From: Anderseniella sp. Alg231-50
GTDB lineage: Bacteria; Pseudomonadota; Alphaproteobacteria; Rhizobiales; Aestuariivirgaceae
Assembly (NCBI RefSeq): GCF_900149695.1
Contig: NZ_LT703003.1
Coordinates: 806,001-870,000 of the forward strand
Direction: 5' to 3'
DNA length: 64,000 nt
The notes under the pieces are model-generated. The model was not told the DNA's origin. It did no database searches and was given only the letters and a program-made list of their open reading frames with translations. Positions within the stretch are counted from its first letter, which is position 1. Every line of letters starts with the position of its first letter. Below are positions 1 through 64,000 of this stretch, piece by piece. Both the position numbers and the translations under genes were made by a program.

Positions 1-488
1 ACTTCCTGCAGGCTTTCCAGAACAGCGGGCGTGATCTTGGTCGCATCAATCGTCTTGCCACCTGCAGTGACAGACTTGTTGGCCACAACGTTGACCGTGT
101 AGAAAGGGTTTTCGTCCGAACTGTCGCCATACCCTGCCGGGTCGACATAGTCGATCAGTCCTTCATCGAGCGGCCATGCGTTCACCTTGCCTTCCCAGTC
201 GTCGACGATGGCATTGCCGAACCGGTACACTTCGGTCTGCTGGTAAGGCACGCGGGCCGCAAGCCACGCGGTACGTGCTGCAGCAAGACTTTCAGCCGAA
301 GGTGCCGCGACAAAGGCATCGACAGCCGTCTTGAGGGTTTGGGCGGTTGTCAGCGCATCACCGTATTTGGCAGCGGCAATGTCAGAATATGTTGCGATCA
401 CCGAGGATGCATCGGCAGCCGTGGCTGCCTGTACCGGGGCAAACACCGCCATGGCTGCAAGTGATGCTGTGATCAGACGTTTTTTCAT
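1..488 (-). CDS. Imelysin family (M75-like) periplasmic/outer-membrane protein, C-terminus cut by window edge
   Basis: About 162 N-terminal residues are present; the rest lies before position 1. The protein opens with a Sec signal peptide (MKKRLITASLAAMAVFAPVQ, cleavage probably after AATA) and continues into the imelysin core, with the family-typical stretch RVPYQQTEVYRFGNAIVDDW followed by NAWPLDEGLIDYV. The GxHxxE signature that defines the family would lie just past the truncation, so it cannot be checked. Imelysin-like proteins (IrpA, ICMP) are exported, often iron-regulated proteins whose biochemical role is still debated. The start has a good ribosome site (GAAGGAA, about 8 bases upstream). 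The gene follows the 502-1068 gene by 13 bases on the same strand, so they probably share a transcript driven from the region with the Irr-like box. Confidence 0.85.
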   Translation of the reverse strand, partial: MKKRLITASLAAMAVFAPVQAATAADASSVIATYSDIAAAKYGDALTTAQTLKTAVDAFVAAPSAESLAAARTAWLAARVPYQQTEVYRFGNAIVDDWEGKVNAWPLDEGLIDYVDPAGYGDSSDENPFYTVNVVANKSVTAGGKTIDATKITPAVLESLQE

Positions 489-501
489 CTCGTGTATTCC
501 T

Positions 502-1068
502 TCAGTTTAACTTGGGAAATTGAAGCATTTCCGCCGACGGGCATGCCGGGCAGATGGCATTTGACTTGCCGGTCAGCGCGTCGAGCACGTCCTGACCGAG
601 CGGTATGAAGAACAGGGCATGGGCGGTAAACGCATCGGCTACCGCCTGACCGGCAGACAGCAGATGTCTGAGGTTTTCCGGATGGCATTGCACGGCATTT
701 CCCAACACCAGCCTGACCGCGACGTCTGCTGCCGCGGCATCGTTTTTCTGCATGCAAACGATGAAGTTCAGTATCTGGCTTTCGTCATGACTGAGCCTGC
801 GGCAGCCATAGGGGAACAACGAGTAATTGCGCGGTTCGTACTTGCGCAACACCCTGACGAAGTACTGGACTTCGCCCAACAGGCGGCGGGCACACACGGC
901 GTCAACTTCCCGGCAGTAGGTCTGCCAGGCGGTTTCCCAGCACTCTATGTCGCTGTAATCGAAGCCCTCGATGGTGCAGCGCAGGCCGACGGTGAACAGC
1001 CGTTCCGGCTTGTTGTCCAGGACACGCTGTGCCCCGGCCTTCACCAAATTAGCCTGATCGATACCCAT
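502..1068 (-). CDS. Conserved-looking cysteine-rich protein of unknown function, upstream of imelysin
   Basis: A 188-residue protein I do not recognise. It has no signal peptide or membrane segment. It carries eight to nine cysteines spread along its length (for example CTIEGFDYSDIEC, YCREVDAVC, FVCMQKN-like and a terminal CPACP pair). The C-terminal CPxCP and the histidines (QCHPENLRH) could bind a metal or cluster, but this is inference only. It is the first gene of a probable two-gene transcript with the imelysin gene, which suggests a role in the same iron- or metal-linked process. The ATG start has no strong ribosome site in front, so the exact start is uncertain. The opposite strand is also open, but the coupling to imelysin favours this reading. 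Confidence 0.65.
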   Translation of the reverse strand: MGIDQANLVKAGAQRVLDNKPERLFTVGLRCTIEGFDYSDIECWETAWQTYCREVDAVCARRLLGEVQYFVRVLRKYEPRNYSLFPYGCRRLSHDESQILNFIVCMQKNDAAAADVAVRLVLGNAVQCHPENLRHLLSAGQAVADAFTAHALFFIPLGQDVLDALTGKSNAICPACPSAEMLQFPKLN

Positions 1069-1170
1069 GAATGCACCAGTGAATTTATTTCTGACTGTTT
1101 TAGTCGGGTATCATTGATGCAGATGCAGGGTCAATAAAAAAGAGTCGATTTATGTAATTAAAACAATATA

Positions 1171-1185
1171 TTAGAGTTATTCTAA
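1171..1185. promoter_or_regulatory. Irr-like iron-responsive box (ICE motif candidate)
   Basis: TTAGAGTTATTCTAA is an inverted repeat of two 6-base arms around a 3-base spacer. It differs by one base from the alphaproteobacterial Irr/ICE pattern TTAGAA-N3-TTCTAA. It lies about 100 bases upstream of the 502-1068/imelysin transcript, inside an AT-rich non-coding stretch (1069-1302). Imelysin genes are known iron-controlled targets in this class, which supports the call; the match itself is by eye. Confidence 0.5.
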
Positions 1186-1302
1186 TTCCAATCGCATGTA
1201 TAATCCGCAGTCAGAACAATGAGCTAGAGGTCGTAAATGACGGCTTCCTGACATGTTTGGATGAAATGCCGCACCGGGCTGGAACGCAGCCATCTGACGT
1301 GC

Positions 1303-2487
1303 CTAAGCCAGCGGCAATCTGACATACCGGCCGGGATCGGCAGGGTTGTGATATTTGTTCATGGCACCGTTATCGAGGAAGTGCTGATGCAGGAACTTTA
1401 GCTTCTCCTGTGACAGGGTCACGCCCAGTCCCGGCCCCTCCGGCACCCTTACGACATTGTTCTTCGGTCGGAACGGGCCTTCCTCGATCACATCATGGGG
1501 CTGCATCCTGAGCAGCGACTGGTTCGGTTTGGTGATCCAGCTCTGCGACGCGCACAGGTGCATGTAGGCCGCTGTCGCCACGCCGCTGTCGCCGGAATAA
1601 CACCAGAACCCGATACCCATTTTTTCGCATGCGCCGATGAATTTCAACGTGGCAGTGAAGCCGCCATGACCGGCAATATTGGTGACGATATTGTCCGGCA
1701 CGCCTAGCGACACCGCCTTGGGAAAGTCGGTGTTGTGAGACGAGAGCGCCAGCCGCGTGTGCGGCCGCAGACGGGCCATGTCCTCATAGGTGCCGACCGG
1801 GTCCTCCCAGCAGTCGATACCGAGTTCCTCAAATGCCGGGGCCAGCGTGCGCGCCGTGGCAACGGAATAGGCGTGGTTGGAATCAGCCCGCATCAGCGCA
1901 TCATCGCCGATTGCCTTTCTGACAGCGGTGGCAAGCCTGATGGCAGCGGCAGGCTCGGCATCAGATACCTTGCCCTCGAACAGTGTGGAGCCGTGCTCCT
2001 GCTTCATGCGCGCGCAGTAGTCCGCCACGGCTTCAGCACTGGCCTCTCCGCCCTTGCCATTCCCGGCAAGGCGATAGGCAAAGTACTCGGTGAATGCGAT
2101 GTCCTTGCGCACCGCACCGCCCAGCAACTGATATACCGGCTGGTTCCAAGCCTTGCCGCGCAGGTCCCACAGCGCCATCTCGACGCCGCCCCAAATCGCC
2201 GTCATGGCGAGCTCGGACACTGACTGTACGCCACGCGTGGACGGCAGGCAGCGCAGTTCACAACCAGTGATGTCAATCGGATCGCACCCGGCCAGCGCCT
2301 CGGCAAAGCTCGCGTTGATTACCTGCGCTGCAGCGGCGGAAGGCGCTTCGCCGATACCGGTCAGACCGGCATCGGTTTCCACCTCGATGATGGTCTGGGT
2401 AAAGCCCGGCAACGCACCATATGACCAGACATAGGCTGCCTCCAGCGGCACATTAACGGGCGTGGCGCGGACACGGGTGATTTTCAT
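1303..2487 (-). CDS. Enolase superfamily (mandelate racemase/glucarate dehydratase-like) dehydratase
   Basis: A 394-residue enzyme with the two-domain enolase-superfamily layout: capping domain to about residue 130, then the barrel. Probable active-site residues are K173 (FEGKV), D202 and N204 (RADSNHAY), E228 (WEDP), N252 in SSHNTDF, and H274 (AGHGG). An asparagine at the third metal position and a late histidine recall the glucarate-dehydratase side of the superfamily, so dehydration of an acid sugar is likely; the exact sugar cannot be read from sequence. ATG 2487 is chosen because AAGGAAA sits just upstream; a longer frame reaches 2559 without a site. It is divergent from dctP (119 bases apart), and the adjacent TRAP transporter probably imports its substrate. 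Confidence 0.85.
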   Translation of the reverse strand: MKITRVRATPVNVPLEAAYVWSYGALPGFTQTIIEVETDAGLTGIGEAPSAAAAQVINASFAEALAGCDPIDITGCELRCLPSTRGVQSVSELAMTAIWGGVEMALWDLRGKAWNQPVYQLLGGAVRKDIAFTEYFAYRLAGNGKGGEASAEAVADYCARMKQEHGSTLFEGKVSDAEPAAAIRLATAVRKAIGDDALMRADSNHAYSVATARTLAPAFEELGIDCWEDPVGTYEDMARLRPHTRLALSSHNTDFPKAVSLGVPDNIVTNIAGHGGFTATLKFIGACEKMGIGFWCYSGDSGVATAAYMHLCASQSWITKPNQSLLRMQPHDVIEEGPFRPKNNVVRVPEGPGLGVTLSQEKLKFLHQHFLDNGAMNKYHNPADPGRYVRLPLA

Positions 2488-2606
2488 CAGGTGGTTTCCT
2501 TCAAGCTTGCCCGGTCCGGCGGACTGGGCAATAGTGCGAGTTCGCTGCCTCAGCCGCAATCGAGGCCGACAACAAGATCAATGACAATTCACAGGGAAAA
2601 TACATC

Positions 2607-3602
2607 ATGAAACGCCTATTTGCATCCGTGATGGCAGCTTTGGTGATTGCCGTCTCCTCGGTGGCCGCAATGGCTGCCGACACAACACTTCGTATCTCGC
2701 TACAGCTGCCGCTGAAGAGCCATCTCGGCCAGAACCTGGTGCTGTTCAAGGAAGAGGTGGAGAAGAACTCCGGCGGCAAGGTCGAGGTCCAGATTTACGA
2801 TTCAGCCCAGCTCTACAAGGACAAGGAAGTGCCGCAGGCAGTTGGGTCTGGCTCCATTGAAATGGGTGTCGCCTCACTGACCCGGTTTGTCGGCGACGTA
2901 CCGGCGGTTGATATTTTCTACGTGCCGTTCATGTTCAATTCCGAGGAGCTGGTACGCAAGGCAATCGCGCCCGACAGCCCGGTCAGGATGATGCTTGATG
3001 AAGCCATAATGGGCACTGGGTCGCGGGTATTGTGGTGGCAGGCTTATGGCGGAGCAATCCTGTTGTCCAAGGGTGCACCGGTAAAGACACCGGATGACAT
3101 GAAGAACAAGAAAGTGCGGGTTTTTGGCAAAACTCTTGGTGCATTTACCGAAGCCGCCGGCGGGTCCCCGACACTGATTTCAGGTTCCGAACAATATCTT
3201 GCCTACCAGCGCGGCACCGTCGACATCGGCATGACGGGCGTGTCCGGAGTCAAGTCGCGCAAACTGTGGGAAGTCATGGACCATATCACCGTGACCAACC
3301 ATGCCGACATCGAGTTCATCGTGCTGGTCAACGAGAAATTCTGGCAGGGCCTGCCGGAAGATACCCGCAAGGTGATTTCGGCCGCCGCCCGCAAAGCCGA
3401 ACTGGCCGTGCGTGACAATGTGAGCGAAATCGAACAGAACGCCTATGTCGAAGCCAAGAAGAACGGCATGACCGTTTACACACCGACTGCCGAAGAGGTG
3501 GCAGCCTGGAGAAAAACGGCCCAACCGGTCATTGATGGTTACAAGGCCGCCTCCGGCGAGCTTGGTGCCAAGGTGTTGCAGGCAGCACAGTCGCTGAAGT
3601 AA
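2607..3602 (+). CDS. dctP: TRAP transporter solute-binding protein, DctP family
   Basis: A 331-residue periplasmic receptor. Residues 1-24 form a Sec signal peptide ending AAMA-ADTT. The mature part is a DctP-type binding protein: the early LRISLQLPLKSHLGQNLVLF segment, the KVRVFGKTLGAFTEAAGGSP region around residue 170 and the QRGTVDIGMTG region around 200 match where the substrate-carboxylate arginine and ligand loops lie in this family. The gene is first in dctP-dctQ-dctM and has AGGGAAAA upstream of its ATG. The neighbouring enolase-superfamily dehydratase and PEP-mutase-type lyase suggest a hydroxy- or sugar-acid ligand (inference). Confidence 0.92.
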   Translation: MKRLFASVMAALVIAVSSVAAMAADTTLRISLQLPLKSHLGQNLVLFKEEVEKNSGGKVEVQIYDSAQLYKDKEVPQAVGSGSIEMGVASLTRFVGDVPAVDIFYVPFMFNSEELVRKAIAPDSPVRMMLDEAIMGTGSRVLWWQAYGGAILLSKGAPVKTPDDMKNKKVRVFGKTLGAFTEAAGGSPTLISGSEQYLAYQRGTVDIGMTGVSGVKSRKLWEVMDHITVTNHADIEFIVLVNEKFWQGLPEDTRKVISAAARKAELAVRDNVSEIEQNAYVEAKKNGMTVYTPTAEEVAAWRKTAQPVIDGYKAASGELGAKVLQAAQSLK

Positions 3603-3714
3603 CCCGGCTGCGGTAGTGATACATGGTACCGGGTCGGGATCCGACAACCGCTTTCGGTTGGGACCCCGGCCCGAAATGACACTCATCTGACATTTGTCTT
3701 TGCAGGGACATGGC

Positions 3715-4218
3715 GTGAATTTCTCGGACAAAACAATAGACTGGCTGGGTGCTGCTGCAGCCTGGCTGTTCTTTGCAACCGGCATGTTGCTGACCTGGGA
3801 AGTCGTGGCGCGCTATGTGTTTTCCGCTCCCACCATCTGGGCTGCTGAAATATCCCAGATGTTCCTGATCTGGGGCATGTACATCGCCCTGCCGCATACC
3901 ATCGCCCGGCGCAAGAACATCAATATCGAGTTGTTGTATGAACGGTTGCCGGGCTGGGCGCAGCGGTTTTGCGACCTGGTGAGCGTCGTGTTTACGGGGT
4001 TTTTCTGTATCGTCGTGTTCTGGTTCGGTTGGGAAATCGCCTGGGACAGTTTCGTTCGCGGCCGGTCCACCGGCACCATGCTGAACATTCCCAACTGGTG
4101 GACCGAAATGGTCATTCCGCTGGGTTTCGGCCTGTCGGTCCTGGTGTGTGCGGCTGACCTGTTCAAGCTGGCACGCGGCAAGCCAGTTGCCAAACCAGCC
4201 GGCACGGGCGAGCACTAG
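3715..4218 (+). CDS. dctQ: TRAP transporter small permease, DctQ family
   Basis: A 167-residue inner-membrane protein with four predicted helices (around AAAAWLFFATGMLLTWEVVA, ISQMFLIWGMYIALP, VVFTGFFCIVVFWFGW, MVIPLGFGLSVLVCAADL), which is the DctQ layout. It contributes the small membrane subunit of a sodium-driven TRAP importer. I place the start at GTG 3715, which has CAGGGA seven bases upstream. A TTG at 3694 is in frame but has no ribosome site. The stop codon directly abuts the ATG of dctM, as expected for translationally coupled partners. Confidence 0.9.
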   Translation: MNFSDKTIDWLGAAAAWLFFATGMLLTWEVVARYVFSAPTIWAAEISQMFLIWGMYIALPHTIARRKNINIELLYERLPGWAQRFCDLVSVVFTGFFCIVVFWFGWEIAWDSFVRGRSTGTMLNIPNWWTEMVIPLGFGLSVLVCAADLFKLARGKPVAKPAGTGEH

Positions 4219-5493
4219 ATGACCACCATCTTGATCCTGCTGGCCCTGTTTACCCTGCTGCTGATGCGGGTACCGGTGGCATTTGCGCTTGGCGGCCTCG
4301 GCCTGGTGCTGTTGCTGATGGGCGGGTTCTCGCCCCTGATGGCGCCGCAGAGTATGCTCGGCACAATCGACAACTTCGTGCTGCTGGCCGTGCCGCTGTT
4401 CCTTTTGATGTCCAATGTGCTTTTGAAAGGCGGTGTCGGACGCGACCTGTTTGCCGCGGTGCAGGCCTGGGTCGGACACCTGCCCGGCGGGCTGGCCATA
4501 GCCACGGTGATATCCTGCGGCATCTTTGCCGCCATCTCCGGCTCATCCGTGGCGACCGCGGCCACCATCGGCACCGTCGCCATTCCGGAAATGAGCCAGC
4601 GAGGCTATCCGCGGCCGTTTGTACTGGGCCTGCTGGCGGCCGGCGGGACGCTGGGCATCCTGATCCCGCCGTCAATTCCGATGATCGTCTACGGCTTCAT
4701 CACCGAGGAATCGGTCATCAAGCTGTTCCTGGCGGGTATCGGGCCGGGCCTGATACTGATGGCGCTGTTTATTGGGTTTTCGATGATTTATGCATGGTTG
4801 TCGCCACAGTGCCAGTCCTCCCCCAAGGCAAGCTGGACAGAACGGCGCGATACGGGCCTGCGCGCCTTGCCTGCATTGGGACTGGCCGGCCTTATCATCT
4901 GGGGCATCTACTGGGGTGTTTTCACACCTACTGAAGCTGCGGCAATAGGCTTCGCGGCATCATTGATCATTACCGGCTTCATCCTGCGCACCCTGACCTG
5001 GGAAACCCTGAAAGAAGCGGTCACGCAGTCCATGGTGACAACCGTCACCATCCTGCTGATCGTTGCCGGCGCCAAAGTGTTCGGCAAAGCCATTTCGCTG
5101 TACCGCATCCCGCAGGACGTGTCGTTTTTCATCTCGCAGAATTTTTCCGAAGCCTGGCTGTTCATTCTTGTCGTGGGCGCGGTGCTGGTATTGATGGGTC
5201 TGTTCCTGGAAGCGCTGTCGATGATGCTGATCATGGTGCCGGTGCTCGCACCTTCGCTGCTCGGCCTCGGCATAGACCCGATCTGGTTTGGCGTGTTCTT
5301 TGTCATCATGATCGAATGCGCCCTGATCACGCCGCCGGTGGGGCTGAACCTTTATGTGATACAAGCGGTCGGCAAGGCCTCCATGCAGGAAGTGGCAAAA
5401 GGCGTTTGGCCGTTTCTGGCCCTGATGCTGTTCACCGTGTTCCTGATCTACGAGTTCCCGGACCTTGCCATGTACATTCCGTTCAAACTTTAG
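4219..5493 (+). CDS. dctM: TRAP transporter large permease, DctM family
   Basis: A 424-residue protein with about twelve hydrophobic helices, starting at the base after the dctQ stop. It shows family hallmarks: the N-terminal LLMRVPVAFALGGLGLVLLL helix, ISGSSVATAATIGTVAIPEM (scoop-motif region, near residue 105), GGTLGILIPPSIPMIVYG (about 140-157) and ALITPPVGLNLYVIQ near the C-terminus. It is the transport channel of the TRAP system. No truncation or odd residue is seen. Confidence 0.93.
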   Translation: MTTILILLALFTLLLMRVPVAFALGGLGLVLLLMGGFSPLMAPQSMLGTIDNFVLLAVPLFLLMSNVLLKGGVGRDLFAAVQAWVGHLPGGLAIATVISCGIFAAISGSSVATAATIGTVAIPEMSQRGYPRPFVLGLLAAGGTLGILIPPSIPMIVYGFITEESVIKLFLAGIGPGLILMALFIGFSMIYAWLSPQCQSSPKASWTERRDTGLRALPALGLAGLIIWGIYWGVFTPTEAAAIGFAASLIITGFILRTLTWETLKEAVTQSMVTTVTILLIVAGAKVFGKAISLYRIPQDVSFFISQNFSEAWLFILVVGAVLVLMGLFLEALSMMLIMVPVLAPSLLGLGIDPIWFGVFFVIMIECALITPPVGLNLYVIQAVGKASMQEVAKGVWPFLALMLFTVFLIYEFPDLAMYIPFKL

Positions 5494-5509
5494 ACCCGAA
5501 GAGTTGCCC

Positions 5510-6385
5510 ATGACCAACCTGTCTCCCGCCGCCCGACTGAAACAACTGCTGGCTGAAGATACCTGCCACGTGATGCCGTGCTGCTGGGATGCGCTGAGTG
5601 CGAAGATGATCGGCGACGCGGGCTTTGGCTTCACCTTCATGTCGGGCTTTGCCGTGTCTGCATCGCGCATCGGCGCGCCTGATACGGGATTGATCTCATT
5701 CGGCGAAATGCTGGACCAGGGCCGCAACATCTGTGCCGCGACCGACATCCCGGTGATCGGTGACGGCGACACCGGTTACGGAAATGCGCTCAATGTGCGA
5801 CGCACGGTCGAGCAATATGCCCGTGCCGGATTTGGCGCCGTCATGATCGAGGATCAGGTGTCACCCAAAAGATGCGGCCACACCAAGGGGAAGCTGGTTG
5901 TCGCGCGCGAAGAGGCATTCAACCGGATCAGGGCCGCGGTTGATGCGCGCGAGGCCGGTGCCGACATCATGATACTGGCGCGCACAGACGCCCGTCACGG
6001 GCACGGTCTGGATGAAGCCATCGACCGGGCCAAGGGGTTTTCGGACCTGGGCGCGGATATATTGTTTGTCGAAGCACCTCAGTCTGAAACCGAAATGGCG
6101 CGACTGACAAGCGAAGCAGCGGGCATTCACATGGCCAACCTGGTCGAGGGCGGCGCAACACCGATACTACATCCTGACCGCCTGCACGAACTGGGCTATA
6201 ATTTTGCCGCCTACCCGCTGACGCTGATGTCGGCTGCCATGAAAGCCATCCAGGCATCGCTTGCCGAGATGGCGCGCCGCGAACACCCCGCCGACCGCCT
6301 GCTGGACTTTGCCGACCTGCGCAAGGCGGTTGGATTTGATGCCTATTATGAAGCCGAAGCGGCGTATTCTGACACCCGGGACTGA
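5510..6385 (+). CDS. Isocitrate lyase/PEP mutase superfamily C-C lyase
   Basis: A 291-residue soluble barrel enzyme. It carries the superfamily metal and catalytic signatures GDGDTGYGNA (residues about 83-92) and SPKRCGH (about 120-126), the loop with the nucleophile-like cysteine of lyases in this family, followed by ILARTDAR. The KRCGH form points to a C-C bond lyase (methylisocitrate-lyase, dimethylmalate-lyase or oxaloacetate-decarboxylase type) rather than a phosphonate mutase. The start is ATG 5510, sixteen bases after dctM, with a GAAGAG site; a frame opening at 5465 overlaps dctM and is less likely. As last gene of the TRAP operon it probably cleaves an intermediate made from the imported acid. 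The exact substrate is unknown. Confidence 0.87.
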   Translation: MTNLSPAARLKQLLAEDTCHVMPCCWDALSAKMIGDAGFGFTFMSGFAVSASRIGAPDTGLISFGEMLDQGRNICAATDIPVIGDGDTGYGNALNVRRTVEQYARAGFGAVMIEDQVSPKRCGHTKGKLVVAREEAFNRIRAAVDAREAGADIMILARTDARHGHGLDEAIDRAKGFSDLGADILFVEAPQSETEMARLTSEAAGIHMANLVEGGATPILHPDRLHELGYNFAAYPLTLMSAAMKAIQASLAEMARREHPADRLLDFADLRKAVGFDAYYEAEAAYSDTRD

Positions 6386-6416
6386 CAACGACTACCGGGC
6401 GCGGTCGGCAGCAATC

Positions 6417-6935
6417 TCACTGTTTGAGTTTAATCTTCCCACCGTACTTCTGACCGCACACCTGTCCGGCATACTGAAATTCATCGGAGCCCATCCATCT
6501 GATTGCCAGCAAGGCATGCGCGGCACCCTCGATCCGGACCGGTCCGCGAAGTAACCGTTTCTCCCAGACGACGAACTGTATGGGAACACCGATCAAAAGG
6601 CTGTTGTCTGCGAAGAACCTGCGCATCGACTTTTCGGAAAACTGCGCACAGCGGAAGGCGTATCTATAGTTTTCTTCAAAGAACCCTTTGTCATTGTAGG
6701 AGGCCCAATCCATGGGAGTCGGTCCAAATCGCATGTCGAAAATCTGCAGCTTGGGCCGCGGATTCGCAGTGGTGTACATTGCGTAACCGCCAAGTTTCCA
6801 CGGGTTGACCAGTTCCCGTGAAACCAGATTCATGTGAACCACAATCCATATCGAGTGCAGCAGAAGCAGCAGGGCAAATCCGATTTTATGGACCGGCCAA
6901 CCATCGGACTGTGAAAAGGGAAGTTTAAAAGGCAT
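6417..6935 (-). CDS. Unknown protein with one N-terminal membrane helix, coupled to 6925-7767
   Basis: A 172-residue protein I cannot assign. One hydrophobic helix (IGFALLLLLHSIWIVVHMNL, about residues 16-35) is followed by a soluble part of some 135 residues containing NPWKLGGYAMYTT, a likely C-terminal domain outside or inside the membrane, and a basic tail (GGKIKLKQ). ATG 6935 is chosen because it overlaps the end of the upstream gene by 11 bases, so the pair is translationally coupled; a longer frame to 7043 would run deep inside that gene. The pairing with a polytopic protein suggests a two-part membrane complex. Confidence 0.65.
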   Translation of the reverse strand: MPFKLPFSQSDGWPVHKIGFALLLLLHSIWIVVHMNLVSRELVNPWKLGGYAMYTTANPRPKLQIFDMRFGPTPMDWASYNDKGFFEENYRYAFRCAQFSEKSMRRFFADNSLLIGVPIQFVVWEKRLLRGPVRIEGAAHALLAIRWMGSDEFQYAGQVCGQKYGGKIKLKQ

Positions 6936-7767
6936 GCACCAGCAACCTCCCGATTCCAAAGACATCGACAACCAGCAGGACTGCACAGATTGCAAACAAC
7001 CAGTATGACATGCCCACGCGGAATGCGACGCAGAGCAGCGCAATGTTCAGAACCTGGAAGTTCATTTCATCGGCATAGACGCCGGCACCGAGCAAAAATC
7101 CGACCTCGATGAACAAGAACCACAGGGACCGCAAGCCAGCCAGCAGCAACAGGCCGACCACCACCTGCCAGGCGACTATGAACGTTCCGAGAAATTTGTG
7201 CCAACCGCACGGGTTCTGCAACGTTTGCTCAGAACAGAAGAACTGGAACATCTGCTCGGTCGTGCTTCCGGAATAGCTCAAATAGGCAATAAAGCTGCCA
7301 TCAAGATAAGTACCGGCCAGGAGTTTCTGACCTGCGGCGGCGAGCATGACTATGCCCAGAGTTATGCGCAGATAATCCGCATAAGTTTCCCGTTCCCACC
7401 ATTTTGAAACAAAAGCCGCCGCCGGTATTGTCCAGGCCGCCAGCCAGGTATGATTTGCCAGCGTGTCCCAGTCATTGAGAACATGCAGAGTAAGAAACAC
7501 GGTAAATGCGGCGATGGCCAGCCGGCTGATCTGGATAAAGAAAACCGCTGGCACGGTTACCAGCAGGCCCACAGACGCTACCAATTCCGACGTGTTTATC
7601 GAATTCCAGTCGCCCGGCAAGCTTATAACACTCTCGAGACAGACAGAAAGCATGGCTGTCGCAAGCGCCAGACGAACAAACCGGCCGGATCCCGAGGCCG
7701 TTGTTTCCTCTTCGGGGGGTATCAGCACCCTGGAAAACACTGCCGCAGCAGTTGATTGTTGCGTCAT
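6925..7767 (-). CDS. Polytopic membrane protein of unknown function
   Basis: A 280-residue protein with a short charged N-terminus and eight to nine predicted helices (for example FVRLALATAMLSVCLESVI, VASVGLLVTVPAVFFI, FLGTFIVAWQVVVGLLLLAG, YWLFAICAVLLVVDVF). A mid-protein loop, GQKLLAGTYLDGSF, then SYSGSTTEQMFQFFCSEQ and NPCGW, may face the periplasm; its two cysteines could pair. I recognise no family with certainty; DoxX- or HTTM-like membrane proteins are loose possibilities. The downstream gene starts inside its last codons. Confidence 0.7.
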   Translation of the reverse strand: MTQQSTAAAVFSRVLIPPEEETTASGSGRFVRLALATAMLSVCLESVISLPGDWNSINTSELVASVGLLVTVPAVFFIQISRLAIAAFTVFLTLHVLNDWDTLANHTWLAAWTIPAAAFVSKWWERETYADYLRITLGIVMLAAAGQKLLAGTYLDGSFIAYLSYSGSTTEQMFQFFCSEQTLQNPCGWHKFLGTFIVAWQVVVGLLLLAGLRSLWFLFIEVGFLLGAGVYADEMNFQVLNIALLCVAFRVGMSYWLFAICAVLLVVDVFGIGRLLVHAF

Positions 7768-7910
7768 GAACTAGTTACTGCCCTTCCCCCCCGTTCATGA
7801 AGATTAGTAGCAAATGGAACCTTGACGCACAATGTATGGCTTGGTCGCCCCTGAATGACGGGCATGCCTCAGTCGACTCGCGTCACTCCGGTACGGCTTG
7901 CAACAGTTCC

Positions 7911-9041
7911 TCACCCCACGCGCTGCAGCTTGTAACACAGCAGCTTTGACAGGTTGAGAAGCAGTTTTGCCGCCAGTTGCGGTTCATTTACGGCCAGCTT
8001 TTTCAGGTTGCTCTCGCTCAGCGACAGGACCCGAGTGCCGTCGGTCGCAACATAGACATCCGCTGCCCGCGGGCTTTCCAGCAGAAATGCCATTTCACCG
8101 ACAATGTCACCGCTGCAGCACACGTCCACGACCCGGTCGCGGTTGCGAACTTCCAGTGTACCGGACAATACCGCAAACATGTTCTGGGCCACGTTGCCAC
8201 TCTTGATGAGATGATCACCGGCCATGCATTCGATCGCATTGCTCTTGGACAGGCAGCGCTGGCATTCTTCTTCGCTCAGGCCGTCAAACAGGTGGGTCGG
8301 GTTTTCAGCCAGCCGGATGGCATGGTCGATTTCCGACTGATACTCTTTTTGCGGCGTCAGCGCCTGGCTCATGACCAACCGGCCGGAAGACAATAACTCC
8401 GGCAGGCAGCCGGGCACTTTCGCGGCATCACCATAGTCCTGCAATAGGCTCACGAACGGCGACTTCACCTGCTTCATGTAAGTGATGTCTTCCGGCACCA
8501 TGACCAGCGGGACGAGGTATCCGGTTTCGGTACTGTTGACGTTCCTCTCGGCATAGGTGCGAAAACCCATGCCCAGATAGAGATTGAGCAAATGAGGTTC
8601 GCAGTCGCCGAATATCAACTGGATGCGATGTTCATTGACGAAATTCAGGTAGGTCTGAAACAGCCGGAAAATCAGGTCGGTGCCGCGCTGGCTCGGGGCA
8701 ACCATGAAGCGCTCGCCAACAATCATCTGGTCGCACGGGATTTCCTCAAGAAACCGGGCAAGGTCGTATTGCTCGATCTGCCGGGCGCACAAGGGTGCAT
8801 CGCCGCCCCAGTTATGGCGCATGGTGGCAACGATCTGCTCGCCGTCCGTGGCATAGTACAGCCGGGCGGTCTCGTCCTCAGGTTCTGCGAAAATGCGCTG
8901 GTCATGGTCGGCGACCGAGCGGTACCTGCCCATCTCCTCGACATAGATGTCATAGCGGAAGCGATACACATCGCGGCGTTGTTGCGGGGTGACTGCTTCA
9001 TGGATGCTCGGTTTCATGTCGCGGTTGTCTTTCTCAGGCAT
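7911..9041 (-). CDS. Acyltransferase-like (GNAT/autoinducer-synthase fold) protein fused to a cyclic-nucleotide-binding domain
   Basis: A 376-residue fusion. Residues about 15-190 look like the GNAT-fold N-acyl amino acid / autoinducer-synthase group: RRDVYRFRYDIYVEEMGRYR, then VATMRHN, MIVGERFMVAPSQRGTDLIF and IFGDCEPHLLNLYLGMGFR. Residues about 245-370 are a CRP-like cNMP-binding domain; its phosphate-binding cassette reads GDIVGEMAFLLESPRAADVY, keeping the glutamate and the PRAA arginine used to bind cyclic nucleotides. The natural reading is an acyl-transfer enzyme, perhaps making a lipid or signal, gated by cAMP or cGMP; function is inference. No DNA-binding helix-turn-helix follows, so it is not a CRP regulator. 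The start could also be ATG 9017 (MKPSIHEA); neither site is strong. It stands alone. Confidence 0.75.
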   Translation of the reverse strand: MPEKDNRDMKPSIHEAVTPQQRRDVYRFRYDIYVEEMGRYRSVADHDQRIFAEPEDETARLYYATDGEQIVATMRHNWGGDAPLCARQIEQYDLARFLEEIPCDQMIVGERFMVAPSQRGTDLIFRLFQTYLNFVNEHRIQLIFGDCEPHLLNLYLGMGFRTYAERNVNSTETGYLVPLVMVPEDITYMKQVKSPFVSLLQDYGDAAKVPGCLPELLSSGRLVMSQALTPQKEYQSEIDHAIRLAENPTHLFDGLSEEECQRCLSKSNAIECMAGDHLIKSGNVAQNMFAVLSGTLEVRNRDRVVDVCCSGDIVGEMAFLLESPRAADVYVATDGTRVLSLSESNLKKLAVNEPQLAAKLLLNLSKLLCYKLQRVG

Positions 9042-9182
9042 TCAACTTCAAGGATCAAACTGAACTTTACCCGCAACCGGCTAACAGTCCTATGCCATCC
9101 AGTATGTGATGAGATGCACAGGCCGCAAGGTACCATCAGGCCGCCGCGCGGCCTGCCCCATTGTTGAATCAACCAGTCCAGG

Positions 9183-10811
9183 TCAACCTGCCGCGAACGA
9201 GTCGCGTCCCGGTGCGGCATCAAGCAGCAGCTTTGTGTAAGGGTGGGATGGCTTGGCATAAACACTGGCCGTCAGTCCCTGCTCGACAACTTCGCCCTGC
9301 TGCATGACCATGATCCGGTCGCAGATCTGTGCCGCCACCCTGAGGTCATGGGTAATGAACAGCATGGCCAGGTCAAAGCGCTTGCGCACATCATCGAGCA
9401 GTTTCAGCACCTGGGCCTGAACCGACACGTCAAGCGCGGATACCGCCTCGTCGGCAATCAGCACTTTCGGCTCCATGGCCAGTGCCCTGGCAATACAGAT
9501 ACGCTGGCGCTGGCCACCGGAAAACTGGTGCGGGAACCGGTCAAGCGCATGCGGTGACAAACCGACGATCTCCATCAGGTCACGGGCCCGCTCCAGGGCC
9601 TCTTCCTGCGAGGTGCCGAAATTCATCGGGCCCTCGACGATCGACTGACCAACGGTGCGGCGCGGGTTCAGCGAGCGATACGGGTCCTGAAATACCACCT
9701 GAACATTGCGGCGATAGGAACGCAGTTCCGACTGGGACATTTCCGCAATGTTCTGGCCATCGATCAGCACCTCGCCGCTGGTCGGATCGATCAGGCGCAC
9801 GATACAGCGGGCCACGGTCGACTTGCCGGAGCCGGATTCACCAACCACGCCAAGGGTCTCGCCGCGCCGGACTTCCAGTTCCACCTGCTTGGCGGCGTGA
9901 ACAACGCGGCCGCCGCCAAACCACCCGAGCGCGCCATAAATCTTTTCAAGACCCTTGGTTGCCAGTATCGGCTCGCCGGCGGTGATGGCCTTTCGCTTGG
10001 GCGGCGTCAGGCTGGGGACTGAGCCAATCAGCATCTTGGTATATGGCTCGCGGGGCTTCGTCAGCACCTGCTTTGCGGTCCCCTGTTCAACCACATTACC
10101 GTTCTGCATGACCACGACCCGGTCGGCAATTTCGGCTACCACGCCAAAGTCATGGGTAATGAACATCACCCCGGTGCCGTGGCGTTTCTGGATATCCTTG
10201 ATCAGGTCGAGGATCTGCGCCTGCGTCGTCACATCAAGTGCTGTGGTCGGCTCATCGGCAATCAGCAATGCCGGTTCCAGTGCAAGCGCCATGGCGATCA
10301 TGATGCGCTGGCGCTGGCCGCCGGACAATTGATGCGGATAGCTGTCTACCATCTGGTTTACATCGGGCAGGCCGACATCGTTCATCACCTCGATGATGCG
10401 CTCGTGGCGTTCGGACGCCGACATGGATGTATGGATTTCCAGCATTTCACCGATCTGGTCGCCAACCTGCATGACCGGGTTGAGCGCCGTCATCGGTTCC
10501 TGGAAGATCATCGCCATTTTCACGCCGCGCAACTCGCGCAGTTCGATTTCCGACTTCTTGAGCAGGTCCTCTCCCTGCAGCATGACTTCACCGGCAACCG
10601 GGTTCAGTTCCTTGCGCGGTATCAGGCCCATGACGGTTTGCGCACTCACCGACTTGCCCGACCCGGACTCGCCCACCACGCAGACGATTTCACCACGGCC
10701 GACGGTGAGCGAAATGTCCTCGATGGCAAACTCCCGGTCCGCGCCTTCCGGCAGGGTTACCGACAGGCCGCGAATATCCAGCACCGGTTGTGAGGAGTTC
10801 TCTTTTGCCAT
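9183..10811 (-). CDS. ABC transporter, fused dual ATPase (DppD-DppF type)
   Basis: About 542 residues containing two complete oligopeptide-type ATPase halves. First half: Walker [13 protein letters not shown] near residue 50, signature LSGGQRQRI, Walker [13 protein letters not shown]. Second half: [12 protein letters not shown] near 330, [26 protein letters not shown]. Both halves carry the C-terminal HPYTK-type extension of the Dpp/Opp family. It powers the importer formed with the two permeases next to it. ATG 10811 shares its first base with the upstream TGA stop (TGATG); a GTG three bases earlier would be a four-base overlap. It ends the SBP-permease-permease-ATPase set that runs from 14323. 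Confidence 0.93.
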
Positions 10812-11707
10812 CACATCTTCCTCGCAATGCGTGGATCAAGCGTGTCTCGCAAACCATCGCCCACGGTATTTACCGCCAGCACGGTCAGCGCCAGGGCGAT
10901 GCCGGGGAAGAAGATGATCCACGGCGACAGCTGGAAATAGGTCCGGCCTTCCGACATGATGTTTCCCCAGCTCGGAATTTCCGGCGGAATGCCTGCTCCC
11001 AGGAAACCCAGTATGGATTCCGTCAGCATGGCGGAACCGCAGATATAGGTCGCCTGCACGATCAGCGGGGCGATGGTGTTGGGCAGGATATGGCGCACCA
11101 GTATCAAGTGGGTGCGGGTGCCGGCGGCAATGGCGGCTTCAACATAAGGTTCTTCACGCACGGTCAGCACGACGGAACGCACCAGCCGCACCACCCTGGG
11201 AATTTCCGGGATGACAATGGCGATGATGACGGTGAACAAGGTGGCGCCGGACAGGGAAATCAGGGCGATCGCCAGCAGAATACCGGGGATCGCCATCAGC
11301 CCGTCCATCACCCGCATGATGATGGCATCGAGCCAGCGCATGTAACCGGATATCAGGCCCGTGACCAGGCCGAGTACAACCGCAACTATCGCCACGGCGA
11401 GGCCGACCACCAGCGAGACACGTGCTCCGTAGATGACACGGGAATACACATTGCGGCCAAGATAATCGGTACCGAACCAGAATTCCGCAGACGGCACTTT
11501 CAGCCGCTTGATTGGATTGATGGCCACCGGATCAGCCGTCAGCAGCGGCCCGAACACGGCGACAAGCACCATGATCGCCAACAGCAGCCCGCCCCAGAAA
11601 ACCGACGGATGCTTCCACATAAGGGACGCCAGGGAGGCATCCTTGCGCGACGTGAGCGTGGCCTCGGCGGAGGTGGTGAAGTCAACCTTGTCTGTTTGCG
11701 TGCTCAT
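10811..11707 (-). CDS. ABC transporter permease, DppC type
   Basis: A 298-residue inner-membrane permease with an N-terminal helix (WGGLLLAIMVLVAVFGPLL), the GTDYLGRNVYSRVIYGARVS motif of DppC/OppC proteins, and the EAA loop EAAIAAGTRTHLILVRHILPN before the last helices. It couples to the fused ATPase through that loop. It starts by sharing a base with the dppB stop (TGATG) and ends by overlapping the ATPase start, so the three are translated together. Confidence 0.93.
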   Translation of the reverse strand: MSTQTDKVDFTTSAEATLTSRKDASLASLMWKHPSVFWGGLLLAIMVLVAVFGPLLTADPVAINPIKRLKVPSAEFWFGTDYLGRNVYSRVIYGARVSLVVGLAVAIVAVVLGLVTGLISGYMRWLDAIIMRVMDGLMAIPGILLAIALISLSGATLFTVIIAIVIPEIPRVVRLVRSVVLTVREEPYVEAAIAAGTRTHLILVRHILPNTIAPLIVQATYICGSAMLTESILGFLGAGIPPEIPSWGNIMSEGRTYFQLSPWIIFFPGIALALTVLAVNTVGDGLRDTLDPRIARKM

Positions 11708-12651
11708 CAGTATTTGATCCTCGGGTCAAACAAGGTGTAGCTCAGGTCAATCAGCAGGTTGATCACGATGTAGACAAAGCTGAACAGCAGAATGAGCCCC
11801 TGGATAATCGGATAATCGCGCTTCAGGACCGCATCAAGCACCAGCCTGCCAAGGCCGGGAATGTTGTAAACGCTTTCGGTAACCACCACGCCGCCGATCA
11901 GTAACGCGATACCCAGGCCGATGACGGTAACGATGGGCACGGCCGCATTGCGCACCGCATGCTTCATCAGCACCTTGAATTCGCTCTGGCCCTTGGCGCG
12001 CGCGGTGCGCACATAATCTTCCTGCAGCACCTCCATGACCGAGGCCCGTGTCATGCGGGCAATGAGCGCGATAAAGATCACCGACAAGGTGATGGTGGGC
12101 AGGATTATGTGCCGGAAGAACGGTATGACACCGTCGGTGAACATCGACTTGTAACCCTGCACCGGCAGCCATCTGAGCTGGATCGACACGATGTAGATCA
12201 GGATGTAACCGAGCACGAACACCGGCACCGAAAAGCCGGCCACTGAAAACAGCATGACGGCCCGGTCAATCAGGCTGCCCTGCTTCCAGGCCGCCAGCGT
12301 ACCGAGCGGCACTGCAACAACAATGGTGAAAATGATGGTGGTCAGCGTGAGCATGATGGTCGGCTCGAGCCGCTGCGCAATCAGCGTGGTCACCGGCAGG
12401 TTGGTGAAAATGGAAATCCCCAGATCGCCCTGGACAAGCTGGCCGATCCACTTGGTAAACTGCACTACAATGGGATCGTTGAGGCCGAGATTTTCCCGGA
12501 TCCGGAGAATATCCTCGGTGGTGGCATAGTCACCGGCGATCACGGCAGCCGGGTCACCGGGCGACAGGCGCAGCATCAGGAACACAAACAGCGCGACCAC
12601 ACCCATGACAGGTATTGTCGCCAGAATTCGCTTGAGAATATAGAAGACCAC
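11707..12651 (-). CDS. ABC transporter permease, DppB type
   Basis: A 314-residue permease of the DppB/OppB family: N-terminal helix ILKRILATIPVMGVVALFVF, the LRLSPGDPAAVIAG periplasmic stretch, several helices and the EAA loop DYVRTARAKGQSEFKVLMKH with an arginine-rich tail (SYTLFDPRIKY). The start is GTG 12651 with GGAGCGG upstream. It is the first permease after the binding-protein gene, from which it is separated by 88 bases holding a strong hairpin. Confidence 0.92.
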   Translation of the reverse strand: MVFYILKRILATIPVMGVVALFVFLMLRLSPGDPAAVIAGDYATTEDILRIRENLGLNDPIVVQFTKWIGQLVQGDLGISIFTNLPVTTLIAQRLEPTIMLTLTTIIFTIVVAVPLGTLAAWKQGSLIDRAVMLFSVAGFSVPVFVLGYILIYIVSIQLRWLPVQGYKSMFTDGVIPFFRHIILPTITLSVIFIALIARMTRASVMEVLQEDYVRTARAKGQSEFKVLMKHAVRNAAVPIVTVIGLGIALLIGGVVVTESVYNIPGLGRLVLDAVLKRDYPIIQGLILLFSFVYIVINLLIDLSYTLFDPRIKY

Positions 12652-12687
12652 AAGCCGCTCCGTTCCCGATTAAAGAATATAAGAGTG

Positions 12688-12721
12688 AAGCACGGCAGGG
12701 AGCGTACACCCTGCCGTGCTT
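12688..12721 (-). terminator. Intercistronic hairpin between binding-protein and permease genes
   Basis: A perfect 13-base inverted repeat (AAGCACGGCAGGG with CCCTGCCGTGCTT) around an 8-base loop, with no T-run. It lies 18 bases after the binding-protein stop and before the permease start. Such hairpins usually stabilise the upstream mRNA or attenuate read-through so that binding protein exceeds permease; partial termination is equally possible. Confidence 0.65.
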
Positions 12722-12739
12722 GAAGTCATGTGATCAGGC

Positions 12740-14323
12740 TTACTCGAGCGACATGTTCCAGAAGAACTGAACCGGTGACTTGATCAGGCCCTTGACGTTG
12801 TTCCTGTAGGCAACGGGAACAAAGAACTGCCCAAGATGACCGGAGGCGCCGATCGCCCAGAGACGCTCCTGCACCTTTTCGGCAGATGCCTTCTTTTCCT
12901 CAGCCGTGGTTGCCTTTGCATAGGCAGACCGGGCCGCTTCGAGATCAGCGTCCTTAGGCCAGCCGAACCAGCCCTTTTCAGGATCGCCGGAGAAGGCAAT
13001 CGCCATCGGGTCGATCACATCGGCACCGATCCACCAGGTGTGGAAAATGTTCCAGCCACCGTCTGCAACCGGGTCACGCTTGGCGCGCCTGGAAGTCAGG
13101 GTCGACCAGTCCATGGCCTGCACGTCAACCTTCATGCCGATATTACGCAGTTTTTCAGCCGTGATCAGCGAGAACGCCGACAACAGCGGAATGTCCGTCG
13201 GCTGCATGATGACAACCGGTGTGCCGTCATAGTTGGCGGCAGTCAGGGCAGCCTTGGCCTTTTCAAGATCGCCGGTCTTCATGACGTCGGACCCATTGTC
13301 GTTCTGCAGTGGCGTGCCGCACGGGAACACCGAATAGCAGGTCTTCCAGAACTTCTGGTCGCCTACGGCTCCCTGCATGTAGTCGTCCTGTTTCATGGCC
13401 ATGATGGCGGCACGACGAACGTCTGCATTGTCGAACGGCGGCAACAGGTGGTTGAAGCGGGAAAAGCCGATATTGCCGAGCGGATCGTTGATCTCCACCG
13501 TAATGCCGTCATTTGCTTCGAGCAGCGGCATCAGGTCATTGGCAGGCGATTCAAAATAATCCACTTCACCATTGATCAGCGCATTCATGGCCGTGGTCTG
13601 GTCGGGGAAATAGGTCCACTCGACGCGATCCACTTTGGCAATCTTGCCGCCGGATGCTGCATCAGGCGCTTCGGAGCGCGGTTTGTAGTCGGCAAATTTC
13701 TTGTAGACCACTTTTGAACCGGGCACCCATTCTTCCTTGACGAAGACAAACGGGCCGGAGCCGGTATAGTCATCGATCTGCTTGAACGGATCGGTTTCCG
13801 CCACGCGCTTTGGCATGATGAACGGCACGTTGGATGAAATCTTGCCGATGGATTCCAGCACCAGGCCATATGGGTCCTTGAGCTTGAACTGGAACGTGGA
13901 GGCATCAACCGCCACCATTTCGCCCATGGCACCCATGAGCTGCTGGCCCATGCCGTCGCGCGCTCCCCAGCGCTTCAGCGAGGCAATAACATCGTCGGAT
14001 GTCACGTCCGCACCGTCATGGAACTTCAGGCCATCACGCAATTTGAACGTCCAGGTCAGCTTGTCATCAGACACTTCATAGGTATCGACCATCTGCGGCT
14101 GCGGCACGAACTGCTCGTTCATCGCAAACAGGGTGTCATAGATGAGGTAACCGTGATTTCGCGAAATGTAGGCCGTGGTCCAGATCGGATCCAGGTTTTT
14201 CAGATCCGCGTGCGGGATCACCCTTAGTACACTTTCCGCCTGCGCAGGCAGTGCAGGTCCGGCTACCACAGTTGCAAATACAGCTGCAGCTGCCAAAACA
14301 TGTCGTCTTGTCCAGCGTAACAT
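12740..14323 (-). CDS. ABC transporter substrate-binding protein, peptide/nickel family 5
   Basis: A 527-residue family-5 binding protein. Residues 1-30 are a signal peptide, with a twin arginine in WTRRHVLAAAA that could mean Tat export, and cleavage probably after AQA. The family signature WTFKLRDGLKFHDGADVTSDDVIASLKRW appears in pieces near residues 100-130, and the pseudopeptide ligand region includes DYTGSGPFVF. The start at ATG 14323 has a strong GAGGAGGT ribosome site; the frame is open upstream to 14806, which is chance. It feeds the permeases and fused ATPase downstream. The divergent amidase and MlrC peptidase suggest a peptide or amide ligand. Confidence 0.9.
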   Translation of the reverse strand: MLRWTRRHVLAAAAVFATVVAGPALPAQAESVLRVIPHADLKNLDPIWTTAYISRNHGYLIYDTLFAMNEQFVPQPQMVDTYEVSDDKLTWTFKLRDGLKFHDGADVTSDDVIASLKRWGARDGMGQQLMGAMGEMVAVDASTFQFKLKDPYGLVLESIGKISSNVPFIMPKRVAETDPFKQIDDYTGSGPFVFVKEEWVPGSKVVYKKFADYKPRSEAPDAASGGKIAKVDRVEWTYFPDQTTAMNALINGEVDYFESPANDLMPLLEANDGITVEINDPLGNIGFSRFNHLLPPFDNADVRRAAIMAMKQDDYMQGAVGDQKFWKTCYSVFPCGTPLQNDNGSDVMKTGDLEKAKAALTAANYDGTPVVIMQPTDIPLLSAFSLITAEKLRNIGMKVDVQAMDWSTLTSRRAKRDPVADGGWNIFHTWWIGADVIDPMAIAFSGDPEKGWFGWPKDADLEAARSAYAKATTAEEKKASAEKVQERLWAIGASGHLGQFFVPVAYRNNVKGLIKSPVQFFWNMSLE

Positions 14324-14525
14324 TAGTCTTACCTCCTCATTATACTGACGGTCATTGCCATTCAGGCTTGTGACCCGGGACGCAGTCTGTCTGCCTTGAG
14401 GGAAGCGAGTCAACGGCTGACGTTCAATTTCCTGACTTCGAGCGCATGGCTGCCATGCTCTTGTGCAACTGCCTGCACTTGTTGTTGAATTTCGCGCCGG
14501 TTTGTTTGCAACGAGGAGACTATGC

Positions 14526-15944
14526 ATGTCCGAATCCCCGCTTTGGCAGTTGAGTGCCTGTGAACTCGCAGCGAAGATTGCTGCTGGTGACGTGCCGTCC
14601 AGCGAGGTGGTGACGCAAACGGTTGAGCGCATGCGCTCGGTAAACCCGAAGCTGAATGCGGTCGTTGACGATCTTGGCGACGAGGCGATTGCGCAAGCCA
14701 GGGTGCACGATGAGCAACTGGCGAAATCCGGGCCCATCGGACCGCTGCACGGGGTTCCGGTCACCATCAAGGAAAACATTGACCAGACGGGCCGGGCTAC
14801 GCCCAACGGCGTCGAAGCCTACAAGAACATCATTGCGCCGGATGATTCACCGGTAGTGCGCAACTTCAAAAAGGCAGGTGCAATCGTCATCGGCCGCACC
14901 AACACGCCGGAATTCTCGTTCCGTGCGACCACGTCCAACGAACTGCACGGCCGCACTTTTTCTCCCTGGAACGACTGGGCCTCGTCCGGAGGGTCATCGG
15001 GAGGGGCGTCATCAGCAGTCATGTCGGGCATGGGAGCGATCGCACACGGCAACGATATTGGTGGTTCGCTGCGCTATCCGGCTGCTGCAACCGGTGCAGC
15101 GACGGTAAAACCCGGTCTTGGCCGGGTGCCTGCCTGGAACCCGTCGCAGACGGCCGAGCGCGGCCTGCTGGCCCAGATCATGTCGGTACAGGGCGTGCTG
15201 GCGCGAGAGGTCAAGGACGTACGGGCAGGCATGCGCGCCCTGGTGGAATACGACCCGCATGATCCGTGGATGGTGCCGATGCCGTTCGAAGGCCCGGCAC
15301 TGGAGGGCAAGCCAAAAGTCGCCTTCACCAAGAACATGTACGAGTTCGACCTGCACCCGGCCGTTGAAGCGGCACTTGATACTGCGCGAGACTGCCTGGC
15401 CGATGCCGGCTATGAGGTGGTTGAGGCAGACATGCCGGAATTGCGCGAATGTGCGCGCGACGGCGCCCGCTCGCTGTTTGGCGAGGTCAAGGCGCTGCTG
15501 GGTGACGAGATCATCAAGCAAGGCTCCGATACACTGAAAAAGATCTTTGCCGACTATTATGAGATGTTCACACCGCATGAAGGCAAGGATCTGCTGCTGG
15601 CCATGGCCAAGCGCAATTACTATCACCGCCAGTTCAACCTGATGTTCCAGGACTATCCGCTGGTGCTGACGCCGTTCCTGCCGAAGCCCACTTATGAATG
15701 GGACCGTGATGCACAAGGCCTCGAGGGCGTCAGGGAAACGCTAGAGGCGGGCATTTATTCGATTGCCTTCAATTACACAGGTCTGCCGGCCGGCAATATC
15801 GCCGCCAACTATAATGACGGGCTGCCGGTTGGTGTGCAGATCGTCGGCCCGCGCTTCCGGGAGGACCTGATCCTCGATGCCTGTGAGGAAATAGAAAGCC
15901 GCGTCGGCATTATGGCGAAACAGCTGTTTGCCCGCGAAGGATGA
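14526..15944 (+). CDS. Amidase (amidase signature family)
   Basis: A 472-residue amidase-signature hydrolase. The Ser-cisSer-Lys triad is visible: K82 (TIKEN), S158 in SSGGSSGGAS, and nucleophile S181 in NDIGGSLRYPA. It hydrolyses a carboxylic amide to acid and ammonia in the cytoplasm; the substrate is not readable. The ATG 14526 start has ACGAGGAG eight to ten bases upstream; the open stretch back to 14463 is ignored. It is divergent from the binding-protein gene (202 bases of shared promoter region) and six bases ahead of the M81 gene, so uptake and hydrolysis are probably co-regulated. Confidence 0.9.
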   Translation: MSESPLWQLSACELAAKIAAGDVPSSEVVTQTVERMRSVNPKLNAVVDDLGDEAIAQARVHDEQLAKSGPIGPLHGVPVTIKENIDQTGRATPNGVEAYKNIIAPDDSPVVRNFKKAGAIVIGRTNTPEFSFRATTSNELHGRTFSPWNDWASSGGSSGGASSAVMSGMGAIAHGNDIGGSLRYPAAATGAATVKPGLGRVPAWNPSQTAERGLLAQIMSVQGVLAREVKDVRAGMRALVEYDPHDPWMVPMPFEGPALEGKPKVAFTKNMYEFDLHPAVEAALDTARDCLADAGYEVVEADMPELRECARDGARSLFGEVKALLGDEIIKQGSDTLKKIFADYYEMFTPHEGKDLLLAMAKRNYYHRQFNLMFQDYPLVLTPFLPKPTYEWDRDAQGLEGVRETLEAGIYSIAFNYTGLPAGNIAANYNDGLPVGVQIVGPRFREDLILDACEEIESRVGIMAKQLFAREG

Positions 15945-15950
15945 GCTTAC

Positions 15951-17456
15951 ATGAAACGCCCGCGCATTGCTGTTGCCGGTTTCCAGCATGAAACCAATAC
16001 GTTTGCCCCGATCCCGACTCCGTTCGAAACCTTCAAGGAAGGTGGTGCATGGCCGGCCATGAAGTTTGGGCCTGAGGTCACCGAAACACTGTCCGGTCTC
16101 AACCTGCCCATGGGCGGGTTTCTGGACGAAGGCGACGATTTCGACATTATCCCGATCCTGTGGACCTTTGCCGAACCGGGCGGTTACGTCACCGATGATG
16201 CGTTTGACCGCATTGCAGGCATGATCGTGGATGGCGTGAAACAGGCAGGCAGCATTGACGGGGTCTATCTCGACCTGCACGGCGCCATGGTCACGCAGTC
16301 CCACGAAGACGGCGAGGCTGAACTTTTACGCCGCATCAGGGAAGCCACCGGACCTGCACTGCCGATTGCCGTCAGCCTCGACCTGCACGGCAACATGTCC
16401 CGGGAATTCTTCGAGCGCGCCTCGTCGGTTGCCATCTATCGCACCTATCCGCATGTCGACATGGCCGACACAGGCGCCCGCGCCCGCAAACTGCTGCGCG
16501 AGGAGCTCACCCGTGGCATCCCGTTTGCCAAGGCCTGGCGGCAACTGGACTACATCATTCCCATTCAGGCGCAGTCGACCCGGCGGGAACCTGGCGGCAG
16601 GCTGTACGCCATGTTGCCGGGACTGGCCTCCGGTGCTGTGAGTTCGGTGGATTTCGTGTTCGGTTTCCCGCCGGCAGATGTGACTGACTGCGGCTGTTCG
16701 GTGTTTGCCTACGGCACCGATCAGCAGGCGGTGGACGCAGCTGCCGACACAGTAATCGCGGCGCTGCAGTCGGCAGAAGATGAACTGCACAACCCGCTGG
16801 TTCCGGCCACCGATGCGGTAGCAAAAGCCGGCCAGCTTGCAGACAGCGCATCGAAGCCGGTGCTGATTGCCGATGCCCAGGACAATCCGGGTGCGGGTGC
16901 GACCGGAGATACTACCGGCGTGCTGGCGGCGCTTGTGGATGGCGGCGCACAACAGGCGGTCATCGGCATGCTGTGGGATCCTGAAACAGCAGGCATCGCC
17001 CGCACCGCTGGCAAAGGCGCTGAAATTGACGTAGCCATCGGCGGCAGGTTTCCACAACTCGGCACGGGCCCGTTCAAGGCCAGGGTCCGGGTTGAAGCCC
17101 TGTCGGACGGACAGTTCACCTTCACCGGACCGATGTACGGCGGAGCGCACGCAAGCCTCGGGCCGATGGCGGCGCTGAAGGTACTCGACCGGGACTGCGA
17201 CGTGACTATCGTTGTCGGGTCAAACCGCACCCAGAACGCCGATCAGGCGATCTTCACCCACATGGGGATCGATCCGACCCAACAAGCCATCGTGGTGGTG
17301 AAAAGTGCGGTGCACTTCCTGGCCGACTACGAACCGATTGCCGAAACGGTGATCTTCGCCGAAAGCCCGGGCGCAAACCCGTGTCAGCTCGACCGGATTC
17401 CGTTCACCCGGCTGCGCAAGGGCGTGCGCCTGGGACCAAACGGCCCGGCTTTCTGA
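15951..17456 (+). CDS. M81 family metallopeptidase, MlrC-like
   Basis: A 501-residue protein matching the MlrC family named after microcystin breakdown. The N-terminus has the metal motif FQHETNTFAP (H13, E14), then YLDLHGAMV near residue 105 and YPHVDMADTG near 165, the expected metal-site segments; the C-terminal domain contains the NPGAGATGDTT segment. Most members have nothing to do with microcystin; they probably cleave small peptide-like or amide compounds. Six bases after the amidase and beside a Dpp-type importer, it is likely to process the imported compound together with the amidase. Confidence 0.9.
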   Translation: MKRPRIAVAGFQHETNTFAPIPTPFETFKEGGAWPAMKFGPEVTETLSGLNLPMGGFLDEGDDFDIIPILWTFAEPGGYVTDDAFDRIAGMIVDGVKQAGSIDGVYLDLHGAMVTQSHEDGEAELLRRIREATGPALPIAVSLDLHGNMSREFFERASSVAIYRTYPHVDMADTGARARKLLREELTRGIPFAKAWRQLDYIIPIQAQSTRREPGGRLYAMLPGLASGAVSSVDFVFGFPPADVTDCGCSVFAYGTDQQAVDAAADTVIAALQSAEDELHNPLVPATDAVAKAGQLADSASKPVLIADAQDNPGAGATGDTTGVLAALVDGGAQQAVIGMLWDPETAGIARTAGKGAEIDVAIGGRFPQLGTGPFKARVRVEALSDGQFTFTGPMYGGAHASLGPMAALKVLDRDCDVTIVVGSNRTQNADQAIFTHMGIDPTQQAIVVVKSAVHFLADYEPIAETVIFAESPGANPCQLDRIPFTRLRKGVRLGPNGPAF

Positions 17457-17468
17457 CCTGCCAGCCGG

Positions 17469-18344
17469 TCAGGCGGCAAGTTCGACCTTGTCCTGTGTCC
17501 GCAGCTGGAAGTCACTGGCGTCATGGCGTTCATGCAGCTGCTCTTCCAGCGGGCCCCAGGTCCTGTTGACCATCCTGCCGCGCCTGACTGTTTCGCGTCC
17601 GGCGATCAGTTTGGTCCATCGGTTCAGGTTCTCGTACTCATGGGCCGAGAGAAATTCAGCCGCCGCATAAACCGTGTTGGAGACCAGCGCGCCATACCAG
17701 GGCCAGATGGCAATATCGGCAATAGTGTACTCATCACCGCACATGTACCGGCTGGTCGCCAGATGGCGGTCGAGCACGTCGAGCTGACGTTTCACTTCCA
17801 TGGCAAAGCGGTCGATGGGATATTCGAACTTTTCCGGGGCATACTTGTAGAAATGCCCGAAGCCGCCGCCGAGATATGGTGCGCTTCCCATTTGCCAGAA
17901 CAGCCATGACAGGCATTCAGCCCGCCTTGCGGGATCGCTTGGCAGGAGGGCACCGAATTTTTCAGCCAGATAAAGCAGGATGGCGCCTGATTCAAACACG
18001 CGGGTTGGCGTTTCGGTGCTGTGGTCCATCAGGGCCGGAATCTTGGAATTGGGATTTACGCCGACAAAGCCGCTGCCGAATTGCTCCGCATCCTTGATCC
18101 GGATCAGGTGCGCATCGTACTCCGCGCCTTCATGACCAAGCGCCAGCAATTCCTCCAGCATGACGGCAACCTTCACACCATTGGGCGTGGCCAGCGAATA
18201 CAACTGCAGCGGATGGCGTCCGACCGGCAGCTCCTTGTCATGGGTCGGCCCGGCGACAGGGCGATTGATTTTCGCCCAGTCCCCGCCACTTTCAGTGTTC
18301 CATGCCCAGACTTTTGGTGGCGTGTAGGGTAATATGTCAGTCAT
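17469..18344 (-). CDS. yghU: Glutathione transferase-like disulfide-bond oxidoreductase, YghU type
   Basis: A 291-residue protein that follows E. coli YghU almost throughout: N-terminal extension with INRPVAGPTHDKELPVGRHP, then the thioredoxin-fold segment LQLYSLATPNGVKV with the TPNGxK glutathione-binding pattern, NPNSKIPAL, ESGAILLYLAEKFG, GDEYTIADIAIWPWYG and the tail LHERHDASDF. YghU binds glutathione and reduces disulfides rather than conjugating electrophiles. The gene is convergent with the MlrC gene (12 bases between stops) and appears to be a stand-alone housekeeping gene. Confidence 0.93.
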   Translation of the reverse strand: MTDILPYTPPKVWAWNTESGGDWAKINRPVAGPTHDKELPVGRHPLQLYSLATPNGVKVAVMLEELLALGHEGAEYDAHLIRIKDAEQFGSGFVGVNPNSKIPALMDHSTETPTRVFESGAILLYLAEKFGALLPSDPARRAECLSWLFWQMGSAPYLGGGFGHFYKYAPEKFEYPIDRFAMEVKRQLDVLDRHLATSRYMCGDEYTIADIAIWPWYGALVSNTVYAAAEFLSAHEYENLNRWTKLIAGRETVRRGRMVNRTWGPLEEQLHERHDASDFQLRTQDKVELAA

Positions 18345-18465
18345 TATTATTGTTCCGGTTTCTTGATCTTGCTGATGGAAAGAGGCGGGGAAATTTCAGA
18401 TTTCAGTGCATGTGATAGTGCCGGCGCACAATTGCAATGCTGCAATGAGGCGGCTCGCAAAAATG

Positions 18466-19497
18466 TTACAATGCGATGGTCGAACCACGATCCTTGAGCT
18501 CGATTTCAACCTTCTGGTTGAACGGTTCCGGCGGCATGCCGGTGTCGCTCATCTGCACCAGGCTGCCGGCGGCAATGTTACCAATTCTGCGCGCCGGCAT
18601 TCGTATCGTGGTCAGGCCCGGTTCCAGATGAGCGGAGCCGCGAAAATCACCAATGCCGACGATCGAGATATCATCCGGTATGCGCACGCCTTCCGCATAA
18701 CAGGCATAACACGCGCCATGGGCGATGATGTCGTTTCCGCATACGATGGCCGTGGGGCGCCTGGAGGACGACACCAGCTCGCGTACCAGCCGTTTTGCCT
18801 CACCGATATCGTAGGGGCAGGAAATCAACCGGTCCGGCGGGGTGCTTATCCCGGCCCGGCGCAGCTCTTCCATGACGCCGTTCATCCTGTCCCGCGCCCG
18901 GTCATTTGACGCCACATCCGGAAACAGCAACGCAATATCGCGATGCCCGAGATCGAGCAAATGCCGGGCCACGGTACGCGCCGCTGCCACATTGTCTGCC
19001 CCGACGCAGGGAATGTCAGTGCCATTGCGAAAGTTCCACACCGATATGACCGGCACATCACGCTGCTGCAGCATATTCATTGAAACCGCAGCATGGTCGA
19101 AACCGACCAGCGCGATGCCATCAATGCGCCGTTCCAGCAGGGAGCGCACAATGGCCACCTCCAGATCAAGGTCATAGCCATGCGCCGCGATCAGCATGGT
19201 CCGGTCAAAATCCCGCAGGCGGGACGAGAATGCCTCGATCAGTTCGGCAAAAATCGCATTGTCGATGGTCGGCACCACCAGGCCGAGTGTACCGGAAAAC
19301 CGGTTGTGCAGGGCGCCGGCGGCGCGATTGCGGATGTAACCGAGCTCATCTGCGGCCTGTTCAATGCGCACCCGTGTCGGCGCGCGCACCTTGTCGGGCT
19401 GGCTGAAGGTGCGCGAAACCGTGGCGATGGAGACCCCGGCCCGGGCTGCAACCTCGACAATTCCCGGCGCGCCTTTTCTGGATCTCGAGTACCTCAT
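18466..19497 (-). CDS. LacI-family transcriptional regulator of the tct-sau operon
   Basis: A 343-residue regulator. Residues about 10-60 form the LacI helix-turn-helix and hinge (EVAARAGVSIATVSRTFSQP, then IRNRAAGALHNR); the rest is a periplasmic-binding-protein-like effector domain (TLGLVVPTIDNAIFAELIEA, GIALVGFDHA, AIVCGNDIIAHGA, SIVGIGDF). ATG 19497 fits the usual N-terminus (MRYSRSRKGAPGIVEVA). An in-frame start 48 bases upstream would place the operator at 19519 inside the gene, so it is rejected. It is divergent from tctA and probably represses the tct-sau operon and itself, with release by the imported compound or a CoA derivative (inference). Confidence 0.9.
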   Translation of the reverse strand: MRYSRSRKGAPGIVEVAARAGVSIATVSRTFSQPDKVRAPTRVRIEQAADELGYIRNRAAGALHNRFSGTLGLVVPTIDNAIFAELIEAFSSRLRDFDRTMLIAAHGYDLDLEVAIVRSLLERRIDGIALVGFDHAAVSMNMLQQRDVPVISVWNFRNGTDIPCVGADNVAAARTVARHLLDLGHRDIALLFPDVASNDRARDRMNGVMEELRRAGISTPPDRLISCPYDIGEAKRLVRELVSSSRRPTAIVCGNDIIAHGACYACYAEGVRIPDDISIVGIGDFRGSAHLEPGLTTIRMPARRIGNIAAGSLVQMSDTGMPPEPFNQKVEIELKDRGSTIAL

Positions 19498-19518
19498 GAG
19501 GCAAATTTTATCACAAAA

Positions 19519-19532
19519 TGAAAACGTTTGCA
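19519..19532. promoter_or_regulatory. LacI-family operator
   Basis: TGAAAACGTTTGCA fits the general LacI-family operator TGNAANCGNTTNCA at every fixed position, including the central CG. It lies 21 bases upstream of the regulator start and 100 upstream of tctA, in the divergent promoter region. A wider partial palindrome (ATGAAAAC ... GTTTTCAT, 19518-19545) overlaps it. Confidence 0.8.
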
Positions 19533-19631
19533 TTTTTGTTTTCATCAGCTAGCGTTTTGACAAGGGGATAAGCCGGATGCAACCGGCACCTGGTTTTGCG
19601 AGACCGGAACAACAGGGAAGAAACAGGGCCA

Positions 19632-21155
19632 ATGGAGTTCCTGAATTATTTTGGCGGCGTGTTTGAACCATGGGCGTTCATGTTGCTGCTCGGCGGCACC
19701 ATCGGCGGCCTGATCCTGGGCGCGACGCCCGGGCTGTCGCCGACAATGGCGGTGGCGCTGCTGATCCCGTTCACTTTCCACATGTCGGCAACCCACGGAC
19801 TCGTTCTGCTGGGTGCTGCCTATACTTCCACGGTGGCAGGCGGCGCGGTAAGCGCAATCCTGCTCAAGATACCGGGGGCTCCCGCCAACATCGCGACAGC
19901 ACTTGACGGCAATGAAATGGCCAAACGCGGCGAAGGTGCCAGGGCGTTGCATCTGTCATTTCTGTCTTCCGGTGTTGGCGGGGTCATCGGTATCTTACTG
20001 TTAATCTTCCTGACGCCGGTGCTGGCGCAATGGGTGTTGAAAATCCAGACGCCGCACGTTTTCTGGATTGCCATTCTGGGCGTGACGGTGATCGGGTCAC
20101 TGGATTCGAAATCTTTCGTCAAAGGCCTGCTGTCTGGATGTATCGGCTTGTGGCTGTCGACCATTGGCTATGATGAGATACAAGGCACCGAGCGGTTCAT
20201 ATTTGCCGATGCGCTGAGTGGCGGCATTGGCATCATCCCGGCACTCATCGGCCTGTTCGCCATTCCGCAGGTACTGGACATGATGGCGAAGGGCCGTGTC
20301 GATGCCCTTGTTGAGGCGCTGGAAGTGCCCCGGCAGAAACTGGCCAAATCCTTCAGCGAGCTCACCAGGTATGTCCGGGCCCTGTCCATCGGTACGGTGA
20401 TCGGCTCCATCATCGGCCTTATCCCGGGTGTCGGCGGCCAGATCGCCGGACTGGTAGCTTACGACCAGTCGCGCAAGCTGTCGCCACAGCGGGAGAAGTT
20501 CGGCACCGGCCATCCCGAAGGCGTGGTGGCTGCGGAATCCGCCAACAATGCCATGGTCGGCCCGTCGCTGGTCCCGCTGCTGACCCTGTCGATTCCCGGC
20601 AGCCCGACGGCTGCAGTGCTGCTCGGCGGCCTGCTGATCAAGGAGATTTTCCCCGGGTCCGATATTTTCGAAAAGCACCCTGAAGTCGTGTGGACTTTCA
20701 TCAACTCGATGCTGGTTGGCCAGATCCTGATGGTGATCTTCGGCATCATGATTGCCGGCTGGGCTGCCAAGATCGCCCGTGCTCCCGCGCCCATCATGGC
20801 AGCCGGGGTTCTGGTACTGGCGGTGTTCGGATCCTACTCGGTCGGCCAGTCGGTCGGCGACGTGCATATCATGCTGGCACTGGGCGTCGGCATGTTCATT
20901 CTGGAAAAATTCGGCTTCTCCGCTGCACCGCTGGTGCTGGGGCTTATCCTGGGCCCGATCGCCGGAGACAACTTTACCCAGGGCATGACACTGGCCGCAG
21001 CACAGGACGGACCATGGGTCTACTTCTTCACCGGCAAGCTGAACATCTTCCTAATTACGCTGGTTATAGCCTCGATCGCCTATTCGTTCTGGAACAACAT
21101 GCTGGCGGGCGGCAAGACACCAGCTTCGGAACCGGTTGCGGAGGACGCGAAATGA
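19632..21155 (+). CDS. tctA: Tripartite tricarboxylate transporter, large permease TctA
   Basis: A 507-residue inner-membrane protein with about twelve helices. It has the TctA signatures GATPGLSPTMAVALLIPFTF near residues 30-49 and IPGVGGQIAGLVAYDQSRK near 265, and a C-terminal repeat (GPIAGDNFTQGM). It forms the channel of a binding-protein-dependent secondary importer for carboxylates or similar anions. The ATG start is preceded by AGGGAAGAAACAGGG; a TTG upstream (19596) is ignored. First gene of the operon, it overlaps tctB by four bases. In standard sau clusters the uptake protein SauU is an MFS carrier; here a TTT system takes that place. Confidence 0.93.
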   Translation: MEFLNYFGGVFEPWAFMLLLGGTIGGLILGATPGLSPTMAVALLIPFTFHMSATHGLVLLGAAYTSTVAGGAVSAILLKIPGAPANIATALDGNEMAKRGEGARALHLSFLSSGVGGVIGILLLIFLTPVLAQWVLKIQTPHVFWIAILGVTVIGSLDSKSFVKGLLSGCIGLWLSTIGYDEIQGTERFIFADALSGGIGIIPALIGLFAIPQVLDMMAKGRVDALVEALEVPRQKLAKSFSELTRYVRALSIGTVIGSIIGLIPGVGGQIAGLVAYDQSRKLSPQREKFGTGHPEGVVAAESANNAMVGPSLVPLLTLSIPGSPTAAVLLGGLLIKEIFPGSDIFEKHPEVVWTFINSMLVGQILMVIFGIMIAGWAAKIARAPAPIMAAGVLVLAVFGSYSVGQSVGDVHIMLALGVGMFILEKFGFSAAPLVLGLILGPIAGDNFTQGMTLAAAQDGPWVYFFTGKLNIFLITLVIASIAYSFWNNMLAGGKTPASEPVAEDAK

Positions 21156-21613
21156 CCTCGCACCGCATGCAGCATATCGTTCCCGGTGTTGCGATCTTCG
21201 TGCTGGCGTCGATCGTCACATGGCTGAGTTTCACCCAGCAACCGGCGGAAGCCTTCCTGTTCCCCAGGGTCATTTCGGTGGTGTTCATCATACTGGCCGC
21301 CTGGAACCTGATCCGGGCGGTGACCGGCTTGTCGAAGGTTGGCCGCGGCATCCCCGTCGAGACCGTGAAGAACCTGGCACCGGGCCTGGTGGTGATGCTC
21401 TTGTATGTATTCTTTGGCGCCAAGCATCTCGGGTTCTATCTCGGATCCACGCTCGCCTTTTTCGCCATCTACAGTTTTTACGACCCCGCTTCATGGTCCA
21501 GTGTCAAAGACTGGATAAAGCGGATACTTGTGACGGCCGCCTTCATGGCCGTCATCTATGCCCTTTTCGCCGTGGTCCTGCAGGTCCACACACCAAGGGG
21601 AATCCTCTTTTGA
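21152..21613 (+). CDS. tctB: Tripartite tricarboxylate transporter, small permease TctB
   Basis: A 153-residue protein with four predicted helices (HIVPGVAIFVLASIVTWLSF, FLFPRVISVVFIILAAWNLI, LAPGLVVMLLYVFFGAKHLG, RILVTAAFMAVIYALFAVVL), the TctB layout. It starts inside the tctA stop (ATGA) and has the family's weak sequence conservation, so the call rests mostly on topology and position. Confidence 0.88.
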   Translation: MTSHRMQHIVPGVAIFVLASIVTWLSFTQQPAEAFLFPRVISVVFIILAAWNLIRAVTGLSKVGRGIPVETVKNLAPGLVVMLLYVFFGAKHLGFYLGSTLAFFAIYSFYDPASWSSVKDWIKRILVTAAFMAVIYALFAVVLQVHTPRGILF

Positions 21614-21671
21614 TATGGGTGGATGCCATATTGATTGAAACAACCAAGAAAGCTTCTGGGAGGAAGACACT

Positions 21672-22640
21672 ATGAAAAAACTTCTTAAAACTGCTGCTCT
21701 GGCGGCCGCCACCCTGGCGGTTGCGGCAACCGGATCATTTGCCGGTGATTATCCGGACCGTCCCATCGGCGTAGCCGTGTCCTACGGCGCAGGCGGTGCG
21801 ACCGACTTTCAGGCCCGCATCGTGACCATGGTGGCCGGCAATGCCGACATTCTCGGCCAGCCGATCTACATTCTGAACAAACCCGGCGCCGGTGGCCGCA
21901 AGGGCTGGAACTGGTTTGCAACCGAAGCCACGGCAGACGGCTACACCATGTCGGCCTACAACATTCCCCACTTCATCGCCCAGTCGATCAAGGGCGGGGT
22001 AAAATATTCCGCAGACTCGTTTGAACCGATTGCCAACTGGGGCTCCGACCCGGCTGTGGTCGTCGTCGGCAAGGACAGCAAGTTCAATTCCATGCAGGAG
22101 CTGATCGACTATGCCAAGGCCAACCCCGGCAAGACCACGACCTCCGGCGCAGGCCTGTTTGTAGGCCATCACATTGCGGCACTGCAGATCGAAAAGGCCT
22201 GTGAGTGCAAGCTGGCTTACGTGCCGACAAAGGGCGGTGGCGCTGCTGCCATGAAGGCAGTGATCGGCGGCGAAGTGCTGGCCGGCATCAACAACCTGTC
22301 TGACGCGTTCCGCGCCCGCGAGGCCGGGAACGTCAAGATTCTCGGGGTTGCTGATCTTGAACGCAATGATTTCATCAAGGACGTACCGACGCTGAAGGAA
22401 GCAGGTCTTGATGTCGACAACTCATCCGTCAATTTCCGCGGCCTGATGGTGCCGAAAGGCACGCCTCAAGCGGTCATCGACAAGCTGGCCAAGCAGGTGC
22501 CGATGATGTTTGGCCATGCGCGTGTTGCCAAGCGCATGAAAGCCGGCGGTTCGCCGATGAAAATAATGAACCGGGAGGAAGTGCAGAAAATGTGGGCAGA
22601 CCGCGAAGTGGTTCTGAAAGAACTGCTGAAGGGCCTGTAA
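21672..22640 (+). CDS. tctC: Tripartite tricarboxylate transporter substrate-binding protein TctC
   Basis: A 322-residue periplasmic receptor. Signal peptide of about 24 residues (cleavage near SFA-GDYPDRPI), then the Bug/TctC fold: YPDRPIGVAVSYGAGGATDF near the N-terminus, NKPGAGGRKGWNWF near 75, and the KGGGAAAMKAVIGGEV region near 190. The usual Bug pattern is kept with an unusual acidic/cysteine stretch (EKACECKLAYV). TctC gives the ligand choice; the following sauS and sauT imply sulfoacetate. GGGAGGAA lies before the ATG. Confidence 0.9.
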   Translation: MKKLLKTAALAAATLAVAATGSFAGDYPDRPIGVAVSYGAGGATDFQARIVTMVAGNADILGQPIYILNKPGAGGRKGWNWFATEATADGYTMSAYNIPHFIAQSIKGGVKYSADSFEPIANWGSDPAVVVVGKDSKFNSMQELIDYAKANPGKTTTSGAGLFVGHHIAALQIEKACECKLAYVPTKGGGAAAMKAVIGGEVLAGINNLSDAFRAREAGNVKILGVADLERNDFIKDVPTLKEAGLDVDNSSVNFRGLMVPKGTPQAVIDKLAKQVPMMFGHARVAKRMKAGGSPMKIMNREEVQKMWADREVVLKELLKGL

Positions 22641-22663
22641 TTCCCGCAACAACAACCACAACC

Positions 22664-22698
22664 TTCGAAGGCGGAGCTTGTTGCGCTCCGCCTTCGAA
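22664..22698 (+). terminator. Intercistronic hairpin between tctC and sauS
   Basis: A perfect 14-base inverted repeat (TTCGAAGGCGGAGC with GCTCCGCCTTCGAA) around a 7-base loop, followed by a short A-rich run on this strand and no T-run. It sits 24 bases after tctC and 43 before sauS. It probably protects the binding-protein message or causes partial termination within one operon. Confidence 0.6.
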
Positions 22699-22741
22699 AA
22701 CACCCAGACCGACCAAACCCGAACCCAGGACCCGTGCAGTC

Positions 22742-24175
22742 ATGTCAAGCCAAGTCGCTTTTTCAACACCGCCGACAGATGAGGAAGCCATCATTGACGC
22801 GATTGTGGACCGGGCCCGGGCTGCGCAGGCCAAATACGAGACGGGCGCCGACCAGGCCCGTTATGACACTGCGGCGCTGGCGGCAGCCTGGGCGCTGATG
22901 CAGCCCGACCGAAATGCGGAGCTGGCCGCCATGGCGGTTGCAACCACCGGCCTCGGCAATGTGGCCGACAAGATTACCAAGAACCACCGCAAGACCCTGG
23001 GCCTGTTGCGCGACATCAGTCACGCGAAAACGCAAGGCATCCTGTCCGATGACGCGGCTCGCGGCATAACAGAAATTGCCCGGCCCATTGGCGTCATCGG
23101 TGCCGTCGTGCCGTCGACAAACCCGGTGGCGACACCGGTCAACAATGTCGTCAACGCGCTGAAGTGCGGCAATGCCATTATCCTGTCGCCGTCCCCGAAA
23201 GGTGTCGAGGTGTGCGAGAAGCTGCTCGGCTACATTCACGCCGAGTTCGACAAGGTCGGCCTTGATCATGACCTGGTGCAGATGGTGCCGGCGCCGTCGT
23301 CCAAGGTGAAGACCCAGCGCCTGATGGAAACCACCGACCTGCTGGTTGTCACCGGCAGCCAGGACAATGTGCGCCGGGCCTATTCTTCCGGCACACCGGC
23401 CATCGGCGTCGGGGCCGGCAATGTCACGGTGATCGTGGATGAGACCGCAAACCTGGCTGAAGCAGCGCGCAAGATTGCAGCATCGAAAACCTTCGACAAT
23501 GCCACTTCGTGTTCATCGGAAAACGTTTTGGTGGTGGTCGACGCGATCTATGATGCGTTCATTACCGAACTGGAAACCGCCGGCGGCCGCATGCTGCGCG
23601 GCGCCACGGCCGACAAGCTCAAGTCAGCCTTGTTCCAGGGCGGCAAACTGAACCGGCACATGATCGCCCATGACATTGACCGGGTTATCGATGTCGCGGA
23701 GGTGGATGTCGAGGACGCGGCCAGTGCGCGCTTCCTGATGGTTGCGGCAGACGGCATCGGTCCGGATCATCCGGAGTCAGGTGAAAAGCTGTCCCTGGTG
23801 CTTTCGGTCTATCGTGCTGCTGATTTCGATGCCGCGAAACAGCTCAGCGCCAGGATACTGGCACATCAGGGCGCCGGCCACTCGATCGGACTGCACACGG
23901 CCGACGATGCACGTGCGCTCGGCATGGGGCTTGAAATGCCGACCTGCCGGGTCATCGTCAACCAGGCGCATTGTTTCGCCACCGGCGGATCGTTCGACAA
24001 CGGCATGCCGTTTTCCCTGTCCATGGGCTGCGGCAGCTGGGGCGGCAACTCCATCGACGACAATCTCAACTATCGCCACTTCATGAACACCACCAAGGTG
24101 GTCCGTACCATCCCGGTGAACGAACCGGCGGTTGAAGACATCTTTTCAGATTACTGGCAACAGGCCGGCGAATGA
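22742..24175 (+). CDS. sauS: Sulfoacetaldehyde dehydrogenase (acylating), SauS
   Basis: A 477-residue acylating aldehyde dehydrogenase (CoA-linked ALDH superfamily). Catalytic cysteine C257 lies in FDNATSCSSEN; the Rossmann part includes GVVPSTNP-like IGAVVPSTNPVATP and GNAIILSPSPKG. The C-terminal VNQAHCFATGGSFDN and MGCGSWGGNSIDDNLNYRH resemble what I remember of Cupriavidus necator SauS. The enzyme reduces sulfoacetyl-CoA to sulfoacetaldehyde with NADPH. The start ATG 22742 is internal to a longer open frame that begins inside tctC and is rejected. It overlaps the ligase gene by four bases. Another short-chain CoA-linked aldehyde cannot be excluded from sequence alone. Confidence 0.82.
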   Translation: MSSQVAFSTPPTDEEAIIDAIVDRARAAQAKYETGADQARYDTAALAAAWALMQPDRNAELAAMAVATTGLGNVADKITKNHRKTLGLLRDISHAKTQGILSDDAARGITEIARPIGVIGAVVPSTNPVATPVNNVVNALKCGNAIILSPSPKGVEVCEKLLGYIHAEFDKVGLDHDLVQMVPAPSSKVKTQRLMETTDLLVVTGSQDNVRRAYSSGTPAIGVGAGNVTVIVDETANLAEAARKIAASKTFDNATSCSSENVLVVVDAIYDAFITELETAGGRMLRGATADKLKSALFQGGKLNRHMIAHDIDRVIDVAEVDVEDAASARFLMVAADGIGPDHPESGEKLSLVLSVYRAADFDAAKQLSARILAHQGAGHSIGLHTADDARALGMGLEMPTCRVIVNQAHCFATGGSFDNGMPFSLSMGCGSWGGNSIDDNLNYRHFMNTTKVVRTIPVNEPAVEDIFSDYWQQAGE

Positions 24176-25716
24176 ATGAGGCCGCCGCCATCGATGCCAA
24201 CCAGATCAATGGCCTTTCGGTTCGCGGGCTGATCGACCTGCGGGCCGGTGCGACGCCGGACGCAGTGTTTCTCACCGATCCGGCAACCGGCAGGGCGACC
24301 AGCTACCGCGAGCTTCGCGACCGGTGTTGTGCAGTTGCTGCCCGGATCGCCCGGCACGGTATCAAGCCAGGTGAGGCGGTGGCTTACGCACTGAGCAACG
24401 GGCCTGCATCGGCGATCTCTGTTCTGGGCATCATGTATGGCGGTTACCTGGCCACGGCCATCAACCTTGTGGCCGGCAATGACACGATTTCCTATGTGCT
24501 GTCGCATTCATCGACACGCCTTGTGCTGGCCCAGCAGCAGACTCAGGAGCTGGTCGCACAAGCCCTGCAGACCCTGGACCAGCCGCCACAAACCGTTCTG
24601 GTTGATGACGGATTTTTTGAAATCTGCCACGATGCGGCGGACCTTCCCCCGCTGGCACATGATGACGACGGCCTGTTGATGTACACCTCCGGTACGACAG
24701 GCCGGCCCAAGGGTGTTGTGCTGCGGCAGTCAAGTGTGCTGGCGGGGGGAGTTAATGCCGTACTGGCGCATCAGCTGACGGCGTCGGACCGTGCCTTGTG
24801 CGTGTTGCCGCTGTATCACATCAACGGGCTGTGCGTGACCGTCATGGGACCCCTGGTGTCCGGTGGCGGGGTAGTGGTGCCGCCGAAATTTTCCGTCTCC
24901 TCGTTCTGGTCGACCATCCGCGATCACGCCTGCACCTGGTTTTCCGTGGTGCCGACGCAGATTTCCTACCTGCTGCATGATGCGGAAAAGGCGACAGCCA
25001 ATCCGGCCGACATTCCCGGCCTGCGCTTCGGGCGGTCGGCATCGGCACCATTGTCACCGGATGTGCATGAAGCGTTCGAAACAAAATTCGGACTTCCCAT
25101 CATCGAAACCATGGGCTTGACGGAAACCGCAGCGCAGATCCTGTCGAACCCGCTGCCGCCTGGCGAGCGCAAAATCGGCTCACCGGGCCTGGCAATCGGC
25201 AATGAAGTGATGATTGCCGATGACAACCAGTGCCAGGTAGCTGCCGGTGTGGAAGGCGAGGTTCTGGTGCGCGGGCCCAATGTCATGCGGGTCTATCTCG
25301 ACAACCCGGAGGCCACCGCCGCATCCCTGACCAAAGATGCATGGCTGCGCACCGGTGACCTTGGGCGCATGGATGAGGACGGGTATGTGTTCATCACCGG
25401 CAGGCTCAAGGAGCTGATCATCAAGGGGGGTGAGAATATCGCGCCGCGCGAGGTGGACGAGGCGCTTTACGCCCATCCGGACGTGGTTGAGGCAGCTGCC
25501 TTTGCGTGTGCCTGCGAGCGCTATGGCCAGCGCATTGAAGCTGGTGTCGCGCTCAACACCCAGTCCGGTGTCAGCGAGCAGGACCTGATAAACCTGTGTA
25601 CCTCGAAGATCGGCGCGTTCAAGTCACCGGACCGGATTCACTTCATGGCCGAACTGCCGAAAGGCCCGTCGGGCAAGATCCAGCGCATCAAGCTGCAGGA
25701 GCTTTTTGGCCGATGA
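24172..25716 (+). CDS. sauT: AMP-forming acyl-CoA ligase, likely sulfoacetate-CoA ligase SauT
   Basis: A 514-residue ANL-superfamily ligase. Motifs: LLMYTSGTTGRPKGVVL (A3 P-loop, near residue 165-181), PLYHINGLCVT, ETMGLTETAA (A5) near 305, WLRTGDLGRMDEDGYVFITGRLKELIIKGGENIAPREV in pieces (A7-A8, near 390-425), and the C-terminal lysine in GPSGKIQRIK. It activates a small acid with ATP and CoA. Its four-base overlap with sauS and the upstream tctABC make sulfoacetate the best guess; an oxalyl-CoA-synthetase-like role is the main alternative. No xsc or pta gene follows inside the window, so the downstream sulfite-releasing step would be encoded elsewhere. Confidence 0.78.
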   Translation: MNEAAAIDANQINGLSVRGLIDLRAGATPDAVFLTDPATGRATSYRELRDRCCAVAARIARHGIKPGEAVAYALSNGPASAISVLGIMYGGYLATAINLVAGNDTISYVLSHSSTRLVLAQQQTQELVAQALQTLDQPPQTVLVDDGFFEICHDAADLPPLAHDDDGLLMYTSGTTGRPKGVVLRQSSVLAGGVNAVLAHQLTASDRALCVLPLYHINGLCVTVMGPLVSGGGVVVPPKFSVSSFWSTIRDHACTWFSVVPTQISYLLHDAEKATANPADIPGLRFGRSASAPLSPDVHEAFETKFGLPIIETMGLTETAAQILSNPLPPGERKIGSPGLAIGNEVMIADDNQCQVAAGVEGEVLVRGPNVMRVYLDNPEATAASLTKDAWLRTGDLGRMDEDGYVFITGRLKELIIKGGENIAPREVDEALYAHPDVVEAAAFACACERYGQRIEAGVALNTQSGVSEQDLINLCTSKIGAFKSPDRIHFMAELPKGPSGKIQRIKLQELFGR

Positions 25717-25736
25717 TGTGATGGGACAGGATGAGC

Positions 25737-25946
25737 CTACCGCTCCAGCGATTCCTCGTCCGGTGCCTGCCAGGCACGAAAGATCTTGCGGTCGATGAGC
25801 CAGGCAACGAGCAGGCACGGCGGTGCCATCAGAACCGGCCCCCAGATGCCGATTTCATTCACAGACAATTTCAGAAGCCACCAGAGCGTAAATGTAAATA
25901 CGCCGAACAAGATCACTACTGCCAGAAAACCCAACCAATTCGCCAT
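25737..25946 (-). CDS. Small two-helix membrane protein of unknown function
   Basis: A predicted 69-residue protein starting MANWLGF with two hydrophobic helices (LGFLAVVILFGVFTFTLWWL and GPVLMAPPCLLVAWLI) and a charged tail (WQAPDEESLER). I place the start at ATG 25946, which has GGGGACGG upstream; an in-frame ATG at 25973 is possible. It is convergent with sauT (20 bases between stops). No family recognised. Confidence 0.55.
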   Translation of the reverse strand: MANWLGFLAVVILFGVFTFTLWWLLKLSVNEIGIWGPVLMAPPCLLVAWLIDRKIFRAWQAPDEESLER

Positions 25947-26552
25947 GCCGTCCCCACTGCCTTTCACCCTCATCCAATGCTCAATTCAACACATTGGGTC
26001 AAATATCGCGCAGTTTTTTTGACGTTAGGTTAAATTTGATGGTGAACAATTGATTCAACAACTGATCCAAAGCCCTGCCAGTCGGGATTTCATGCCCATG
26101 AACTTCAGTTGAATTTCAGGTGTATGAATGCGCCGCAAGGCTGTCTGGCGATTGCCAAAGGAGGGGTTTCGAGTGCCGCCCCAAAATCCCCTCCCGGCAT
26201 CTATGCAAACTGGACATACGCTGTACTGAATTGCCCACCAAGCAGAAGGCAAACTACGCGTCAAAGGTTCACGGGTGGTAAAGCTGCAGGTATTTAAACA
26301 GAGATGTGGAACAGGTTTTTCTATTCTCCCCACACCTTACAGTGCAGTTGGACGTTCACACCGACAATCCAGATCGTAGAAAGATAACGGCCTTACGGTC
26401 ATTCACCGGGCGGGGTGTGTATTGTGGTAATCAAGTCATGTTTGCATGGTGGGCTGGAGCGAAGGCGAATTACGCTGGTCTGACATTGTGGAATCTGTGT
26501 ATGCTTATCGCCGATAGACTGGTTTCAGGCACTAGTTGCTGGGGTTTTGTCA
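25947..26552. other. Non-coding stretch of about 600 bases
   Basis: I see no convincing gene. Composition is lower in GC than the neighbours. It holds one long-range inverted repeat, GGAGGGG (26160-26166) with CCCCTCC (26191-26197), and an AT-rich segment near 26000-26060. The promoter of the following barrel gene should lie in its last 100 bases. It could be the remnant of a lost or transferred segment; nothing recognisable as a transposon remains. Confidence 0.4.
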
Positions 26553-27476
26553 ATGAATAGATCACTTCTGGCCGCAGCAGCAGCCTTGTGCGCCTTCAAC
26601 GCGCCGGCAGGTGCGGCTGACCTGGATCGGCAACTCGGCCTGATCGTCTCCGGCGTTGTGGAACAATGGGCAGGCGTTCAGATAATCAACAACAGCCCTC
26701 AGATTGTGGAGAGCGACGAGACGGTGTTTGCAACAGGCGGCGCGGGCCGGTTGAACCTGCCGCTTGGTGATAATCTGTCAATCCAGTCAGACGCTAAATA
26801 TGAATACAATACCAAGGCAACCGAATCACCAGCCGGCTCTACCGATACCTTTGGCCCACGTTACTCATTCCAGGGCGCAGTGCATCTGAGCTGGCGCGAC
26901 CCGTCCGGCGGTCTGTTTGGTGTGTTCGGTGGTGCAGGAACAACTGATTTTGGAACCGCCCTCGCCGATCCACCGCGTAGTGATGTGGCATTTGTCGGAG
27001 GTGAAGCCCAAGTCTACCTGGATAGCGTTACATTGTACGCACAGGGTGGGTATGTCGATTTTTCTGCTCGAGACTTCCAATCTTTCAGAGCGTTGTCTGA
27101 CGGCCTGTTCGCTCGCGGCGTATTCCGGTGGTTCATGACCAATGACAGCCGTATTCAGATCGAAGGCACATATATGAATGTCGACTACGCCACGTCTGAT
27201 TTCGGCGAAATGGAAGCATTTTCCGTCAGCGCCCGGTATGATTTCACCCTGGCCGGCCTGCCGATTGTCGGGGACACACCGATCTACATCGGTTATCGCG
27301 GCACCTTCCGTGACAGATGTGTTGTTTCAAATGGCGATCCATTCGACGTTGATGATCATACCATCATGATCGGCACATCTTACTCGTTTTCCGGCGACTT
27401 GCTGACAGTGGACCGCCAAGGTGCGACGCTGGACACGCCGGACTTCGACTATGGCTGTTTTGTCTCCCTGGGCTGA
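26553..27476 (+). CDS. Outer-membrane beta-barrel-like protein, function unknown
   Basis: A 307-residue exported protein: signal peptide MNRSLLAAAAALCAFNAPAG, cleavage probably after AGA, then alternating polar/aromatic strands typical of an outer-membrane barrel (LGLIVSGVVEQWAGVQI, LSIQSDAKYEYN, YSFQGAVHLSWRD, SVTLYAQGGYVDFSA, SRIQIEGTYMNVDYA, FSVSARYDFTLAG, TIMIGTSYSFSGD). The last residue is not the usual aromatic, since the chain ends FDYGCFVSLG with a late cysteine that could pair with CVV near residue 255. I see no porin-family signature. The gene is isolated, with non-coding DNA on both sides. Confidence 0.7.
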   Translation: MNRSLLAAAAALCAFNAPAGAADLDRQLGLIVSGVVEQWAGVQIINNSPQIVESDETVFATGGAGRLNLPLGDNLSIQSDAKYEYNTKATESPAGSTDTFGPRYSFQGAVHLSWRDPSGGLFGVFGGAGTTDFGTALADPPRSDVAFVGGEAQVYLDSVTLYAQGGYVDFSARDFQSFRALSDGLFARGVFRWFMTNDSRIQIEGTYMNVDYATSDFGEMEAFSVSARYDFTLAGLPIVGDTPIYIGYRGTFRDRCVVSNGDPFDVDDHTIMIGTSYSFSGDLLTVDRQGATLDTPDFDYGCFVSLG

Positions 27477-27820
27477 AACTCCGGAGGCAGGATACGTACC
27501 GGTCAGCACTGAATACTTTTTTGATGAGTGGGACTCCTCTGGCATCGCCCAGGGTGTTGAACAAGCATCACGGGTTTTCGACTTCAAGCGCCCGCCGCCT
27601 GTACACTCAGCCGAATACAAACACCTTGCTGATCATATGCTGTGCGCACATAGCTGTGTAAGGCGGTAAGCTGGCTGGCCCAGGTTGAACCAGAAGGTGT
27701 GAGCAATTCTTTATGGTGCAAGTATTTGCCGTCTGACAGGCGGCAAATCGTGACGGTTGGTGGATGTGGTTTGGCCACCAACCTTATTCACCAGACAAAA
27801 CAATGGTTTGCCAGGAAAAT
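27477..27820. other. Non-coding region with two hairpins next to tRNA-Asn
   Basis: No gene is seen. Two perfect inverted repeats lie close together: ATTTGCCG/CGGCAAAT at 27724-27731 and 27741-27748, and GGTTGGTGG/CCACCAACC at 27755-27763 and 27775-27783. The second is 37 bases past the 3' end of tRNA-Asn (transcribed leftward), so either may act as its terminator, though neither has a clear T-run. Confidence 0.4.
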
Positions 27821-27895
27821 TGGCTCCCCGGGAGGGATTCGAACCCCCGACCGATCGGTTAACAGCCGATTGCTCTACCACTGAGCTACCGAGGA
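27821..27895 (-). tRNA. tRNA-Asn (anticodon GTT)
   Basis: A complete cloverleaf of 75 bases on the minus strand with the CCA end encoded. Acceptor stem TCCTCGG pairs with CCGGGGA; D-arm GCTC-AGTGGTA-GAGC; anticodon arm ATCGG-CTGTTAA-CCGAT reads GTT; T-arm GGGGG-TTCGAAT-CCCTC. All stems pair (two G-T pairs). Confidence 0.97.
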
Positions 27896-28033
27896 AGGAT
27901 GGCCTGCCTATAGCAGACAGTTTCGCGGTGTTAAAGCCCAATTTGCCACATTGTGACACTAAGTTTAAAAACTCTTTCGATTCAGCGGCCAACGCCCTTG
28001 TATCGCGGTGATGCAATGGTTAGATGGCGGCTG

Positions 28034-28333
28034 ATGACAAGACGTGTTCGCATCGGCAATCATTCACTGAAAGTGCCCGGCAGCCCGACCGCGCGCCGGT
28101 TGCTCGGCGCCGGCCTCGTGGTTGGCGGGATACTGGGCTTTCTCCCCATACTGGGCTTCTGGATGGTGCCGCTCGGCCTGATTATCCTGTCGATCGATTC
28201 GAGTATTGTCAGGCGCTGGCGTCGGCGCATTGAAGTCAAGCACGGGGGCTGGCTGAAGAAGCGGTTTCCAAGGTTTGCCGCGTTGCTCGGCCTTGCCAAC
28301 AACGGCAATGGCAACAACAATAGGCAGGCTTAG
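28034..28333 (+). CDS. Small membrane protein of unknown function
   Basis: A 99-residue protein beginning MTRRVRIGNHSLKVPG. It has one long hydrophobic region, probably two helices in a hairpin (LLGAGLVVGGILGFLPILGF and WMVPLGLIILSID), flanked by strongly basic segments (VRRWRRRIEVKHGGWLKKRF) and an Asn-rich tail. I recall similar short proteins in alphaproteobacteria, but no function. ATG 28016 is an alternative start; neither has a clear ribosome site. It is separated from the next gene by three bases and probably shares its transcript. Confidence 0.65.
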   Translation: MTRRVRIGNHSLKVPGSPTARRLLGAGLVVGGILGFLPILGFWMVPLGLIILSIDSSIVRRWRRRIEVKHGGWLKKRFPRFAALLGLANNGNGNNNRQA

Positions 28334-28336
28334 GAC

Positions 28337-29155
28337 ATGCCGCAGCCGCAAGGGAGCGACACATTGATCATTGGCAAGGACGATCTGGTGGCGCAACTCT
28401 CGGCACTGGGAGTAAAGCGGGGCGATGGAGTTTTCGTGCACACGTCGCTGGCCCGGATCGGCCATGTCATCGGCGGCCCGAGAGGCCTGATAGAAGCGCT
28501 GATTGAGGCCGTTGGTGATCGCGGCCTGATCGGCATGCCGGGCTTCAGCCAGGACGCCTATGATCCCGCCACTCTGATTGACGTCAGCCTGTCCGAAGAA
28601 GAGCGTCTGCATCTCAGGTCCCAGGTGCCCGGCTTCGACCCGGAGCGCTCCGATGTGCGGCAGAACGGGGCGGTTCCGGAGGCCTTCCGGCGCTGGCCCG
28701 GGGTAGCCAGAAGCAACCATCCCACAAGCTCCGTTCTCCTGCTGGGCCATGATGCCGCCGAACTGGCGGCCGATCATGACCCGCTCGACTGGGCCACCGG
28801 TCCCGAAACCCCGTGGGGGCGGCTGAGAGACCGGCCCGCCATGAAGATATTGCTGATCGGCGTGGGCTGGAACCGATGTTCCGCCCTGCACGCGGCTGAA
28901 AGCACCGCCAAGCACCGTCGCACCATCCTGCGTGATATCAGGTACGGCGCGGACGGAGCCTGGATCAAGGCGCCCGATGTGGAAGATGATCTCGGCCGTC
29001 TGTTCGTACCTGCCGGCGAAGCCTGGGAGGAAACCGGCGCCGTGACCACGGGCAAGATCGGCAATGCGGAAAGCAGGCTCACTGGCTATGGCGCACTGGT
29101 TACATTCGCCGCCGACTGGATTGACCGGCAGAACCGCAAGGACGGCATTACCTGA
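28337..29155 (+). CDS. AAC(3)-family aminoglycoside N-acetyltransferase-like protein
   Basis: A 272-residue protein of the Antibiotic_NAT (AAC(3)/FrbF/YokD) family. The N-terminus holds the CoA-side pattern DGVFVHTSLARIGHVIGGP, then IGMPGFS, and the conserved RSNHPTSSVLLLGHDAAEL near residue 130, followed by ETPWGRLRD and IGVGWNRCSALHAAE. Homologs acetylate an amino group using acetyl-CoA, but many chromosomal members do not give aminoglycoside resistance. There is no mobile-element context here. It overlaps the convergent TetR gene by eight bases. Substrate unknown. Confidence 0.85.
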   Translation: MPQPQGSDTLIIGKDDLVAQLSALGVKRGDGVFVHTSLARIGHVIGGPRGLIEALIEAVGDRGLIGMPGFSQDAYDPATLIDVSLSEEERLHLRSQVPGFDPERSDVRQNGAVPEAFRRWPGVARSNHPTSSVLLLGHDAAELAADHDPLDWATGPETPWGRLRDRPAMKILLIGVGWNRCSALHAAESTAKHRRTILRDIRYGADGAWIKAPDVEDDLGRLFVPAGEAWEETGAVTTGKIGNAESRLTGYGALVTFAADWIDRQNRKDGIT

Positions 29156-29771
29156 GCAGCGACGGCGTGGTGTCAGCTATCAGCGCCTCGACATCAAGGC
29201 CGGGTGCAACCTTGGCATAGTCCTCATCGATCAGCAGCGATGCTGCACCGTGCACGAATGTCCAGAGCCGGACCGCTATGGTTTTCGGATCGCCCGGCAC
29301 ATTGTGGCGCTCGCAATAAAGAGCAACCTGCTCGATTACGCTGCCAAAACACTTCATGCCGTCATCTTCGACGCTGGAGGCCTTCTTGAGCAGCGGGTGC
29401 TGACCGAACATCAGTCGGAACAGGCGCTGTTCTTCGACAGCAAAGCGAACATAGGCATGACCCATGGCGATCAAACCGGCAAGGGTGGCGACCCCTGCCT
29501 CTTCCACGGCAGCCGTTGAGCGCCGGGTCATTTCGTCGAATCCCATGCCCATGACCAGTTCAAGCACCTCATTGCGATCGCGGAAATGCTTGTAGGGTGC
29601 CGCCGTCGAGACCCCTGCCTGATGGCAGGCATCGGACAGCTTGAAATTTTCCGCACCATCGCGCCTGACGAGATCGTATGACGCCAGCACCATCGCCTCT
29701 TTCAGATCGCCATGATGATAGCGGGATTTGGATTGCACCGCGGCGCCTTCATCCCTGATTTGTGTCGTCAT
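29148..29771 (-). CDS. TetR-family transcriptional regulator of the adjacent RND pump
   Basis: A 207-residue regulator. Residues about 20-65 form the TetR DNA-binding domain (LKEAMVLASYDLVRRDGAEN, FKLSDACHQAGVSTAAPYKHF); the C-terminal domain (about 80-200) binds an unknown ligand and has the TetR_C-type VRLWTFVHGAASLLID. The start ATG 29771 has AGGAATT upstream; the frame is open further but overlaps the operators. It is divergent from the RND genes, with operators between, so it probably represses the pump and itself until a toxic ligand binds. Confidence 0.9.
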   Translation of the reverse strand: MTTQIRDEGAAVQSKSRYHHGDLKEAMVLASYDLVRRDGAENFKLSDACHQAGVSTAAPYKHFRDRNEVLELVMGMGFDEMTRRSTAAVEEAGVATLAGLIAMGHAYVRFAVEEQRLFRLMFGQHPLLKKASSVEDDGMKCFGSVIEQVALYCERHNVPGDPKTIAVRLWTFVHGAASLLIDEDYAKVAPGLDVEALIADTTPSLLR

Positions 29772-29790
29772 CTTAATTCCTGACTGCGAC

Positions 29791-29815
29791 AAAAAGTTAG
29801 ACCGACTAACTTTTT
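29791..29815. promoter_or_regulatory. TetR operator candidate, proximal site
   Basis: A perfect 10-base inverted repeat AAAAAGTTAG / CTAACTTTTT with a five-base spacer (accga), 20 bases upstream of the TetR start. It shares the GTTAG half-site with the larger site beside it. Confidence 0.75.
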
Positions 29816-29816
29816 C

Positions 29817-29864
29817 CTTGAAAGTTAGCTGATCTAACATATGTTAGTCGACGTAACTTTCAAG
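29817..29864. promoter_or_regulatory. TetR operator candidate, nested double palindrome
   Basis: An outer inverted repeat CTTGAAAGTTA (29817-29827) / TAACTTTCAAG (29854-29864) encloses the inner perfect palindrome CTAACATATGTTAG (29834-29847). With the site at 29791 this gives several GTTAG/CTAAC half-sites within 75 bases, all between the TetR and RND starts, so several dimers could bind. Confidence 0.75.
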
Positions 29865-29887
29865 GTCAAAGCTCGAAGGAGACGCTC

Positions 29888-31057
29888 GTGAGTGACCTGC
29901 AGAACTATACCGGGAACGAACCCGAGAGCAAATCGACCGGACTTGGACGCAAGCTTGTGCGTGGCCTGGTGATTGGAAGCACGGCGCTGGTGATTGCCGC
30001 TACGACTGCCGGCGGCATAGCAGCGCTGCAGTATCGTGCGTCTACCGAAGCGCAGCCACTGCAACACCCGCCGCTTGCGGTTACGACATTGCCGGTCAGG
30101 ATGCAGGAGCAGTACGTAACGCAGACCCGCTATGTCGGACGGCTGGAACCGGCACGCCAGACCAGCCTTGCCTTTGAGCTGGCAGGCCTGGTTCTCACCA
30201 TCAGCGTGGACGAAGGCTCGAAAGTTCGCACCGGTGATGTCATTGCACAACTGGACACGGACAGGCTGAAGGCCGACCGCAAACGGCTGCAGGCACGCAA
30301 GCGCGAACTGGAAGCAGAACGCACACTGGCGCGACTGACGCTGAAACGCCAGTCGAACCTGCGCAAGAAAGGCTTCAGCCCGCAGCAGAGCGAAGACGAG
30401 GCAACCGCCAGTGTCGATCGCATAACGGCTTCCATTGACCAGGTCACGGCCCAGATGGACCTGGTGGACATCGACATCAGAAAGTCCGTTCTGACCGCCC
30501 CTTTCGACGGAGTGGTGGGCACACGCAATATCGATGACGGCAGTGTCATCACGGCCGGAACAGCGGTTGTCTCGCTGCTTGAGACCGGCAAACCGCAGGC
30601 CCGTATCGGCCTGCCGCCGGATGTGGCCCGGTCGCTTGATCGAAACGCCCGATACCGGATCGAGACCGATGCGGGGCCGGTTTCCGCCCGCCTGTCGTCA
30701 ATGAGGCCGGACCTGCAAACGGCCACCCAGACGGTGCCCGTGCTGTTCGATATGGTTACTTCAAATGGCGCAGCCTTCCAGCAGATCGTTACACTCAACG
30801 TGGAAACACCGGTGCGCGAACGCGGAACCTGGCTGCCGCTTGCCGCCCTGAAAGAAGGTCACAAGGGCTTGTGGTCTGTTCTTGTGGTTGCAGCTCAGGA
30901 CGGGCAGGCAAAAGTCCAGACTGAAGCGGTGGAGGTGCTGCACATCGAAGGCGAAAGGGCATATGTCCGCGGCACGCTCAGGGCCAATGCACAAGTGGTG
31001 TCCAAAGGAGGCCACAGGGTTGTGTCAGGCCAACTTGTAGCGCTGACCGGGAGCTGA
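29888..31057 (+). CDS. RND efflux periplasmic adaptor (membrane fusion protein)
   Basis: A 389-residue adaptor with an N-terminal membrane anchor (LVRGLVIGSTALVIAATTAG, about residues 19-38). It then has a barrel-sandwich/lipoyl half (YVGRLEPARQTSLAFELAGL, IDEGSKV-type VDEGSKVRTGDVIAQLDTD), a coiled-coil hairpin (LKADRKRLQARKRELEAER through QVTAQMDLVDIDI) and the returning lipoyl half (LTAPFDGVVGTRNID). GTG 29888 is the start, with a strong GAAGGAG site. It bridges the RND pump to an outer-membrane channel; no TolC homolog is encoded here. It is seven bases ahead of the pump gene. Confidence 0.92.
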   Translation: MSDLQNYTGNEPESKSTGLGRKLVRGLVIGSTALVIAATTAGGIAALQYRASTEAQPLQHPPLAVTTLPVRMQEQYVTQTRYVGRLEPARQTSLAFELAGLVLTISVDEGSKVRTGDVIAQLDTDRLKADRKRLQARKRELEAERTLARLTLKRQSNLRKKGFSPQQSEDEATASVDRITASIDQVTAQMDLVDIDIRKSVLTAPFDGVVGTRNIDDGSVITAGTAVVSLLETGKPQARIGLPPDVARSLDRNARYRIETDAGPVSARLSSMRPDLQTATQTVPVLFDMVTSNGAAFQQIVTLNVETPVRERGTWLPLAALKEGHKGLWSVLVVAAQDGQAKVQTEAVEVLHIEGERAYVRGTLRANAQVVSKGGHRVVSGQLVALTGS

Positions 31058-31064
31058 CACCGCC

Positions 31065-34000
31065 ATGTCCACCCTGCTGTACCGCAATCGGCGTGTGTTT
31101 GCCCTGGTCGTCGTGATGATGCTGGCCACCGGATTGTCAGCCCTGCTGACCATCGGGCGCCAGGAAGACCCGACAATAACCAACCTGTTTGCCACTGTGG
31201 TAACGCCATATCCCGGCGCTGATCCATCGCGCGTTGAGGCGCTGGTTACCGAGAAGATCGAAACCGAACTGAAGGAAATCCCTGAAATTGCAGAGATTAC
31301 CTCGGTTTCGAGATCCGGCATATCTGTGGTTCAGGTGGAATTGTCACAATTCATCTCAGATGAAAAGATCGAGCAGAGCTGGTCGGAAATCCGCGATGCG
31401 CTGTCCGATGCCGCGCGCGAGTTTCCGCAAGGTGCCACGCAACCCGAATTCGACAATGACCGCACCGGTGCGTTCACCGCAATCTTCGCGCTGCAGCCGG
31501 TTATTCCGGACGACACCAAGATTGCCATTGTCCAGCGTATCGGCGAGGCACTGCAGGACCGTTTGCGAGGTGTCTCCGGCACCAAGCTGGTGGAAATCTA
31601 CGGCGCCAGCCCGGAAGAGATAACCGTCACCATCGACACCCAGCGACTGACGGCGCTCGGCCTGACCGCAAGTGCCGTTTCAGACGCCATATCGCAGGCT
31701 GACACCAAGGTTCGGGCAGGCCAGGTGCGCGGCAAAGCCATGGACCTGCTGATCGAGGTGGCGGGTGAGATCAAGGCGCTGGACCGTATCCTTGCCATCC
31801 CCGTCAAGACCGGGGAACAGGGCCTGCTGGTCAAGGTCGGCGACGTCGCGAAAGTCACCCGCGGCCTGCGCCGGCCGACCACAAGCATCGCCATCATCGA
31901 CGGCAATCCCGGCATCCTGGTGGCTGCACGCATGGAAGACGATCTGCAGGTCGACGCATGGTCGGCGCGCATATCGACAGCCGCGCAGGAGTTCTCCGAA
32001 ACCTTGCCGGCGGGCATGAAGCTGGAACAATTGTTTGACCAGGCGCAGTACACGTCGGACCGCCTGTCCGGCGTGCTGCAGAACATGGCGATCGGCACGT
32101 CGCTGGTCATTGCCGTGCTGTTCTTCACCCTGGGCTGGCGCGCCGCCTTCATCGTGGCCATGGTGATCCCGTTTGCCACCATCGTTTCGATTGCCGGTCT
32201 GCAGGCTGCGGGCATTCCGATCCACCAGATGTCGATCACCGGCCTGATCGTTGCCCTGGGGCTGCTGGTCGACGGTGCCATCGTCATGACAGACGAAGTG
32301 CGCAAGCGGTTGCAGGCAGGCGCGGATAAACTCGAAGCTGTCGACAAGGCGGTCAGGCGCCTGACGATCCCGCTGATTGCGTCCACCGCAACCACCGTGT
32401 TTGCTTTCATGCCGATGGCCCTGTTACCGGGCCCGGCCGGCGACTTTGTCGGCTCGATCGCGCTGGCGGTGATCATCATGCTGGTGGTGTCACTGGGCCT
32501 CGCCCTCACCTTTACCCCGGCGCTGGCCGGCTGGATGCTGCCTGCGGGCGCAAACGGCGAGACGCGGCGCGGATTTGCAGGCGGCATGTCGTTCGGCCCG
32601 ATTGGCCGGATGTTTGCCAGCATCTTGCGGACAGCCCTGCGCCATCCAGGCCTCGCGATCGCCGCCTCACTGATGTTGCCGGTGATCGGGTTCGGATCGT
32701 TTCAGACGCTGAAACCGCAGTTCTTCCCCGGCGTGGACCGCAATCAGTTCTATGTCCAGGTCAAGCTTGCCGACGGCACCGCCATTTCAGAAACGCAACA
32801 GGTTGCCCGCAAGGTCGAGCGGGTCATCAAGGCGGAGACGCAAGTCAGCGAAGTGACCTGGGTTGTCGGGGAGAGTGCGCCTGCGTTTTACTACAACATG
32901 ATCGGCAACCAGGACGGGGTTTCAAGCTTTGCCGAAGCGCTGGTCACCACCACGTCACCACAGGCAACCGAAGCAATGCTGGACCGGCTGCAGAAGAACC
33001 TGGATGGGGCAGCGCCGGAGGCCCGGGTGATCGTGCGCGGCCTGGTCCAGGGCCCGCCGGTCAATGCGCCCGTTGAAATCCGCATTGTCGGCCAGAACCT
33101 GGCAACCCTGCGCGAATTGGGTGAACAGGTACAGCTCATCATGCAGCAGGTGCCGGGCATCATGATCACCCGCACCGAAATCGGCGCCGGTGCACCCAAG
33201 CTCAAGGTGGAACTGTCGGAAGAAAAGGTTCGCCTTGCCGGCATGACACTCGGCCAGGTGGCACAGCAACTGGAGGCCCGGCTTGAAGGCACGACCGGCG
33301 GTTCGATCATCGAAGCCAGCGAAGAGCTCCCCGTCCGGGTGCGCGCCAGCGACAGTGGGCGCGGATCGGTTGACGCCATCGCGAGTCTCGACCTGAGCAT
33401 GCCGCAGACCGGCCAGAACATTGCCGGCATCCCGATGGACGCGCTTGGCGAGATGAAGGTGGTGCCGTCGGAAACCGCCATCCACCGGCGCAACGGCGAA
33501 CGCATCAACACCATCCAGGGCTTTGTCGAGCGCAATGTACTGCCCGAGCAGGCTTTGCAGACGGTGCAGCGGCGCATCGCCGACAGCGGCCTGTCGCTGC
33601 CGCCGGGCTACCGGCTGGAACTGGGCGGGGATTCCGATGCGCGCGATGAAACCCTGCGCAATTTGCTGGGTCCGCTCGGCCTGATCATCGCGCTTACCGT
33701 TGCCGCCATCTTCCTGACATTCGGTTCCTACCGGCTGTCGCTTGTCGCGGGCCTGGTTTCCATCATGTCGATGGGGCTGAGCCTGCTGGCGCTGGCGATA
33801 TTCCAGTACCCGTTCGGCATCCAGGCGGTGATCGGCGTCATCGGGTCAATCGGCGTATCGATAAATGCGGCAATCATCATCCTGACGGCGCTGCAGGCAA
33901 ACGCCGGTGCCATGCGCGGCGAGATCAGCGAAATGGTTGCCGTCGTGACCGGACAGAGCCGTCATATCGTGTCGACGACGCTGACCACGTTCGGCGGTTT

Positions 34001-34202
34001 CCTGCCGCTGATCCTGGAAGGCGGCGGGTTCTGGCCGCCGTTCGCCATGGCCATCGCCGGCGGGGTGCTGCTGTCGACGGTGGTGTCGTTCTTCTTCGTG
34101 CCACCGGCGTTTGCGCTGCTGACCAGATACGGCCGGCTGCCCGGCGCTGCGTCATCTGCAGAACAGCCCGACCCCGTCCCGGCGGCAGTACCTGCGACCT
34201 AG
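31065..34202 (+). CDS. RND efflux permease subunit (AcrB/HAE1-like)
   Basis: A 1045-residue RND pump with the typical twelve helices and two large periplasmic loops; N-terminal MSTLLYRNRRVFALVVVMML and QEDPTITN are typical. In TM4 the proton-relay motif reads LLVDGAIV (D403, G404), so AcrB D407 is kept but D408 is replaced by glycine. In TM10 the position of AcrB K940 is isoleucine (INAAIII, residue 933). The coupling network is therefore unlike AcrB's, though divergent RND groups share this. It is the second gene of the tetR-controlled operon; its stop overlaps the convergent aminotransferase stop. Substrates unknown. Confidence 0.92.
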   Translation: MSTLLYRNRRVFALVVVMMLATGLSALLTIGRQEDPTITNLFATVVTPYPGADPSRVEALVTEKIETELKEIPEIAEITSVSRSGISVVQVELSQFISDEKIEQSWSEIRDALSDAAREFPQGATQPEFDNDRTGAFTAIFALQPVIPDDTKIAIVQRIGEALQDRLRGVSGTKLVEIYGASPEEITVTIDTQRLTALGLTASAVSDAISQADTKVRAGQVRGKAMDLLIEVAGEIKALDRILAIPVKTGEQGLLVKVGDVAKVTRGLRRPTTSIAIIDGNPGILVAARMEDDLQVDAWSARISTAAQEFSETLPAGMKLEQLFDQAQYTSDRLSGVLQNMAIGTSLVIAVLFFTLGWRAAFIVAMVIPFATIVSIAGLQAAGIPIHQMSITGLIVALGLLVDGAIVMTDEVRKRLQAGADKLEAVDKAVRRLTIPLIASTATTVFAFMPMALLPGPAGDFVGSIALAVIIMLVVSLGLALTFTPALAGWMLPAGANGETRRGFAGGMSFGPIGRMFASILRTALRHPGLAIAASLMLPVIGFGSFQTLKPQFFPGVDRNQFYVQVKLADGTAISETQQVARKVERVIKAETQVSEVTWVVGESAPAFYYNMIGNQDGVSSFAEALVTTTSPQATEAMLDRLQKNLDGAAPEARVIVRGLVQGPPVNAPVEIRIVGQNLATLRELGEQVQLIMQQVPGIMITRTEIGAGAPKLKVELSEEKVRLAGMTLGQVAQQLEARLEGTTGGSIIEASEELPVRVRASDSGRGSVDAIASLDLSMPQTGQNIAGIPMDALGEMKVVPSETAIHRRNGERINTIQGFVERNVLPEQALQTVQRRIADSGLSLPPGYRLELGGDSDARDETLRNLLGPLGLIIALTVAAIFLTFGSYRLSLVAGLVSIMSMGLSLLALAIFQYPFGIQAVIGVIGSIGVSINAAIIILTALQANAGAMRGEISEMVAVVTGQSRHIVSTTLTTFGGFLPLILEGGGFWPPFAMAIAGGVLLSTVVSFFFVPPAFALLTRYGRLPGAASSAEQPDPVPAAVPAT

Positions 34203-35464
34203 TCCAACCTGACTGCCGCATACGAAATGGCGTCGACGGTCTGCTCGATGTCGGCCTCCGTCAGGGCCAGGCACGGATACAGCTTGCCGGGTGACTTGAA
34301 GATGCCCTTGTCGCGCAGCAGCTTGTTGAAGCGCAGGTTGCGGGCGGCATCTGCCTTGTACACGTCGCGATAGTCCTTGATTTTCGTTGATGTAAACAGC
34401 ACGTCGAACAGGGTCGGGTCGCCGACGATCTGGTGATCAAAACCGGCCTTGCCGAGATGTTCGGAAATGGCGTCCATCAGTGTCTTGCCGAGCGCGCGCA
34501 GTTTGTCGTACTGGCCGGGGCGGCGCAGGATTTCCATGGTCTTCATGCCGGCAACCGCCGCAATGGGGTTGCCGCTCAGCGTGCCGAGCTGCATCAGGAA
34601 CCCGTCGGCGCCGACCTTGGCCTTGTCGAAATGCGCCATGATGCCGGCCTTGCCGGCAATGGCGGCCAGCGGGAAGCCGCCGCCGATGATCTTGCCGAGC
34701 GTGCACACATCCGGGGTGACACCGTAAAGCTCCTGGGCACCGCCATAGGCGAAGCGGAAGCCGGTGACGATCTCGTCGAACACCAGCACGATGCCGTGCC
34801 TGTCGCATTCCTCGCGCAGCGCCTGCAGGAAGCCCGGCGCCGGCGGAATGACCCGTTGCAGCGGCTCCACGATGATGCCGGCGATCTCATGACCGTGCTC
34901 TGCGATCAGCGAGCGGGCAAACTCGATGTCGTTGAACGGCGCCACCAGCATCTCATCGCGCACGCCGGATGGAATACCGGCGGAATCCGGCACGGCGAGC
35001 GGGAAATTGGTGAGCTTGTCCGGCGCCAGGCTCATCTGGGCTTCGGCCGACATGCCGTGATAACCGCCTTCGAACTTCATGATCTTGTCACGACCGGTAA
35101 AGGCGCGCGCCAGCCGCATGGCGTACATGTCGGCCTCGCCACCGGAGGTCACATACCGGACCTGCTCGCCGCACGCCATGGCATCGCAAATCTGTTCCGC
35201 CAGTTCGATGCCGGCGGCATTGTTGGCAAAGAACGTCAGGCCTTTTGGCAGTTGCTCCTGCACTGCTTCAAGCACTTCCGGGTGACCGTGGCCCAGCAGC
35301 ATCGGACCTGAACCGATCAGGTAGTCGACATACTCGTTGCCGTCTTCATCCCAGACCCTGGAGCCCCTGCCCTCGCGAATGATGATGCCGGGATCGAAGT
35401 TGCCGAAACCGCCTGCCGGCAGTACGGCATTGGCCCGGTCAATCCAGCTGGTTTGCGACTTCAT
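34199..35464 (-). CDS. Class III aminotransferase family, glutamate-1-semialdehyde mutase-like
   Basis: A 421-residue PLP enzyme. Motifs: GSGPMLLGHGHP near residue 52-62, YVTSGGEADMYAMRLARA near 104, GGYHG (133-137), and FDEIVTGFR (229-237, D230 pairs with the PLP nitrogen). The PLP lysine is K258 in CTLGKIIGGGFP. The fold is shared by GSA aminomutase and omega-aminotransferases. A second, housekeeping hemL is not needed because this organism has a C4-pathway hemA at 53427, so this copy most likely acts on the amine catabolised by its operon. It is the last gene of the six-gene operon (10-base gap to the upstream enolase-superfamily gene). Confidence 0.87.
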   Translation of the reverse strand: MKSQTSWIDRANAVLPAGGFGNFDPGIIIREGRGSRVWDEDGNEYVDYLIGSGPMLLGHGHPEVLEAVQEQLPKGLTFFANNAAGIELAEQICDAMACGEQVRYVTSGGEADMYAMRLARAFTGRDKIMKFEGGYHGMSAEAQMSLAPDKLTNFPLAVPDSAGIPSGVRDEMLVAPFNDIEFARSLIAEHGHEIAGIIVEPLQRVIPPAPGFLQALREECDRHGIVLVFDEIVTGFRFAYGGAQELYGVTPDVCTLGKIIGGGFPLAAIAGKAGIMAHFDKAKVGADGFLMQLGTLSGNPIAAVAGMKTMEILRRPGQYDKLRALGKTLMDAISEHLGKAGFDHQIVGDPTLFDVLFTSTKIKDYRDVYKADAARNLRFNKLLRDKGIFKSPGKLYPCLALTEADIEQTVDAISYAAVRLD

Positions 35465-35474
35465 GATGATACTC

Positions 35475-36578
35475 CTAGTTCAAACGGGCTACAGGCGTCC
35501 CCATGCGGTCGGGATCAGGCGCCACCCCAAGACCTATACCTTCAGGCGGGGCAATACGGCCATCTTTCCGCACCGGGACGGTTTCGTCCAGCCTTGGTGA
35601 TACATAACCTGACAGGTCGCAGACATTCAGCAGGCTGGCCGGGACTGTCGATACGCCAAGATGCAACAGGGCTGCTGTCGTAACATCCGAGCCCCAGGTG
35701 TCTTCAACACACATTTTCGCACCCAGGTGCAGGCACAGGTCACGCGCCCGGCGCGAGGCACTCAGGCCGCCGAACTTGGACAGCTTGATCGCCACGGCAT
35801 CCATGCACGCCAGTTCATGAGCCTCAAGCAGGGACGCGATATCGTGGGCGCATTCATCCATTTTCATGGGCAGGCCGGTGGCGGAGCGGACCGCGGCGCA
35901 GTCTGCTATGGTCCGGCATGGCTGTTCGAGCATGATGTCGAGATGGGCAACGGCGCGCCCGACCCTGGTTGCATCCAGGCGCGACGCGCCACAGTTCCAG
36001 TCGCCATAGAGCAGCGGCCCGTCGCCGACGGCTTCACGCACCTTTATCAGGCGTTCGACATCCGCGCGCCAGTCGGCATCCGCCCCCAGCTTGGCCTGGA
36101 ACTGCCGGATGCCGGTCTTATGCGCCTCGCGCGCCATGCGGGCCATGTCGTCGGGTGACACGCAGGTTATGGAGTGATAGAGCGGCATGGTCTCTTGCCG
36201 AGCGCCACCCAGCAGGGCATGCAACGGCAGGCCCGCTGCCTGTGCCGTCAGGTCCCAAAGAGCAGTATCGACGGCGGACTTGGCGTAGTCGTGGCCGGGC
36301 AGGTAGGCATCAATCCGGTCCATGAGCGCTTCCGGCCCGACCGGGTCGGCGCCGAGAATAACCGGCGCCAGTTCCGCAAGTGCCGGAGCCACGCCGCGCG
36401 CATAGGCCGGCAGGTAATGCGGGATCGGGCACACCTCGCCCCAGCCGGAAAGCCCGGTATCGGTCTGAAGCCGCACAATGGCGGTTTCCACCGTGTCACA
36501 AGCCTTGCCGTCGGCCATGTAATAGGTCTCGTGACTGGTCAGCGGCACCAGCCACACCGTGATGGCGGTTATCTTCAT
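35475..36578 (-). CDS. Enolase superfamily enzyme with two catalytic lysines (HpbD/cis-3-hydroxyproline-dehydratase-like), first copy
   Basis: A 367-residue barrel enzyme. The catalytic pair is K163 (FQAKLG) and K265 (AIKLSKFG); metal ligands are D193 (GDWN), E218 (LEQP) and D241 (MDE). Such a bis-lysine site abstracts an alpha proton on either face. In this superfamily it is used by the muconate-lactonizing subgroup, by 4-hydroxyproline-betaine/proline-betaine epimerases (HpbD) and by cis-3-hydroxy-L-proline dehydratase. The operon also holds a Rieske-type partner and a dimethylglycine-dehydrogenase-like flavoprotein, which favours an amino-acid or betaine substrate. It starts six bases after the second copy. 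I cannot tell racemase from dehydratase by eye. Confidence 0.82.
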   Translation of the reverse strand: MKITAITVWLVPLTSHETYYMADGKACDTVETAIVRLQTDTGLSGWGEVCPIPHYLPAYARGVAPALAELAPVILGADPVGPEALMDRIDAYLPGHDYAKSAVDTALWDLTAQAAGLPLHALLGGARQETMPLYHSITCVSPDDMARMAREAHKTGIRQFQAKLGADADWRADVERLIKVREAVGDGPLLYGDWNCGASRLDATRVGRAVAHLDIMLEQPCRTIADCAAVRSATGLPMKMDECAHDIASLLEAHELACMDAVAIKLSKFGGLSASRRARDLCLHLGAKMCVEDTWGSDVTTAALLHLGVSTVPASLLNVCDLSGYVSPRLDETVPVRKDGRIAPPEGIGLGVAPDPDRMGTPVARLN

Positions 36579-36584
36579 CGCACC

Positions 36585-37691
36585 CTACTCATACACTGCC
36601 ACCGGATCGCCGAGTATGGCCTCGTCCGGATCGCAACCGAGCCCGGGCGTGTCATCGACGGTCAGAATGCCGTTCTCGGTGCGGCAGCCCCGGCCCGGCG
36701 CCACGTCCACCGTCAGCATGTCCTGGCACGACCAGGAGGCGCGGATAAACTCTTCAGGGATCGACTGGGCCAGGTGGGCCGCTTCGGTGTCTGCCATCAC
36801 CGAGCCGCCGGTGGCCATCACGAAAATCTGGATGCCGTGGGCCAGCGCCACGTCGCGCATGCGCCTGGCCTTGGTCAGGCCACCGACCCGGTTGAGCTTG
36901 ATACCGAAGACCTCGGCGATACCGTCACGGGCGATACGGCAGGCGTCCTGCAGCGTCACCAGGGTTTCATCGACGCTGATCGGTGACGTGGTCAGTTTTC
37001 GAATTTCCGCGATGTCGTCGAGCGTCTCGCCGGGTTGCTCGAAGGTCACGCCGAGGTCGGCAACCGCGTTCATGACGATGTTGGCTTCGCGCCGGGTCCA
37101 GGCCCGGTTAACGTCATAGAGCACGACCTCGCCGGGTCTGCGGTTGGCCTCGATATGGCGGATGCGCTCGATGTCCGCATCGACATTGCCGCCGACCTTG
37201 GCCGAATGCGCCACATAGCCCTGTTCGCGATACCTGTTGATGATGCCCATCATGTAATCCGGGTCGCCCGATGATACGGATGATGCCGCCGGTGTGCCGG
37301 TATCGCGCTTGCCACCGAGCAGGTCGGCGATGGGCAGGCCGCATGCCTTGCCCATGATGTCCCAGCAGGCCAGGTCCACCGGCGCCTTGGCATAGAGATG
37401 GCCGGGCAGGCACAGGTCCATGGCCCGCTCGACAAGCTCCACCTGGCGCGGATCCCGGCCCAGGATGACAGGGGCCATGGTCTCCATCCCGGCGCGGATG
37501 CCGGGCCCGTGCGCGGGCACATAGGTGTGCCCCCAGGGTGTGCCTTCACCCCAACCGGTCAGACCGGCATCGGTTTCAAGCTTGACGAAGGTGGCATCGA
37601 GCACCTCGAACTTGAGCCGGCCTCCCGACAGCCAGTACGGGTCAGCCAACGGCAGGTCCTTCTGGAAGACTGAGATGCGGGTGATTTTCAT
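36585..37691 (-). CDS. Enolase superfamily enzyme with two catalytic lysines, second copy
   Basis: A 368-residue paralogue of the 35475-36578 gene with the same site spacing: K165 (HSAKVGG), D193 (YDVNR), E218 (FEQP), D241 (VDET) and K265 (GIKLNRVGG). It differs through most of the capping domain, for example PWGHTYVPAHGPGIRAGME, which is close in pattern to the PVGPTYAPSHALG of HpbD as I remember it. The capping domain makes the substrate pocket, so the two copies probably act at different steps or on different isomers. It overlaps the upstream MDR gene by four bases (ATGA). Confidence 0.82.
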   Translation of the reverse strand: MKITRISVFQKDLPLADPYWLSGGRLKFEVLDATFVKLETDAGLTGWGEGTPWGHTYVPAHGPGIRAGMETMAPVILGRDPRQVELVERAMDLCLPGHLYAKAPVDLACWDIMGKACGLPIADLLGGKRDTGTPAASSVSSGDPDYMMGIINRYREQGYVAHSAKVGGNVDADIERIRHIEANRRPGEVVLYDVNRAWTRREANIVMNAVADLGVTFEQPGETLDDIAEIRKLTTSPISVDETLVTLQDACRIARDGIAEVFGIKLNRVGGLTKARRMRDVALAHGIQIFVMATGGSVMADTEAAHLAQSIPEEFIRASWSCQDMLTVDVAPGRGCRTENGILTVDDTPGLGCDPDEAILGDPVAVYE

Positions 37692-38773
37692 ATGATGGTG
37701 ACCACGATATTGCCGGTGTGTTTCTTGTCGATGAAGGCCTGCTGGGCATCGTGAAGCTGTTCCAGCGGGTACGTTGCCGCAAGCGCCGGTTTCACTTCGC
37801 CACGCTCAATGTAGCCGACCAGATCGGCAAACACGCCGGGCGGAACGATGGTGGCACCGGTAAAGGTCAGGTCGCGCAGATAGAATGTGCGCAGATCCAT
37901 TTCCACCATGGGTCCGGCAATGGCACCGGCGCAGGTGTAGCGCCCGCCCCGGTCGAGCGCGTCAATCAGTTGCGGCCAGTAGCTGCCGCCGACAACATCC
38001 GCCACCACGCTGACGGTGTCGCGGCCAATGGCCTGCTTCAGGGCCTGTTTCAGATTGCCAGGCGCGCGGTCCAGTATGGCATGGGGCTCGAAGCCGGATA
38101 CCGCATCGTGCTTGGATCTACTGGCCATGGCGATGCTTGTCGCCCCACGCCGGTTGGCGAGCTGGATCAGCGCTGAACCGACACCACCGGATGCGCCGGA
38201 AATGAGAACTGTGTCACCTTCCGCAACATTGGCACGGTTGAGCATGTTCTCTGCTGTGATCCAGGAGGTGGCAAATGTCGCCAGTTCCGCATCGGAAAGG
38301 TCGCTGTTGACCGGGTGGACATAGCGCTCGTCAATTTTCAAATACTCGGCATATCCACCGTCGCATTCGGACCCGAAATAACCTATTTTTGACAAGTTGA
38401 GCGGGTCATCCCAATCGCGCAACCATGTCTCAATCAACACCCGCTTGCCGATCAGACTGTCAGACCCGGCAATGACGGTGCCGCAGACATCGGCGCCCTG
38501 GATACGCGGGAACGTGATCGGTGCGCCACCCCACGTGGCATCGTCGTCGTCGGCGCTGTCGAAGGCACCCCCGGTTGTGTTCTCACTGACACCCTTGGAG
38601 TACCACGCCGTGCGGGTGTTCACGTCGGTATTGTTGAGGCCGCAGGCATGCACCTTGACCAGCACCTCACCGGTGCCTGGAACCGGTACCGGCCAGTCGG
38701 TATGGTAGACGAGCTTGTCCATGTCGCCGTGGCCGGTGAGCACGAAGGCTTTCATTTTGTCAGGAATGTTCAT
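37688..38773 (-). CDS. MDR-superfamily NAD(P)H dehydrogenase/quinone oxidoreductase-like
   Basis: A 361-residue medium-chain dehydrogenase. The catalytic domain has ACGLNNTDVNTRTAWYSKG and the Rossmann part the glycine pattern LISGASGGVGSALIQLA (near residue 195-212) with an arginine two strands later (ASRSKHDAV), which favours NADP. The zinc-binding cysteine cluster of classical alcohol dehydrogenases is absent, so this is the zinc-free quinone-oxidoreductase side of the family. It probably oxidises or reduces a pathway intermediate. It is coupled by four-base overlaps to the genes on both sides. Confidence 0.85.
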   Translation of the reverse strand: MNIPDKMKAFVLTGHGDMDKLVYHTDWPVPVPGTGEVLVKVHACGLNNTDVNTRTAWYSKGVSENTTGGAFDSADDDDATWGGAPITFPRIQGADVCGTVIAGSDSLIGKRVLIETWLRDWDDPLNLSKIGYFGSECDGGYAEYLKIDERYVHPVNSDLSDAELATFATSWITAENMLNRANVAEGDTVLISGASGGVGSALIQLANRRGATSIAMASRSKHDAVSGFEPHAILDRAPGNLKQALKQAIGRDTVSVVADVVGGSYWPQLIDALDRGGRYTCAGAIAGPMVEMDLRTFYLRDLTFTGATIVPPGVFADLVGYIERGEVKPALAATYPLEQLHDAQQAFIDKKHTGNIVVTII

Positions 38774-41220
38774 TGGGCTGGCTCCAGTGCGGCATCGGTT
38801 CGAGGTAACAGGCTGTGCGGATCATAAGCCGGTTCACCCATCACACACGCGGGACGCGGTTCGCCGGCAATGACCACTTCCAGCCTGGTGCCGGGCTCGG
38901 CGGCCTGCGGTTTGATATAGGCAAATGCCAGAATTTTCCCGACCGTATGACCATAGGCGACGGACGCAGTCGAGCCGACGACCTGGCCCTCGTGCAGCAC
39001 GGCTTCGCCGCCATTGCCGTCCCAGACGCCATCCGGCTCGATGGCGATATAGGCGCACACCCAGGGCAGCGGCCTGTCGAGACTATCCTGCGTCTGCTGC
39101 CTGCCGAAGAACTGCTTTTCCATTTTGACAAAACGCATGACACCGGCTTCCGGCAAGGTCACTTCATTGGTCAGTTCGCCTGCGCCCTGGAACATCTTTT
39201 CCATGCGCAGGATGTTCATGGCGAACGAACCGTAGTCTGCCAGTCCGTGCGCTTCACCTGCGGTACACAACGCGTCATAGATGCCCGGCATGACGTCGCG
39301 GGGACCGTGAAACTCCCAGCCTAGTTCTCCCGCGTAGGACATGCGGAATGCCCACACGGTGTGTCCGGCAATGTCGATCTCACGCGCCGACATCCAGCGG
39401 AACCTGGCATTGTCCAGCGGGGTATCAGTGCAGGCTGACAGGATATCGCGTGACCTTGGCCCGTTGAGTGTCAGGGCCGCCCAGCCATCGGACCGGTTGG
39501 TGATCTGCAGGTCCTCGTCGTCACGATGCCGTGCGAGATGATCCAGCAGGCGCTGTTCGAAGAAGGCGGCACACACCAGGTAGAAGCGGTCTTCAGCAAG
39601 ACGCACGATGGTCAGTTCAATCTCGATGCGGCCACGGCGGTTGAGCAGGTGGGTCAGCGCGATACCGCCTGTGTTCTTCGGCAGGCGGTTCGGCGCCAGG
39701 CCGTCAAGGAAGCGTTCCGCATCCGCACCGGACACTTCGACCTTGGTGAAACCGGTGATGTCCATGATACCGGCACGCTCACGCACCGCTTTTACTTCCG
39801 CCGCCAGCAGGTCATGGATTTCGGTGCGCCGGAAGGAGTAGTAGTCACGCTGTTCGATGCCACCGGTTGCGAACCAGCGCGGGCGCTCATGACCATAGAC
39901 CTCCTCATACACCGCGCCCCTGGCCTTCAGTTTTTCATAAAGCGGGCCGGGCTTTACCGGCCGGCCGGTCGGCCGGTTGAAATGCGGGAACGGGATTTCG
40001 TGGCGCAGGCAGTAGTCCTCCTTTGCCTTGACCACCTGCCAGTCCTTGCCGGCATAGGCGCCGAAGCGGCGCGGATCGTATTCGCGCATGGAGATGTCCG
40101 CAGCGCCATGCACCATCCAGCGAGCCAGTTCACGCGACAGGCCGGGCCCCCAGCCGATGCCGATCTGGGTGCCGCAGCAGCACCAGTAGTTTTTGACGTC
40201 CGGTGCCGGACCGATCAGCGGATTGCCGTCGGGGGGATGCGAGATGGCGCCGTGCACTTCGCGCTTGATACCCAGTTCGGCGAAGACCGGCATGCGGCCC
40301 ATGGCGTTTTCCAGCCATGGCATGATGCGGTCATAGTCGGCGGCAAACAGCTCGTTTTCGGCTTCCCACGGGCAATGATCTTCCCACACCGTATTGGGAT
40401 TTTCCTTTTCATAGATACCGATCAGGCCGGACTTCTGCTCCATGCGGATATAGCCGGATACCAGTTTGTCGTCACGGATGACCGGCAGCTCTCTCTCAAG
40501 CTCCAGGAACTCCGGCACCGTGTCGGTGACCAGGTAGTGATGGGTCATCGAGGTCATCGGCAGTTGCAGGCCTGACCACTCCCCCATCTGCCGGGCATAG
40601 GTGCCGCCTGCATTGACGACATGCTCACAGACAATATCGCCGTGTTCCGTCGACACTTTCCATTCACCACCCGGCAATTGCACTATGTCGGTGGCGCGGC
40701 AGTGGCGGATGATCTTCGCACCCAGCCTGCGGGCGCCTGCCGCCATGGCCTGGGTAACGCCTGAAGGATCGACATGGCCGTCATCCGGCGTGTACAGCGC
40801 ACCGATGACACCGTCGAGATTGTAGAACGGGTGCAGTTCGGCGATCCTGGCCGGACCGACCAGCTCGATATTGAAGCCCAGAGAGCGTCCGACAGACAGT
40901 GTCTGGCGCAGCCAGTCCATCTCGTCTTCGGTGTAGGCCAGCCTGAACGACCCGCAGCCATGCCAGGTCACCGAATGGCCGGTCTCCGCCTCCAGCTTCC
41001 CGGCGTACAGGCCGATATTGTAATCGACACACTTGCCGAGACCGAAGCTGGACGTGGAGTGGGTGATCTGGCCGGCGGCGTGCCAGGTGGAGCCCGACGT
41101 CAGTTCAGCCTTTTCCAGCAGGACAATGTCGCTCCAGCCCTCATGGGCCAGGTGATAGGCAATGCCGCAGCCCATGACGCCACCACCAACGATCACTACC
41201 CGGGCATGAGACGGCACCAT
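38770..41220 (-). CDS. FAD-dependent dimethylglycine/sarcosine dehydrogenase-like demethylase with GcvT domain
   Basis: An 816-residue two-part flavoprotein. Residues about 8-370 are a DAO-type FAD domain: VVIVGGGVMGCGIAYHLA, then SGSTWHAAG where H47 lies at the position that carries covalent FAD in dimethylglycine dehydrogenase. A FAO_M-like middle part follows (to about 430). Residues about 440-800 resemble the tetrahydrofolate-binding GcvT domain (GIMDITGFTKVEVSGADAER, AYAGELGWEFHGP-type SYAGELGWEF). Family members oxidise N-methyl groups and pass the carbon to THF. It is the first gene of the minus-strand operon, has GGAGTG before ATG 41220, and is divergent from the RpiR regulator. Its exact N-methyl substrate is unknown. 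Confidence 0.9.
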   Translation of the reverse strand: MVPSHARVVIVGGGVMGCGIAYHLAHEGWSDIVLLEKAELTSGSTWHAAGQITHSTSSFGLGKCVDYNIGLYAGKLEAETGHSVTWHGCGSFRLAYTEDEMDWLRQTLSVGRSLGFNIELVGPARIAELHPFYNLDGVIGALYTPDDGHVDPSGVTQAMAAGARRLGAKIIRHCRATDIVQLPGGEWKVSTEHGDIVCEHVVNAGGTYARQMGEWSGLQLPMTSMTHHYLVTDTVPEFLELERELPVIRDDKLVSGYIRMEQKSGLIGIYEKENPNTVWEDHCPWEAENELFAADYDRIMPWLENAMGRMPVFAELGIKREVHGAISHPPDGNPLIGPAPDVKNYWCCCGTQIGIGWGPGLSRELARWMVHGAADISMREYDPRRFGAYAGKDWQVVKAKEDYCLRHEIPFPHFNRPTGRPVKPGPLYEKLKARGAVYEEVYGHERPRWFATGGIEQRDYYSFRRTEIHDLLAAEVKAVRERAGIMDITGFTKVEVSGADAERFLDGLAPNRLPKNTGGIALTHLLNRRGRIEIELTIVRLAEDRFYLVCAAFFEQRLLDHLARHRDDEDLQITNRSDGWAALTLNGPRSRDILSACTDTPLDNARFRWMSAREIDIAGHTVWAFRMSYAGELGWEFHGPRDVMPGIYDALCTAGEAHGLADYGSFAMNILRMEKMFQGAGELTNEVTLPEAGVMRFVKMEKQFFGRQQTQDSLDRPLPWVCAYIAIEPDGVWDGNGGEAVLHEGQVVGSTASVAYGHTVGKILAFAYIKPQAAEPGTRLEVVIAGEPRPACVMGEPAYDPHSLLPRTDAALEPAQ

Positions 41221-41266
41221 TGATTTTCACTCCGGCAGAGTTGTTTTGCGATGGACAACAGCTATC

Positions 41267-41278
41267 GTACAATTGTAC
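41267..41278. promoter_or_regulatory. Palindromic operator candidate of the RpiR regulator
   Basis: GTACAATTGTAC is a perfect 12-base palindrome in the 69-base gap between the divergent demethylase (start 41220) and RpiR (start 41290) genes. A position between two divergent promoters suits a shared operator. A second weaker inverted pair (GTTGT / ACAAC, 41240-41259) lies beside it. Confidence 0.55.
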
Positions 41279-41289
41279 ACTCGTCAATC

Positions 41290-42201
41290 ATGAATGATAT
41301 AAACGTACCATTATCCGACCAATTCGCTCCGCCTGACCTTCTCGGCAGGCTGACCACGGAACTTGCCAGCCTGACGCCGGAAGTGCGCAAGGCGGCTACC
41401 TTCGTGCTGGAAAACCCCAACGAAGTGGGCGTCAGCTCGATACGTGAAATCGCCACGGCAGCGGATGTAAAACCCAACACGCTGGTGCGCATGGCCAGGG
41501 TCCTGGGCTTTGACGGCTATGAGGATTTCCGCGAACCGTTTCGCGATGAGATCAGGCGCGGCACCGCCAGTTTTCCCGACCGGGCGCGCTGGCTGCAGTC
41601 GATCAGCCAGTCCGGCAAGCTGGGCAGCCTGTACGCCGACATGGTCAATTCCGCCCTGCGCAACATCGAGGAGACTTTCGCCGGCATCGACGAGACGGCG
41701 CTCAAGTCAGCCGCCGACGACATCTGGGCATCGCGGCAGGTGTTTGTGCTGGGTGTCGGGGTCAACAATTCAAACGCCCGCAACTTCACCTACCTGGCAT
41801 CGACCGGCATGGAACAGTTCCACCCGATTCCGAAGCCCGGCAGCACGGCCGTCGATGACCTGGCGCGCGCCGATGACCGCGACGTGCTGATCGCGATCAC
41901 CTGCAAGCCGTATCGCAGCGAGGTGGTCGAGGCGGTTCGCATTGCGCGCGAACAGGGACTGACCATTGTCGGCATGTCAGACAGCCCGGCCTCGCCGATC
42001 GTCGCCGGATCGCAGCACGGTTTCGTGGTGGCCGCCGACACGCCGCAGTTCTTCCCGTCATCGGTGTCAACCATCGCGCTGCTGGAGACGCTTCTGTCAT
42101 TCGTCATCGCATCTGCCGACAGCGAGATTGTCGGGCGCGTCAAGAAATTCCACGAACGCCGTCACGAGCTGGGCATTTACGTGGAGGAGGAGGCAGGCTG
42201 A
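41290..42201 (+). CDS. MurR/RpiR-family transcriptional regulator
   Basis: A 303-residue regulator. Residues about 20-85 form the RpiR helix-turn-helix (VRKAATFVLENPNEVGVSSI, REIATAADVKPNTLVRMARV, LGFDGYEDFREPF). The rest, about 120-280, is a SIS sugar-isomerase-like effector domain (VFVLGVGVNNSNARNFTYLA, LIAITCKPYRSEVV, IVGMSDSPASPI). I prefer ATG 41290; an in-frame ATG at 41251 would leave only 30 bases to the divergent gene and would put the palindrome inside the coding region. RpiR regulators often sense phosphorylated sugars, but betaine and amino-acid catabolic clusters also use them. The next gene starts two bases after it. Confidence 0.87.
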   Translation: MNDINVPLSDQFAPPDLLGRLTTELASLTPEVRKAATFVLENPNEVGVSSIREIATAADVKPNTLVRMARVLGFDGYEDFREPFRDEIRRGTASFPDRARWLQSISQSGKLGSLYADMVNSALRNIEETFAGIDETALKSAADDIWASRQVFVLGVGVNNSNARNFTYLASTGMEQFHPIPKPGSTAVDDLARADDRDVLIAITCKPYRSEVVEAVRIAREQGLTIVGMSDSPASPIVAGSQHGFVVAADTPQFFPSSVSTIALLETLLSFVIASADSEIVGRVKKFHERRHELGIYVEEEAG

Positions 42202-42203
42202 CC

Positions 42204-43295
42204 ATGTCCGGCAAGTCAAACCCCACCAGATCGCTTGATGCGCGCTACTACACCGATCCGGAGGTCTTCCGGATCGAAACTCAAGGCCTGTTCAAGCGCA
42301 CCTGGCAATTTGCCGGGCACGTCTCCCAGGTGGAGAATACCGGTGATTATTTCACCTTCTCGATGGCGGGTGAAAACCTGTTCTGCATAAGAGGCAAGGA
42401 CGGTGCGATAAATGCCTACTACAATGTCTGCCAGCATCGCGCCCATGAACTCGTAACCGGCGAAGGAAATACCCGGCTGGTGGTGTGTCCCTATCATGCC
42501 TGGACTTACGAGCTGTCCGGCCAGTTGCGGTCAGGGCCGAACATCCAGTCGGTGCCCGGTTTTGACCGCTCGGACATCTGTCTGACAACGGTGCGCATCG
42601 AGGAGTTCTGCGGCTTTCTGTTCGCCAATCTCGACCCGGACGCGGAACCGATGGACGCGTGGTTTCCCGATGTGCGCGAACAGCTTGCCGCATTCGTTCC
42701 CCATCATGGCAGGCTGAAACATGTCGAATGGGTGGAGATTCCCGAAAACTGCAACTGGAAAGTGTCCATAGAAAATTATTCCGAATGCTATCACTGCAAG
42801 CTCAATCACCAGACGTTTTCAACAGGTGTGGTGAAGCCGGAAACCTATGACATCCAGCCGCAAGGACATTGCCTGCGCCACACCACCGAATGCCAGAATC
42901 TCGACCGGATGAGCTATGCAATCGATTTGCAGGCGAACGAACACGCAGGCGAATACTCGTCGTGGTTCCTGTGGCCGATGTTCTCGTTCCAGGTCTATCC
43001 CGGCAATGTGCTCAACACCTACCACTGGCGCGCTGTTGACGCTGATCACGTGGTGGTCTGGCGCGGCTGGTACACGATCGACGGTGCGAAATCCGATGTG
43101 ATCAGCAAGCTTGCCGTGCAGGATCGCGAAACAACGGTGGAAGAAGACATCCATCTGGTTGAATCGGTCCAGCGGGGTTTGAGATCATCGGGTTACCGGC
43201 CCGGCCCGCTGGTGGTCGATCCCGACTGCGGCGTCAATTCGGAGCACTCGGTCGAAAAACTTCAACAATGGATGCGGGAAGCAGTAGATGGATAA
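42204..43295 (+). CDS. Rieske non-heme iron oxygenase, betaine demethylase-type (GbcA/CntA-like)
   Basis: A 363-residue oxygenase alpha subunit. The Rieske [2Fe-2S] ligands are C76 and H78 (CQHRAHEL) and C95 and H98 (CPYHAW). The mononuclear iron site appears in NYSECYHCKLNHQTF (E-x-x-H-x4-H with a later aspartate expected near residue 300). The overall pattern recalls glycine-betaine, carnitine and proline-betaine monooxygenases, which take off one N-methyl group as formaldehyde. It has no reductase partner next door, so that must be encoded elsewhere. It is two bases after RpiR and overlaps the next gene by eight bases. The substrate is inferred from context. Confidence 0.9.
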   Translation: MSGKSNPTRSLDARYYTDPEVFRIETQGLFKRTWQFAGHVSQVENTGDYFTFSMAGENLFCIRGKDGAINAYYNVCQHRAHELVTGEGNTRLVVCPYHAWTYELSGQLRSGPNIQSVPGFDRSDICLTTVRIEEFCGFLFANLDPDAEPMDAWFPDVREQLAAFVPHHGRLKHVEWVEIPENCNWKVSIENYSECYHCKLNHQTFSTGVVKPETYDIQPQGHCLRHTTECQNLDRMSYAIDLQANEHAGEYSSWFLWPMFSFQVYPGNVLNTYHWRAVDADHVVVWRGWYTIDGAKSDVISKLAVQDRETTVEEDIHLVESVQRGLRSSGYRPGPLVVDPDCGVNSEHSVEKLQQWMREAVDG

Positions 43296-43668
43296 GACTT
43301 TATTTGAAAAGGGCCTGGCCAAGCGCAAGTCGACACTGGGCGACGAGTACGTGGAGAAAAACCTTGCCGCCGCGGATGATTTCAACCGGCCGTTCCAGGA
43401 GGCCATGACCGCCTGGTGCTGGGGCTTCGGCTGGGGCGACGAAACCATAGACGCAAAGACCCGCTCGATGATGAACCTCGCCATGATCGGCGCCCTGGGC
43501 AAGATGCACGAATGGGAAATCCATTGCCGCGGCGCCATCACCAACGGCGTCAGCGTTGAAGAGATTCGGGCCATTATCCATGTCATCTCGATTTATTGCG
43601 GCGTACCGCAAGGCGTTGAGTGCTTCCGGGTGGCCCGCAAGGTTCTTGAAGAGCTGGACCTGATCTAG
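43288..43668 (+). CDS. Carboxymuconolactone decarboxylase-like protein
   Basis: A 126-residue protein with the CMD fold: a long helical run (FQEAMTAWCWGFGWGDETID, AKTRSMMNLAMIGALGKMHE, WEIHCRGAITNGVSVEEIRA). It lacks the CxxC redox pair of AhpD, and its H-E-W-E-I-H pattern resembles the carboxymuconolactone-decarboxylase subgroup. It could act on a ring or lactone intermediate, or scavenge peroxide; the role here is unknown. It overlaps the Rieske gene by eight bases. Confidence 0.85.
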   Translation: MDKTLFEKGLAKRKSTLGDEYVEKNLAAADDFNRPFQEAMTAWCWGFGWGDETIDAKTRSMMNLAMIGALGKMHEWEIHCRGAITNGVSVEEIRAIIHVISIYCGVPQGVECFRVARKVLEELDLI

Positions 43669-43684
43669 GTCAGGCCTCCAGCTC
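43651..43684. terminator. Hairpin spanning both convergent stop codons
   Basis: An inverted repeat with two stacked arms: GAGCTGG (43651-43657) with CCAGCTC (43678-43684), and CCTGA (43659-43663) with TCAGG (43670-43674). It covers the stop of the CMD gene and the stop of the ABC ATPase gene, which lie one base apart. It may be a bidirectional terminator built from coding sequence; there is no T-run. Confidence 0.5.
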
Positions 43685-45409
43685 GGGCATGCGGAAGCCG
43701 CGAAACTTCGGCATCAGCTTGAGCAGGTGCTTGGTGTAGTCGTGCTGCGGATCGGTAAACAGGGTTTCCGTCGGTGCAACCTCCAGTAACTGGCCATGAC
43801 GCATGACGCCGACCCGGTCGCAGACCTGACGGATCACCGGCAGGTCATGGGAGATGAACAGCATGGTCAGGTTGAGTTCCGACTGCAGGTCCTTCAGCAG
43901 GTTCAGAACCTGGGCCTGGATCGATACATCAAGCGCTGATGTCGGTTCGTCGCAGATCAGGAACCGGGGCCGCGTGGCAAGGGCGCGGGCGATTGAAATG
44001 CGCTGGCGCTGGCCGCCGGAGAACTCGTGCGGAAACTTGCGTGCTGCCTGGGCGCCCAGGCCGACCACATCCAGCAGGTCATGCATGATCTGGCGGGCTT
44101 CCTGCTGGTCATAGGCCATTTTGTGGAAATGGATGGGCTCTTCGATGATGTCTTCCACCCGCATGCGCGGATTGAGCGATGAGAACGGATCCTGGAAGAT
44201 CATCTGCATCTGACGGCGGAACGGCGCGGCTGCGGCACGGGATTCCAGTGCGGTCATGTCGGTACCGTCGAACGAGATGGTGCCGCCCGACGGCTTGTAA
44301 ATGCCGGTGATCATCCGGGCGATCGTCGACTTGCCGGAGCCTGACTCGCCCACCAGTCCAAACACCTCGCCGGGCTGGATGGCGAACGACACATCTTTCA
44401 CGGCATCGAGATACAACCGTCGCGAAGGAAACAGCGAGTGGCGCGTGATGAAGCGCATGTGCGCATCCTGCAACTCGACCAGGTTGCCGGTGAGCTTGTG
44501 CTCCTCGCGCGCCTTGCCGAGCCAGTGGGTGGCCAGGTTCAGGCCTTCAGGCCGCTCCTCGGCATCCTCGATATAGGTGACCAGCGGAAACCGCTTCAAC
44601 CGCTTGTCCGGGCGCGGCACGGCGGAGATTAGGCTCTTGGTATAATCATGGGTTGGCTTTGACATGATCTGCTGCGTGGTGCCGGTTTCAACCACCCGGC
44701 CGCGATACATCACGGCCACCCGGTCGGCGGTTTCGGAAATCACGCCCATGTCGTGGGTGATCAGGATCATGCCGACCTGGCGGTCACGGCACAGCGCCTT
44801 CATCAGATCGAGAATCTGCGCCTGCACCGATACGTCCAGTGCCGTTGTCGGTTCATCGGCAATGACCAGTTCCGGATCGGCACACAGCGCCAGGGCAATC
44901 ACCACGCGCTGGCGCATGCCGCCGGAGAACTGGTGCGGGTATTGCGCGATACGTACGTCGGGATCAGGAATTCCAACCTGGTCGAGCAGGTCAACCGCAC
45001 GGGCACGGGCTTCGGCTTCGGCCAGGTTGAGATGACGCTGGATGGTGTCGACAAGCTGACGCTCAATGGTCTGCAGCGGGTCCAGCGAGGTCAGCGGATC
45101 CTGGAAGATCATGCCGATGCGGGCACCGCGTATCTTGCGCTGGGCAGCATCATCGAGATGGTCGATACGGTCGCCCTTCAGCAGGATGCTGCCTTCGGTC
45201 ATTTCGCCGGGCGGTTCCAGCAGGCCGATCACCGCATTGCCGATGGTTGACTTGCCGGCGCCGGATTCACCGACAACACCGAGGATTTCACCCGGCTCGA
45301 CCGTCAGGTCCAGCCGTTCAACGGCAACAACGTGACCGCGGCGGCTGGGAAACTCCACCCTCATGCCTTCAATGGTGAGCAGGCTGTTATGTTCCACGTC
45401 GGCCTTCAT
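43670..45409 (-). CDS. ABC transporter, fused dual ATPase (DppD-DppF type), second system
   Basis: A 579-residue double ATPase. First half: Walker A GESGAGKSTIGNAVIG near residue 49, signature FSGGMRQRVV, Walker [13 protein letters not shown]. Second half: [16 protein letters not shown] near 357, [28 protein letters not shown]. It resembles the fused ATPase at 9183 but is not a recent copy: linkers and specificity loops differ throughout. It ends the importer set that begins at 49035. It overlaps its permease by four bases. Confidence 0.93.
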   Translation of the reverse strand: MKADVEHNSLLTIEGMRVEFPSRRGHVVAVERLDLTVEPGEILGVVGESGAGKSTIGNAVIGLLEPPGEMTEGSILLKGDRIDHLDDAAQRKIRGARIGMIFQDPLTSLDPLQTIERQLVDTIQRHLNLAEAEARARAVDLLDQVGIPDPDVRIAQYPHQFSGGMRQRVVIALALCADPELVIADEPTTALDVSVQAQILDLMKALCRDRQVGMILITHDMGVISETADRVAVMYRGRVVETGTTQQIMSKPTHDYTKSLISAVPRPDKRLKRFPLVTYIEDAEERPEGLNLATHWLGKAREEHKLTGNLVELQDAHMRFITRHSLFPSRRLYLDAVKDVSFAIQPGEVFGLVGESGSGKSTIARMITGIYKPSGGTISFDGTDMTALESRAAAAPFRRQMQMIFQDPFSSLNPRMRVEDIIEEPIHFHKMAYDQQEARQIMHDLLDVVGLGAQAARKFPHEFSGGQRQRISIARALATRPRFLICDEPTSALDVSIQAQVLNLLKDLQSELNLTMLFISHDLPVIRQVCDRVGVMRHGQLLEVAPTETLFTDPQHDYTKHLLKLMPKFRGFRMPELEA

Positions 45410-46347
45410 CTGAGTTTGGGGTTCAATGCGTCACGCAGCCAGTCGCCTAAAAGGTTGATGGCCAGCACCAGCAGCACCAGGGCTATGCCGGGGAAGATGG
45501 TGATCCACCATTCACCGGAAAACAGGAAGTCGTTGCCGATGCGGATCAGGGTGCCGAGCGACGGCGTCGTCGGCGGCACGCCGACACCGAGGAACGACAA
45601 GGTCGCTTCGGTAATGACCGCAATGGCCAAATGGATGGTGGCGATCACCAGGACCGGACCCATGACATTGGGCAGGATATGCCGCCACAGAATGATGAGC
45701 GGGCCAATGCCGATGACCCTGGCAGCCTGCACATATTCCTTGTTCTTTTCAACCAGTGTTGAGCCGCGGACGGTGCGTGCATACTGCACCCAGCCGGATA
45801 TCCCGATGGCGAAGATCAGCACGTAAAACACCAGGTCCTGGTGCATTTCGCGCGGCAGCACGCCACGTGCGACACCGTCGATCAGCAGGGCAATCAGGAT
45901 GGCCGGGAACGACAACTGAATATCGGCCACGCGCATGATGAAGGCGTCCAGCCGGCCACCGACATAACCGGAAATCAGGCCCAGCGAGATGCCGAGGATC
46001 ATCGAAAATATGACCGACGCAAATCCGACAAACAGCGAGATCCGGGCGCCGAATATGATGGTTGAGAAAATATCACGGCCCTGATCATCGGTGCCGAGCC
46101 AGAACCGCGGATCACTGCCTTCCATCCAGGCCGGCGGCAGGCTGGCATCCATGATGGAAATCGAAGCCAGGTCAAACGGATTATGCGGCGCAATCCAGTT
46201 GGCGAATAACGCAGACACGAAAAACAGGATGGTCAAAATGGCGGATACAATAGTCACCGGTGAGCGGCGGAAGCTGTACCACAGGTCACTGTCAAGCGCC
46301 CGGGCAAGCCAGCTCTTCTGAATGTTTTGTGCCGTTGTGTCAGTCAT
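45406..46347 (-). CDS. ABC transporter permease, DppC type, second system
   Basis: A 313-residue permease: N-terminal helix VTIVSAILTILFFVSALFAN, the LGTDDQGRDIFSTIIFGARI motif typical of DppC, and the EAA loop EYVQAARVIGIGPLIILWRH. I place the start at ATG 46347 (MTDTTAQN), which leaves 16 bases after the upstream stop; a longer frame would overlap that gene by 50 bases. It overlaps the ATPase gene by four bases. Confidence 0.92.
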   Translation of the reverse strand: MTDTTAQNIQKSWLARALDSDLWYSFRRSPVTIVSAILTILFFVSALFANWIAPHNPFDLASISIMDASLPPAWMEGSDPRFWLGTDDQGRDIFSTIIFGARISLFVGFASVIFSMILGISLGLISGYVGGRLDAFIMRVADIQLSFPAILIALLIDGVARGVLPREMHQDLVFYVLIFAIGISGWVQYARTVRGSTLVEKNKEYVQAARVIGIGPLIILWRHILPNVMGPVLVIATIHLAIAVITEATLSFLGVGVPPTTPSLGTLIRIGNDFLFSGEWWITIFPGIALVLLVLAINLLGDWLRDALNPKLR

Positions 46348-46363
46348 TGCCGCCCCCAAATCC

Positions 46364-47344
46364 TCAGTGCCCGCCGGCGCTGTCAACGCGCAGGCGAGGA
46401 TCAACGACCACATAGAGCATGTCGACGATCAGGTTGATCACCACGAAGAAAAACGCAATCAGCACCAGGTAGGCCGCCATGATGGGAATATCGACATTGC
46501 CCACCGCCTGAATGAACAGCAGCCCCATGCCCGGCCACTGGAACACGCTTTCGGTGATGATGGCGAACGCAATGATCGATCCCAGTTGCAGGCCGGTGAT
46601 GGTGATCACCGGCACCATGGTGTTTTTCAGCGCCACAACGAAGTTCACATAACGCTCCGCCAGGCCGCGGGCACGGGCGAATTTCACGAAATCGGTGCGC
46701 ATGACTTCCAGCATTTCAGAGCGCACCAGCCGCATGATCAGTGTCATCTGGAAAAGCGCAAGCGTAATGGACGGCATGATCAGCGATTTGAGGCCGGACG
46801 CCGTCAGCAGCCCGGTCGACCACCAACCGAGCTGAACCACATCGCCGCGCCCGAAAGTCGGCAGCCAGCGCAACACCACGCCGAACAGCAGGATCAGCAA
46901 TATGCCGATCAGGAATGTCGGCAGCGATATGCCGACCAGCGACAACGTCATGAAGGAATGCGACAGCCAGCTGTTTCGCCGGATGGCCGTATAGACGCCC
47001 ATGGGGATACCGATGGCCATGGCCAGAAACGCAGATACGATCGAAAGCTCAAGCGTTGCCGGCAGGCGTTCGGCGATCAAGTCGGATACCGGCCTGCGAT
47101 GCTGGTATGAGAAGCCAAAATTGCCCTGGGCGGCATTGACGGCAAACCGGCCGAACTGAACAATGAAGCTGTCATTCAGGCCAAGCTTCTCCTTCAGTTC
47201 CACGCGCTCTTCCAGGGATGTGTCCTGGCCAACCATATTGTTGATCGGGTCACCTACATAGCGAAACAGCGAAAAGGCGATCAGCCCCACAGTCAGCATG
47301 ACCAGGATTGACTGCACGAGCCGTTTTGCAATGAAGGTAAGCAT
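46364..47344 (-). CDS. ABC transporter permease, DppB type, second system
   Basis: A 326-residue permease: N-terminal FIAKRLVQSILVMLTVGLIA, the RYVGDPINNMVG stretch, about six helices, and the EAA loop DFVKFARARGLAERYVNFVV. The start is ATG 47344; a TTG nine bases upstream is in frame. It follows the binding-protein gene after 92 bases containing a strong hairpin, the same arrangement as in the 9183-14323 system. Confidence 0.92.
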   Translation of the reverse strand: MLTFIAKRLVQSILVMLTVGLIAFSLFRYVGDPINNMVGQDTSLEERVELKEKLGLNDSFIVQFGRFAVNAAQGNFGFSYQHRRPVSDLIAERLPATLELSIVSAFLAMAIGIPMGVYTAIRRNSWLSHSFMTLSLVGISLPTFLIGILLILLFGVVLRWLPTFGRGDVVQLGWWSTGLLTASGLKSLIMPSITLALFQMTLIMRLVRSEMLEVMRTDFVKFARARGLAERYVNFVVALKNTMVPVITITGLQLGSIIAFAIITESVFQWPGMGLLFIQAVGNVDIPIMAAYLVLIAFFFVVINLIVDMLYVVVDPRLRVDSAGGH

Positions 47345-47376
47345 AAGATCCAATCACACTGAATGCGTATTATGGA

Positions 47377-47413
47377 CCGGACCATCCGTCAGATGAGCTG
47401 ATGGATGGTCCGG
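47377..47413 (-). terminator. Intercistronic hairpin between binding-protein and permease genes, second system
   Basis: A 16-base stem (CCGGACCATCC plus TCAG with CTGA plus GGATGGTCCGG) with one mismatch (47388/47402) and a five-base loop. It lies 23 bases after the binding-protein stop and 32 bases before the permease start. There is no T-run, so message stabilisation or partial termination is likelier than a full stop. Confidence 0.65.
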
Positions 47414-47436
47414 CCGGGATTGTAGGTGATCAGTGG

Positions 47437-49035
47437 TTACTTCTTGACCACTGCGTAGCGCAGATCGAACTGGTTGTCGGGGCGCTGGACCACCTCAACC
47501 TTGTCCGACACACCCCATGACAGCGGCTGCTGGTGCAGCGGAATGTGACCGACTTCGTCCTGGTGGAGCTTGAACACCTCGTCGATCATTGCCTGACGCT
47601 TTGCCTGATCTGTTTCAGACTGGATCTTGGCAGTCAGTTCATTGATCTTCGGATTGCAGTAGCCGCCGAGATTGAACGAACCGATCTTGTCTTCACCACC
47701 ACGGCAGGCGATGAGCGACGAGATCACGTTATGGCTGTCAAAGGTCGACGGTGTCCAGCCGAGCAGGAAGAAGCTCGTGTCATAACCGTTCTGGGCAAGC
47801 ACCTTGCCGAAATATTTCGACTTGGTCTGGGCCAAGAGGTTCACCTTGACGTTGATCTTGGCCAGCATGGCGGCCGATGCCTGGCAGATCTGCTCGTCGT
47901 TGACATAACGATCATTCGGGCAGTCCATGGTGACTTCAAAGCCGTCGGCATAGCCTGCCTCTTCCATCAGCTTCTTGGCAGCTTCGACATCATAGGCCGG
48001 ACGGGCGTTCATGGCTTCGCTGTAGCCATTGATCTGTGGCGCCACCATCAGACCTGCCGGGATGGACGCACCGCGCATCACCTTCTGCTGGATGGCGTCG
48101 ACGTTGATCGCATGCATGAACGCCTTGCGCACACGCACGTCCTTGAACGGGTTCTTGCCCTTGATGTTTGACGTTGTCAGCTCATCGCGCAGCTGGTCGA
48201 AGCCGAGGAAGATGGTACGGGCTTCCGGACCTGCCAGCGGCTTCACGCCTTCAGCGCTTTCAAGCCGCTTCCAGTCCTGCACCGGCATCGGATAGGCGAG
48301 ATCGACATTGCCTGAAATCAGCGCTGCCACCCGGGTTGCATCCTGGGCAATCGGGGTAAAGATCGCCTCGGTGACATTGGACTTCATATCCTTGTCCCAA
48401 TAGTCGGGATTACGGGTCAACACGGTTTTGACGCCGGTCTGGCGCGACTTGACGATAAACGGGCCGGTGCCGTTGGCGTTCAGATTGGCATGGTTGCCTT
48501 CGTCGCCGCCCTTCACATTGGTGGCTTCAGTGGCCTTGTTCTCCTCGGCCCACTGCTTGTCCATGATGTAGAAGATTTCAAACTGGTTCGGCAGGATCGG
48601 ATTTGGCGTCGGGGTGATGATGTCGACCGTCAGGTCATCAACAGCCTTGGCCTCCTTGATCAGGGCCGCCACCACTTTCATGTCGGAGCCTTCGGTGTTC
48701 AGCCGGTTGACCGAGAACACCACGTCTTCAGCGGTCAGGTCATTACCATTGTGGAACTTGACACCGGGACGCAGTTTGAAGCGCCACACGGTCGGCTCGA
48801 TGTTCTCCCAGCTTTCGGCCAGCGCGCCGACGATTTCCATCTTATCGTTGCGCTTGACCAGGCCTTCATAAATGTTGCCCTGGAAACCAAGTGTCAGCGT
48901 TTCAAAAAGCCCGTGCGGGTCAAGCGTCTGGGCGTCGCCCTGGAATGCCCACCTGAACGTTTCGGCATTTGCCGCGCTCGCCCCGGCCACAATCGTTGTG
49001 CCCACCAGCAATGCTTTAAGTGTTTTACCTAACAT
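47437..49035 (-). CDS. ABC transporter substrate-binding protein, peptide/nickel family 5, second system
   Basis: A 532-residue family-5 receptor. Signal peptide of about 24 residues (MLGKTLKALLVGTTIVAGAS, cleavage near ANA-ETFR), then WRFKLRPGVKFHNGNDLTAE near residue 85 as the family signature. It is only distantly similar to the 12740 receptor. The ligand cannot be read. The genes upstream (amidohydrolase, M20 amidohydrolase, ThDP enzyme) are consistent with an acylated or amide-linked compound. AGGGAG lies before the ATG. Confidence 0.9.
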   Translation of the reverse strand: MLGKTLKALLVGTTIVAGASAANAETFRWAFQGDAQTLDPHGLFETLTLGFQGNIYEGLVKRNDKMEIVGALAESWENIEPTVWRFKLRPGVKFHNGNDLTAEDVVFSVNRLNTEGSDMKVVAALIKEAKAVDDLTVDIITPTPNPILPNQFEIFYIMDKQWAEENKATEATNVKGGDEGNHANLNANGTGPFIVKSRQTGVKTVLTRNPDYWDKDMKSNVTEAIFTPIAQDATRVAALISGNVDLAYPMPVQDWKRLESAEGVKPLAGPEARTIFLGFDQLRDELTTSNIKGKNPFKDVRVRKAFMHAINVDAIQQKVMRGASIPAGLMVAPQINGYSEAMNARPAYDVEAAKKLMEEAGYADGFEVTMDCPNDRYVNDEQICQASAAMLAKINVKVNLLAQTKSKYFGKVLAQNGYDTSFFLLGWTPSTFDSHNVISSLIACRGGEDKIGSFNLGGYCNPKINELTAKIQSETDQAKRQAMIDEVFKLHQDEVGHIPLHQQPLSWGVSDKVEVVQRPDNQFDLRYAVVKK

Positions 49036-49138
49036 GGTCTTTTTCTACTCCCTGTTGCTAACCATTTTTAGTTTGATCGAAGCCTACCCCTAAAGCGACA
49101 CAATCTGCAATTGCGGACTTGAGGATTTGAATTCTTGC

Positions 49139-50389
49139 TTAAGCTGCCGCCATCTCGTCCTTGAAAATCATGCCATCACGCATCACCAGCGGGATGTGCG
49201 CCCCGTCGCCTTCCAGCACGCCGATATCATCCAGCGGGTTGCCGTCGACCACGATAAGGTCTGCCTTGAAACCCGCCTTCAACTGGCCCAGCTCTGTATC
49301 CTGCCTGAGTATTTCCGCATTGGTCATCGTTGCCGATTTGATGGCACCATGGTTGCCCATCACCGATGCCTTCAGTGAAAACTCGTCGGACTGGTATTTG
49401 TGCAAAGGTCCCAGAAGATCGCTGCCGTGGCCGATTTTCACGCCGGCGTTCCTGCTGATTTCAACGGCACGCATGCCGGCGTCGACGATTTCACCCAGCT
49501 TCTGCATGGACACTTCCGGCATGCCGAAGTCGGCGCCGTGCTTGTTCATGGCAAAGTAGGTAATGCTGGTCGGCACATGATAGACGTCGTTTTCAGCCAT
49601 CAAATTCGCCGCTTCTTCGTCGATCAGGTTGCCGTGCTCGACACAGCGCACGCCGCACTCGACCACCCGCTTGATTGCATGGGGGGTGTAGGCATGGGCG
49701 GTCGCGTAGGTATGCCAGGCGTCGCACTCCTCGACGATGGCGCACATTTCATCTACCGAATACTGGGTGTTCTGGATCGGGTCGGTGGGCGATGCAACAC
49801 CGCCACCAGCCATGATCTTGAGCTGGTGGGCGCCCTTGCGCAGTTCATCACGTGCGGCCCGGCGGCACTCGTCGACACCGTCTGCGATGCGGCCGAGCTG
49901 CTGGGCGGAAACCTGGCAGGCGCAGGTGATGACTGTGGACACTTCCGTGGGCGCGCGAAAATCGCAATGGCCGCCGGTCTGCGACAGGGCCAGGCCCGAC
50001 ACGAACAGGCGCGGACCGACAATCAGGTTGTGATCCACCGCGTCGGCCATGCCGCGGTCGGCGCCGGCGGCATCGCGAACCGAGGTGAAGCCGCGCATCA
50101 GCATCGCCTTCATGATCTGCGCGGCGCTGGCGATGAGATAGGTGACCGGCACGTCGTTGAGACGGCCCAGGTTGAGCATGGTCGCCTTGACGTGGACATG
50201 GGCGTCAATCAGGCCAGGCATCAAAGTCTTGCCCTTCAGGTCGATTTCCTGCGCGCCCGAAGGCGCGGTCAGCGGCTTGTCCGATATCTCCTTGATGCGG
50301 TCGTCTTCGACCAGCACGTCAAAGCCTTCGCGGGCTTCATCAACAGTGCCGTCAACCAGTGTGGCATTGCGAAACAGGATACTGCCCAT
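49139..50389 (-). CDS. Amidohydrolase-superfamily metal-dependent hydrolase (imidazolonepropionase/prolidase-like)
   Basis: A 416-residue amidohydrolase. Metal-site residues: LIDAHVHVK near residue 61 (HxH), a lysine that is probably carboxylated in HQLKIMAGGG near 195, HAYTPHAI near 235, VEHGN near 255 and HGSDLLG near 325. This pattern is typical of the cytoplasmic group that includes Xaa-Pro dipeptidase-type carboxypeptidases and imidazolonepropionase. It probably hydrolyses an imported peptide-like or cyclic amide. It sits between the M20 gene (20 bases upstream) and the binding-protein gene (103 bases downstream). Confidence 0.88.
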   Translation of the reverse strand: MGSILFRNATLVDGTVDEAREGFDVLVEDDRIKEISDKPLTAPSGAQEIDLKGKTLMPGLIDAHVHVKATMLNLGRLNDVPVTYLIASAAQIMKAMLMRGFTSVRDAAGADRGMADAVDHNLIVGPRLFVSGLALSQTGGHCDFRAPTEVSTVITCACQVSAQQLGRIADGVDECRRAARDELRKGAHQLKIMAGGGVASPTDPIQNTQYSVDEMCAIVEECDAWHTYATAHAYTPHAIKRVVECGVRCVEHGNLIDEEAANLMAENDVYHVPTSITYFAMNKHGADFGMPEVSMQKLGEIVDAGMRAVEISRNAGVKIGHGSDLLGPLHKYQSDEFSLKASVMGNHGAIKSATMTNAEILRQDTELGQLKAGFKADLIVVDGNPLDDIGVLEGDGAHIPLVMRDGMIFKDEMAAA

Positions 50390-50409
50390 CAGCCCCAGCT
50401 CCCTATGTT

Positions 50410-51582
50410 TTAGTTGCCTGCCGGCATGGCCGTTTCTACCAGTCGGGCCCAGTATGAGCAGCCGATGGGAATGATCTCGTCGTTGAAGTCATATTCAGGA
50501 TGATGCAACCCGGCACTGTCGCCCTGGCCGACAAAAATGAAGGCACCGGGCCGGGCTTCCAGCATGAACGAGAAGTCCTCGCCACCCATCACCGGCGGTG
50601 TATTCTCGTCGACATTGCCGGCACCGACAACCTGGCGGGCCACGGACGCCGCGAAGGCGGTCTCTTCTGGATGATTCACGGTCACCGGGTAATTGCGTGC
50701 GTAATTCAGCTCGACCTTGGCTTCAAACGCCGCGCCGATATGTTCGCAGACCGCTTTCATACGCTCTTCCGCCAGGTCACGAACCTCGGGTTTGAGCGTG
50801 CGCACGGTACCGCTCATGCGGGCGGTCTGAGGGATCACATTATCTGCATCGCCCAGGTGTATCTGGGTCGTCGAGATGACCATGCTTTCGATCGGATCGG
50901 TGTTGCGCGACACGATGGACTGGAAACCGTTGACGATCTGGGCCACCACGATGGCCGGGTCGATACAGCCGTTGGGGCGCGCTGCATGGCCGCCTTTGCC
51001 TTCGATGTCGACGGAGAAAAAGTCGGCCGATGCCATCAGGCCACCGGGACGAATGGCAAACTGGCCCACCGGCAGGTCGGGCATATTGTGCATGCCGAAC
51101 ACCTGCTGGACGTTGAAGCGGTCCATCATGCCTTCGTCGACCATTTCGCGGCCACCGCCGCCACCTTCTTCGGCCGGCTGGAAGATGACGATTGCAGTGC
51201 CGTCGAAGTTGCGCGTCTCGGAAAGATACTTGGCCGCGCCCAGTAGCATGGACGTATGCCCGTCATGGCCGCAGGCATGCATGGCACCGTCAATGGTGGA
51301 CTTGTGCTCCAGGTCGCGGATCTCCTGGATCGGCAGGGCGTCCATGTCGGCACGCAGGCCGATCACCCTGCCGGAGTTGTTGGTATTGCCGTGAATGACG
51401 CCGACAACGCCGGTGCGGCCGATGCCGGTGACGATTTCGTCTACGCCGAACTCTTTCAGCTTGTCCGCCACGATGCCGGCAGTGCGATGCACATCAAACA
51501 GGATTTCCGGGTTGGCGTGCAGGTCCCGGCGCCAGGCGGTGATCTCATCATGAAAGTCGGCAAAACGATTGACGGTAGGCAT
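50410..51582 (-). CDS. M20-family amidohydrolase (hippurate hydrolase/IAA-amino acid hydrolase-like)
   Basis: A 390-residue M20D hydrolase. Metal residues are visible in MHACGHDGHTSMLLG near residue 100 (Cys-Gly-His-Asp-Gly-His) and in FQPAEEGGGGGREM near 135; the late histidine is in GGEDFSFM near 350. Members remove an acyl or aryl group from an amino acid (hippurate, N-acyl amino acids). ATG 51582 is chosen because CGGAGAAA precedes it; the longer frame would overlap the ThDP gene. With the amidohydrolase and importer it forms a likely amide-scavenging set. Confidence 0.9.
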   Translation of the reverse strand: MPTVNRFADFHDEITAWRRDLHANPEILFDVHRTAGIVADKLKEFGVDEIVTGIGRTGVVGVIHGNTNNSGRVIGLRADMDALPIQEIRDLEHKSTIDGAMHACGHDGHTSMLLGAAKYLSETRNFDGTAIVIFQPAEEGGGGGREMVDEGMMDRFNVQQVFGMHNMPDLPVGQFAIRPGGLMASADFFSVDIEGKGGHAARPNGCIDPAIVVAQIVNGFQSIVSRNTDPIESMVISTTQIHLGDADNVIPQTARMSGTVRTLKPEVRDLAEERMKAVCEHIGAAFEAKVELNYARNYPVTVNHPEETAFAASVARQVVGAGNVDENTPPVMGGEDFSFMLEARPGAFIFVGQGDSAGLHHPEYDFNDEIIPIGCSYWARLVETAMPAGN

Positions 51583-51682
51583 AAATTTCTCCGGAGTTTC
51601 AACAGGACGCGAAGACTGCGCAAGTTTTGAGATAAGATCAACACACAGATTTATGAATTCCGCTGCATGGTGGTTATGCGGA

Positions 51683-53353
51683 CTATTTTCCATCCCTCAC
51701 CTTGATCCCGGCCGCACGCATTTGCGACAGGGTCTGGCGTGGCGACAGCGATTCCGCCGACACGTTCAGGTCGAGCACGGCACCGGTTTCAGACGCACAG
51801 GCGCGTTCGAACGCAGCAGCGAAGTCCGCCGTCGTCTCGACCCGCTCGCCGTGAAAGCCGTACGCCCGGGCCAGCATGGCAAAATCCGGGTTTTCGATCT
51901 CGGTGCCGGACACCCGCTCGGGATAGGTTTTTTCCTGGTGCATGCGGATGGTGCCGTAAGTGCCGTTGTTGACGATCAGGATGACCGGCTGGGCGTTTGC
52001 CTGGCGCGCCGAGCCGAGCTCCTGGCAGTTCATCTGGAAATCGCCGTCACCGGCAAAGCACACCACCAACCGGTCGCGGTGATTGACCTTGGCTGCAATG
52101 GCTGCCGGCACGCCATACCCCATCGAACCGCTTTGCGGCGCCACCAGGCGCTGCTTCGGCCCGTAGCGCAGGAAGCGGCCCGGCCAGGTGGCGAAATTGC
52201 CGGCACCGTTGGTGATGATCACGTCATCCGGCAACACCTCGCGCAGGTGCGCCATGACCGCGACCATGTCGACGGAACCGGGCTGGGCAGGCGCGTCCAC
52301 ATAGGCCAGGTATCCGGCACGAGCTTCCTCGCGCCAACCTGCCCAATCGCCGTTGACCGACAGTTTCTCGACCGCGCGGGAAAACTGGTTGGGGCCTGAA
52401 TGGACCGGCACATGGGCTGCATAGATCTTGCCGATCTCGGCATCAGAGGCATGGGCATGCACGATGCGCTTGGCCGGGTTGGGAACATCCAGCAGGCTCC
52501 AGGCGTCGGCGACCATTTCGCCGAAGCGGATGTTGACCGCGATGATCAGGTCAGCCTCGACAATCAATTGCCGGGTCTGCGGGAACATGCCGACACCGGC
52601 ATCACCGGCATAGACATCCGACAGGTTGTCGATCAGGTCCTGCGAGCGGAATGTCACCAGGACCGGAATGTCGCTGGCCTCGGCAAAGCTTTGCAGTGCG
52701 CGCGCGCCGTCATCGGACCAGCCGCTGCCGCCGGCGATGATCAATGGCTTTTTGGCATTTGACAGCTCGTGCTCAAGCGCCGTGATGGCTTCCGGCGCGG
52801 GTGCGGCTTCGGGAATGAGGACCGGGGCGCACGGTGCAACATCGGTGAGGCTGGTCAGCATGTCTTCCGGCAGCGCGACGACCACAGGTCCGGGCCTGCC
52901 CGACAGGGCCGTTGCCCAGGCGCGCGACACCAGTTCCGGGATGCGCTCGACCTGGTCGATTTCAACCGCCCACTTGGCCACCGAGCCGTGAAACTGGCGA
53001 TAGTTGATTTCCTGGAATGCCTCGCGGTCACGCTGGTCGGTGCCGACCTGGCCGACGAACAGGATCATTGGCGAGGAATCCTGCCGGGCCGTGTGCACGC
53101 CGATGGAGGCATTGGTGGCGCCGGGCCCGCGGGTCACCATGCAAATGCCCGGCTCGCCGGTGAGCTTGCCATGGGCAGCGGCCATGAAACCGGCGCCGCC
53201 TTCATTGCGGCATAACACGAAATCCAGTGCGCCTTTAGTGTCGTGCAGTGCGTCAAGCACCGCCAGGTAGCTTTCGCCCGGCACCCCGTAAGCGGTCTTT
53301 GCGCCGAGCGCTTTCAGGCACGCGACCAGCAGCTGGCCCCCGTTTCTTGTCAT
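51683..53353 (-). CDS. Thiamine-diphosphate-dependent enzyme, acetolactate synthase-like
   Basis: A 556-residue ThDP enzyme with three domains. The activating glutamate is E51 (CRNEGGAGFMA), the central domain has VLVTFRSQDLID, and the cofactor site is FAGDGDFQMNCQELGSARQA near residue 430, ending in NNGTYGTIR. It is similar to acetolactate synthase, benzoylformate-decarboxylase and related 2-oxo-acid enzymes, but the catabolic context argues against isoleucine-valine synthesis. No small regulatory subunit is next to it. It could decarboxylate or carboligate a 2-oxo acid made in the pathway. It begins 73 bases after hemA on the same strand. Confidence 0.88.
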   Translation of the reverse strand: MTRNGGQLLVACLKALGAKTAYGVPGESYLAVLDALHDTKGALDFVLCRNEGGAGFMAAAHGKLTGEPGICMVTRGPGATNASIGVHTARQDSSPMILFVGQVGTDQRDREAFQEINYRQFHGSVAKWAVEIDQVERIPELVSRAWATALSGRPGPVVVALPEDMLTSLTDVAPCAPVLIPEAAPAPEAITALEHELSNAKKPLIIAGGSGWSDDGARALQSFAEASDIPVLVTFRSQDLIDNLSDVYAGDAGVGMFPQTRQLIVEADLIIAVNIRFGEMVADAWSLLDVPNPAKRIVHAHASDAEIGKIYAAHVPVHSGPNQFSRAVEKLSVNGDWAGWREEARAGYLAYVDAPAQPGSVDMVAVMAHLREVLPDDVIITNGAGNFATWPGRFLRYGPKQRLVAPQSGSMGYGVPAAIAAKVNHRDRLVVCFAGDGDFQMNCQELGSARQANAQPVILIVNNGTYGTIRMHQEKTYPERVSGTEIENPDFAMLARAYGFHGERVETTADFAAAFERACASETGAVLDLNVSAESLSPRQTLSQMRAAGIKVRDGK

Positions 53354-53426
53354 GTGAAGTAACCCTTGCCAGTTTTATCCCGTGGTGGTTGTCAGGCCCG
53401 ACGGGCAATCGGTTGGCTAACCTTTG

Positions 53427-54644
53427 TCAGGCAACCGCGCGCGCCAGGGCACACTGGGACCACAATTCGTTCAGTGCGGAGACAAGGTGCTCGATATCGG
53501 CCTGGCTATGCAAGGGGGTCGGCGTAAAACGCAGCCGCTCTGTGCCCTTGGGCACGGTCGGATAGTTGATCGGCTGGACATAAATGCCGGCATTGTCCAG
53601 CAGCCAGTCGGAAATCCATTTGCACTTCACCGCATCACCCACCATGACCGGCACGATGTGGCTGTCGTTGGGCATGTGCGGAATGCCGGCCTTGTCGAGG
53701 CCGGTGCGCAGGGCCGCCACCATTTCGCGCTGCTTGAGGCGCTCGGTGTCGGATTGCTTCAGGTGCCTGATCGACGAGATTGCGCCTGCTGCAACGGCAG
53801 GTGGCAGCGCGGTGGTGAAGATGAAGCCGGAGGCAAACGAGCGCACGAAATCGCACAGCTGCGTTGACGCGGTGATGTAACCGCCCATGACACCGAAGGC
53901 CTTGCCCAGCGTGCCCTCGATCACGTCAAGACGGTCCATGATGCCTTCACGTTCGGCAACACCGCCGCCGCGCGGGCCGTACATGCCGACAGCGTGCACT
54001 TCGTCCAGGTAAGTGAGCGCATTGTGCTTTTCGGCCACGTCGCAGATTTCCGCGATCGGTGAAATATCACCGTCCATGGAGTAGACGCTTTCAAACGCCA
54101 CCAGCTTGGGCCGGTCCGGATCAACCTGGGACAGCAGGCGGTCGAGGTCTTCCGGGTCGTTATGCTTCCAGATATGGCGTTCGGCCTTGGAATGCCGGAT
54201 GCCCTCGATCATCGAGGCGTGATTGTCGGCGTCGGAAAACACCGCACAGCCGGGCAGCTTGGATGCAAGCGTCCCGAGCGAGGCCCAGTTGGAGACATAG
54301 CCGGAGGTAAAGATCAGGGCTGCTTCCTTGCCGTGCAGGTCGGCCAGTTCGCGCTCGAGCTCGACATGGTGGTGATTGGTGCCGGAGATATTGCGGGTGC
54401 CGCCGGCGCCGGCGCCGCACTGCTTGATGGCTGCGGTCATGGCGGCGATTACGTCCGGGTTCTGGCCCATGCCGAGATAGTCGTTGGAACACCACACCGT
54501 GACGTCCGAGACCGAACCGTCCGGCTTGTAGCGCGCGGCCTTTGGAAACTGGCCCTGATGGCGCGCCAGGTCGGCAAATACACGGTAACGGCCTTCATCG
54601 CGAAGACTGCCAAGTTGCTGTTCAAAAAAGCCTGCGTAATCCAT
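53427..54644 (-). CDS. hemA: 5-aminolevulinate synthase
   Basis: A 405-residue alpha-oxoamine synthase. The PLP lysine is K248 in EGTLGKAFG, the same number as in Rhodobacter capsulatus Hem[10 protein letters not shown] (212-220) and SNDYLGMG (53-60) are also present. It condenses glycine and succinyl-CoA to 5-aminolevulinate, the first step of heme and corrin synthesis in alphaproteobacteria. ATG 54644 has GAGGGTAGAG just upstream; the longer frame to 54722 is rejected. An Irr-like box lies 47-61 bases upstream of the start. It may be cotranscribed with the ThDP gene, but it is more likely its own unit. Confidence 0.95.
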
Positions 54645-54960
54645 CAACTCTACCCTCACCAAATGTGTGATATATTTATGGCGCAAAACCTTAGAAAGAT
54701 TCCAGTGGTGGAAGTGCCGCATGCGTCACAATGTGGTGTTGGCGGGTCACGCTTGCGTCAGCAGCGCGCGGCACTGGAATGGAATTTCATTATTGGCCTT
54801 GCCAACAAACTTCATTCGTACAAGTCTCTTTACAGCAACAAATCAGGTTGCACCGCCATGCCGGGACGGCAAAGCGAACGGTGAAAAGCGCCGTGATAAA
54901 AAGATCGGTCCTGCCAGTCGCCCGACTGGGCGGAGAACCGTGATCAGGAGGAAATCAGGA
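54645..54960. promoter_or_regulatory. Divergent hemA/TAXI promoter region with an Irr-like box
   Basis: A 316-base non-coding gap. TTAGAAAGATTCCAG (54691-54705) matches the ICE/Irr pattern TTAGAA-N3-TTCTAA at ten of twelve fixed bases; its first half is perfect. hemA is one of the most conserved Irr targets in alphaproteobacteria. The region past 54706 is presumed to carry the TAXI promoter; I see no sigma-70 boxes clear enough to list. Confidence 0.5.
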
Positions 54961-56130
54961 ATGAACTGCGTAAGAACACTGCTGCTGGGCGCGACCGCGC
55001 TGGCCTTTGCCGGACAGGCATATGCTGCCGATGCCAAACTGCCGGGCCAGCTGGCCTGGACCGCCTACGGCACCGGGTCTGCCGGATACAACCAGTCGGT
55101 CGCCATCGGCGCAGCGCTGAAGGCCGCCTTCGGCACCAATTTGCGCGTCCTGCCCGGCAAAAACGATGTCGCACGCACCGAGCCGCTGCGCCAGGGCAAG
55201 GTGCAGTTTTCCGCCACCGGCGTCGGCGGATCGTTCATGGCCCAGGAGGGTGTGTTCCAGTTCGGTGCCGAAAACTGGGGGCCGCAGCCGGTTCGCGTGC
55301 TGATGGCCAACAATGGCGGCGCGGTCGGGCTGTCGATGGGGGTCGCCAAGGACGTGTGCGAAAAGGCCGGCAAGCCGGACTGCAAGGGTTTTGGTTATTC
55401 CGACCTGAAGGGCATGCGGGTGGCCTGGGTCAAGGGCGCCCCGGCGCTGAACGTCAACAACGAGGCCTATCTCGCCTATGGCGGGCTGACCTGGGATGAC
55501 GTGGAACGCGTCGACTTCGGCGGTTTCAGCGCGTCCTGGAAAGGCATGGGCAACAACGAGGTGGATGCGGTGTTCGCCTCGACCAATTCCGGCCTGGCTT
55601 ACGCGCAGGAATCCAATCCGCGTGGCCTGATCTGGCCCGAGATCGACCCGGCCAACAAAGAAGGCCTGGCCCGGATGCAGAAAATCGCACCGTTCTTCTC
55701 GCCGGTGAACGCAAAGGTAGGCGCAGGTATTGACGGCGGCGATCCGGTGCCCACGGCAGGCTATGCCTACCCGGTGCTGACCGCCATGGCGTCACAGGAT
55801 GCAGAGCTGGTCTACAACATGACCAAGGCGATGGTGGAACTGTTCCCGCAATATGACGGCAAGGCGCCGGGCATTGGCGGCTGGTCCAAGGACAAGCAGA
55901 ATTTCGAATGGGTTGCGCCCTACCATGAAGGCGCCATCCGCTATTACAAGGAAATCGGGGCCTGGACCGACGCCGCCCAGGCGCACAATGACAACCTGAT
56001 CAAACGCCAGCAGGCCCTGCTGGCCGCCTGGCAGCAACTGAAGGACGCCAACCCGGACGACTGGGCCAAAGCCTGGGACAAGAGGCGCCGGGAAGCGCTT
56101 GAGGCCGGTGGCTTCAAGGTAGTGTTCTAG
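54961..56130 (+). CDS. TAXI-family TRAP transporter solute-binding protein
   Basis: A 389-residue receptor. The signal peptide ends near AYA-ADAK (MNCVRTLLLGATALAFAGQA). The mature part has the TAXI pattern: AWTAYGTGSAGYNQSVAIG near residue 35-53, RVLPGKNDVARTEPLRQGKV near 60-80, and VSGK-like KGMRVAWVKGAP near 160. TAXI proteins bind amino acids or dicarboxylates. ATG 54961 has CAGGAGG upstream. Its transport partner is the fused TRAP permease that follows after a hairpin. Confidence 0.88.
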   Translation: MNCVRTLLLGATALAFAGQAYAADAKLPGQLAWTAYGTGSAGYNQSVAIGAALKAAFGTNLRVLPGKNDVARTEPLRQGKVQFSATGVGGSFMAQEGVFQFGAENWGPQPVRVLMANNGGAVGLSMGVAKDVCEKAGKPDCKGFGYSDLKGMRVAWVKGAPALNVNNEAYLAYGGLTWDDVERVDFGGFSASWKGMGNNEVDAVFASTNSGLAYAQESNPRGLIWPEIDPANKEGLARMQKIAPFFSPVNAKVGAGIDGGDPVPTAGYAYPVLTAMASQDAELVYNMTKAMVELFPQYDGKAPGIGGWSKDKQNFEWVAPYHEGAIRYYKEIGAWTDAAQAHNDNLIKRQQALLAAWQQLKDANPDDWAKAWDKRRREALEAGGFKVVF

Positions 56131-56154
56131 AGCACTTTAGGGACGATCAGGTTT

Positions 56155-56185
56155 ATGGGATTTGGTTCAGTGAACCAAAACCCAT
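56155..56185. terminator. Nested inverted repeat between TAXI receptor and TRAP permease
   Basis: TTTGGTTCA (56161-56169) pairs with TGAACCAAA (56171-56179), and ATGGG (56155-56159) with CCCAT (56181-56185), separated by an A/A mismatch. An outer pair ATCAGG (56146-56151) / CCTGAT (56192-56197) extends it. It may be an intercistronic hairpin of the SBP-permease type seen twice elsewhere, or a copy of a dispersed palindromic repeat; no second copy is seen in this window. Confidence 0.5.
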
Positions 56186-56237
56186 CCCGTTCCTGATACT
56201 TCAGATAGAGTAGTGCGCGCGGCTCGCAACGGGCCGC

Positions 56238-58247
56238 GTGTATGCAAGGCGAAGGGGCGCTGTCCTGACCAATGTGGCTGAAACGAAACCGGCAGAGCCT
56301 GCCGGGCTGGTAAATGCCGAACCGACGCTGGCGCGGTCCGATATCGGACCTGCCGCCCGCACTGCCGTGGTCATCCTGACCGTGGCGGGCATCGCCCTGT
56401 CGGTTTATCAGCTGTTCGGCTTCGGCAGATACGTCACCACGCTGTTGCAGGGTCAGTACCTGTATCTGCTGGGTGGCCTGTTCCTGGCCCAGGTGTTTTT
56501 GTGTTTCAGGATGTTCAGGACGTCACCCTCAACGCCGCAATGGTATGACTGGGCATTGTCGGGCCTTTCACTTGCAGCCATGGGGTATTTCGCGGCAACG
56601 GCGGAGCAGAGCCTGGATTCAGGCTGGGAATACGCCGCGCCGGAAACCGCGCGCTGGGCCTCGCTTCTGGTCTACGGGCTGATCCTGGAAGGCACGCGCC
56701 GGGCCGGCGGTTTTACTCTGTTCATCATCGTGGCGGTGTTTTCGGTCTATCCGACCTTTGCCGACAAGGTGCCCAATCCGCTGAACGGGTTCGCGCAGCC
56801 GTTCTGGGACACGGTGCCCTATCACATCATTTCCGCGGAAAGCTCGTTCGGCATCCCGATGCGCGCCTTCGGCACGCTGGTGATCGGTTTCATCCTGTTC
56901 GGCGCGGTGCTGCAGCGCACCGGCGGCGGCAAGTTTTTCAACGATCTGGCACTGGCCCTGGTCGGGCGGTTCCGGGGCGGCGCGGCAAAGGTCGCCATAT
57001 TCGCCTCCGGGTTCATGGGCTCGATGTCGGGCTCGGTGATCTCCAACGTGCTGACCACCGGCGCCGTGTCGATACCGGCCATGAAGAAATCCGGCTTCCA
57101 GCCGCGCTATGCGGCGGCGACCGAGGCCTGTGCCTCGACCGGCGGGGTGCTGATGCCGCCGATCATGGGGGCGACGGCGTTCGTCATGGCGTCGTTCCTG
57201 GAGCGGCCCTATATCGAGATTGCGCTGGCCGCCACGATCCCCTCGGTCCTGTATTATTTCGGCCTGTTCGCGCAGATCGACGCCTATGCGGCACGCCGCG
57301 GCCTGAAGGGCATTGCACGCGAGGAACTTCCGTCGCTGTCCGCCGCCGTCAGGGACGGCTGGCTTTACCTGTTCGTATTTGGCCTGTTGATTTTCATGAT
57401 GGTGCACCTGCGTCAGGATACGCTGGCGCCGTTTTACGCCACCGCTTTGCTGCTGGTCATCAACCAGTTTCTCAAACGCCACCGGTTTACGTTGAGCAGC
57501 GGCACCGACCTGGTGTTCGGCGTCGGCAAGGCGCTGGCCGAACTGACTGCGGTGCTGCTGGGCGTCGGGCTGATTGTCGGGGCGTTTTCCGCCACCGGGC
57601 TGGCCGGCACCCTGGTCAACGACCTGGTGTTCATGGCCGGCAACAATGTCATCGTGCTGCTCATCATGGGCGCGCTGACGGCGTTCGTGTTCGGCATGGG
57701 GATGACGGTGACGGCGTGCTATATCTTCCTGGCCGTGGTGCTGGCACCGGCGCTTGAGCAGGCCGGGCTCAACCGGCTGGCAGTGCACCTGTTCATCCTG
57801 TACTGGGGCATGGTCAGCTATATCACGCCGCCGGTCGCACTGGGCGCGTTTGCGGCGGCGACCATGGCCGGGGCTACCCCGTTCAAAACGGGTTTGGAGG
57901 CCATGCGGCTGGGCGGGGTGATCTATATCGCACCGTTCTTCTTCGTGCTCAACCCGGCGCTGGTCGGCGTCGGCTCAGCCGGTGAAATCGCCTTCGTGCT
58001 AACGACAGCCCTGATCGGCATCACCTTCATTTCAGGCGCCCTGCAGGGCCATGTCAGCTATGTGGGCGGGTTAGGGCAAGGCCCGATGGGCCTGTTCATG
58101 CGCGTGGTCTTATTCGCCGCCGGCCTGCTGTTCGCCGCCCCAGGCAATGAGACCATCGGTGTCACCCACCTGCAACTGAGCATGGCCGCAATAGCGCTGG
58201 CCCTGCCGCCGCTCATCTACGCCCGGACCCGGCATCGCGAGGGGTGA
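56238..58247 (+). CDS. TRAP transporter fused permease (DctQM/4TM-12TM, TAXI-associated)
   Basis: A protein of up to 669 residues joining a four-helix DctQ-like part (about residues 40-190) to a DctM-like part (about 190-650). Typical DctM segments are present: [20 protein letters not shown] near 257, [20 protein letters not shown] near 285, and [20 protein letters not shown] near 525. It is the transport channel for the TAXI receptor just upstream. The start is uncertain: GTG 56238 gives the full frame, but an AAGGGG site at 56251-56256 would suit CTG 56265 or GTG 56274 better. Confidence 0.88.
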
Positions 58248-58329
58248 ACGGGGTGATACAAGGCGATACGACCTTAACCGTTGCTGCGCTGAACAAGCTG
58301 GGGTATAGGAAACCATTCAACCGGCATTT

Positions 58330-58406
<77 letters not shown>

Positions 58407-58453
58407 GGTTTCATGTGTCCGTTTTGAGCACATGTTTTCATTCTATCAATGCG

Positions 58454-61400
58454 CTAAGCTGCTTTTACGATATCCAGCAACCGCTCATAGGTGTCCACAA
58501 CATCGTATTTCACACCATCATCGACAACATCCATAAAGAACTGCCGAGCACATTCAATCTTGCTTTTCTCAATTTCCCGCAACTGCATAGATGACATTGA
58601 ACCTTTGGTCTCGGCCACGAAATAAATGTGCTTCACATCCCCTTCTTTGAAAGCAACTGCCCAGTCCGGATTGTAGTCCCCTACCGGCGTCGGTATGAAA
58701 AACCCATTCGGGAGCTTGGCATAAACGACCACTTCGGAACTGATGTCCAGATTCTCGGCAAAAGCCAGTTCTTTGCCCGAATCGGTCACCACATAGTCGT
58801 ACACGTGGTTGTTTGCCGACATCGCCTTGGAAAGATCACGCGGCGTTTTGTCTTGCGTGAAGATTTCAACACCGAAAGTTTCATGCAACATGTTGTAGCG
58901 GAGGTGCTGAATCACCATCGTGGCTTTCTGTTCATTCACCAATCGCGAGACGTCACCGATGAACGCTTCGGGGTTTAATTTGTATGTACCGAACTTAGCA
59001 ATATTTATACCACGCAAAATGTCGGTTATTGTTCGTCTGGTAAGCTTCGTGTTTTCTGTAATTTTGCCAATCAGATCATATCTGACGCCAACTGAGACCG
59101 GCGCTGACTCATAGTCAGATTCCGTTTCACGCAAACCGAAGCTAGTTCCTCCTTGGACACTATCATATGTGAGTTGGTCAGCCTGTTCGCCGCTTTTAAT
59201 CACATACTGCATCTTTGAAACGTTGAGTTCCTTATCAACCGTCTTAACGCATTTCTCGATCAACTCGGCGGTATCAAACTCAACCTTATAGGCGGCTTTT
59301 TTGTTGATCCGCCCCCACAGCGCCTGAAATTCCTTTTTATGGAAGTTGTCGTTCAAATTGTTGATTTGCCCCTTTCTGTCGTTGCTGATGTCTGGTCCGG
59401 CAGCGTCCAAGAACACACTGTCTACCAGGCCAAAAACTTGAGCAGCGTAAGGTGCCAACGCATCCGGCAGTGCGGCCAGGTCATCATCTTGTTTCGCGCG
59501 ATGGTACTCATCTGTGATGTGGTCATCGTCGTCCGTGTAATCATTTTTAAGAAGGTACCGGTAAAGTGTCTTTGCCATCGCAGCGTCGATGGCGATTTCT
59601 TCATCGCCATCCAGCAACACCTTGCCAAGGAAATAGTCTTCCGTGGCCTTTCTCGGGCGCGACGCCAAACCTTCACGCAGTTCTTTCTGAAAGCCTTTAA
59701 CGAATTCCTCGTAGCTTTCATTGGCTACCACAGTCAGCACATTGATGTCGTGGACAATCGCCGGATGATCCTGTCGGTCGCCTTCGCGATTAACGCAGAT
59801 GCGCAAGCCACGGCCAACTTCCTGACGGCGTCCGATCTGATTGTCGGAATATTTCAAGGTGCAGATCACGAAGACATTTGGATTGTCCCACCCTTCCCGC
59901 AGCGCGGAATGAGAGAACAGAAAACGCGTCGGCTCATTCAAGGAAAGCAGCCGATCCTTGTCCTTCAAAATCAGGTCGTAAGCGTCTGTGTCGTCGCTTT
60001 CGCCCTTCATTTCGCCGGTCTTCTTTACGGTCGGATCAACAAGTTTCTTCTTGTCAATCGAGAAATAGCCGTTGTGGGTCTTGGAAACGTCCCGCCCGAC
60101 ATTGTCGATATAGGCTTTGTAGGCGGGGTCGGCCAACAATCCCTCGGCGTCCAGGGCCTTGGCATACTCTTCTTCAAATATTTTTGCGTAATCGCCCTTC
60201 ACCTGATCACCATTCTCATCGTACTGGCGATAGTTGGCGACGGCATCGATGAAAAAGAGTGACAAAACCTTGATGCCCCTGGCGTGCAGGCTGCGTTCTT
60301 TTTCAAAATGCGCCTTGATCGTCTCACGGATTTGAATGCGCCGCAGCGCCATTTCGTTTTGGTCGTTGATCGCTTCACCAGCGTCTATCTCATGGCCATT
60401 TTCAAAGGTGATCGTGTTGGTTTTCGCATCAATGTCCGTCACAATGAACCGATCACGGTATTCTTCAAGTTCGTTCGACAGGACGAAAAGATTGTCGCCC
60501 TTAGAAATCTTGCGAAACTGACGCCTTATGCCGTTCTGCTGCTTTATCTCGAGTTCCAACCGCGCAACGGGTGGCTTGGATTTGGAGACCTCAATGCTCT
60601 CCAAATAGAGATAGGCGTCCGTTCCGGGCAGCCCTCGAACGGAGATGCCACGCACCGCAATCTTTTTGACCAGCTTTTGATTATAAGCGTCCAGCGCGTC
60701 TAGGCGGTGGATGAGGTTATGCGTCGTATTGTGGGTGGCCGAGTAGCGCAGCAGCATCATGGCGTCGAACTCTTCTAACTTCCTTTGCGTCGCCGCCCCT
60801 TCCATTTTTTGAGGTTCATCGAGAATGAGAATGGGGCGCACTGCGCGAATAACATCAATCGGCCGACGCGACTGGAATTCATCCAATTCGCTGAAAATGC
60901 GCCGCGCATCCTTTCCGCCGGTGCCGGAGGCGTTGAAAGCCTGCACATTGATGATCATCACGTTGATGCCCACGTCGGACGCAAAGCTTTCGACCTGGTG
61001 CAGATTCTTGGACGAATAGATGAAGAACCGCGCCCGTTTTCCGTAGTCAGCAAGGAAGTGGTCGGCGGTATCTTCGAAGGTTTTCTTCACACCTTCACGA
61101 ATCGCGATGCTCGGCACGACCACGATAAACTTTGACCAGCCGTACCGCCTGTTCATTTCGAACATTGTCTTGATATAGCAATATGTCTTGCCGGTGCCGG
61201 TTTCCATTTCCACGTCGAGATTGATCGGCGCGACCCTGTTCTTCACAAGCGTTTCGGAAAGCGGCAGATTCTGCCGCCGCTGCACGAACTGAATGTTGTC
61301 AAAGATCGCCGTCTCATCCAGCGAGAGCGCAGGGTTGCGGTGACCCGTAACATCCTCATCGAGCGAAAGCCTGCCTTGCACAGCGACCTGCCTACCGGGG

Positions 61401-61510
61401 TCAACGCGATACTCAAATCCGGTTCGGTGTGGTTGACCTTCGAAGCAACCCACCGCCGCGTTCACCGCATTGGTCTGATAGGCCATAACCTTGAAGTTCT
61501 GGCGACCCAT
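58454..61510 (-). CDS. res: Type III restriction endonuclease, Res subunit
   Basis: A 1018-residue helicase-nuclease. Superfamily 2 motifs are METGTGKTY (Walker A, 102-110) and ILDEPQKM (motif II variant DEPQ, 229-236), with SHSALREGWDNPNVF in the second RecA-like domain near 545. The C-terminal nuclease domain has a PD-type site, DWAVAFKEGDVKHIYFVAETK (aspartate near 950, ETK near 968-970). Res cuts DNA a fixed distance from two oppositely oriented unmodified sites, using the recognition subunit Mod. It starts two bases after the mod stop. It is AT-richer than the catabolic genes to its left. Confidence 0.95.
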   Translation of the reverse strand: MGRQNFKVMAYQTNAVNAAVGCFEGQPHRTGFEYRVDPGRQVAVQGRLSLDEDVTGHRNPALSLDETAIFDNIQFVQRRQNLPLSETLVKNRVAPINLDVEMETGTGKTYCYIKTMFEMNRRYGWSKFIVVVPSIAIREGVKKTFEDTADHFLADYGKRARFFIYSSKNLHQVESFASDVGINVMIINVQAFNASGTGGKDARRIFSELDEFQSRRPIDVIRAVRPILILDEPQKMEGAATQRKLEEFDAMMLLRYSATHNTTHNLIHRLDALDAYNQKLVKKIAVRGISVRGLPGTDAYLYLESIEVSKSKPPVARLELEIKQQNGIRRQFRKISKGDNLFVLSNELEEYRDRFIVTDIDAKTNTITFENGHEIDAGEAINDQNEMALRRIQIRETIKAHFEKERSLHARGIKVLSLFFIDAVANYRQYDENGDQVKGDYAKIFEEEYAKALDAEGLLADPAYKAYIDNVGRDVSKTHNGYFSIDKKKLVDPTVKKTGEMKGESDDTDAYDLILKDKDRLLSLNEPTRFLFSHSALREGWDNPNVFVICTLKYSDNQIGRRQEVGRGLRICVNREGDRQDHPAIVHDINVLTVVANESYEEFVKGFQKELREGLASRPRKATEDYFLGKVLLDGDEEIAIDAAMAKTLYRYLLKNDYTDDDDHITDEYHRAKQDDDLAALPDALAPYAAQVFGLVDSVFLDAAGPDISNDRKGQINNLNDNFHKKEFQALWGRINKKAAYKVEFDTAELIEKCVKTVDKELNVSKMQYVIKSGEQADQLTYDSVQGGTSFGLRETESDYESAPVSVGVRYDLIGKITENTKLTRRTITDILRGINIAKFGTYKLNPEAFIGDVSRLVNEQKATMVIQHLRYNMLHETFGVEIFTQDKTPRDLSKAMSANNHVYDYVVTDSGKELAFAENLDISSEVVVYAKLPNGFFIPTPVGDYNPDWAVAFKEGDVKHIYFVAETKGSMSSMQLREIEKSKIECARQFFMDVVDDGVKYDVVDTYERLLDIVKAA

Positions 61511-61512
61511 GG

Positions 61513-63432
61513 TCAGATCACCTTCACTTCGGTGTGCGGCGACAAGTGCTTGAACAACTGCTCTGCGTTGATCTTGGTTGCGTCACAATCGAACCCACCA
61601 TCGCGGAAGACAACCCGCAGCGGCTCACGCTCGGCGATTTGCTTCACCAGAGCCTCGGAAATCCCAGTTTCAAAACAGGCGGCCAGCGCGTTGTCATCGA
61701 CGAAGAACACTTCTTTGCTCTGCATGCTCTCACAGGAAATCGGCAAGGTCAGATCGACACCCCAATCGAGCAGCACCTGAAACAACAGATCCTCGCTGGT
61801 GCGATCCGGCTTAATATTGCTGACTTGTGAAAGAAGGTCGTCCTGGCTAACTCTTTCAGGCGAATGCCAAACATCAGTCATGTTGGAGGAGTCGATTTTC
61901 AGAGCGCGAAAGCCGACGTCGAGTTTGCCGGCTAGGTCAGGGTATTCTTCGAGAATTTTGGTGCCTGCGCGGCGTATGCGTTCTTTAGACAGGTCAGCAA
62001 TTGAGTCCAATTCGGTGTCCTGAATCTTTTCGGAGATTTGAACCGAAATGCAAGTCCTCTTGCCACTATCAATGGAATTGAATTCTTGGACCGCATGTGG
62101 CAACGAAGCGCTGCCAACAAAAAAGTCCATAATCAACGCGTCAGAGTCTTCTTTTGTTGAAAGCTCCAAAATTCTCTTCATCAGCCGAATCGGCTTTGGT
62201 GTGTCAAAGACTCCAGCATATTCTGGTAGTAATGAGTTTACTTCTTTTTTGGCCTCCTGATTATGGCCGCACTCTTCGTAGGTCCACCAAGTAGTGGGAA
62301 CTCGTCCGTCTTTCACGTCCGTCAGATATTGTTTTATTGCTGGAACGTTTGATCCATCTTCCCCAAACCATATCCTGCCCTGTTCCATCAAGTTTTTCAT
62401 ATTTTCTTTGGAGGTGAACCAACAACGTCCATTTGGTGGACGAACAACGCGGCCTGATGGTGTGATAATTTCGTAGTCATAGGAAGCTGAGTAAGATTTT
62501 ACAGATGCGTCACCAGCTTTCCAAACACCACGCGGATCATCATCTCTATTTGTATATCTTGCGTTCTGTTCTTCGGTTCGAGGCAGTAGATCGATGTTCC
62601 AACCTGTCGTGTCAGATTTTTTATCCCGCCTATTTTTCGCAAAAACCAATATATGATCATGCATATCGCTGAAATAAGTAGCGTCATTTTGGGGAGAGTA
62701 TTTCTTTTGCCAAACAATGTTTGCCACAAAATTTCCACTCCCAAACAACTCCTCACACATCTTTTGAAGGGCTGAAACCTCGCCATCATCAATAGAGATG
62801 AAAATAACCCCATCGTCTCGTAGTAAATTTCGCGCCAACTTCAGTCTTGGGTACATCATCGACAGCCAGTCTGAATGGTACCGTCCATTACTTTCAGGAT
62901 TGGCAACCAGCCGTCCGCCTTCCTCATCCCGCTGACCGCTTTCTTCAAGATACTGGTCCTTGTCAGCCGTGAAATTGTCCCTGTAGATGAAGTCCTTGCC
63001 GGTGTTATAGGGCGGATCGATGTAGATCAACTTGACCTTGCCGAGATAGGTTTCTTGCAAGAGCTTTAAGGCATCTAGATTGTCGCCTTCGATGAAAAGG
63101 TTCTTCGTAGTGTCGAAGTCGACGCTCTCCTGGCGGCAGGGGCGCAGGCTCTTGTTGATCGGCGCATTGGCGGCCAGCATGGCCTTCTTCTTGCCCGGCC
63201 AGTTGAGGTGATAGCGCTCTTGCGGTCCTTCGACGATATTGTCCGACAATTCCTGTTTCAGCGCATCGAAATCGATGACGTGTTTCACATTGCCATCGTC
63301 GTCGCGGCCTTCCGTCACCACATTAGGAAACAGGTCCGCAATGCGCTGGATGTTTTGATCGGTGAAGTTCGGCGTGGTCAAGTCCAGCTTTTCCAGCCCG
63401 CTTTCGTCGCCATATTCGATCTCATCGCTCAC
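61513..63432 (-). CDS. mod: Type III DNA modification methyltransferase, Mod subunit
   Basis: A 639-residue adenine N6-methyltransferase of the beta class, with catalytic IDPPYNTG (DPPY at 139-142) before the SAM-binding motif (DFFVGSAS, 436-443). That motif reads FVGSA where FxGxG is usual, so its last glycine is alanine. Residues about 245-400, between the two motifs, hold the target-recognition part. The DNA is mosaic: the segment around 62080-62860 is clearly AT-richer than both ends. Mod both methylates and directs Res. It overlaps the DUF4391 gene by four bases. Confidence 0.93.
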   Translation of the reverse strand: MSDEIEYGDESGLEKLDLTTPNFTDQNIQRIADLFPNVVTEGRDDDGNVKHVIDFDALKQELSDNIVEGPQERYHLNWPGKKKAMLAANAPINKSLRPCRQESVDFDTTKNLFIEGDNLDALKLLQETYLGKVKLIYIDPPYNTGKDFIYRDNFTADKDQYLEESGQRDEEGGRLVANPESNGRYHSDWLSMMYPRLKLARNLLRDDGVIFISIDDGEVSALQKMCEELFGSGNFVANIVWQKKYSPQNDATYFSDMHDHILVFAKNRRDKKSDTTGWNIDLLPRTEEQNARYTNRDDDPRGVWKAGDASVKSYSASYDYEIITPSGRVVRPPNGRCWFTSKENMKNLMEQGRIWFGEDGSNVPAIKQYLTDVKDGRVPTTWWTYEECGHNQEAKKEVNSLLPEYAGVFDTPKPIRLMKRILELSTKEDSDALIMDFFVGSASLPHAVQEFNSIDSGKRTCISVQISEKIQDTELDSIADLSKERIRRAGTKILEEYPDLAGKLDVGFRALKIDSSNMTDVWHSPERVSQDDLLSQVSNIKPDRTSEDLLFQVLLDWGVDLTLPISCESMQSKEVFFVDDNALAACFETGISEALVKQIAEREPLRVVFRDGGFDCDATKINAEQLFKHLSPHTEVKVI

Positions 63433-64000
63433 AGGCTTCGCTCCAATCTTCTTGTTGTTTCATCCGGCGGCGTTTCCAGCACTACCAATTCTGCTTCGGC
63501 CTGCCGCAGTCTTTTATTGAGTTCCACCCGCCGGTTGAATTGTTTCTCCCGCGCCATCGCAGCCTTCAGCTTGTCACAAGTTCGTTCCTTCACCGCAATC
63601 GCAGTGACACGGTCCGCGAACGCATCCATCGTTTCGCCGGGAAACGGCACATGCGGCATTAGCACTTGCAGCATCTCGCGGTAGAGCGTACCGAGATTGA
63701 GCGCCATTGGCAGCGGTGCCCGCTGCGTATCAACCGGTAGCCAGTCGCCGCGAAAATAATCGCCCACCATCCATTTCATTCTGTCAGCCTCGCTGGGCCG
63801 CTTGTATGCCGCTGAAACACAGAGTTGCTCTGCACGATGCAATTCGAAGATGATGGGGAAAGCAATCGCCCGATCGACAAGCCTCAAAACACCTTCCGAT
63901 ATTTCATCGCCCTTCAAAACCACTTCAAATATCTGAATTTCCGGTACAGCTTCGGTGGAGGACAAATTGAGCGCCTTGGGGAATAGTTTGTGTTTCCAGA
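63429..64000 (-). CDS. DUF4391 domain protein, N-terminus beyond window end
   Basis: About 190 residues are inside the window; the reading frame stays open to the last base, so the gene starts to the right. The upstream residues in frame (WKHKLFPKALNLSSTEAVPE) join smoothly to IQIFEVVLKGDEI and LVDRAIAFPIIFEL, the pattern I associate with DUF4391 proteins that accompany type III restriction systems. The C-terminal third (KLKAAMAREKQFNRRVELNK, RLRQAEAELV) is probably coiled-coil. The role of DUF4391 is unknown; it may be an accessory DNA-binding or adaptor protein. It is coupled to mod by a four-base overlap. Confidence 0.75.
   Translation of the reverse strand, partial: WKHKLFPKALNLSSTEAVPEIQIFEVVLKGDEISEGVLRLVDRAIAFPIIFELHRAEQLCVSAAYKRPSEADRMKWMVGDYFRGDWLPVDTQRAPLPMALNLGTLYREMLQVLMPHVPFPGETMDAFADRVTAIAVKERTCDKLKAAMAREKQFNRRVELNKRLRQAEAELVVLETPPDETTRRLERSL

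Follow-up and report, generated by a model that had tools for sequence, protein, structure and literature searches.

What compound is broken down by the enzymes encoded at positions 34199-43668 of the window, the whole stretch of 64,000 nucleotides that was analysed? Open reading frame coordinates and domain searches define eight intact genes in this segment, which form two divergent operons around one RpiR-family regulator; positions and domain content agree with those of the original prediction. Neighbouring genes within the operons overlap by 4-8 bases or are separated by gaps of 2-10 bases. We consider it rather probable that the locus represents a regulated pair of catabolic operons for a carboxylated quaternary ammonium compound, i.e., a betaine carrying an acidic hydrogen adjacent to the carboxylate. 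The genes probably strip methyl groups from such a betaine-like compound and use the remainder as food. A description of this pathway was not found in the open-licence literature searched. If the assignment is right, a widespread marine betaine-like pathway awaits assignment, and the locus supplies a regulator and an enzyme set that can be assayed together.

Gene content and the divergent region

The minus strand encodes a class III (GSA-like) aminotransferase (AT; 421 amino acids, 34199-35464, PF00202), two bis-lysine enolase-superfamily enzymes with MR_MLE N and C domains (the core enzyme EN1, 367 amino acids, 35475-36578, and the accessory EN2, 368 amino acids, 36585-37691), a medium-chain reductase/dehydrogenase (MDR; 361 amino acids, 37688-38773) with the ADH_N/ADH_zinc_N domains PF08240, PF00107 and PF13602, and a dimethylglycine-dehydrogenase (DMGDH)-like FAD/folate demethylase (DMG; 816 amino acids, 38770-41220) with DAO, FAO_M, GCV_T and GCV_T_C domains. 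On the plus strand are the RpiR regulator with HTH_6 and SIS domains (41290-42201), a CntA-like Rieske oxygenase (RSK; 363 amino acids, 42204-43295, Rieske and Ring_hydroxyl_A domains) and a carboxymuconolactone-decarboxylase-family protein (CMD; 126 amino acids, 43288-43668, PF02627). A Rieske reductase was not found in the cluster (34199-43668).

The listed open reading frame of the regulator begins at 41251; the proteins of relatives suggest a start at 41290 (MNDxNV) instead. With start codons judged in this way, the divergent intergenic region comprises 69 bases (41221-41289), where the promoters are presumed to be. It carries the palindrome GTACAATTGTAC (41267-41278), a putative RpiR operator, which at up to one mismatch is the sole match in the window (0.14 expected). 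The palindrome recurs in relatives: at the same stringency it is found in 22 of 49 divergent regions, the window counted in and three of the 49 being near-identical sister sequences, and in none of the base-shuffled controls, which preserve base content only. RpiR would regulate both operons via the putative operator GTACAWWTGTAC. A second conserved core next to the palindrome was discarded, as it consists mostly of RpiR start codons.

An Opp-type ABC transporter, a prolidase-like amidohydrolase, an M20 hydrolase and a TPP enzyme are encoded at 43670-53353. They were rejected as parts of the system because only L027, L028 and L030, which all belong to the genus of the window, have transporter genes of at least 60% identity beside the locus, and because the window search found no palindrome match within this flanking segment. 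With one palindrome match in total, this motif gives no link between the operon and any transporter in the window. Transporters beside the loci of relatives are mixed when judged by eye and give no clue to the substrate.

Putative demethylases and enolase-superfamily enzymes

The proposal of an N-methyl or quaternary amine pathway is supported, at the level of sequence, by both putative demethylases. The best match of RSK is carnitine monooxygenase CntA (198 bits, residues 14-355). It is followed by 3N0Q (125 bits), Stc2 (118 bits) and characterised aromatic oxygenases (up to 108 bits), for all of which the best similarity is confined to the first ∼205-223 residues. The Fe site of RSK, E-x2-H-x4-H, is that of CntA, Stc2 and 3N0Q; aromatic Rieske enzymes generally have Asp instead of Glu at the bridging position. 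The expected betaine type, as opposed to an aromatic-ring type, is thus borne out by the nearest match and by the Glu shared with CntA and Stc2. The entry 3N0Q was deposited as a putative aromatic-ring dioxygenase.

DMG aligns with human DMGDH (5L46) across residues 5-798 (514 bits). A TWHAAG motif, found in 48 of 50 family rows, starts at residue 45, and its His is presumably the covalent-FAD residue. Both the four domains and the full-length similarity place DMG in the dimethylglycine dehydrogenase type, the activity being predicted. In the glycine betaine route, GbcA is followed by DMGDH and sarcosine dehydrogenase. The present locus is alike in that a Rieske enzyme would precede DMGDH-like folate demethylation, but RSK is far under the cut-off of the GbcA model (159 bits vs. 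670), and the enolases and the aminotransferase have no role in that route.

In all aligned rows of the EN1 (48/48) and EN2 (38/38) families, both catalytic lysines and the three metal ligands are kept. On the model of cis-3-hydroxyproline dehydratase EN1 scores 323 and EN2 335 bits, both below the cut-off of 500, and the top sugar-acid dehydratase model gives 71 and 84 bits, respectively. An identity as sugar-acid dehydratases was rejected on the basis of these low scores together with a separate placement in the tree. Since CntA is the nearest relative of RSK and the enolase scores are 323/335 against 71/84 bits, neither of the groupings that would speak against the original prediction (both enolases with sugar-acid dehydratases, or the Rieske protein with aromatic-ring oxygenases) was found.

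In the tree, EN1 forms its own clade (100/100) and EN2 groups with 3EEZ, its top structure match (579 bits), and 2QDD (100/99). HpbD is placed elsewhere, with 4E8G and an enzyme from the window's own genome, L143 (100/100); the clade of 4MGG has support of 98/95. The suggestion that the enolases are of the HpbD/cis-3-hydroxyproline-dehydratase kind stands as to the bis-lysine residues and the subgroup; given the separate clades and scores below 500 bits, an identity of either enzyme with HpbD or that dehydratase is not supported. The cis-3-hydroxyproline dehydratase (LhpJ in PMC5144071) provides the top-scoring structure for EN1 (264 bits) and has the same catalytic and metal residues, but EN1 belongs to a separate clade, scores 323 of the 500 bits and is 38% identical to the own-genome member. 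This member (L142) is encoded elsewhere in the genome and exceeds the cut-off (530 vs. 500 bits); the HpbD-clade enzyme is also located elsewhere.

The Trp position of HpbD, which we take to be the quaternary ammonium site, is occupied by Trp in 38/38 EN2 rows and by Cys-Asp in 48/48 EN1 rows. The beta-7 Asp is variable, being replaced by Cys in 9 of the 48 EN1 rows and by Ala in 28 of the 38 EN2 rows. From these Asp and Trp positions we infer a reading of the pocket. EN2, which retains the Trp of HpbD, would act on the quaternary form; EN1 would be an epimerase or dehydratase that acts on an N-H amine.

A conserved core and an optional module

The locus is widespread and is found in many marine bacteria. 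Conservation of gene order in other genomes had been proposed as a check, and with EN1 as bait the Rieske, DMGDH-like and EN1 genes are found together in 47 of 65 loci, all 47 with RpiR. A class III aminotransferase is present in 46 of these 47 (AT in 39, a distantly related AT2 in 7); the complete-locus definition used in the association tests required an aminotransferase, with L054 let in, and dropping the requirement returns the same 47. Several of the other 18 loci are truncated at the end of the contig or of the locus, L088 is frame-broken, and in L048 a diverged DMG, RpiR and the Rieske gene are all beyond the fetched locus (visible in L120). Core genes are missing in L060, L091 and four loci of Hellea. 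The EN1 orthologues of Hellea (61-64%) thus occur without the other core genes, which indicates that EN1 is able to function in a different route. Two independent baits were also run against 325 Rhodobacteraceae genomes: of 48 EN1 genes among the matches listed, 46 have a DMGDH-like orthologue no more than 16 kb away, both counts being lower bounds, as the best three and the best six candidates at most per genome were scored with the respective baits. The clustering therefore exceeds chance.

The number of enolases per locus varies from one to six. EN2 and MDR behave as an optional module: among the 47 loci both are present in 34, neither in 8 and one alone in 5 (p=2e-5, only a guide, as related loci were treated as independent). 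EN3 is found only alongside EN2 (17/17). An MDR paralogue (47%) adjoins an HpbD-clade enolase elsewhere in the window's genome, so the MDR-enolase pairing recurs. The usual substrates of MDR reductases are CoA esters or enones, a point against the betaine reading.

A role of AT as glutamate-1-semialdehyde aminomutase (GSAM) for haem was rejected. AT is below the cut-off of both GSAM models (385 vs. 398 and 365 vs. 527 bits), and a 5-aminolevulinate synthase is encoded in the window (53427-54722, 676 bits, cut-off 339), so that AT need not serve haem. Alternatively, AT could have the same fold but act as an ammonia-lyase or racemase. Class III aminotransferases favour terminal amines, whereas alpha-N compounds are the substrates of HpbD-like enolases and of DMGDH; a single substrate fitting all of these enzymes is not obvious. 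An aldehyde dehydrogenase (ALDH) adjoins the operon in 18 of the 47 loci and is nearest to betaine-aldehyde dehydrogenase (408 bits, under the cut-off of 669); no ALDH was found in the 64,000-nucleotide window. The CMD gene is present in 22 of the 47 loci. A PcaC-type aromatic pathway was rejected because CMD misses the PcaC cut-off (118 vs. 156 bits) and none of the other seven genes is pca-like.

The fixed core thus appears to consist of the Rieske, DMGDH-like, EN1 and aminotransferase genes, with EN2, MDR, EN3 and the DddQ-family cupins of relatives as an optional elimination/reduction branch. In the proposed sequence, the Rieske oxygenase would take off one methyl group as formaldehyde and the DMGDH-like flavoprotein would pass the remaining methyls to folate. 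EN1 would then pull the alpha-proton from the demethylated amine, most likely epimerising it, and the aminotransferase would convert the primary amine to an aldehyde for oxidation by ALDH. In the optional branch, EN2 may epimerise the still-quaternary form, as its retained Trp suggests, or eliminate a beta-substituent, and MDR would reduce the double bond left by EN2. The EN3 and DddQ-family lyases of relatives may widen this branch to more substrates or isomers.

The DddQ link and the substrate

Genes for DddQ-family cupins are found in 17 of the 47 core loci, always accompanied by EN2 (17/17). These cupins include the crystallised DMSP lyase DddQ of Ruegeria lacuscaerulensis (192/192 residues identical), whose gene is placed between MDR and EN2 of this locus. 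The roseobacter dddQ neighbourhood (Ruegeria, Roseovarius) is thus the same locus; the window copy differs in having no DddQ. DddQ is known for the release of the climate gas dimethyl sulfide (DMS). A tentative hypothesis, to which we give a modest chance, is that DddQ-family lyases arose, and continue to serve here, as catalysts of beta-elimination in an N-methylated carboxylate pathway, with DMS released through a side activity on a sulfur analogue. Their natural substrates would then be carboxylates that bear an onium group in the beta position and a stereocentre adjacent to the carboxylate, e.g., betaines of 2-substituted beta-alanine, one of which is the head group of DGTA, an algal betaine lipid. 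DddQ, EN2 and EN3 would eliminate, MDR reduce, the Rieske enzyme and DMG demethylate and EN1 epimerise; the aminotransferase would then form a semialdehyde, to be finished by ALDH and an AMDase-like enzyme of relatives. If the assignment of the locus to a betaine-like pathway is right, it provides genome-based grounds for testing the real role of DddQ.

A hydroxyproline-betaine or proline-betaine pathway, with EN1 and EN2 acting as HpbD and cis-3-hydroxyproline dehydratase, is unlikely. Such HpbD clusters are known from Pelagibaca and Paracoccus, and Rieske demethylases are known from these pathways. Common to them and the present locus are a bis-lysine enolase of the same subgroup, a Rieske oxygenase and known or, here, predicted betaine N-demethylation; 4MGG and HpbD are the characterised enolases nearest to EN1 and EN2, and EN2 keeps the Trp of HpbD. 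However, EN1, EN2, HpbD and 4MGG are in separate clades, both enolases miss the dehydratase cut-off, and the genome has its own cis-3-hydroxyproline dehydratase and HpbD-clade enzyme elsewhere. The locus also differs in its DMGDH-type demethylase, MDR and class III aminotransferase, for which we know of no place in these routes, and its relatives carry several enolases and DddQ.

Still less probable is an operon for dimethylsulfonio compounds (DMSP or relatives), in which DddQ marks the substrate class and the N-demethylases were recruited. Besides the cupins in 17 of 47 loci, results in PMC5395565 are in its favour: DMSP induces dddQ, and dddQ mutants produce less DMS (down 97% in Ruegeria pomeroyi and 20% in Roseovarius nubinhibens). 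According to the same paper, dddQ and dddP are the most abundant bacterial DMSP lyase genes in Global Ocean Sampling data, yet DddQ has a Km for DMSP of 22 mM, which counts against this reading. PMC3338564, where the linkage of dddQ to MDR was already reported, states that dddQ is not close to acuI in the strains examined and that an Escherichia coli yhdH mutant did not regain acrylate resistance when given the MDR gene from the dddQ cluster of R. nubinhibens. DddQ is moreover missing from 30 of the 47 core loci, from the window (E 1e-10) and from the genome (E 1e-15), and a Rieske/DMGDH pair would be ill-suited to sulfonium demethylation.

Equally improbable is a carnitine-type route. Carnitine or butyrobetaine would be demethylated by the Rieske and DMGDH-like enzymes, a gamma-amino acid would be the substrate of the aminotransferase, and an enolase together with MDR would convert the hydroxy, unsaturated and saturated forms into one another. 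CntA as nearest relative of RSK, the class III aminotransferases and betaine-aldehyde/aminobutyraldehyde-like ALDH of relatives and the EN2-MDR coupling are consistent with this route, but EN1, constant with the core, would be left without a stereocentre adjoining the carboxylate, and we know of no enolase dehydration of such a free beta-hydroxy acid.

For the carboxylated quaternary ammonium compound favoured here, the smallest loci (L042, L084) contain, among the genes sought, only Rieske, RpiR, DMG, EN1 and AT, and this five-gene form is a small target for finding the substrate.

Gene organization and a putative operator

The divergent cluster at 34199-43668 was correctly read in the original prediction: it consists of eight genes, all intact, that form a divergent pair of operons. 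The minus-strand operon encodes, in order of transcription, a DMGDH-like FAD/folate demethylase (DMG, 38770-41220), a medium-chain reductase/dehydrogenase (MDR, 37688-38773), two bis-lysine enolase-superfamily enzymes (EN2, 36585-37691, then EN1, 35475-36578) and a class III aminotransferase (AT, 34199-35464). The plus-strand operon encodes an RpiR regulator (41290-42201), a CntA-like Rieske oxygenase (RSK, 42204-43295) and a carboxymuconolactone-decarboxylase-family protein (CMD, 43288-43668). Adjacent genes within the operons overlap by 4-8 bases or are spaced by 2-10 bases.

As RpiR homologues begin with MNDxNV or similar, the start of the regulator is placed at 41290, which leaves 69 bases between the operons. 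Within this divergent region, at 41267-41278, is the palindrome GTACAATTGTAC, a putative RpiR operator. It is the sole match to GTACAWWTGTAC with at most one mismatch in the 64 kb, where 0.14 is expected. Among 49 divergent regions, the window counted, the site is found with one mismatch or fewer in 22, with two in 14 and with three or four in 13; base-shuffled controls gave no site with fewer than two mismatches.

An Opp-type ABC transporter adjoins the cluster (43670-53353), together with a prolidase-like amidohydrolase, an M20 hydrolase and a TPP enzyme. Conservation of the transporter beside the cluster is confined to loci of the window's own genus, and in the 64 kb scan this stretch has no palindrome match with up to one mismatch.

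Enzymes and proposed route

RSK aligns with CntA over residues 14-355 (198 bits) and with Stc2 and 3N0Q best over its first 205-223 residues; in all four the bridging residue is Glu. The alignment of DMG with human DMGDH spans 5-798 and scores 514 bits. AT falls below the GSAM cut-offs, and the MDR sequence reads GAD at the position of GHE, the motif of zinc alcohol dehydrogenases.

In a 34-row enolase tree, EN1, EN2 and two further families of related genomes, EN3 and EN4, form supported clades (100/100 for EN1 and EN3, 100/99 for EN2, 96/93 for EN4). The structures 3EEZ and 2QDD fall with EN2 and 2PCE with EN4. HpbD clusters with 4E8G and a protein of the same genome as the window (L143), and the cis-3-hydroxyproline dehydratase 4MGG with another (L142), which passes the dehydratase model (530 bits, cut-off 500). 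Seven more own-genome enolases form a separate group; for five of them the best model is a sugar-acid one, and for two there is no match at E 1e-40. Deep branching in this tree is tentative. Two lysines and three metal ligands are invariant in 48 EN1, 38 EN2, 16 EN3 and 5 EN4 rows. The beta-7 Asp is substituted in 9 of 48 EN1 and 28 of 38 EN2 rows. At the position of the HpbD Trp, which presumably has a cation-pi role, EN2 has Trp (38/38) and EN1 has Cys then Asp (48/48); Thr-Asp is found in EN3 and cis-3-hydroxyproline dehydratase, and Ser-Ala in L142. Tentatively, the ligand of EN2 is read as a quaternary amine and that of EN1 as an N-H amine.

The gene set is consistent with aerobic breakdown of a betaine, in which the Rieske oxygenase and the flavin/folate enzyme would remove its methyl groups, EN1 would work on the alpha-carbon and the transaminase would yield a semialdehyde. 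EN2, MDR, EN3 and the DMSP lyase cupin DddQ look like an optional branch of elimination and reduction. The general part of the original prediction, catabolism of an N-methyl or quaternary amine, is plausible. As to its being undescribed, betaine catabolic operons with enolase-superfamily enzymes are a known kind of which this gene set is a new form; searches of the open-licence literature yielded no description of the pathway.

Two other own-genome loci on C1 carry related genes. At ~447-449 kb (L146:5891-8088) a second MDR, 47% identical to that of the window, sits immediately before L143, the HpbD-clade enolase; this genome thus pairs an MDR with an enolase a second time. At ~78-86 kb (L147:7105-14658) L142 is found with an Opp-type binding protein and an ALDH and, as judged by eye only, near an FAD oxidoreductase and a protein resembling the trimethylamine methyltransferase family.

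Conservation, modules and spread

A single scan of genome contigs with EN1 as bait gave 65 loci, of which 47 have the Rieske, DMG and EN1 genes together. RpiR is present in all 47, AT in 39 and a second, distantly related aminotransferase (AT2, 27% identity to AT) in seven; one locus (L054) has neither. MDR and EN2 co-occur (both in 34, neither in 8, one alone in 5), and EN3 and DddQ-family cupins are each restricted to loci with EN2 (17/17 in both cases). An arylmalonate-decarboxylase-like gene tracks a sulfotransferase-like gene (both in 13 loci, the former alone in 4). ALDH is found in 18 loci and CMD in 22, and each locus has one to four enolases. Of the genes searched for, the minimal loci L042 and L084 have only Rieske, RpiR, DMG, EN1 and AT. 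At E 1e-10, no ALDH, DddQ, arylmalonate-decarboxylase-like, sulfotransferase-like or small cupin family gene was found in the window. The arylmalonate-decarboxylase-like/sulfotransferase-like pair adjoins the operon, e.g. at L054:6370-7992, and a Neomegalonema locus (L048/L120) has six enolases.

Since EN1 was the bait, a second test used independent baits on 325 Rhodobacteraceae genomes (97% completeness filter). EN1 is present in at least 48 and a DMG orthologue, at no less than 57% identity, in at least 52; DMG lies within 16 kb of EN1 in 46 of 48 cases and on a different contig in the other two.

The locus is found in four genomes placed in the window's genus. In a sample of 389 genomes spread over the class Alphaproteobacteria, own genome counted, EN1 has orthologues (at least 66%) in eight genomes from six families, with no match between 42% and 66%. 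Loci are also present in gammaproteobacterial MAGs (L054, L060, L062, L081). This patchy spread suggests horizontal transfer. A Pelagibacteraceae MAG (L088) carries a diverged, frame-broken version with EN1, Rieske, ALDH, EN2 and MDR, near a homocysteine S-methyltransferase-family gene. Hellea (L075, L077, L079, L080) has EN1 at 61-64% in a different gene setting; in L080, the sole annotated locus, its neighbours are a GhrA-like reductase, a class II aldolase-family protein, a PhyH/HalD-like oxygenase and a tartronate-semialdehyde/3-hydroxyisobutyrate-type dehydrogenase.

Association with DddQ

The interest of the operon is raised by its link to DddQ. Gene family f16 represents DddQ: one member (L047:6272-6850) matches DddQ structures with 229 bits and another matches PF16867. 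In Ruegeria lacuscaerulensis ITI-1157 (L031) the product of 8317-8895 is identical in 192/192 residues to the crystallised 4LA2 and 5JSO, and this gene sits between MDR and EN2 of the same operon. Among the 17 of the 47 loci that carry DddQ-family cupins, the cupins of 14 share at least 46% identity with one of two reference sequences, and those of three (L033, L052, L067) share 33-36%. Up to two are present per locus in the 47, and three in L050 and L074.

The 325 Rhodobacteraceae genomes have at least 54 DddQ-family matches in at least 44 genomes, 24 of them (19 genomes) no more than 16 kb from an EN1 or DMG gene. EN1 and DddQ co-occur above chance (both in 22 genomes, EN1 only in 26, DddQ only in 22, neither in 255; Fisher p 1e-9, uncorrected for kinship of genomes). 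Of the 30 matches away from EN1 and DMG, 21 are covered by 19 fetched stretches. In six of these a further gene of the pathway is present with at least 50% identity (CMD, MDR, ALDH, EN2/EN4, or arylmalonate-decarboxylase-like with sulfotransferase-like); the other 13 have none at this threshold, so DddQ also occurs outside the pathway.

Linkage of dddQ to an MDR gene was noted previously, and in that study the MDR gene of the R. nubinhibens dddQ cluster failed to make an E. coli yhdH mutant resistant to acrylate again (PMC3338564). A second paper reports a Km of DddQ for DMSP of 22 mM, a reduction in DMS from dddQ mutants of 97% in R. pomeroyi and 20% in R. nubinhibens, and induction of dddQ by DMSP (PMC5395565). 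The mutant phenotypes and the induction favour a real DMSP role for DddQ; the mutants are of R. pomeroyi and R. nubinhibens, and the operon placement of the crystallised DddQ is read here in R. lacuscaerulensis. According to a third paper, DddQ is more efficient with DMSOP than with DMSP (PMC10686828).
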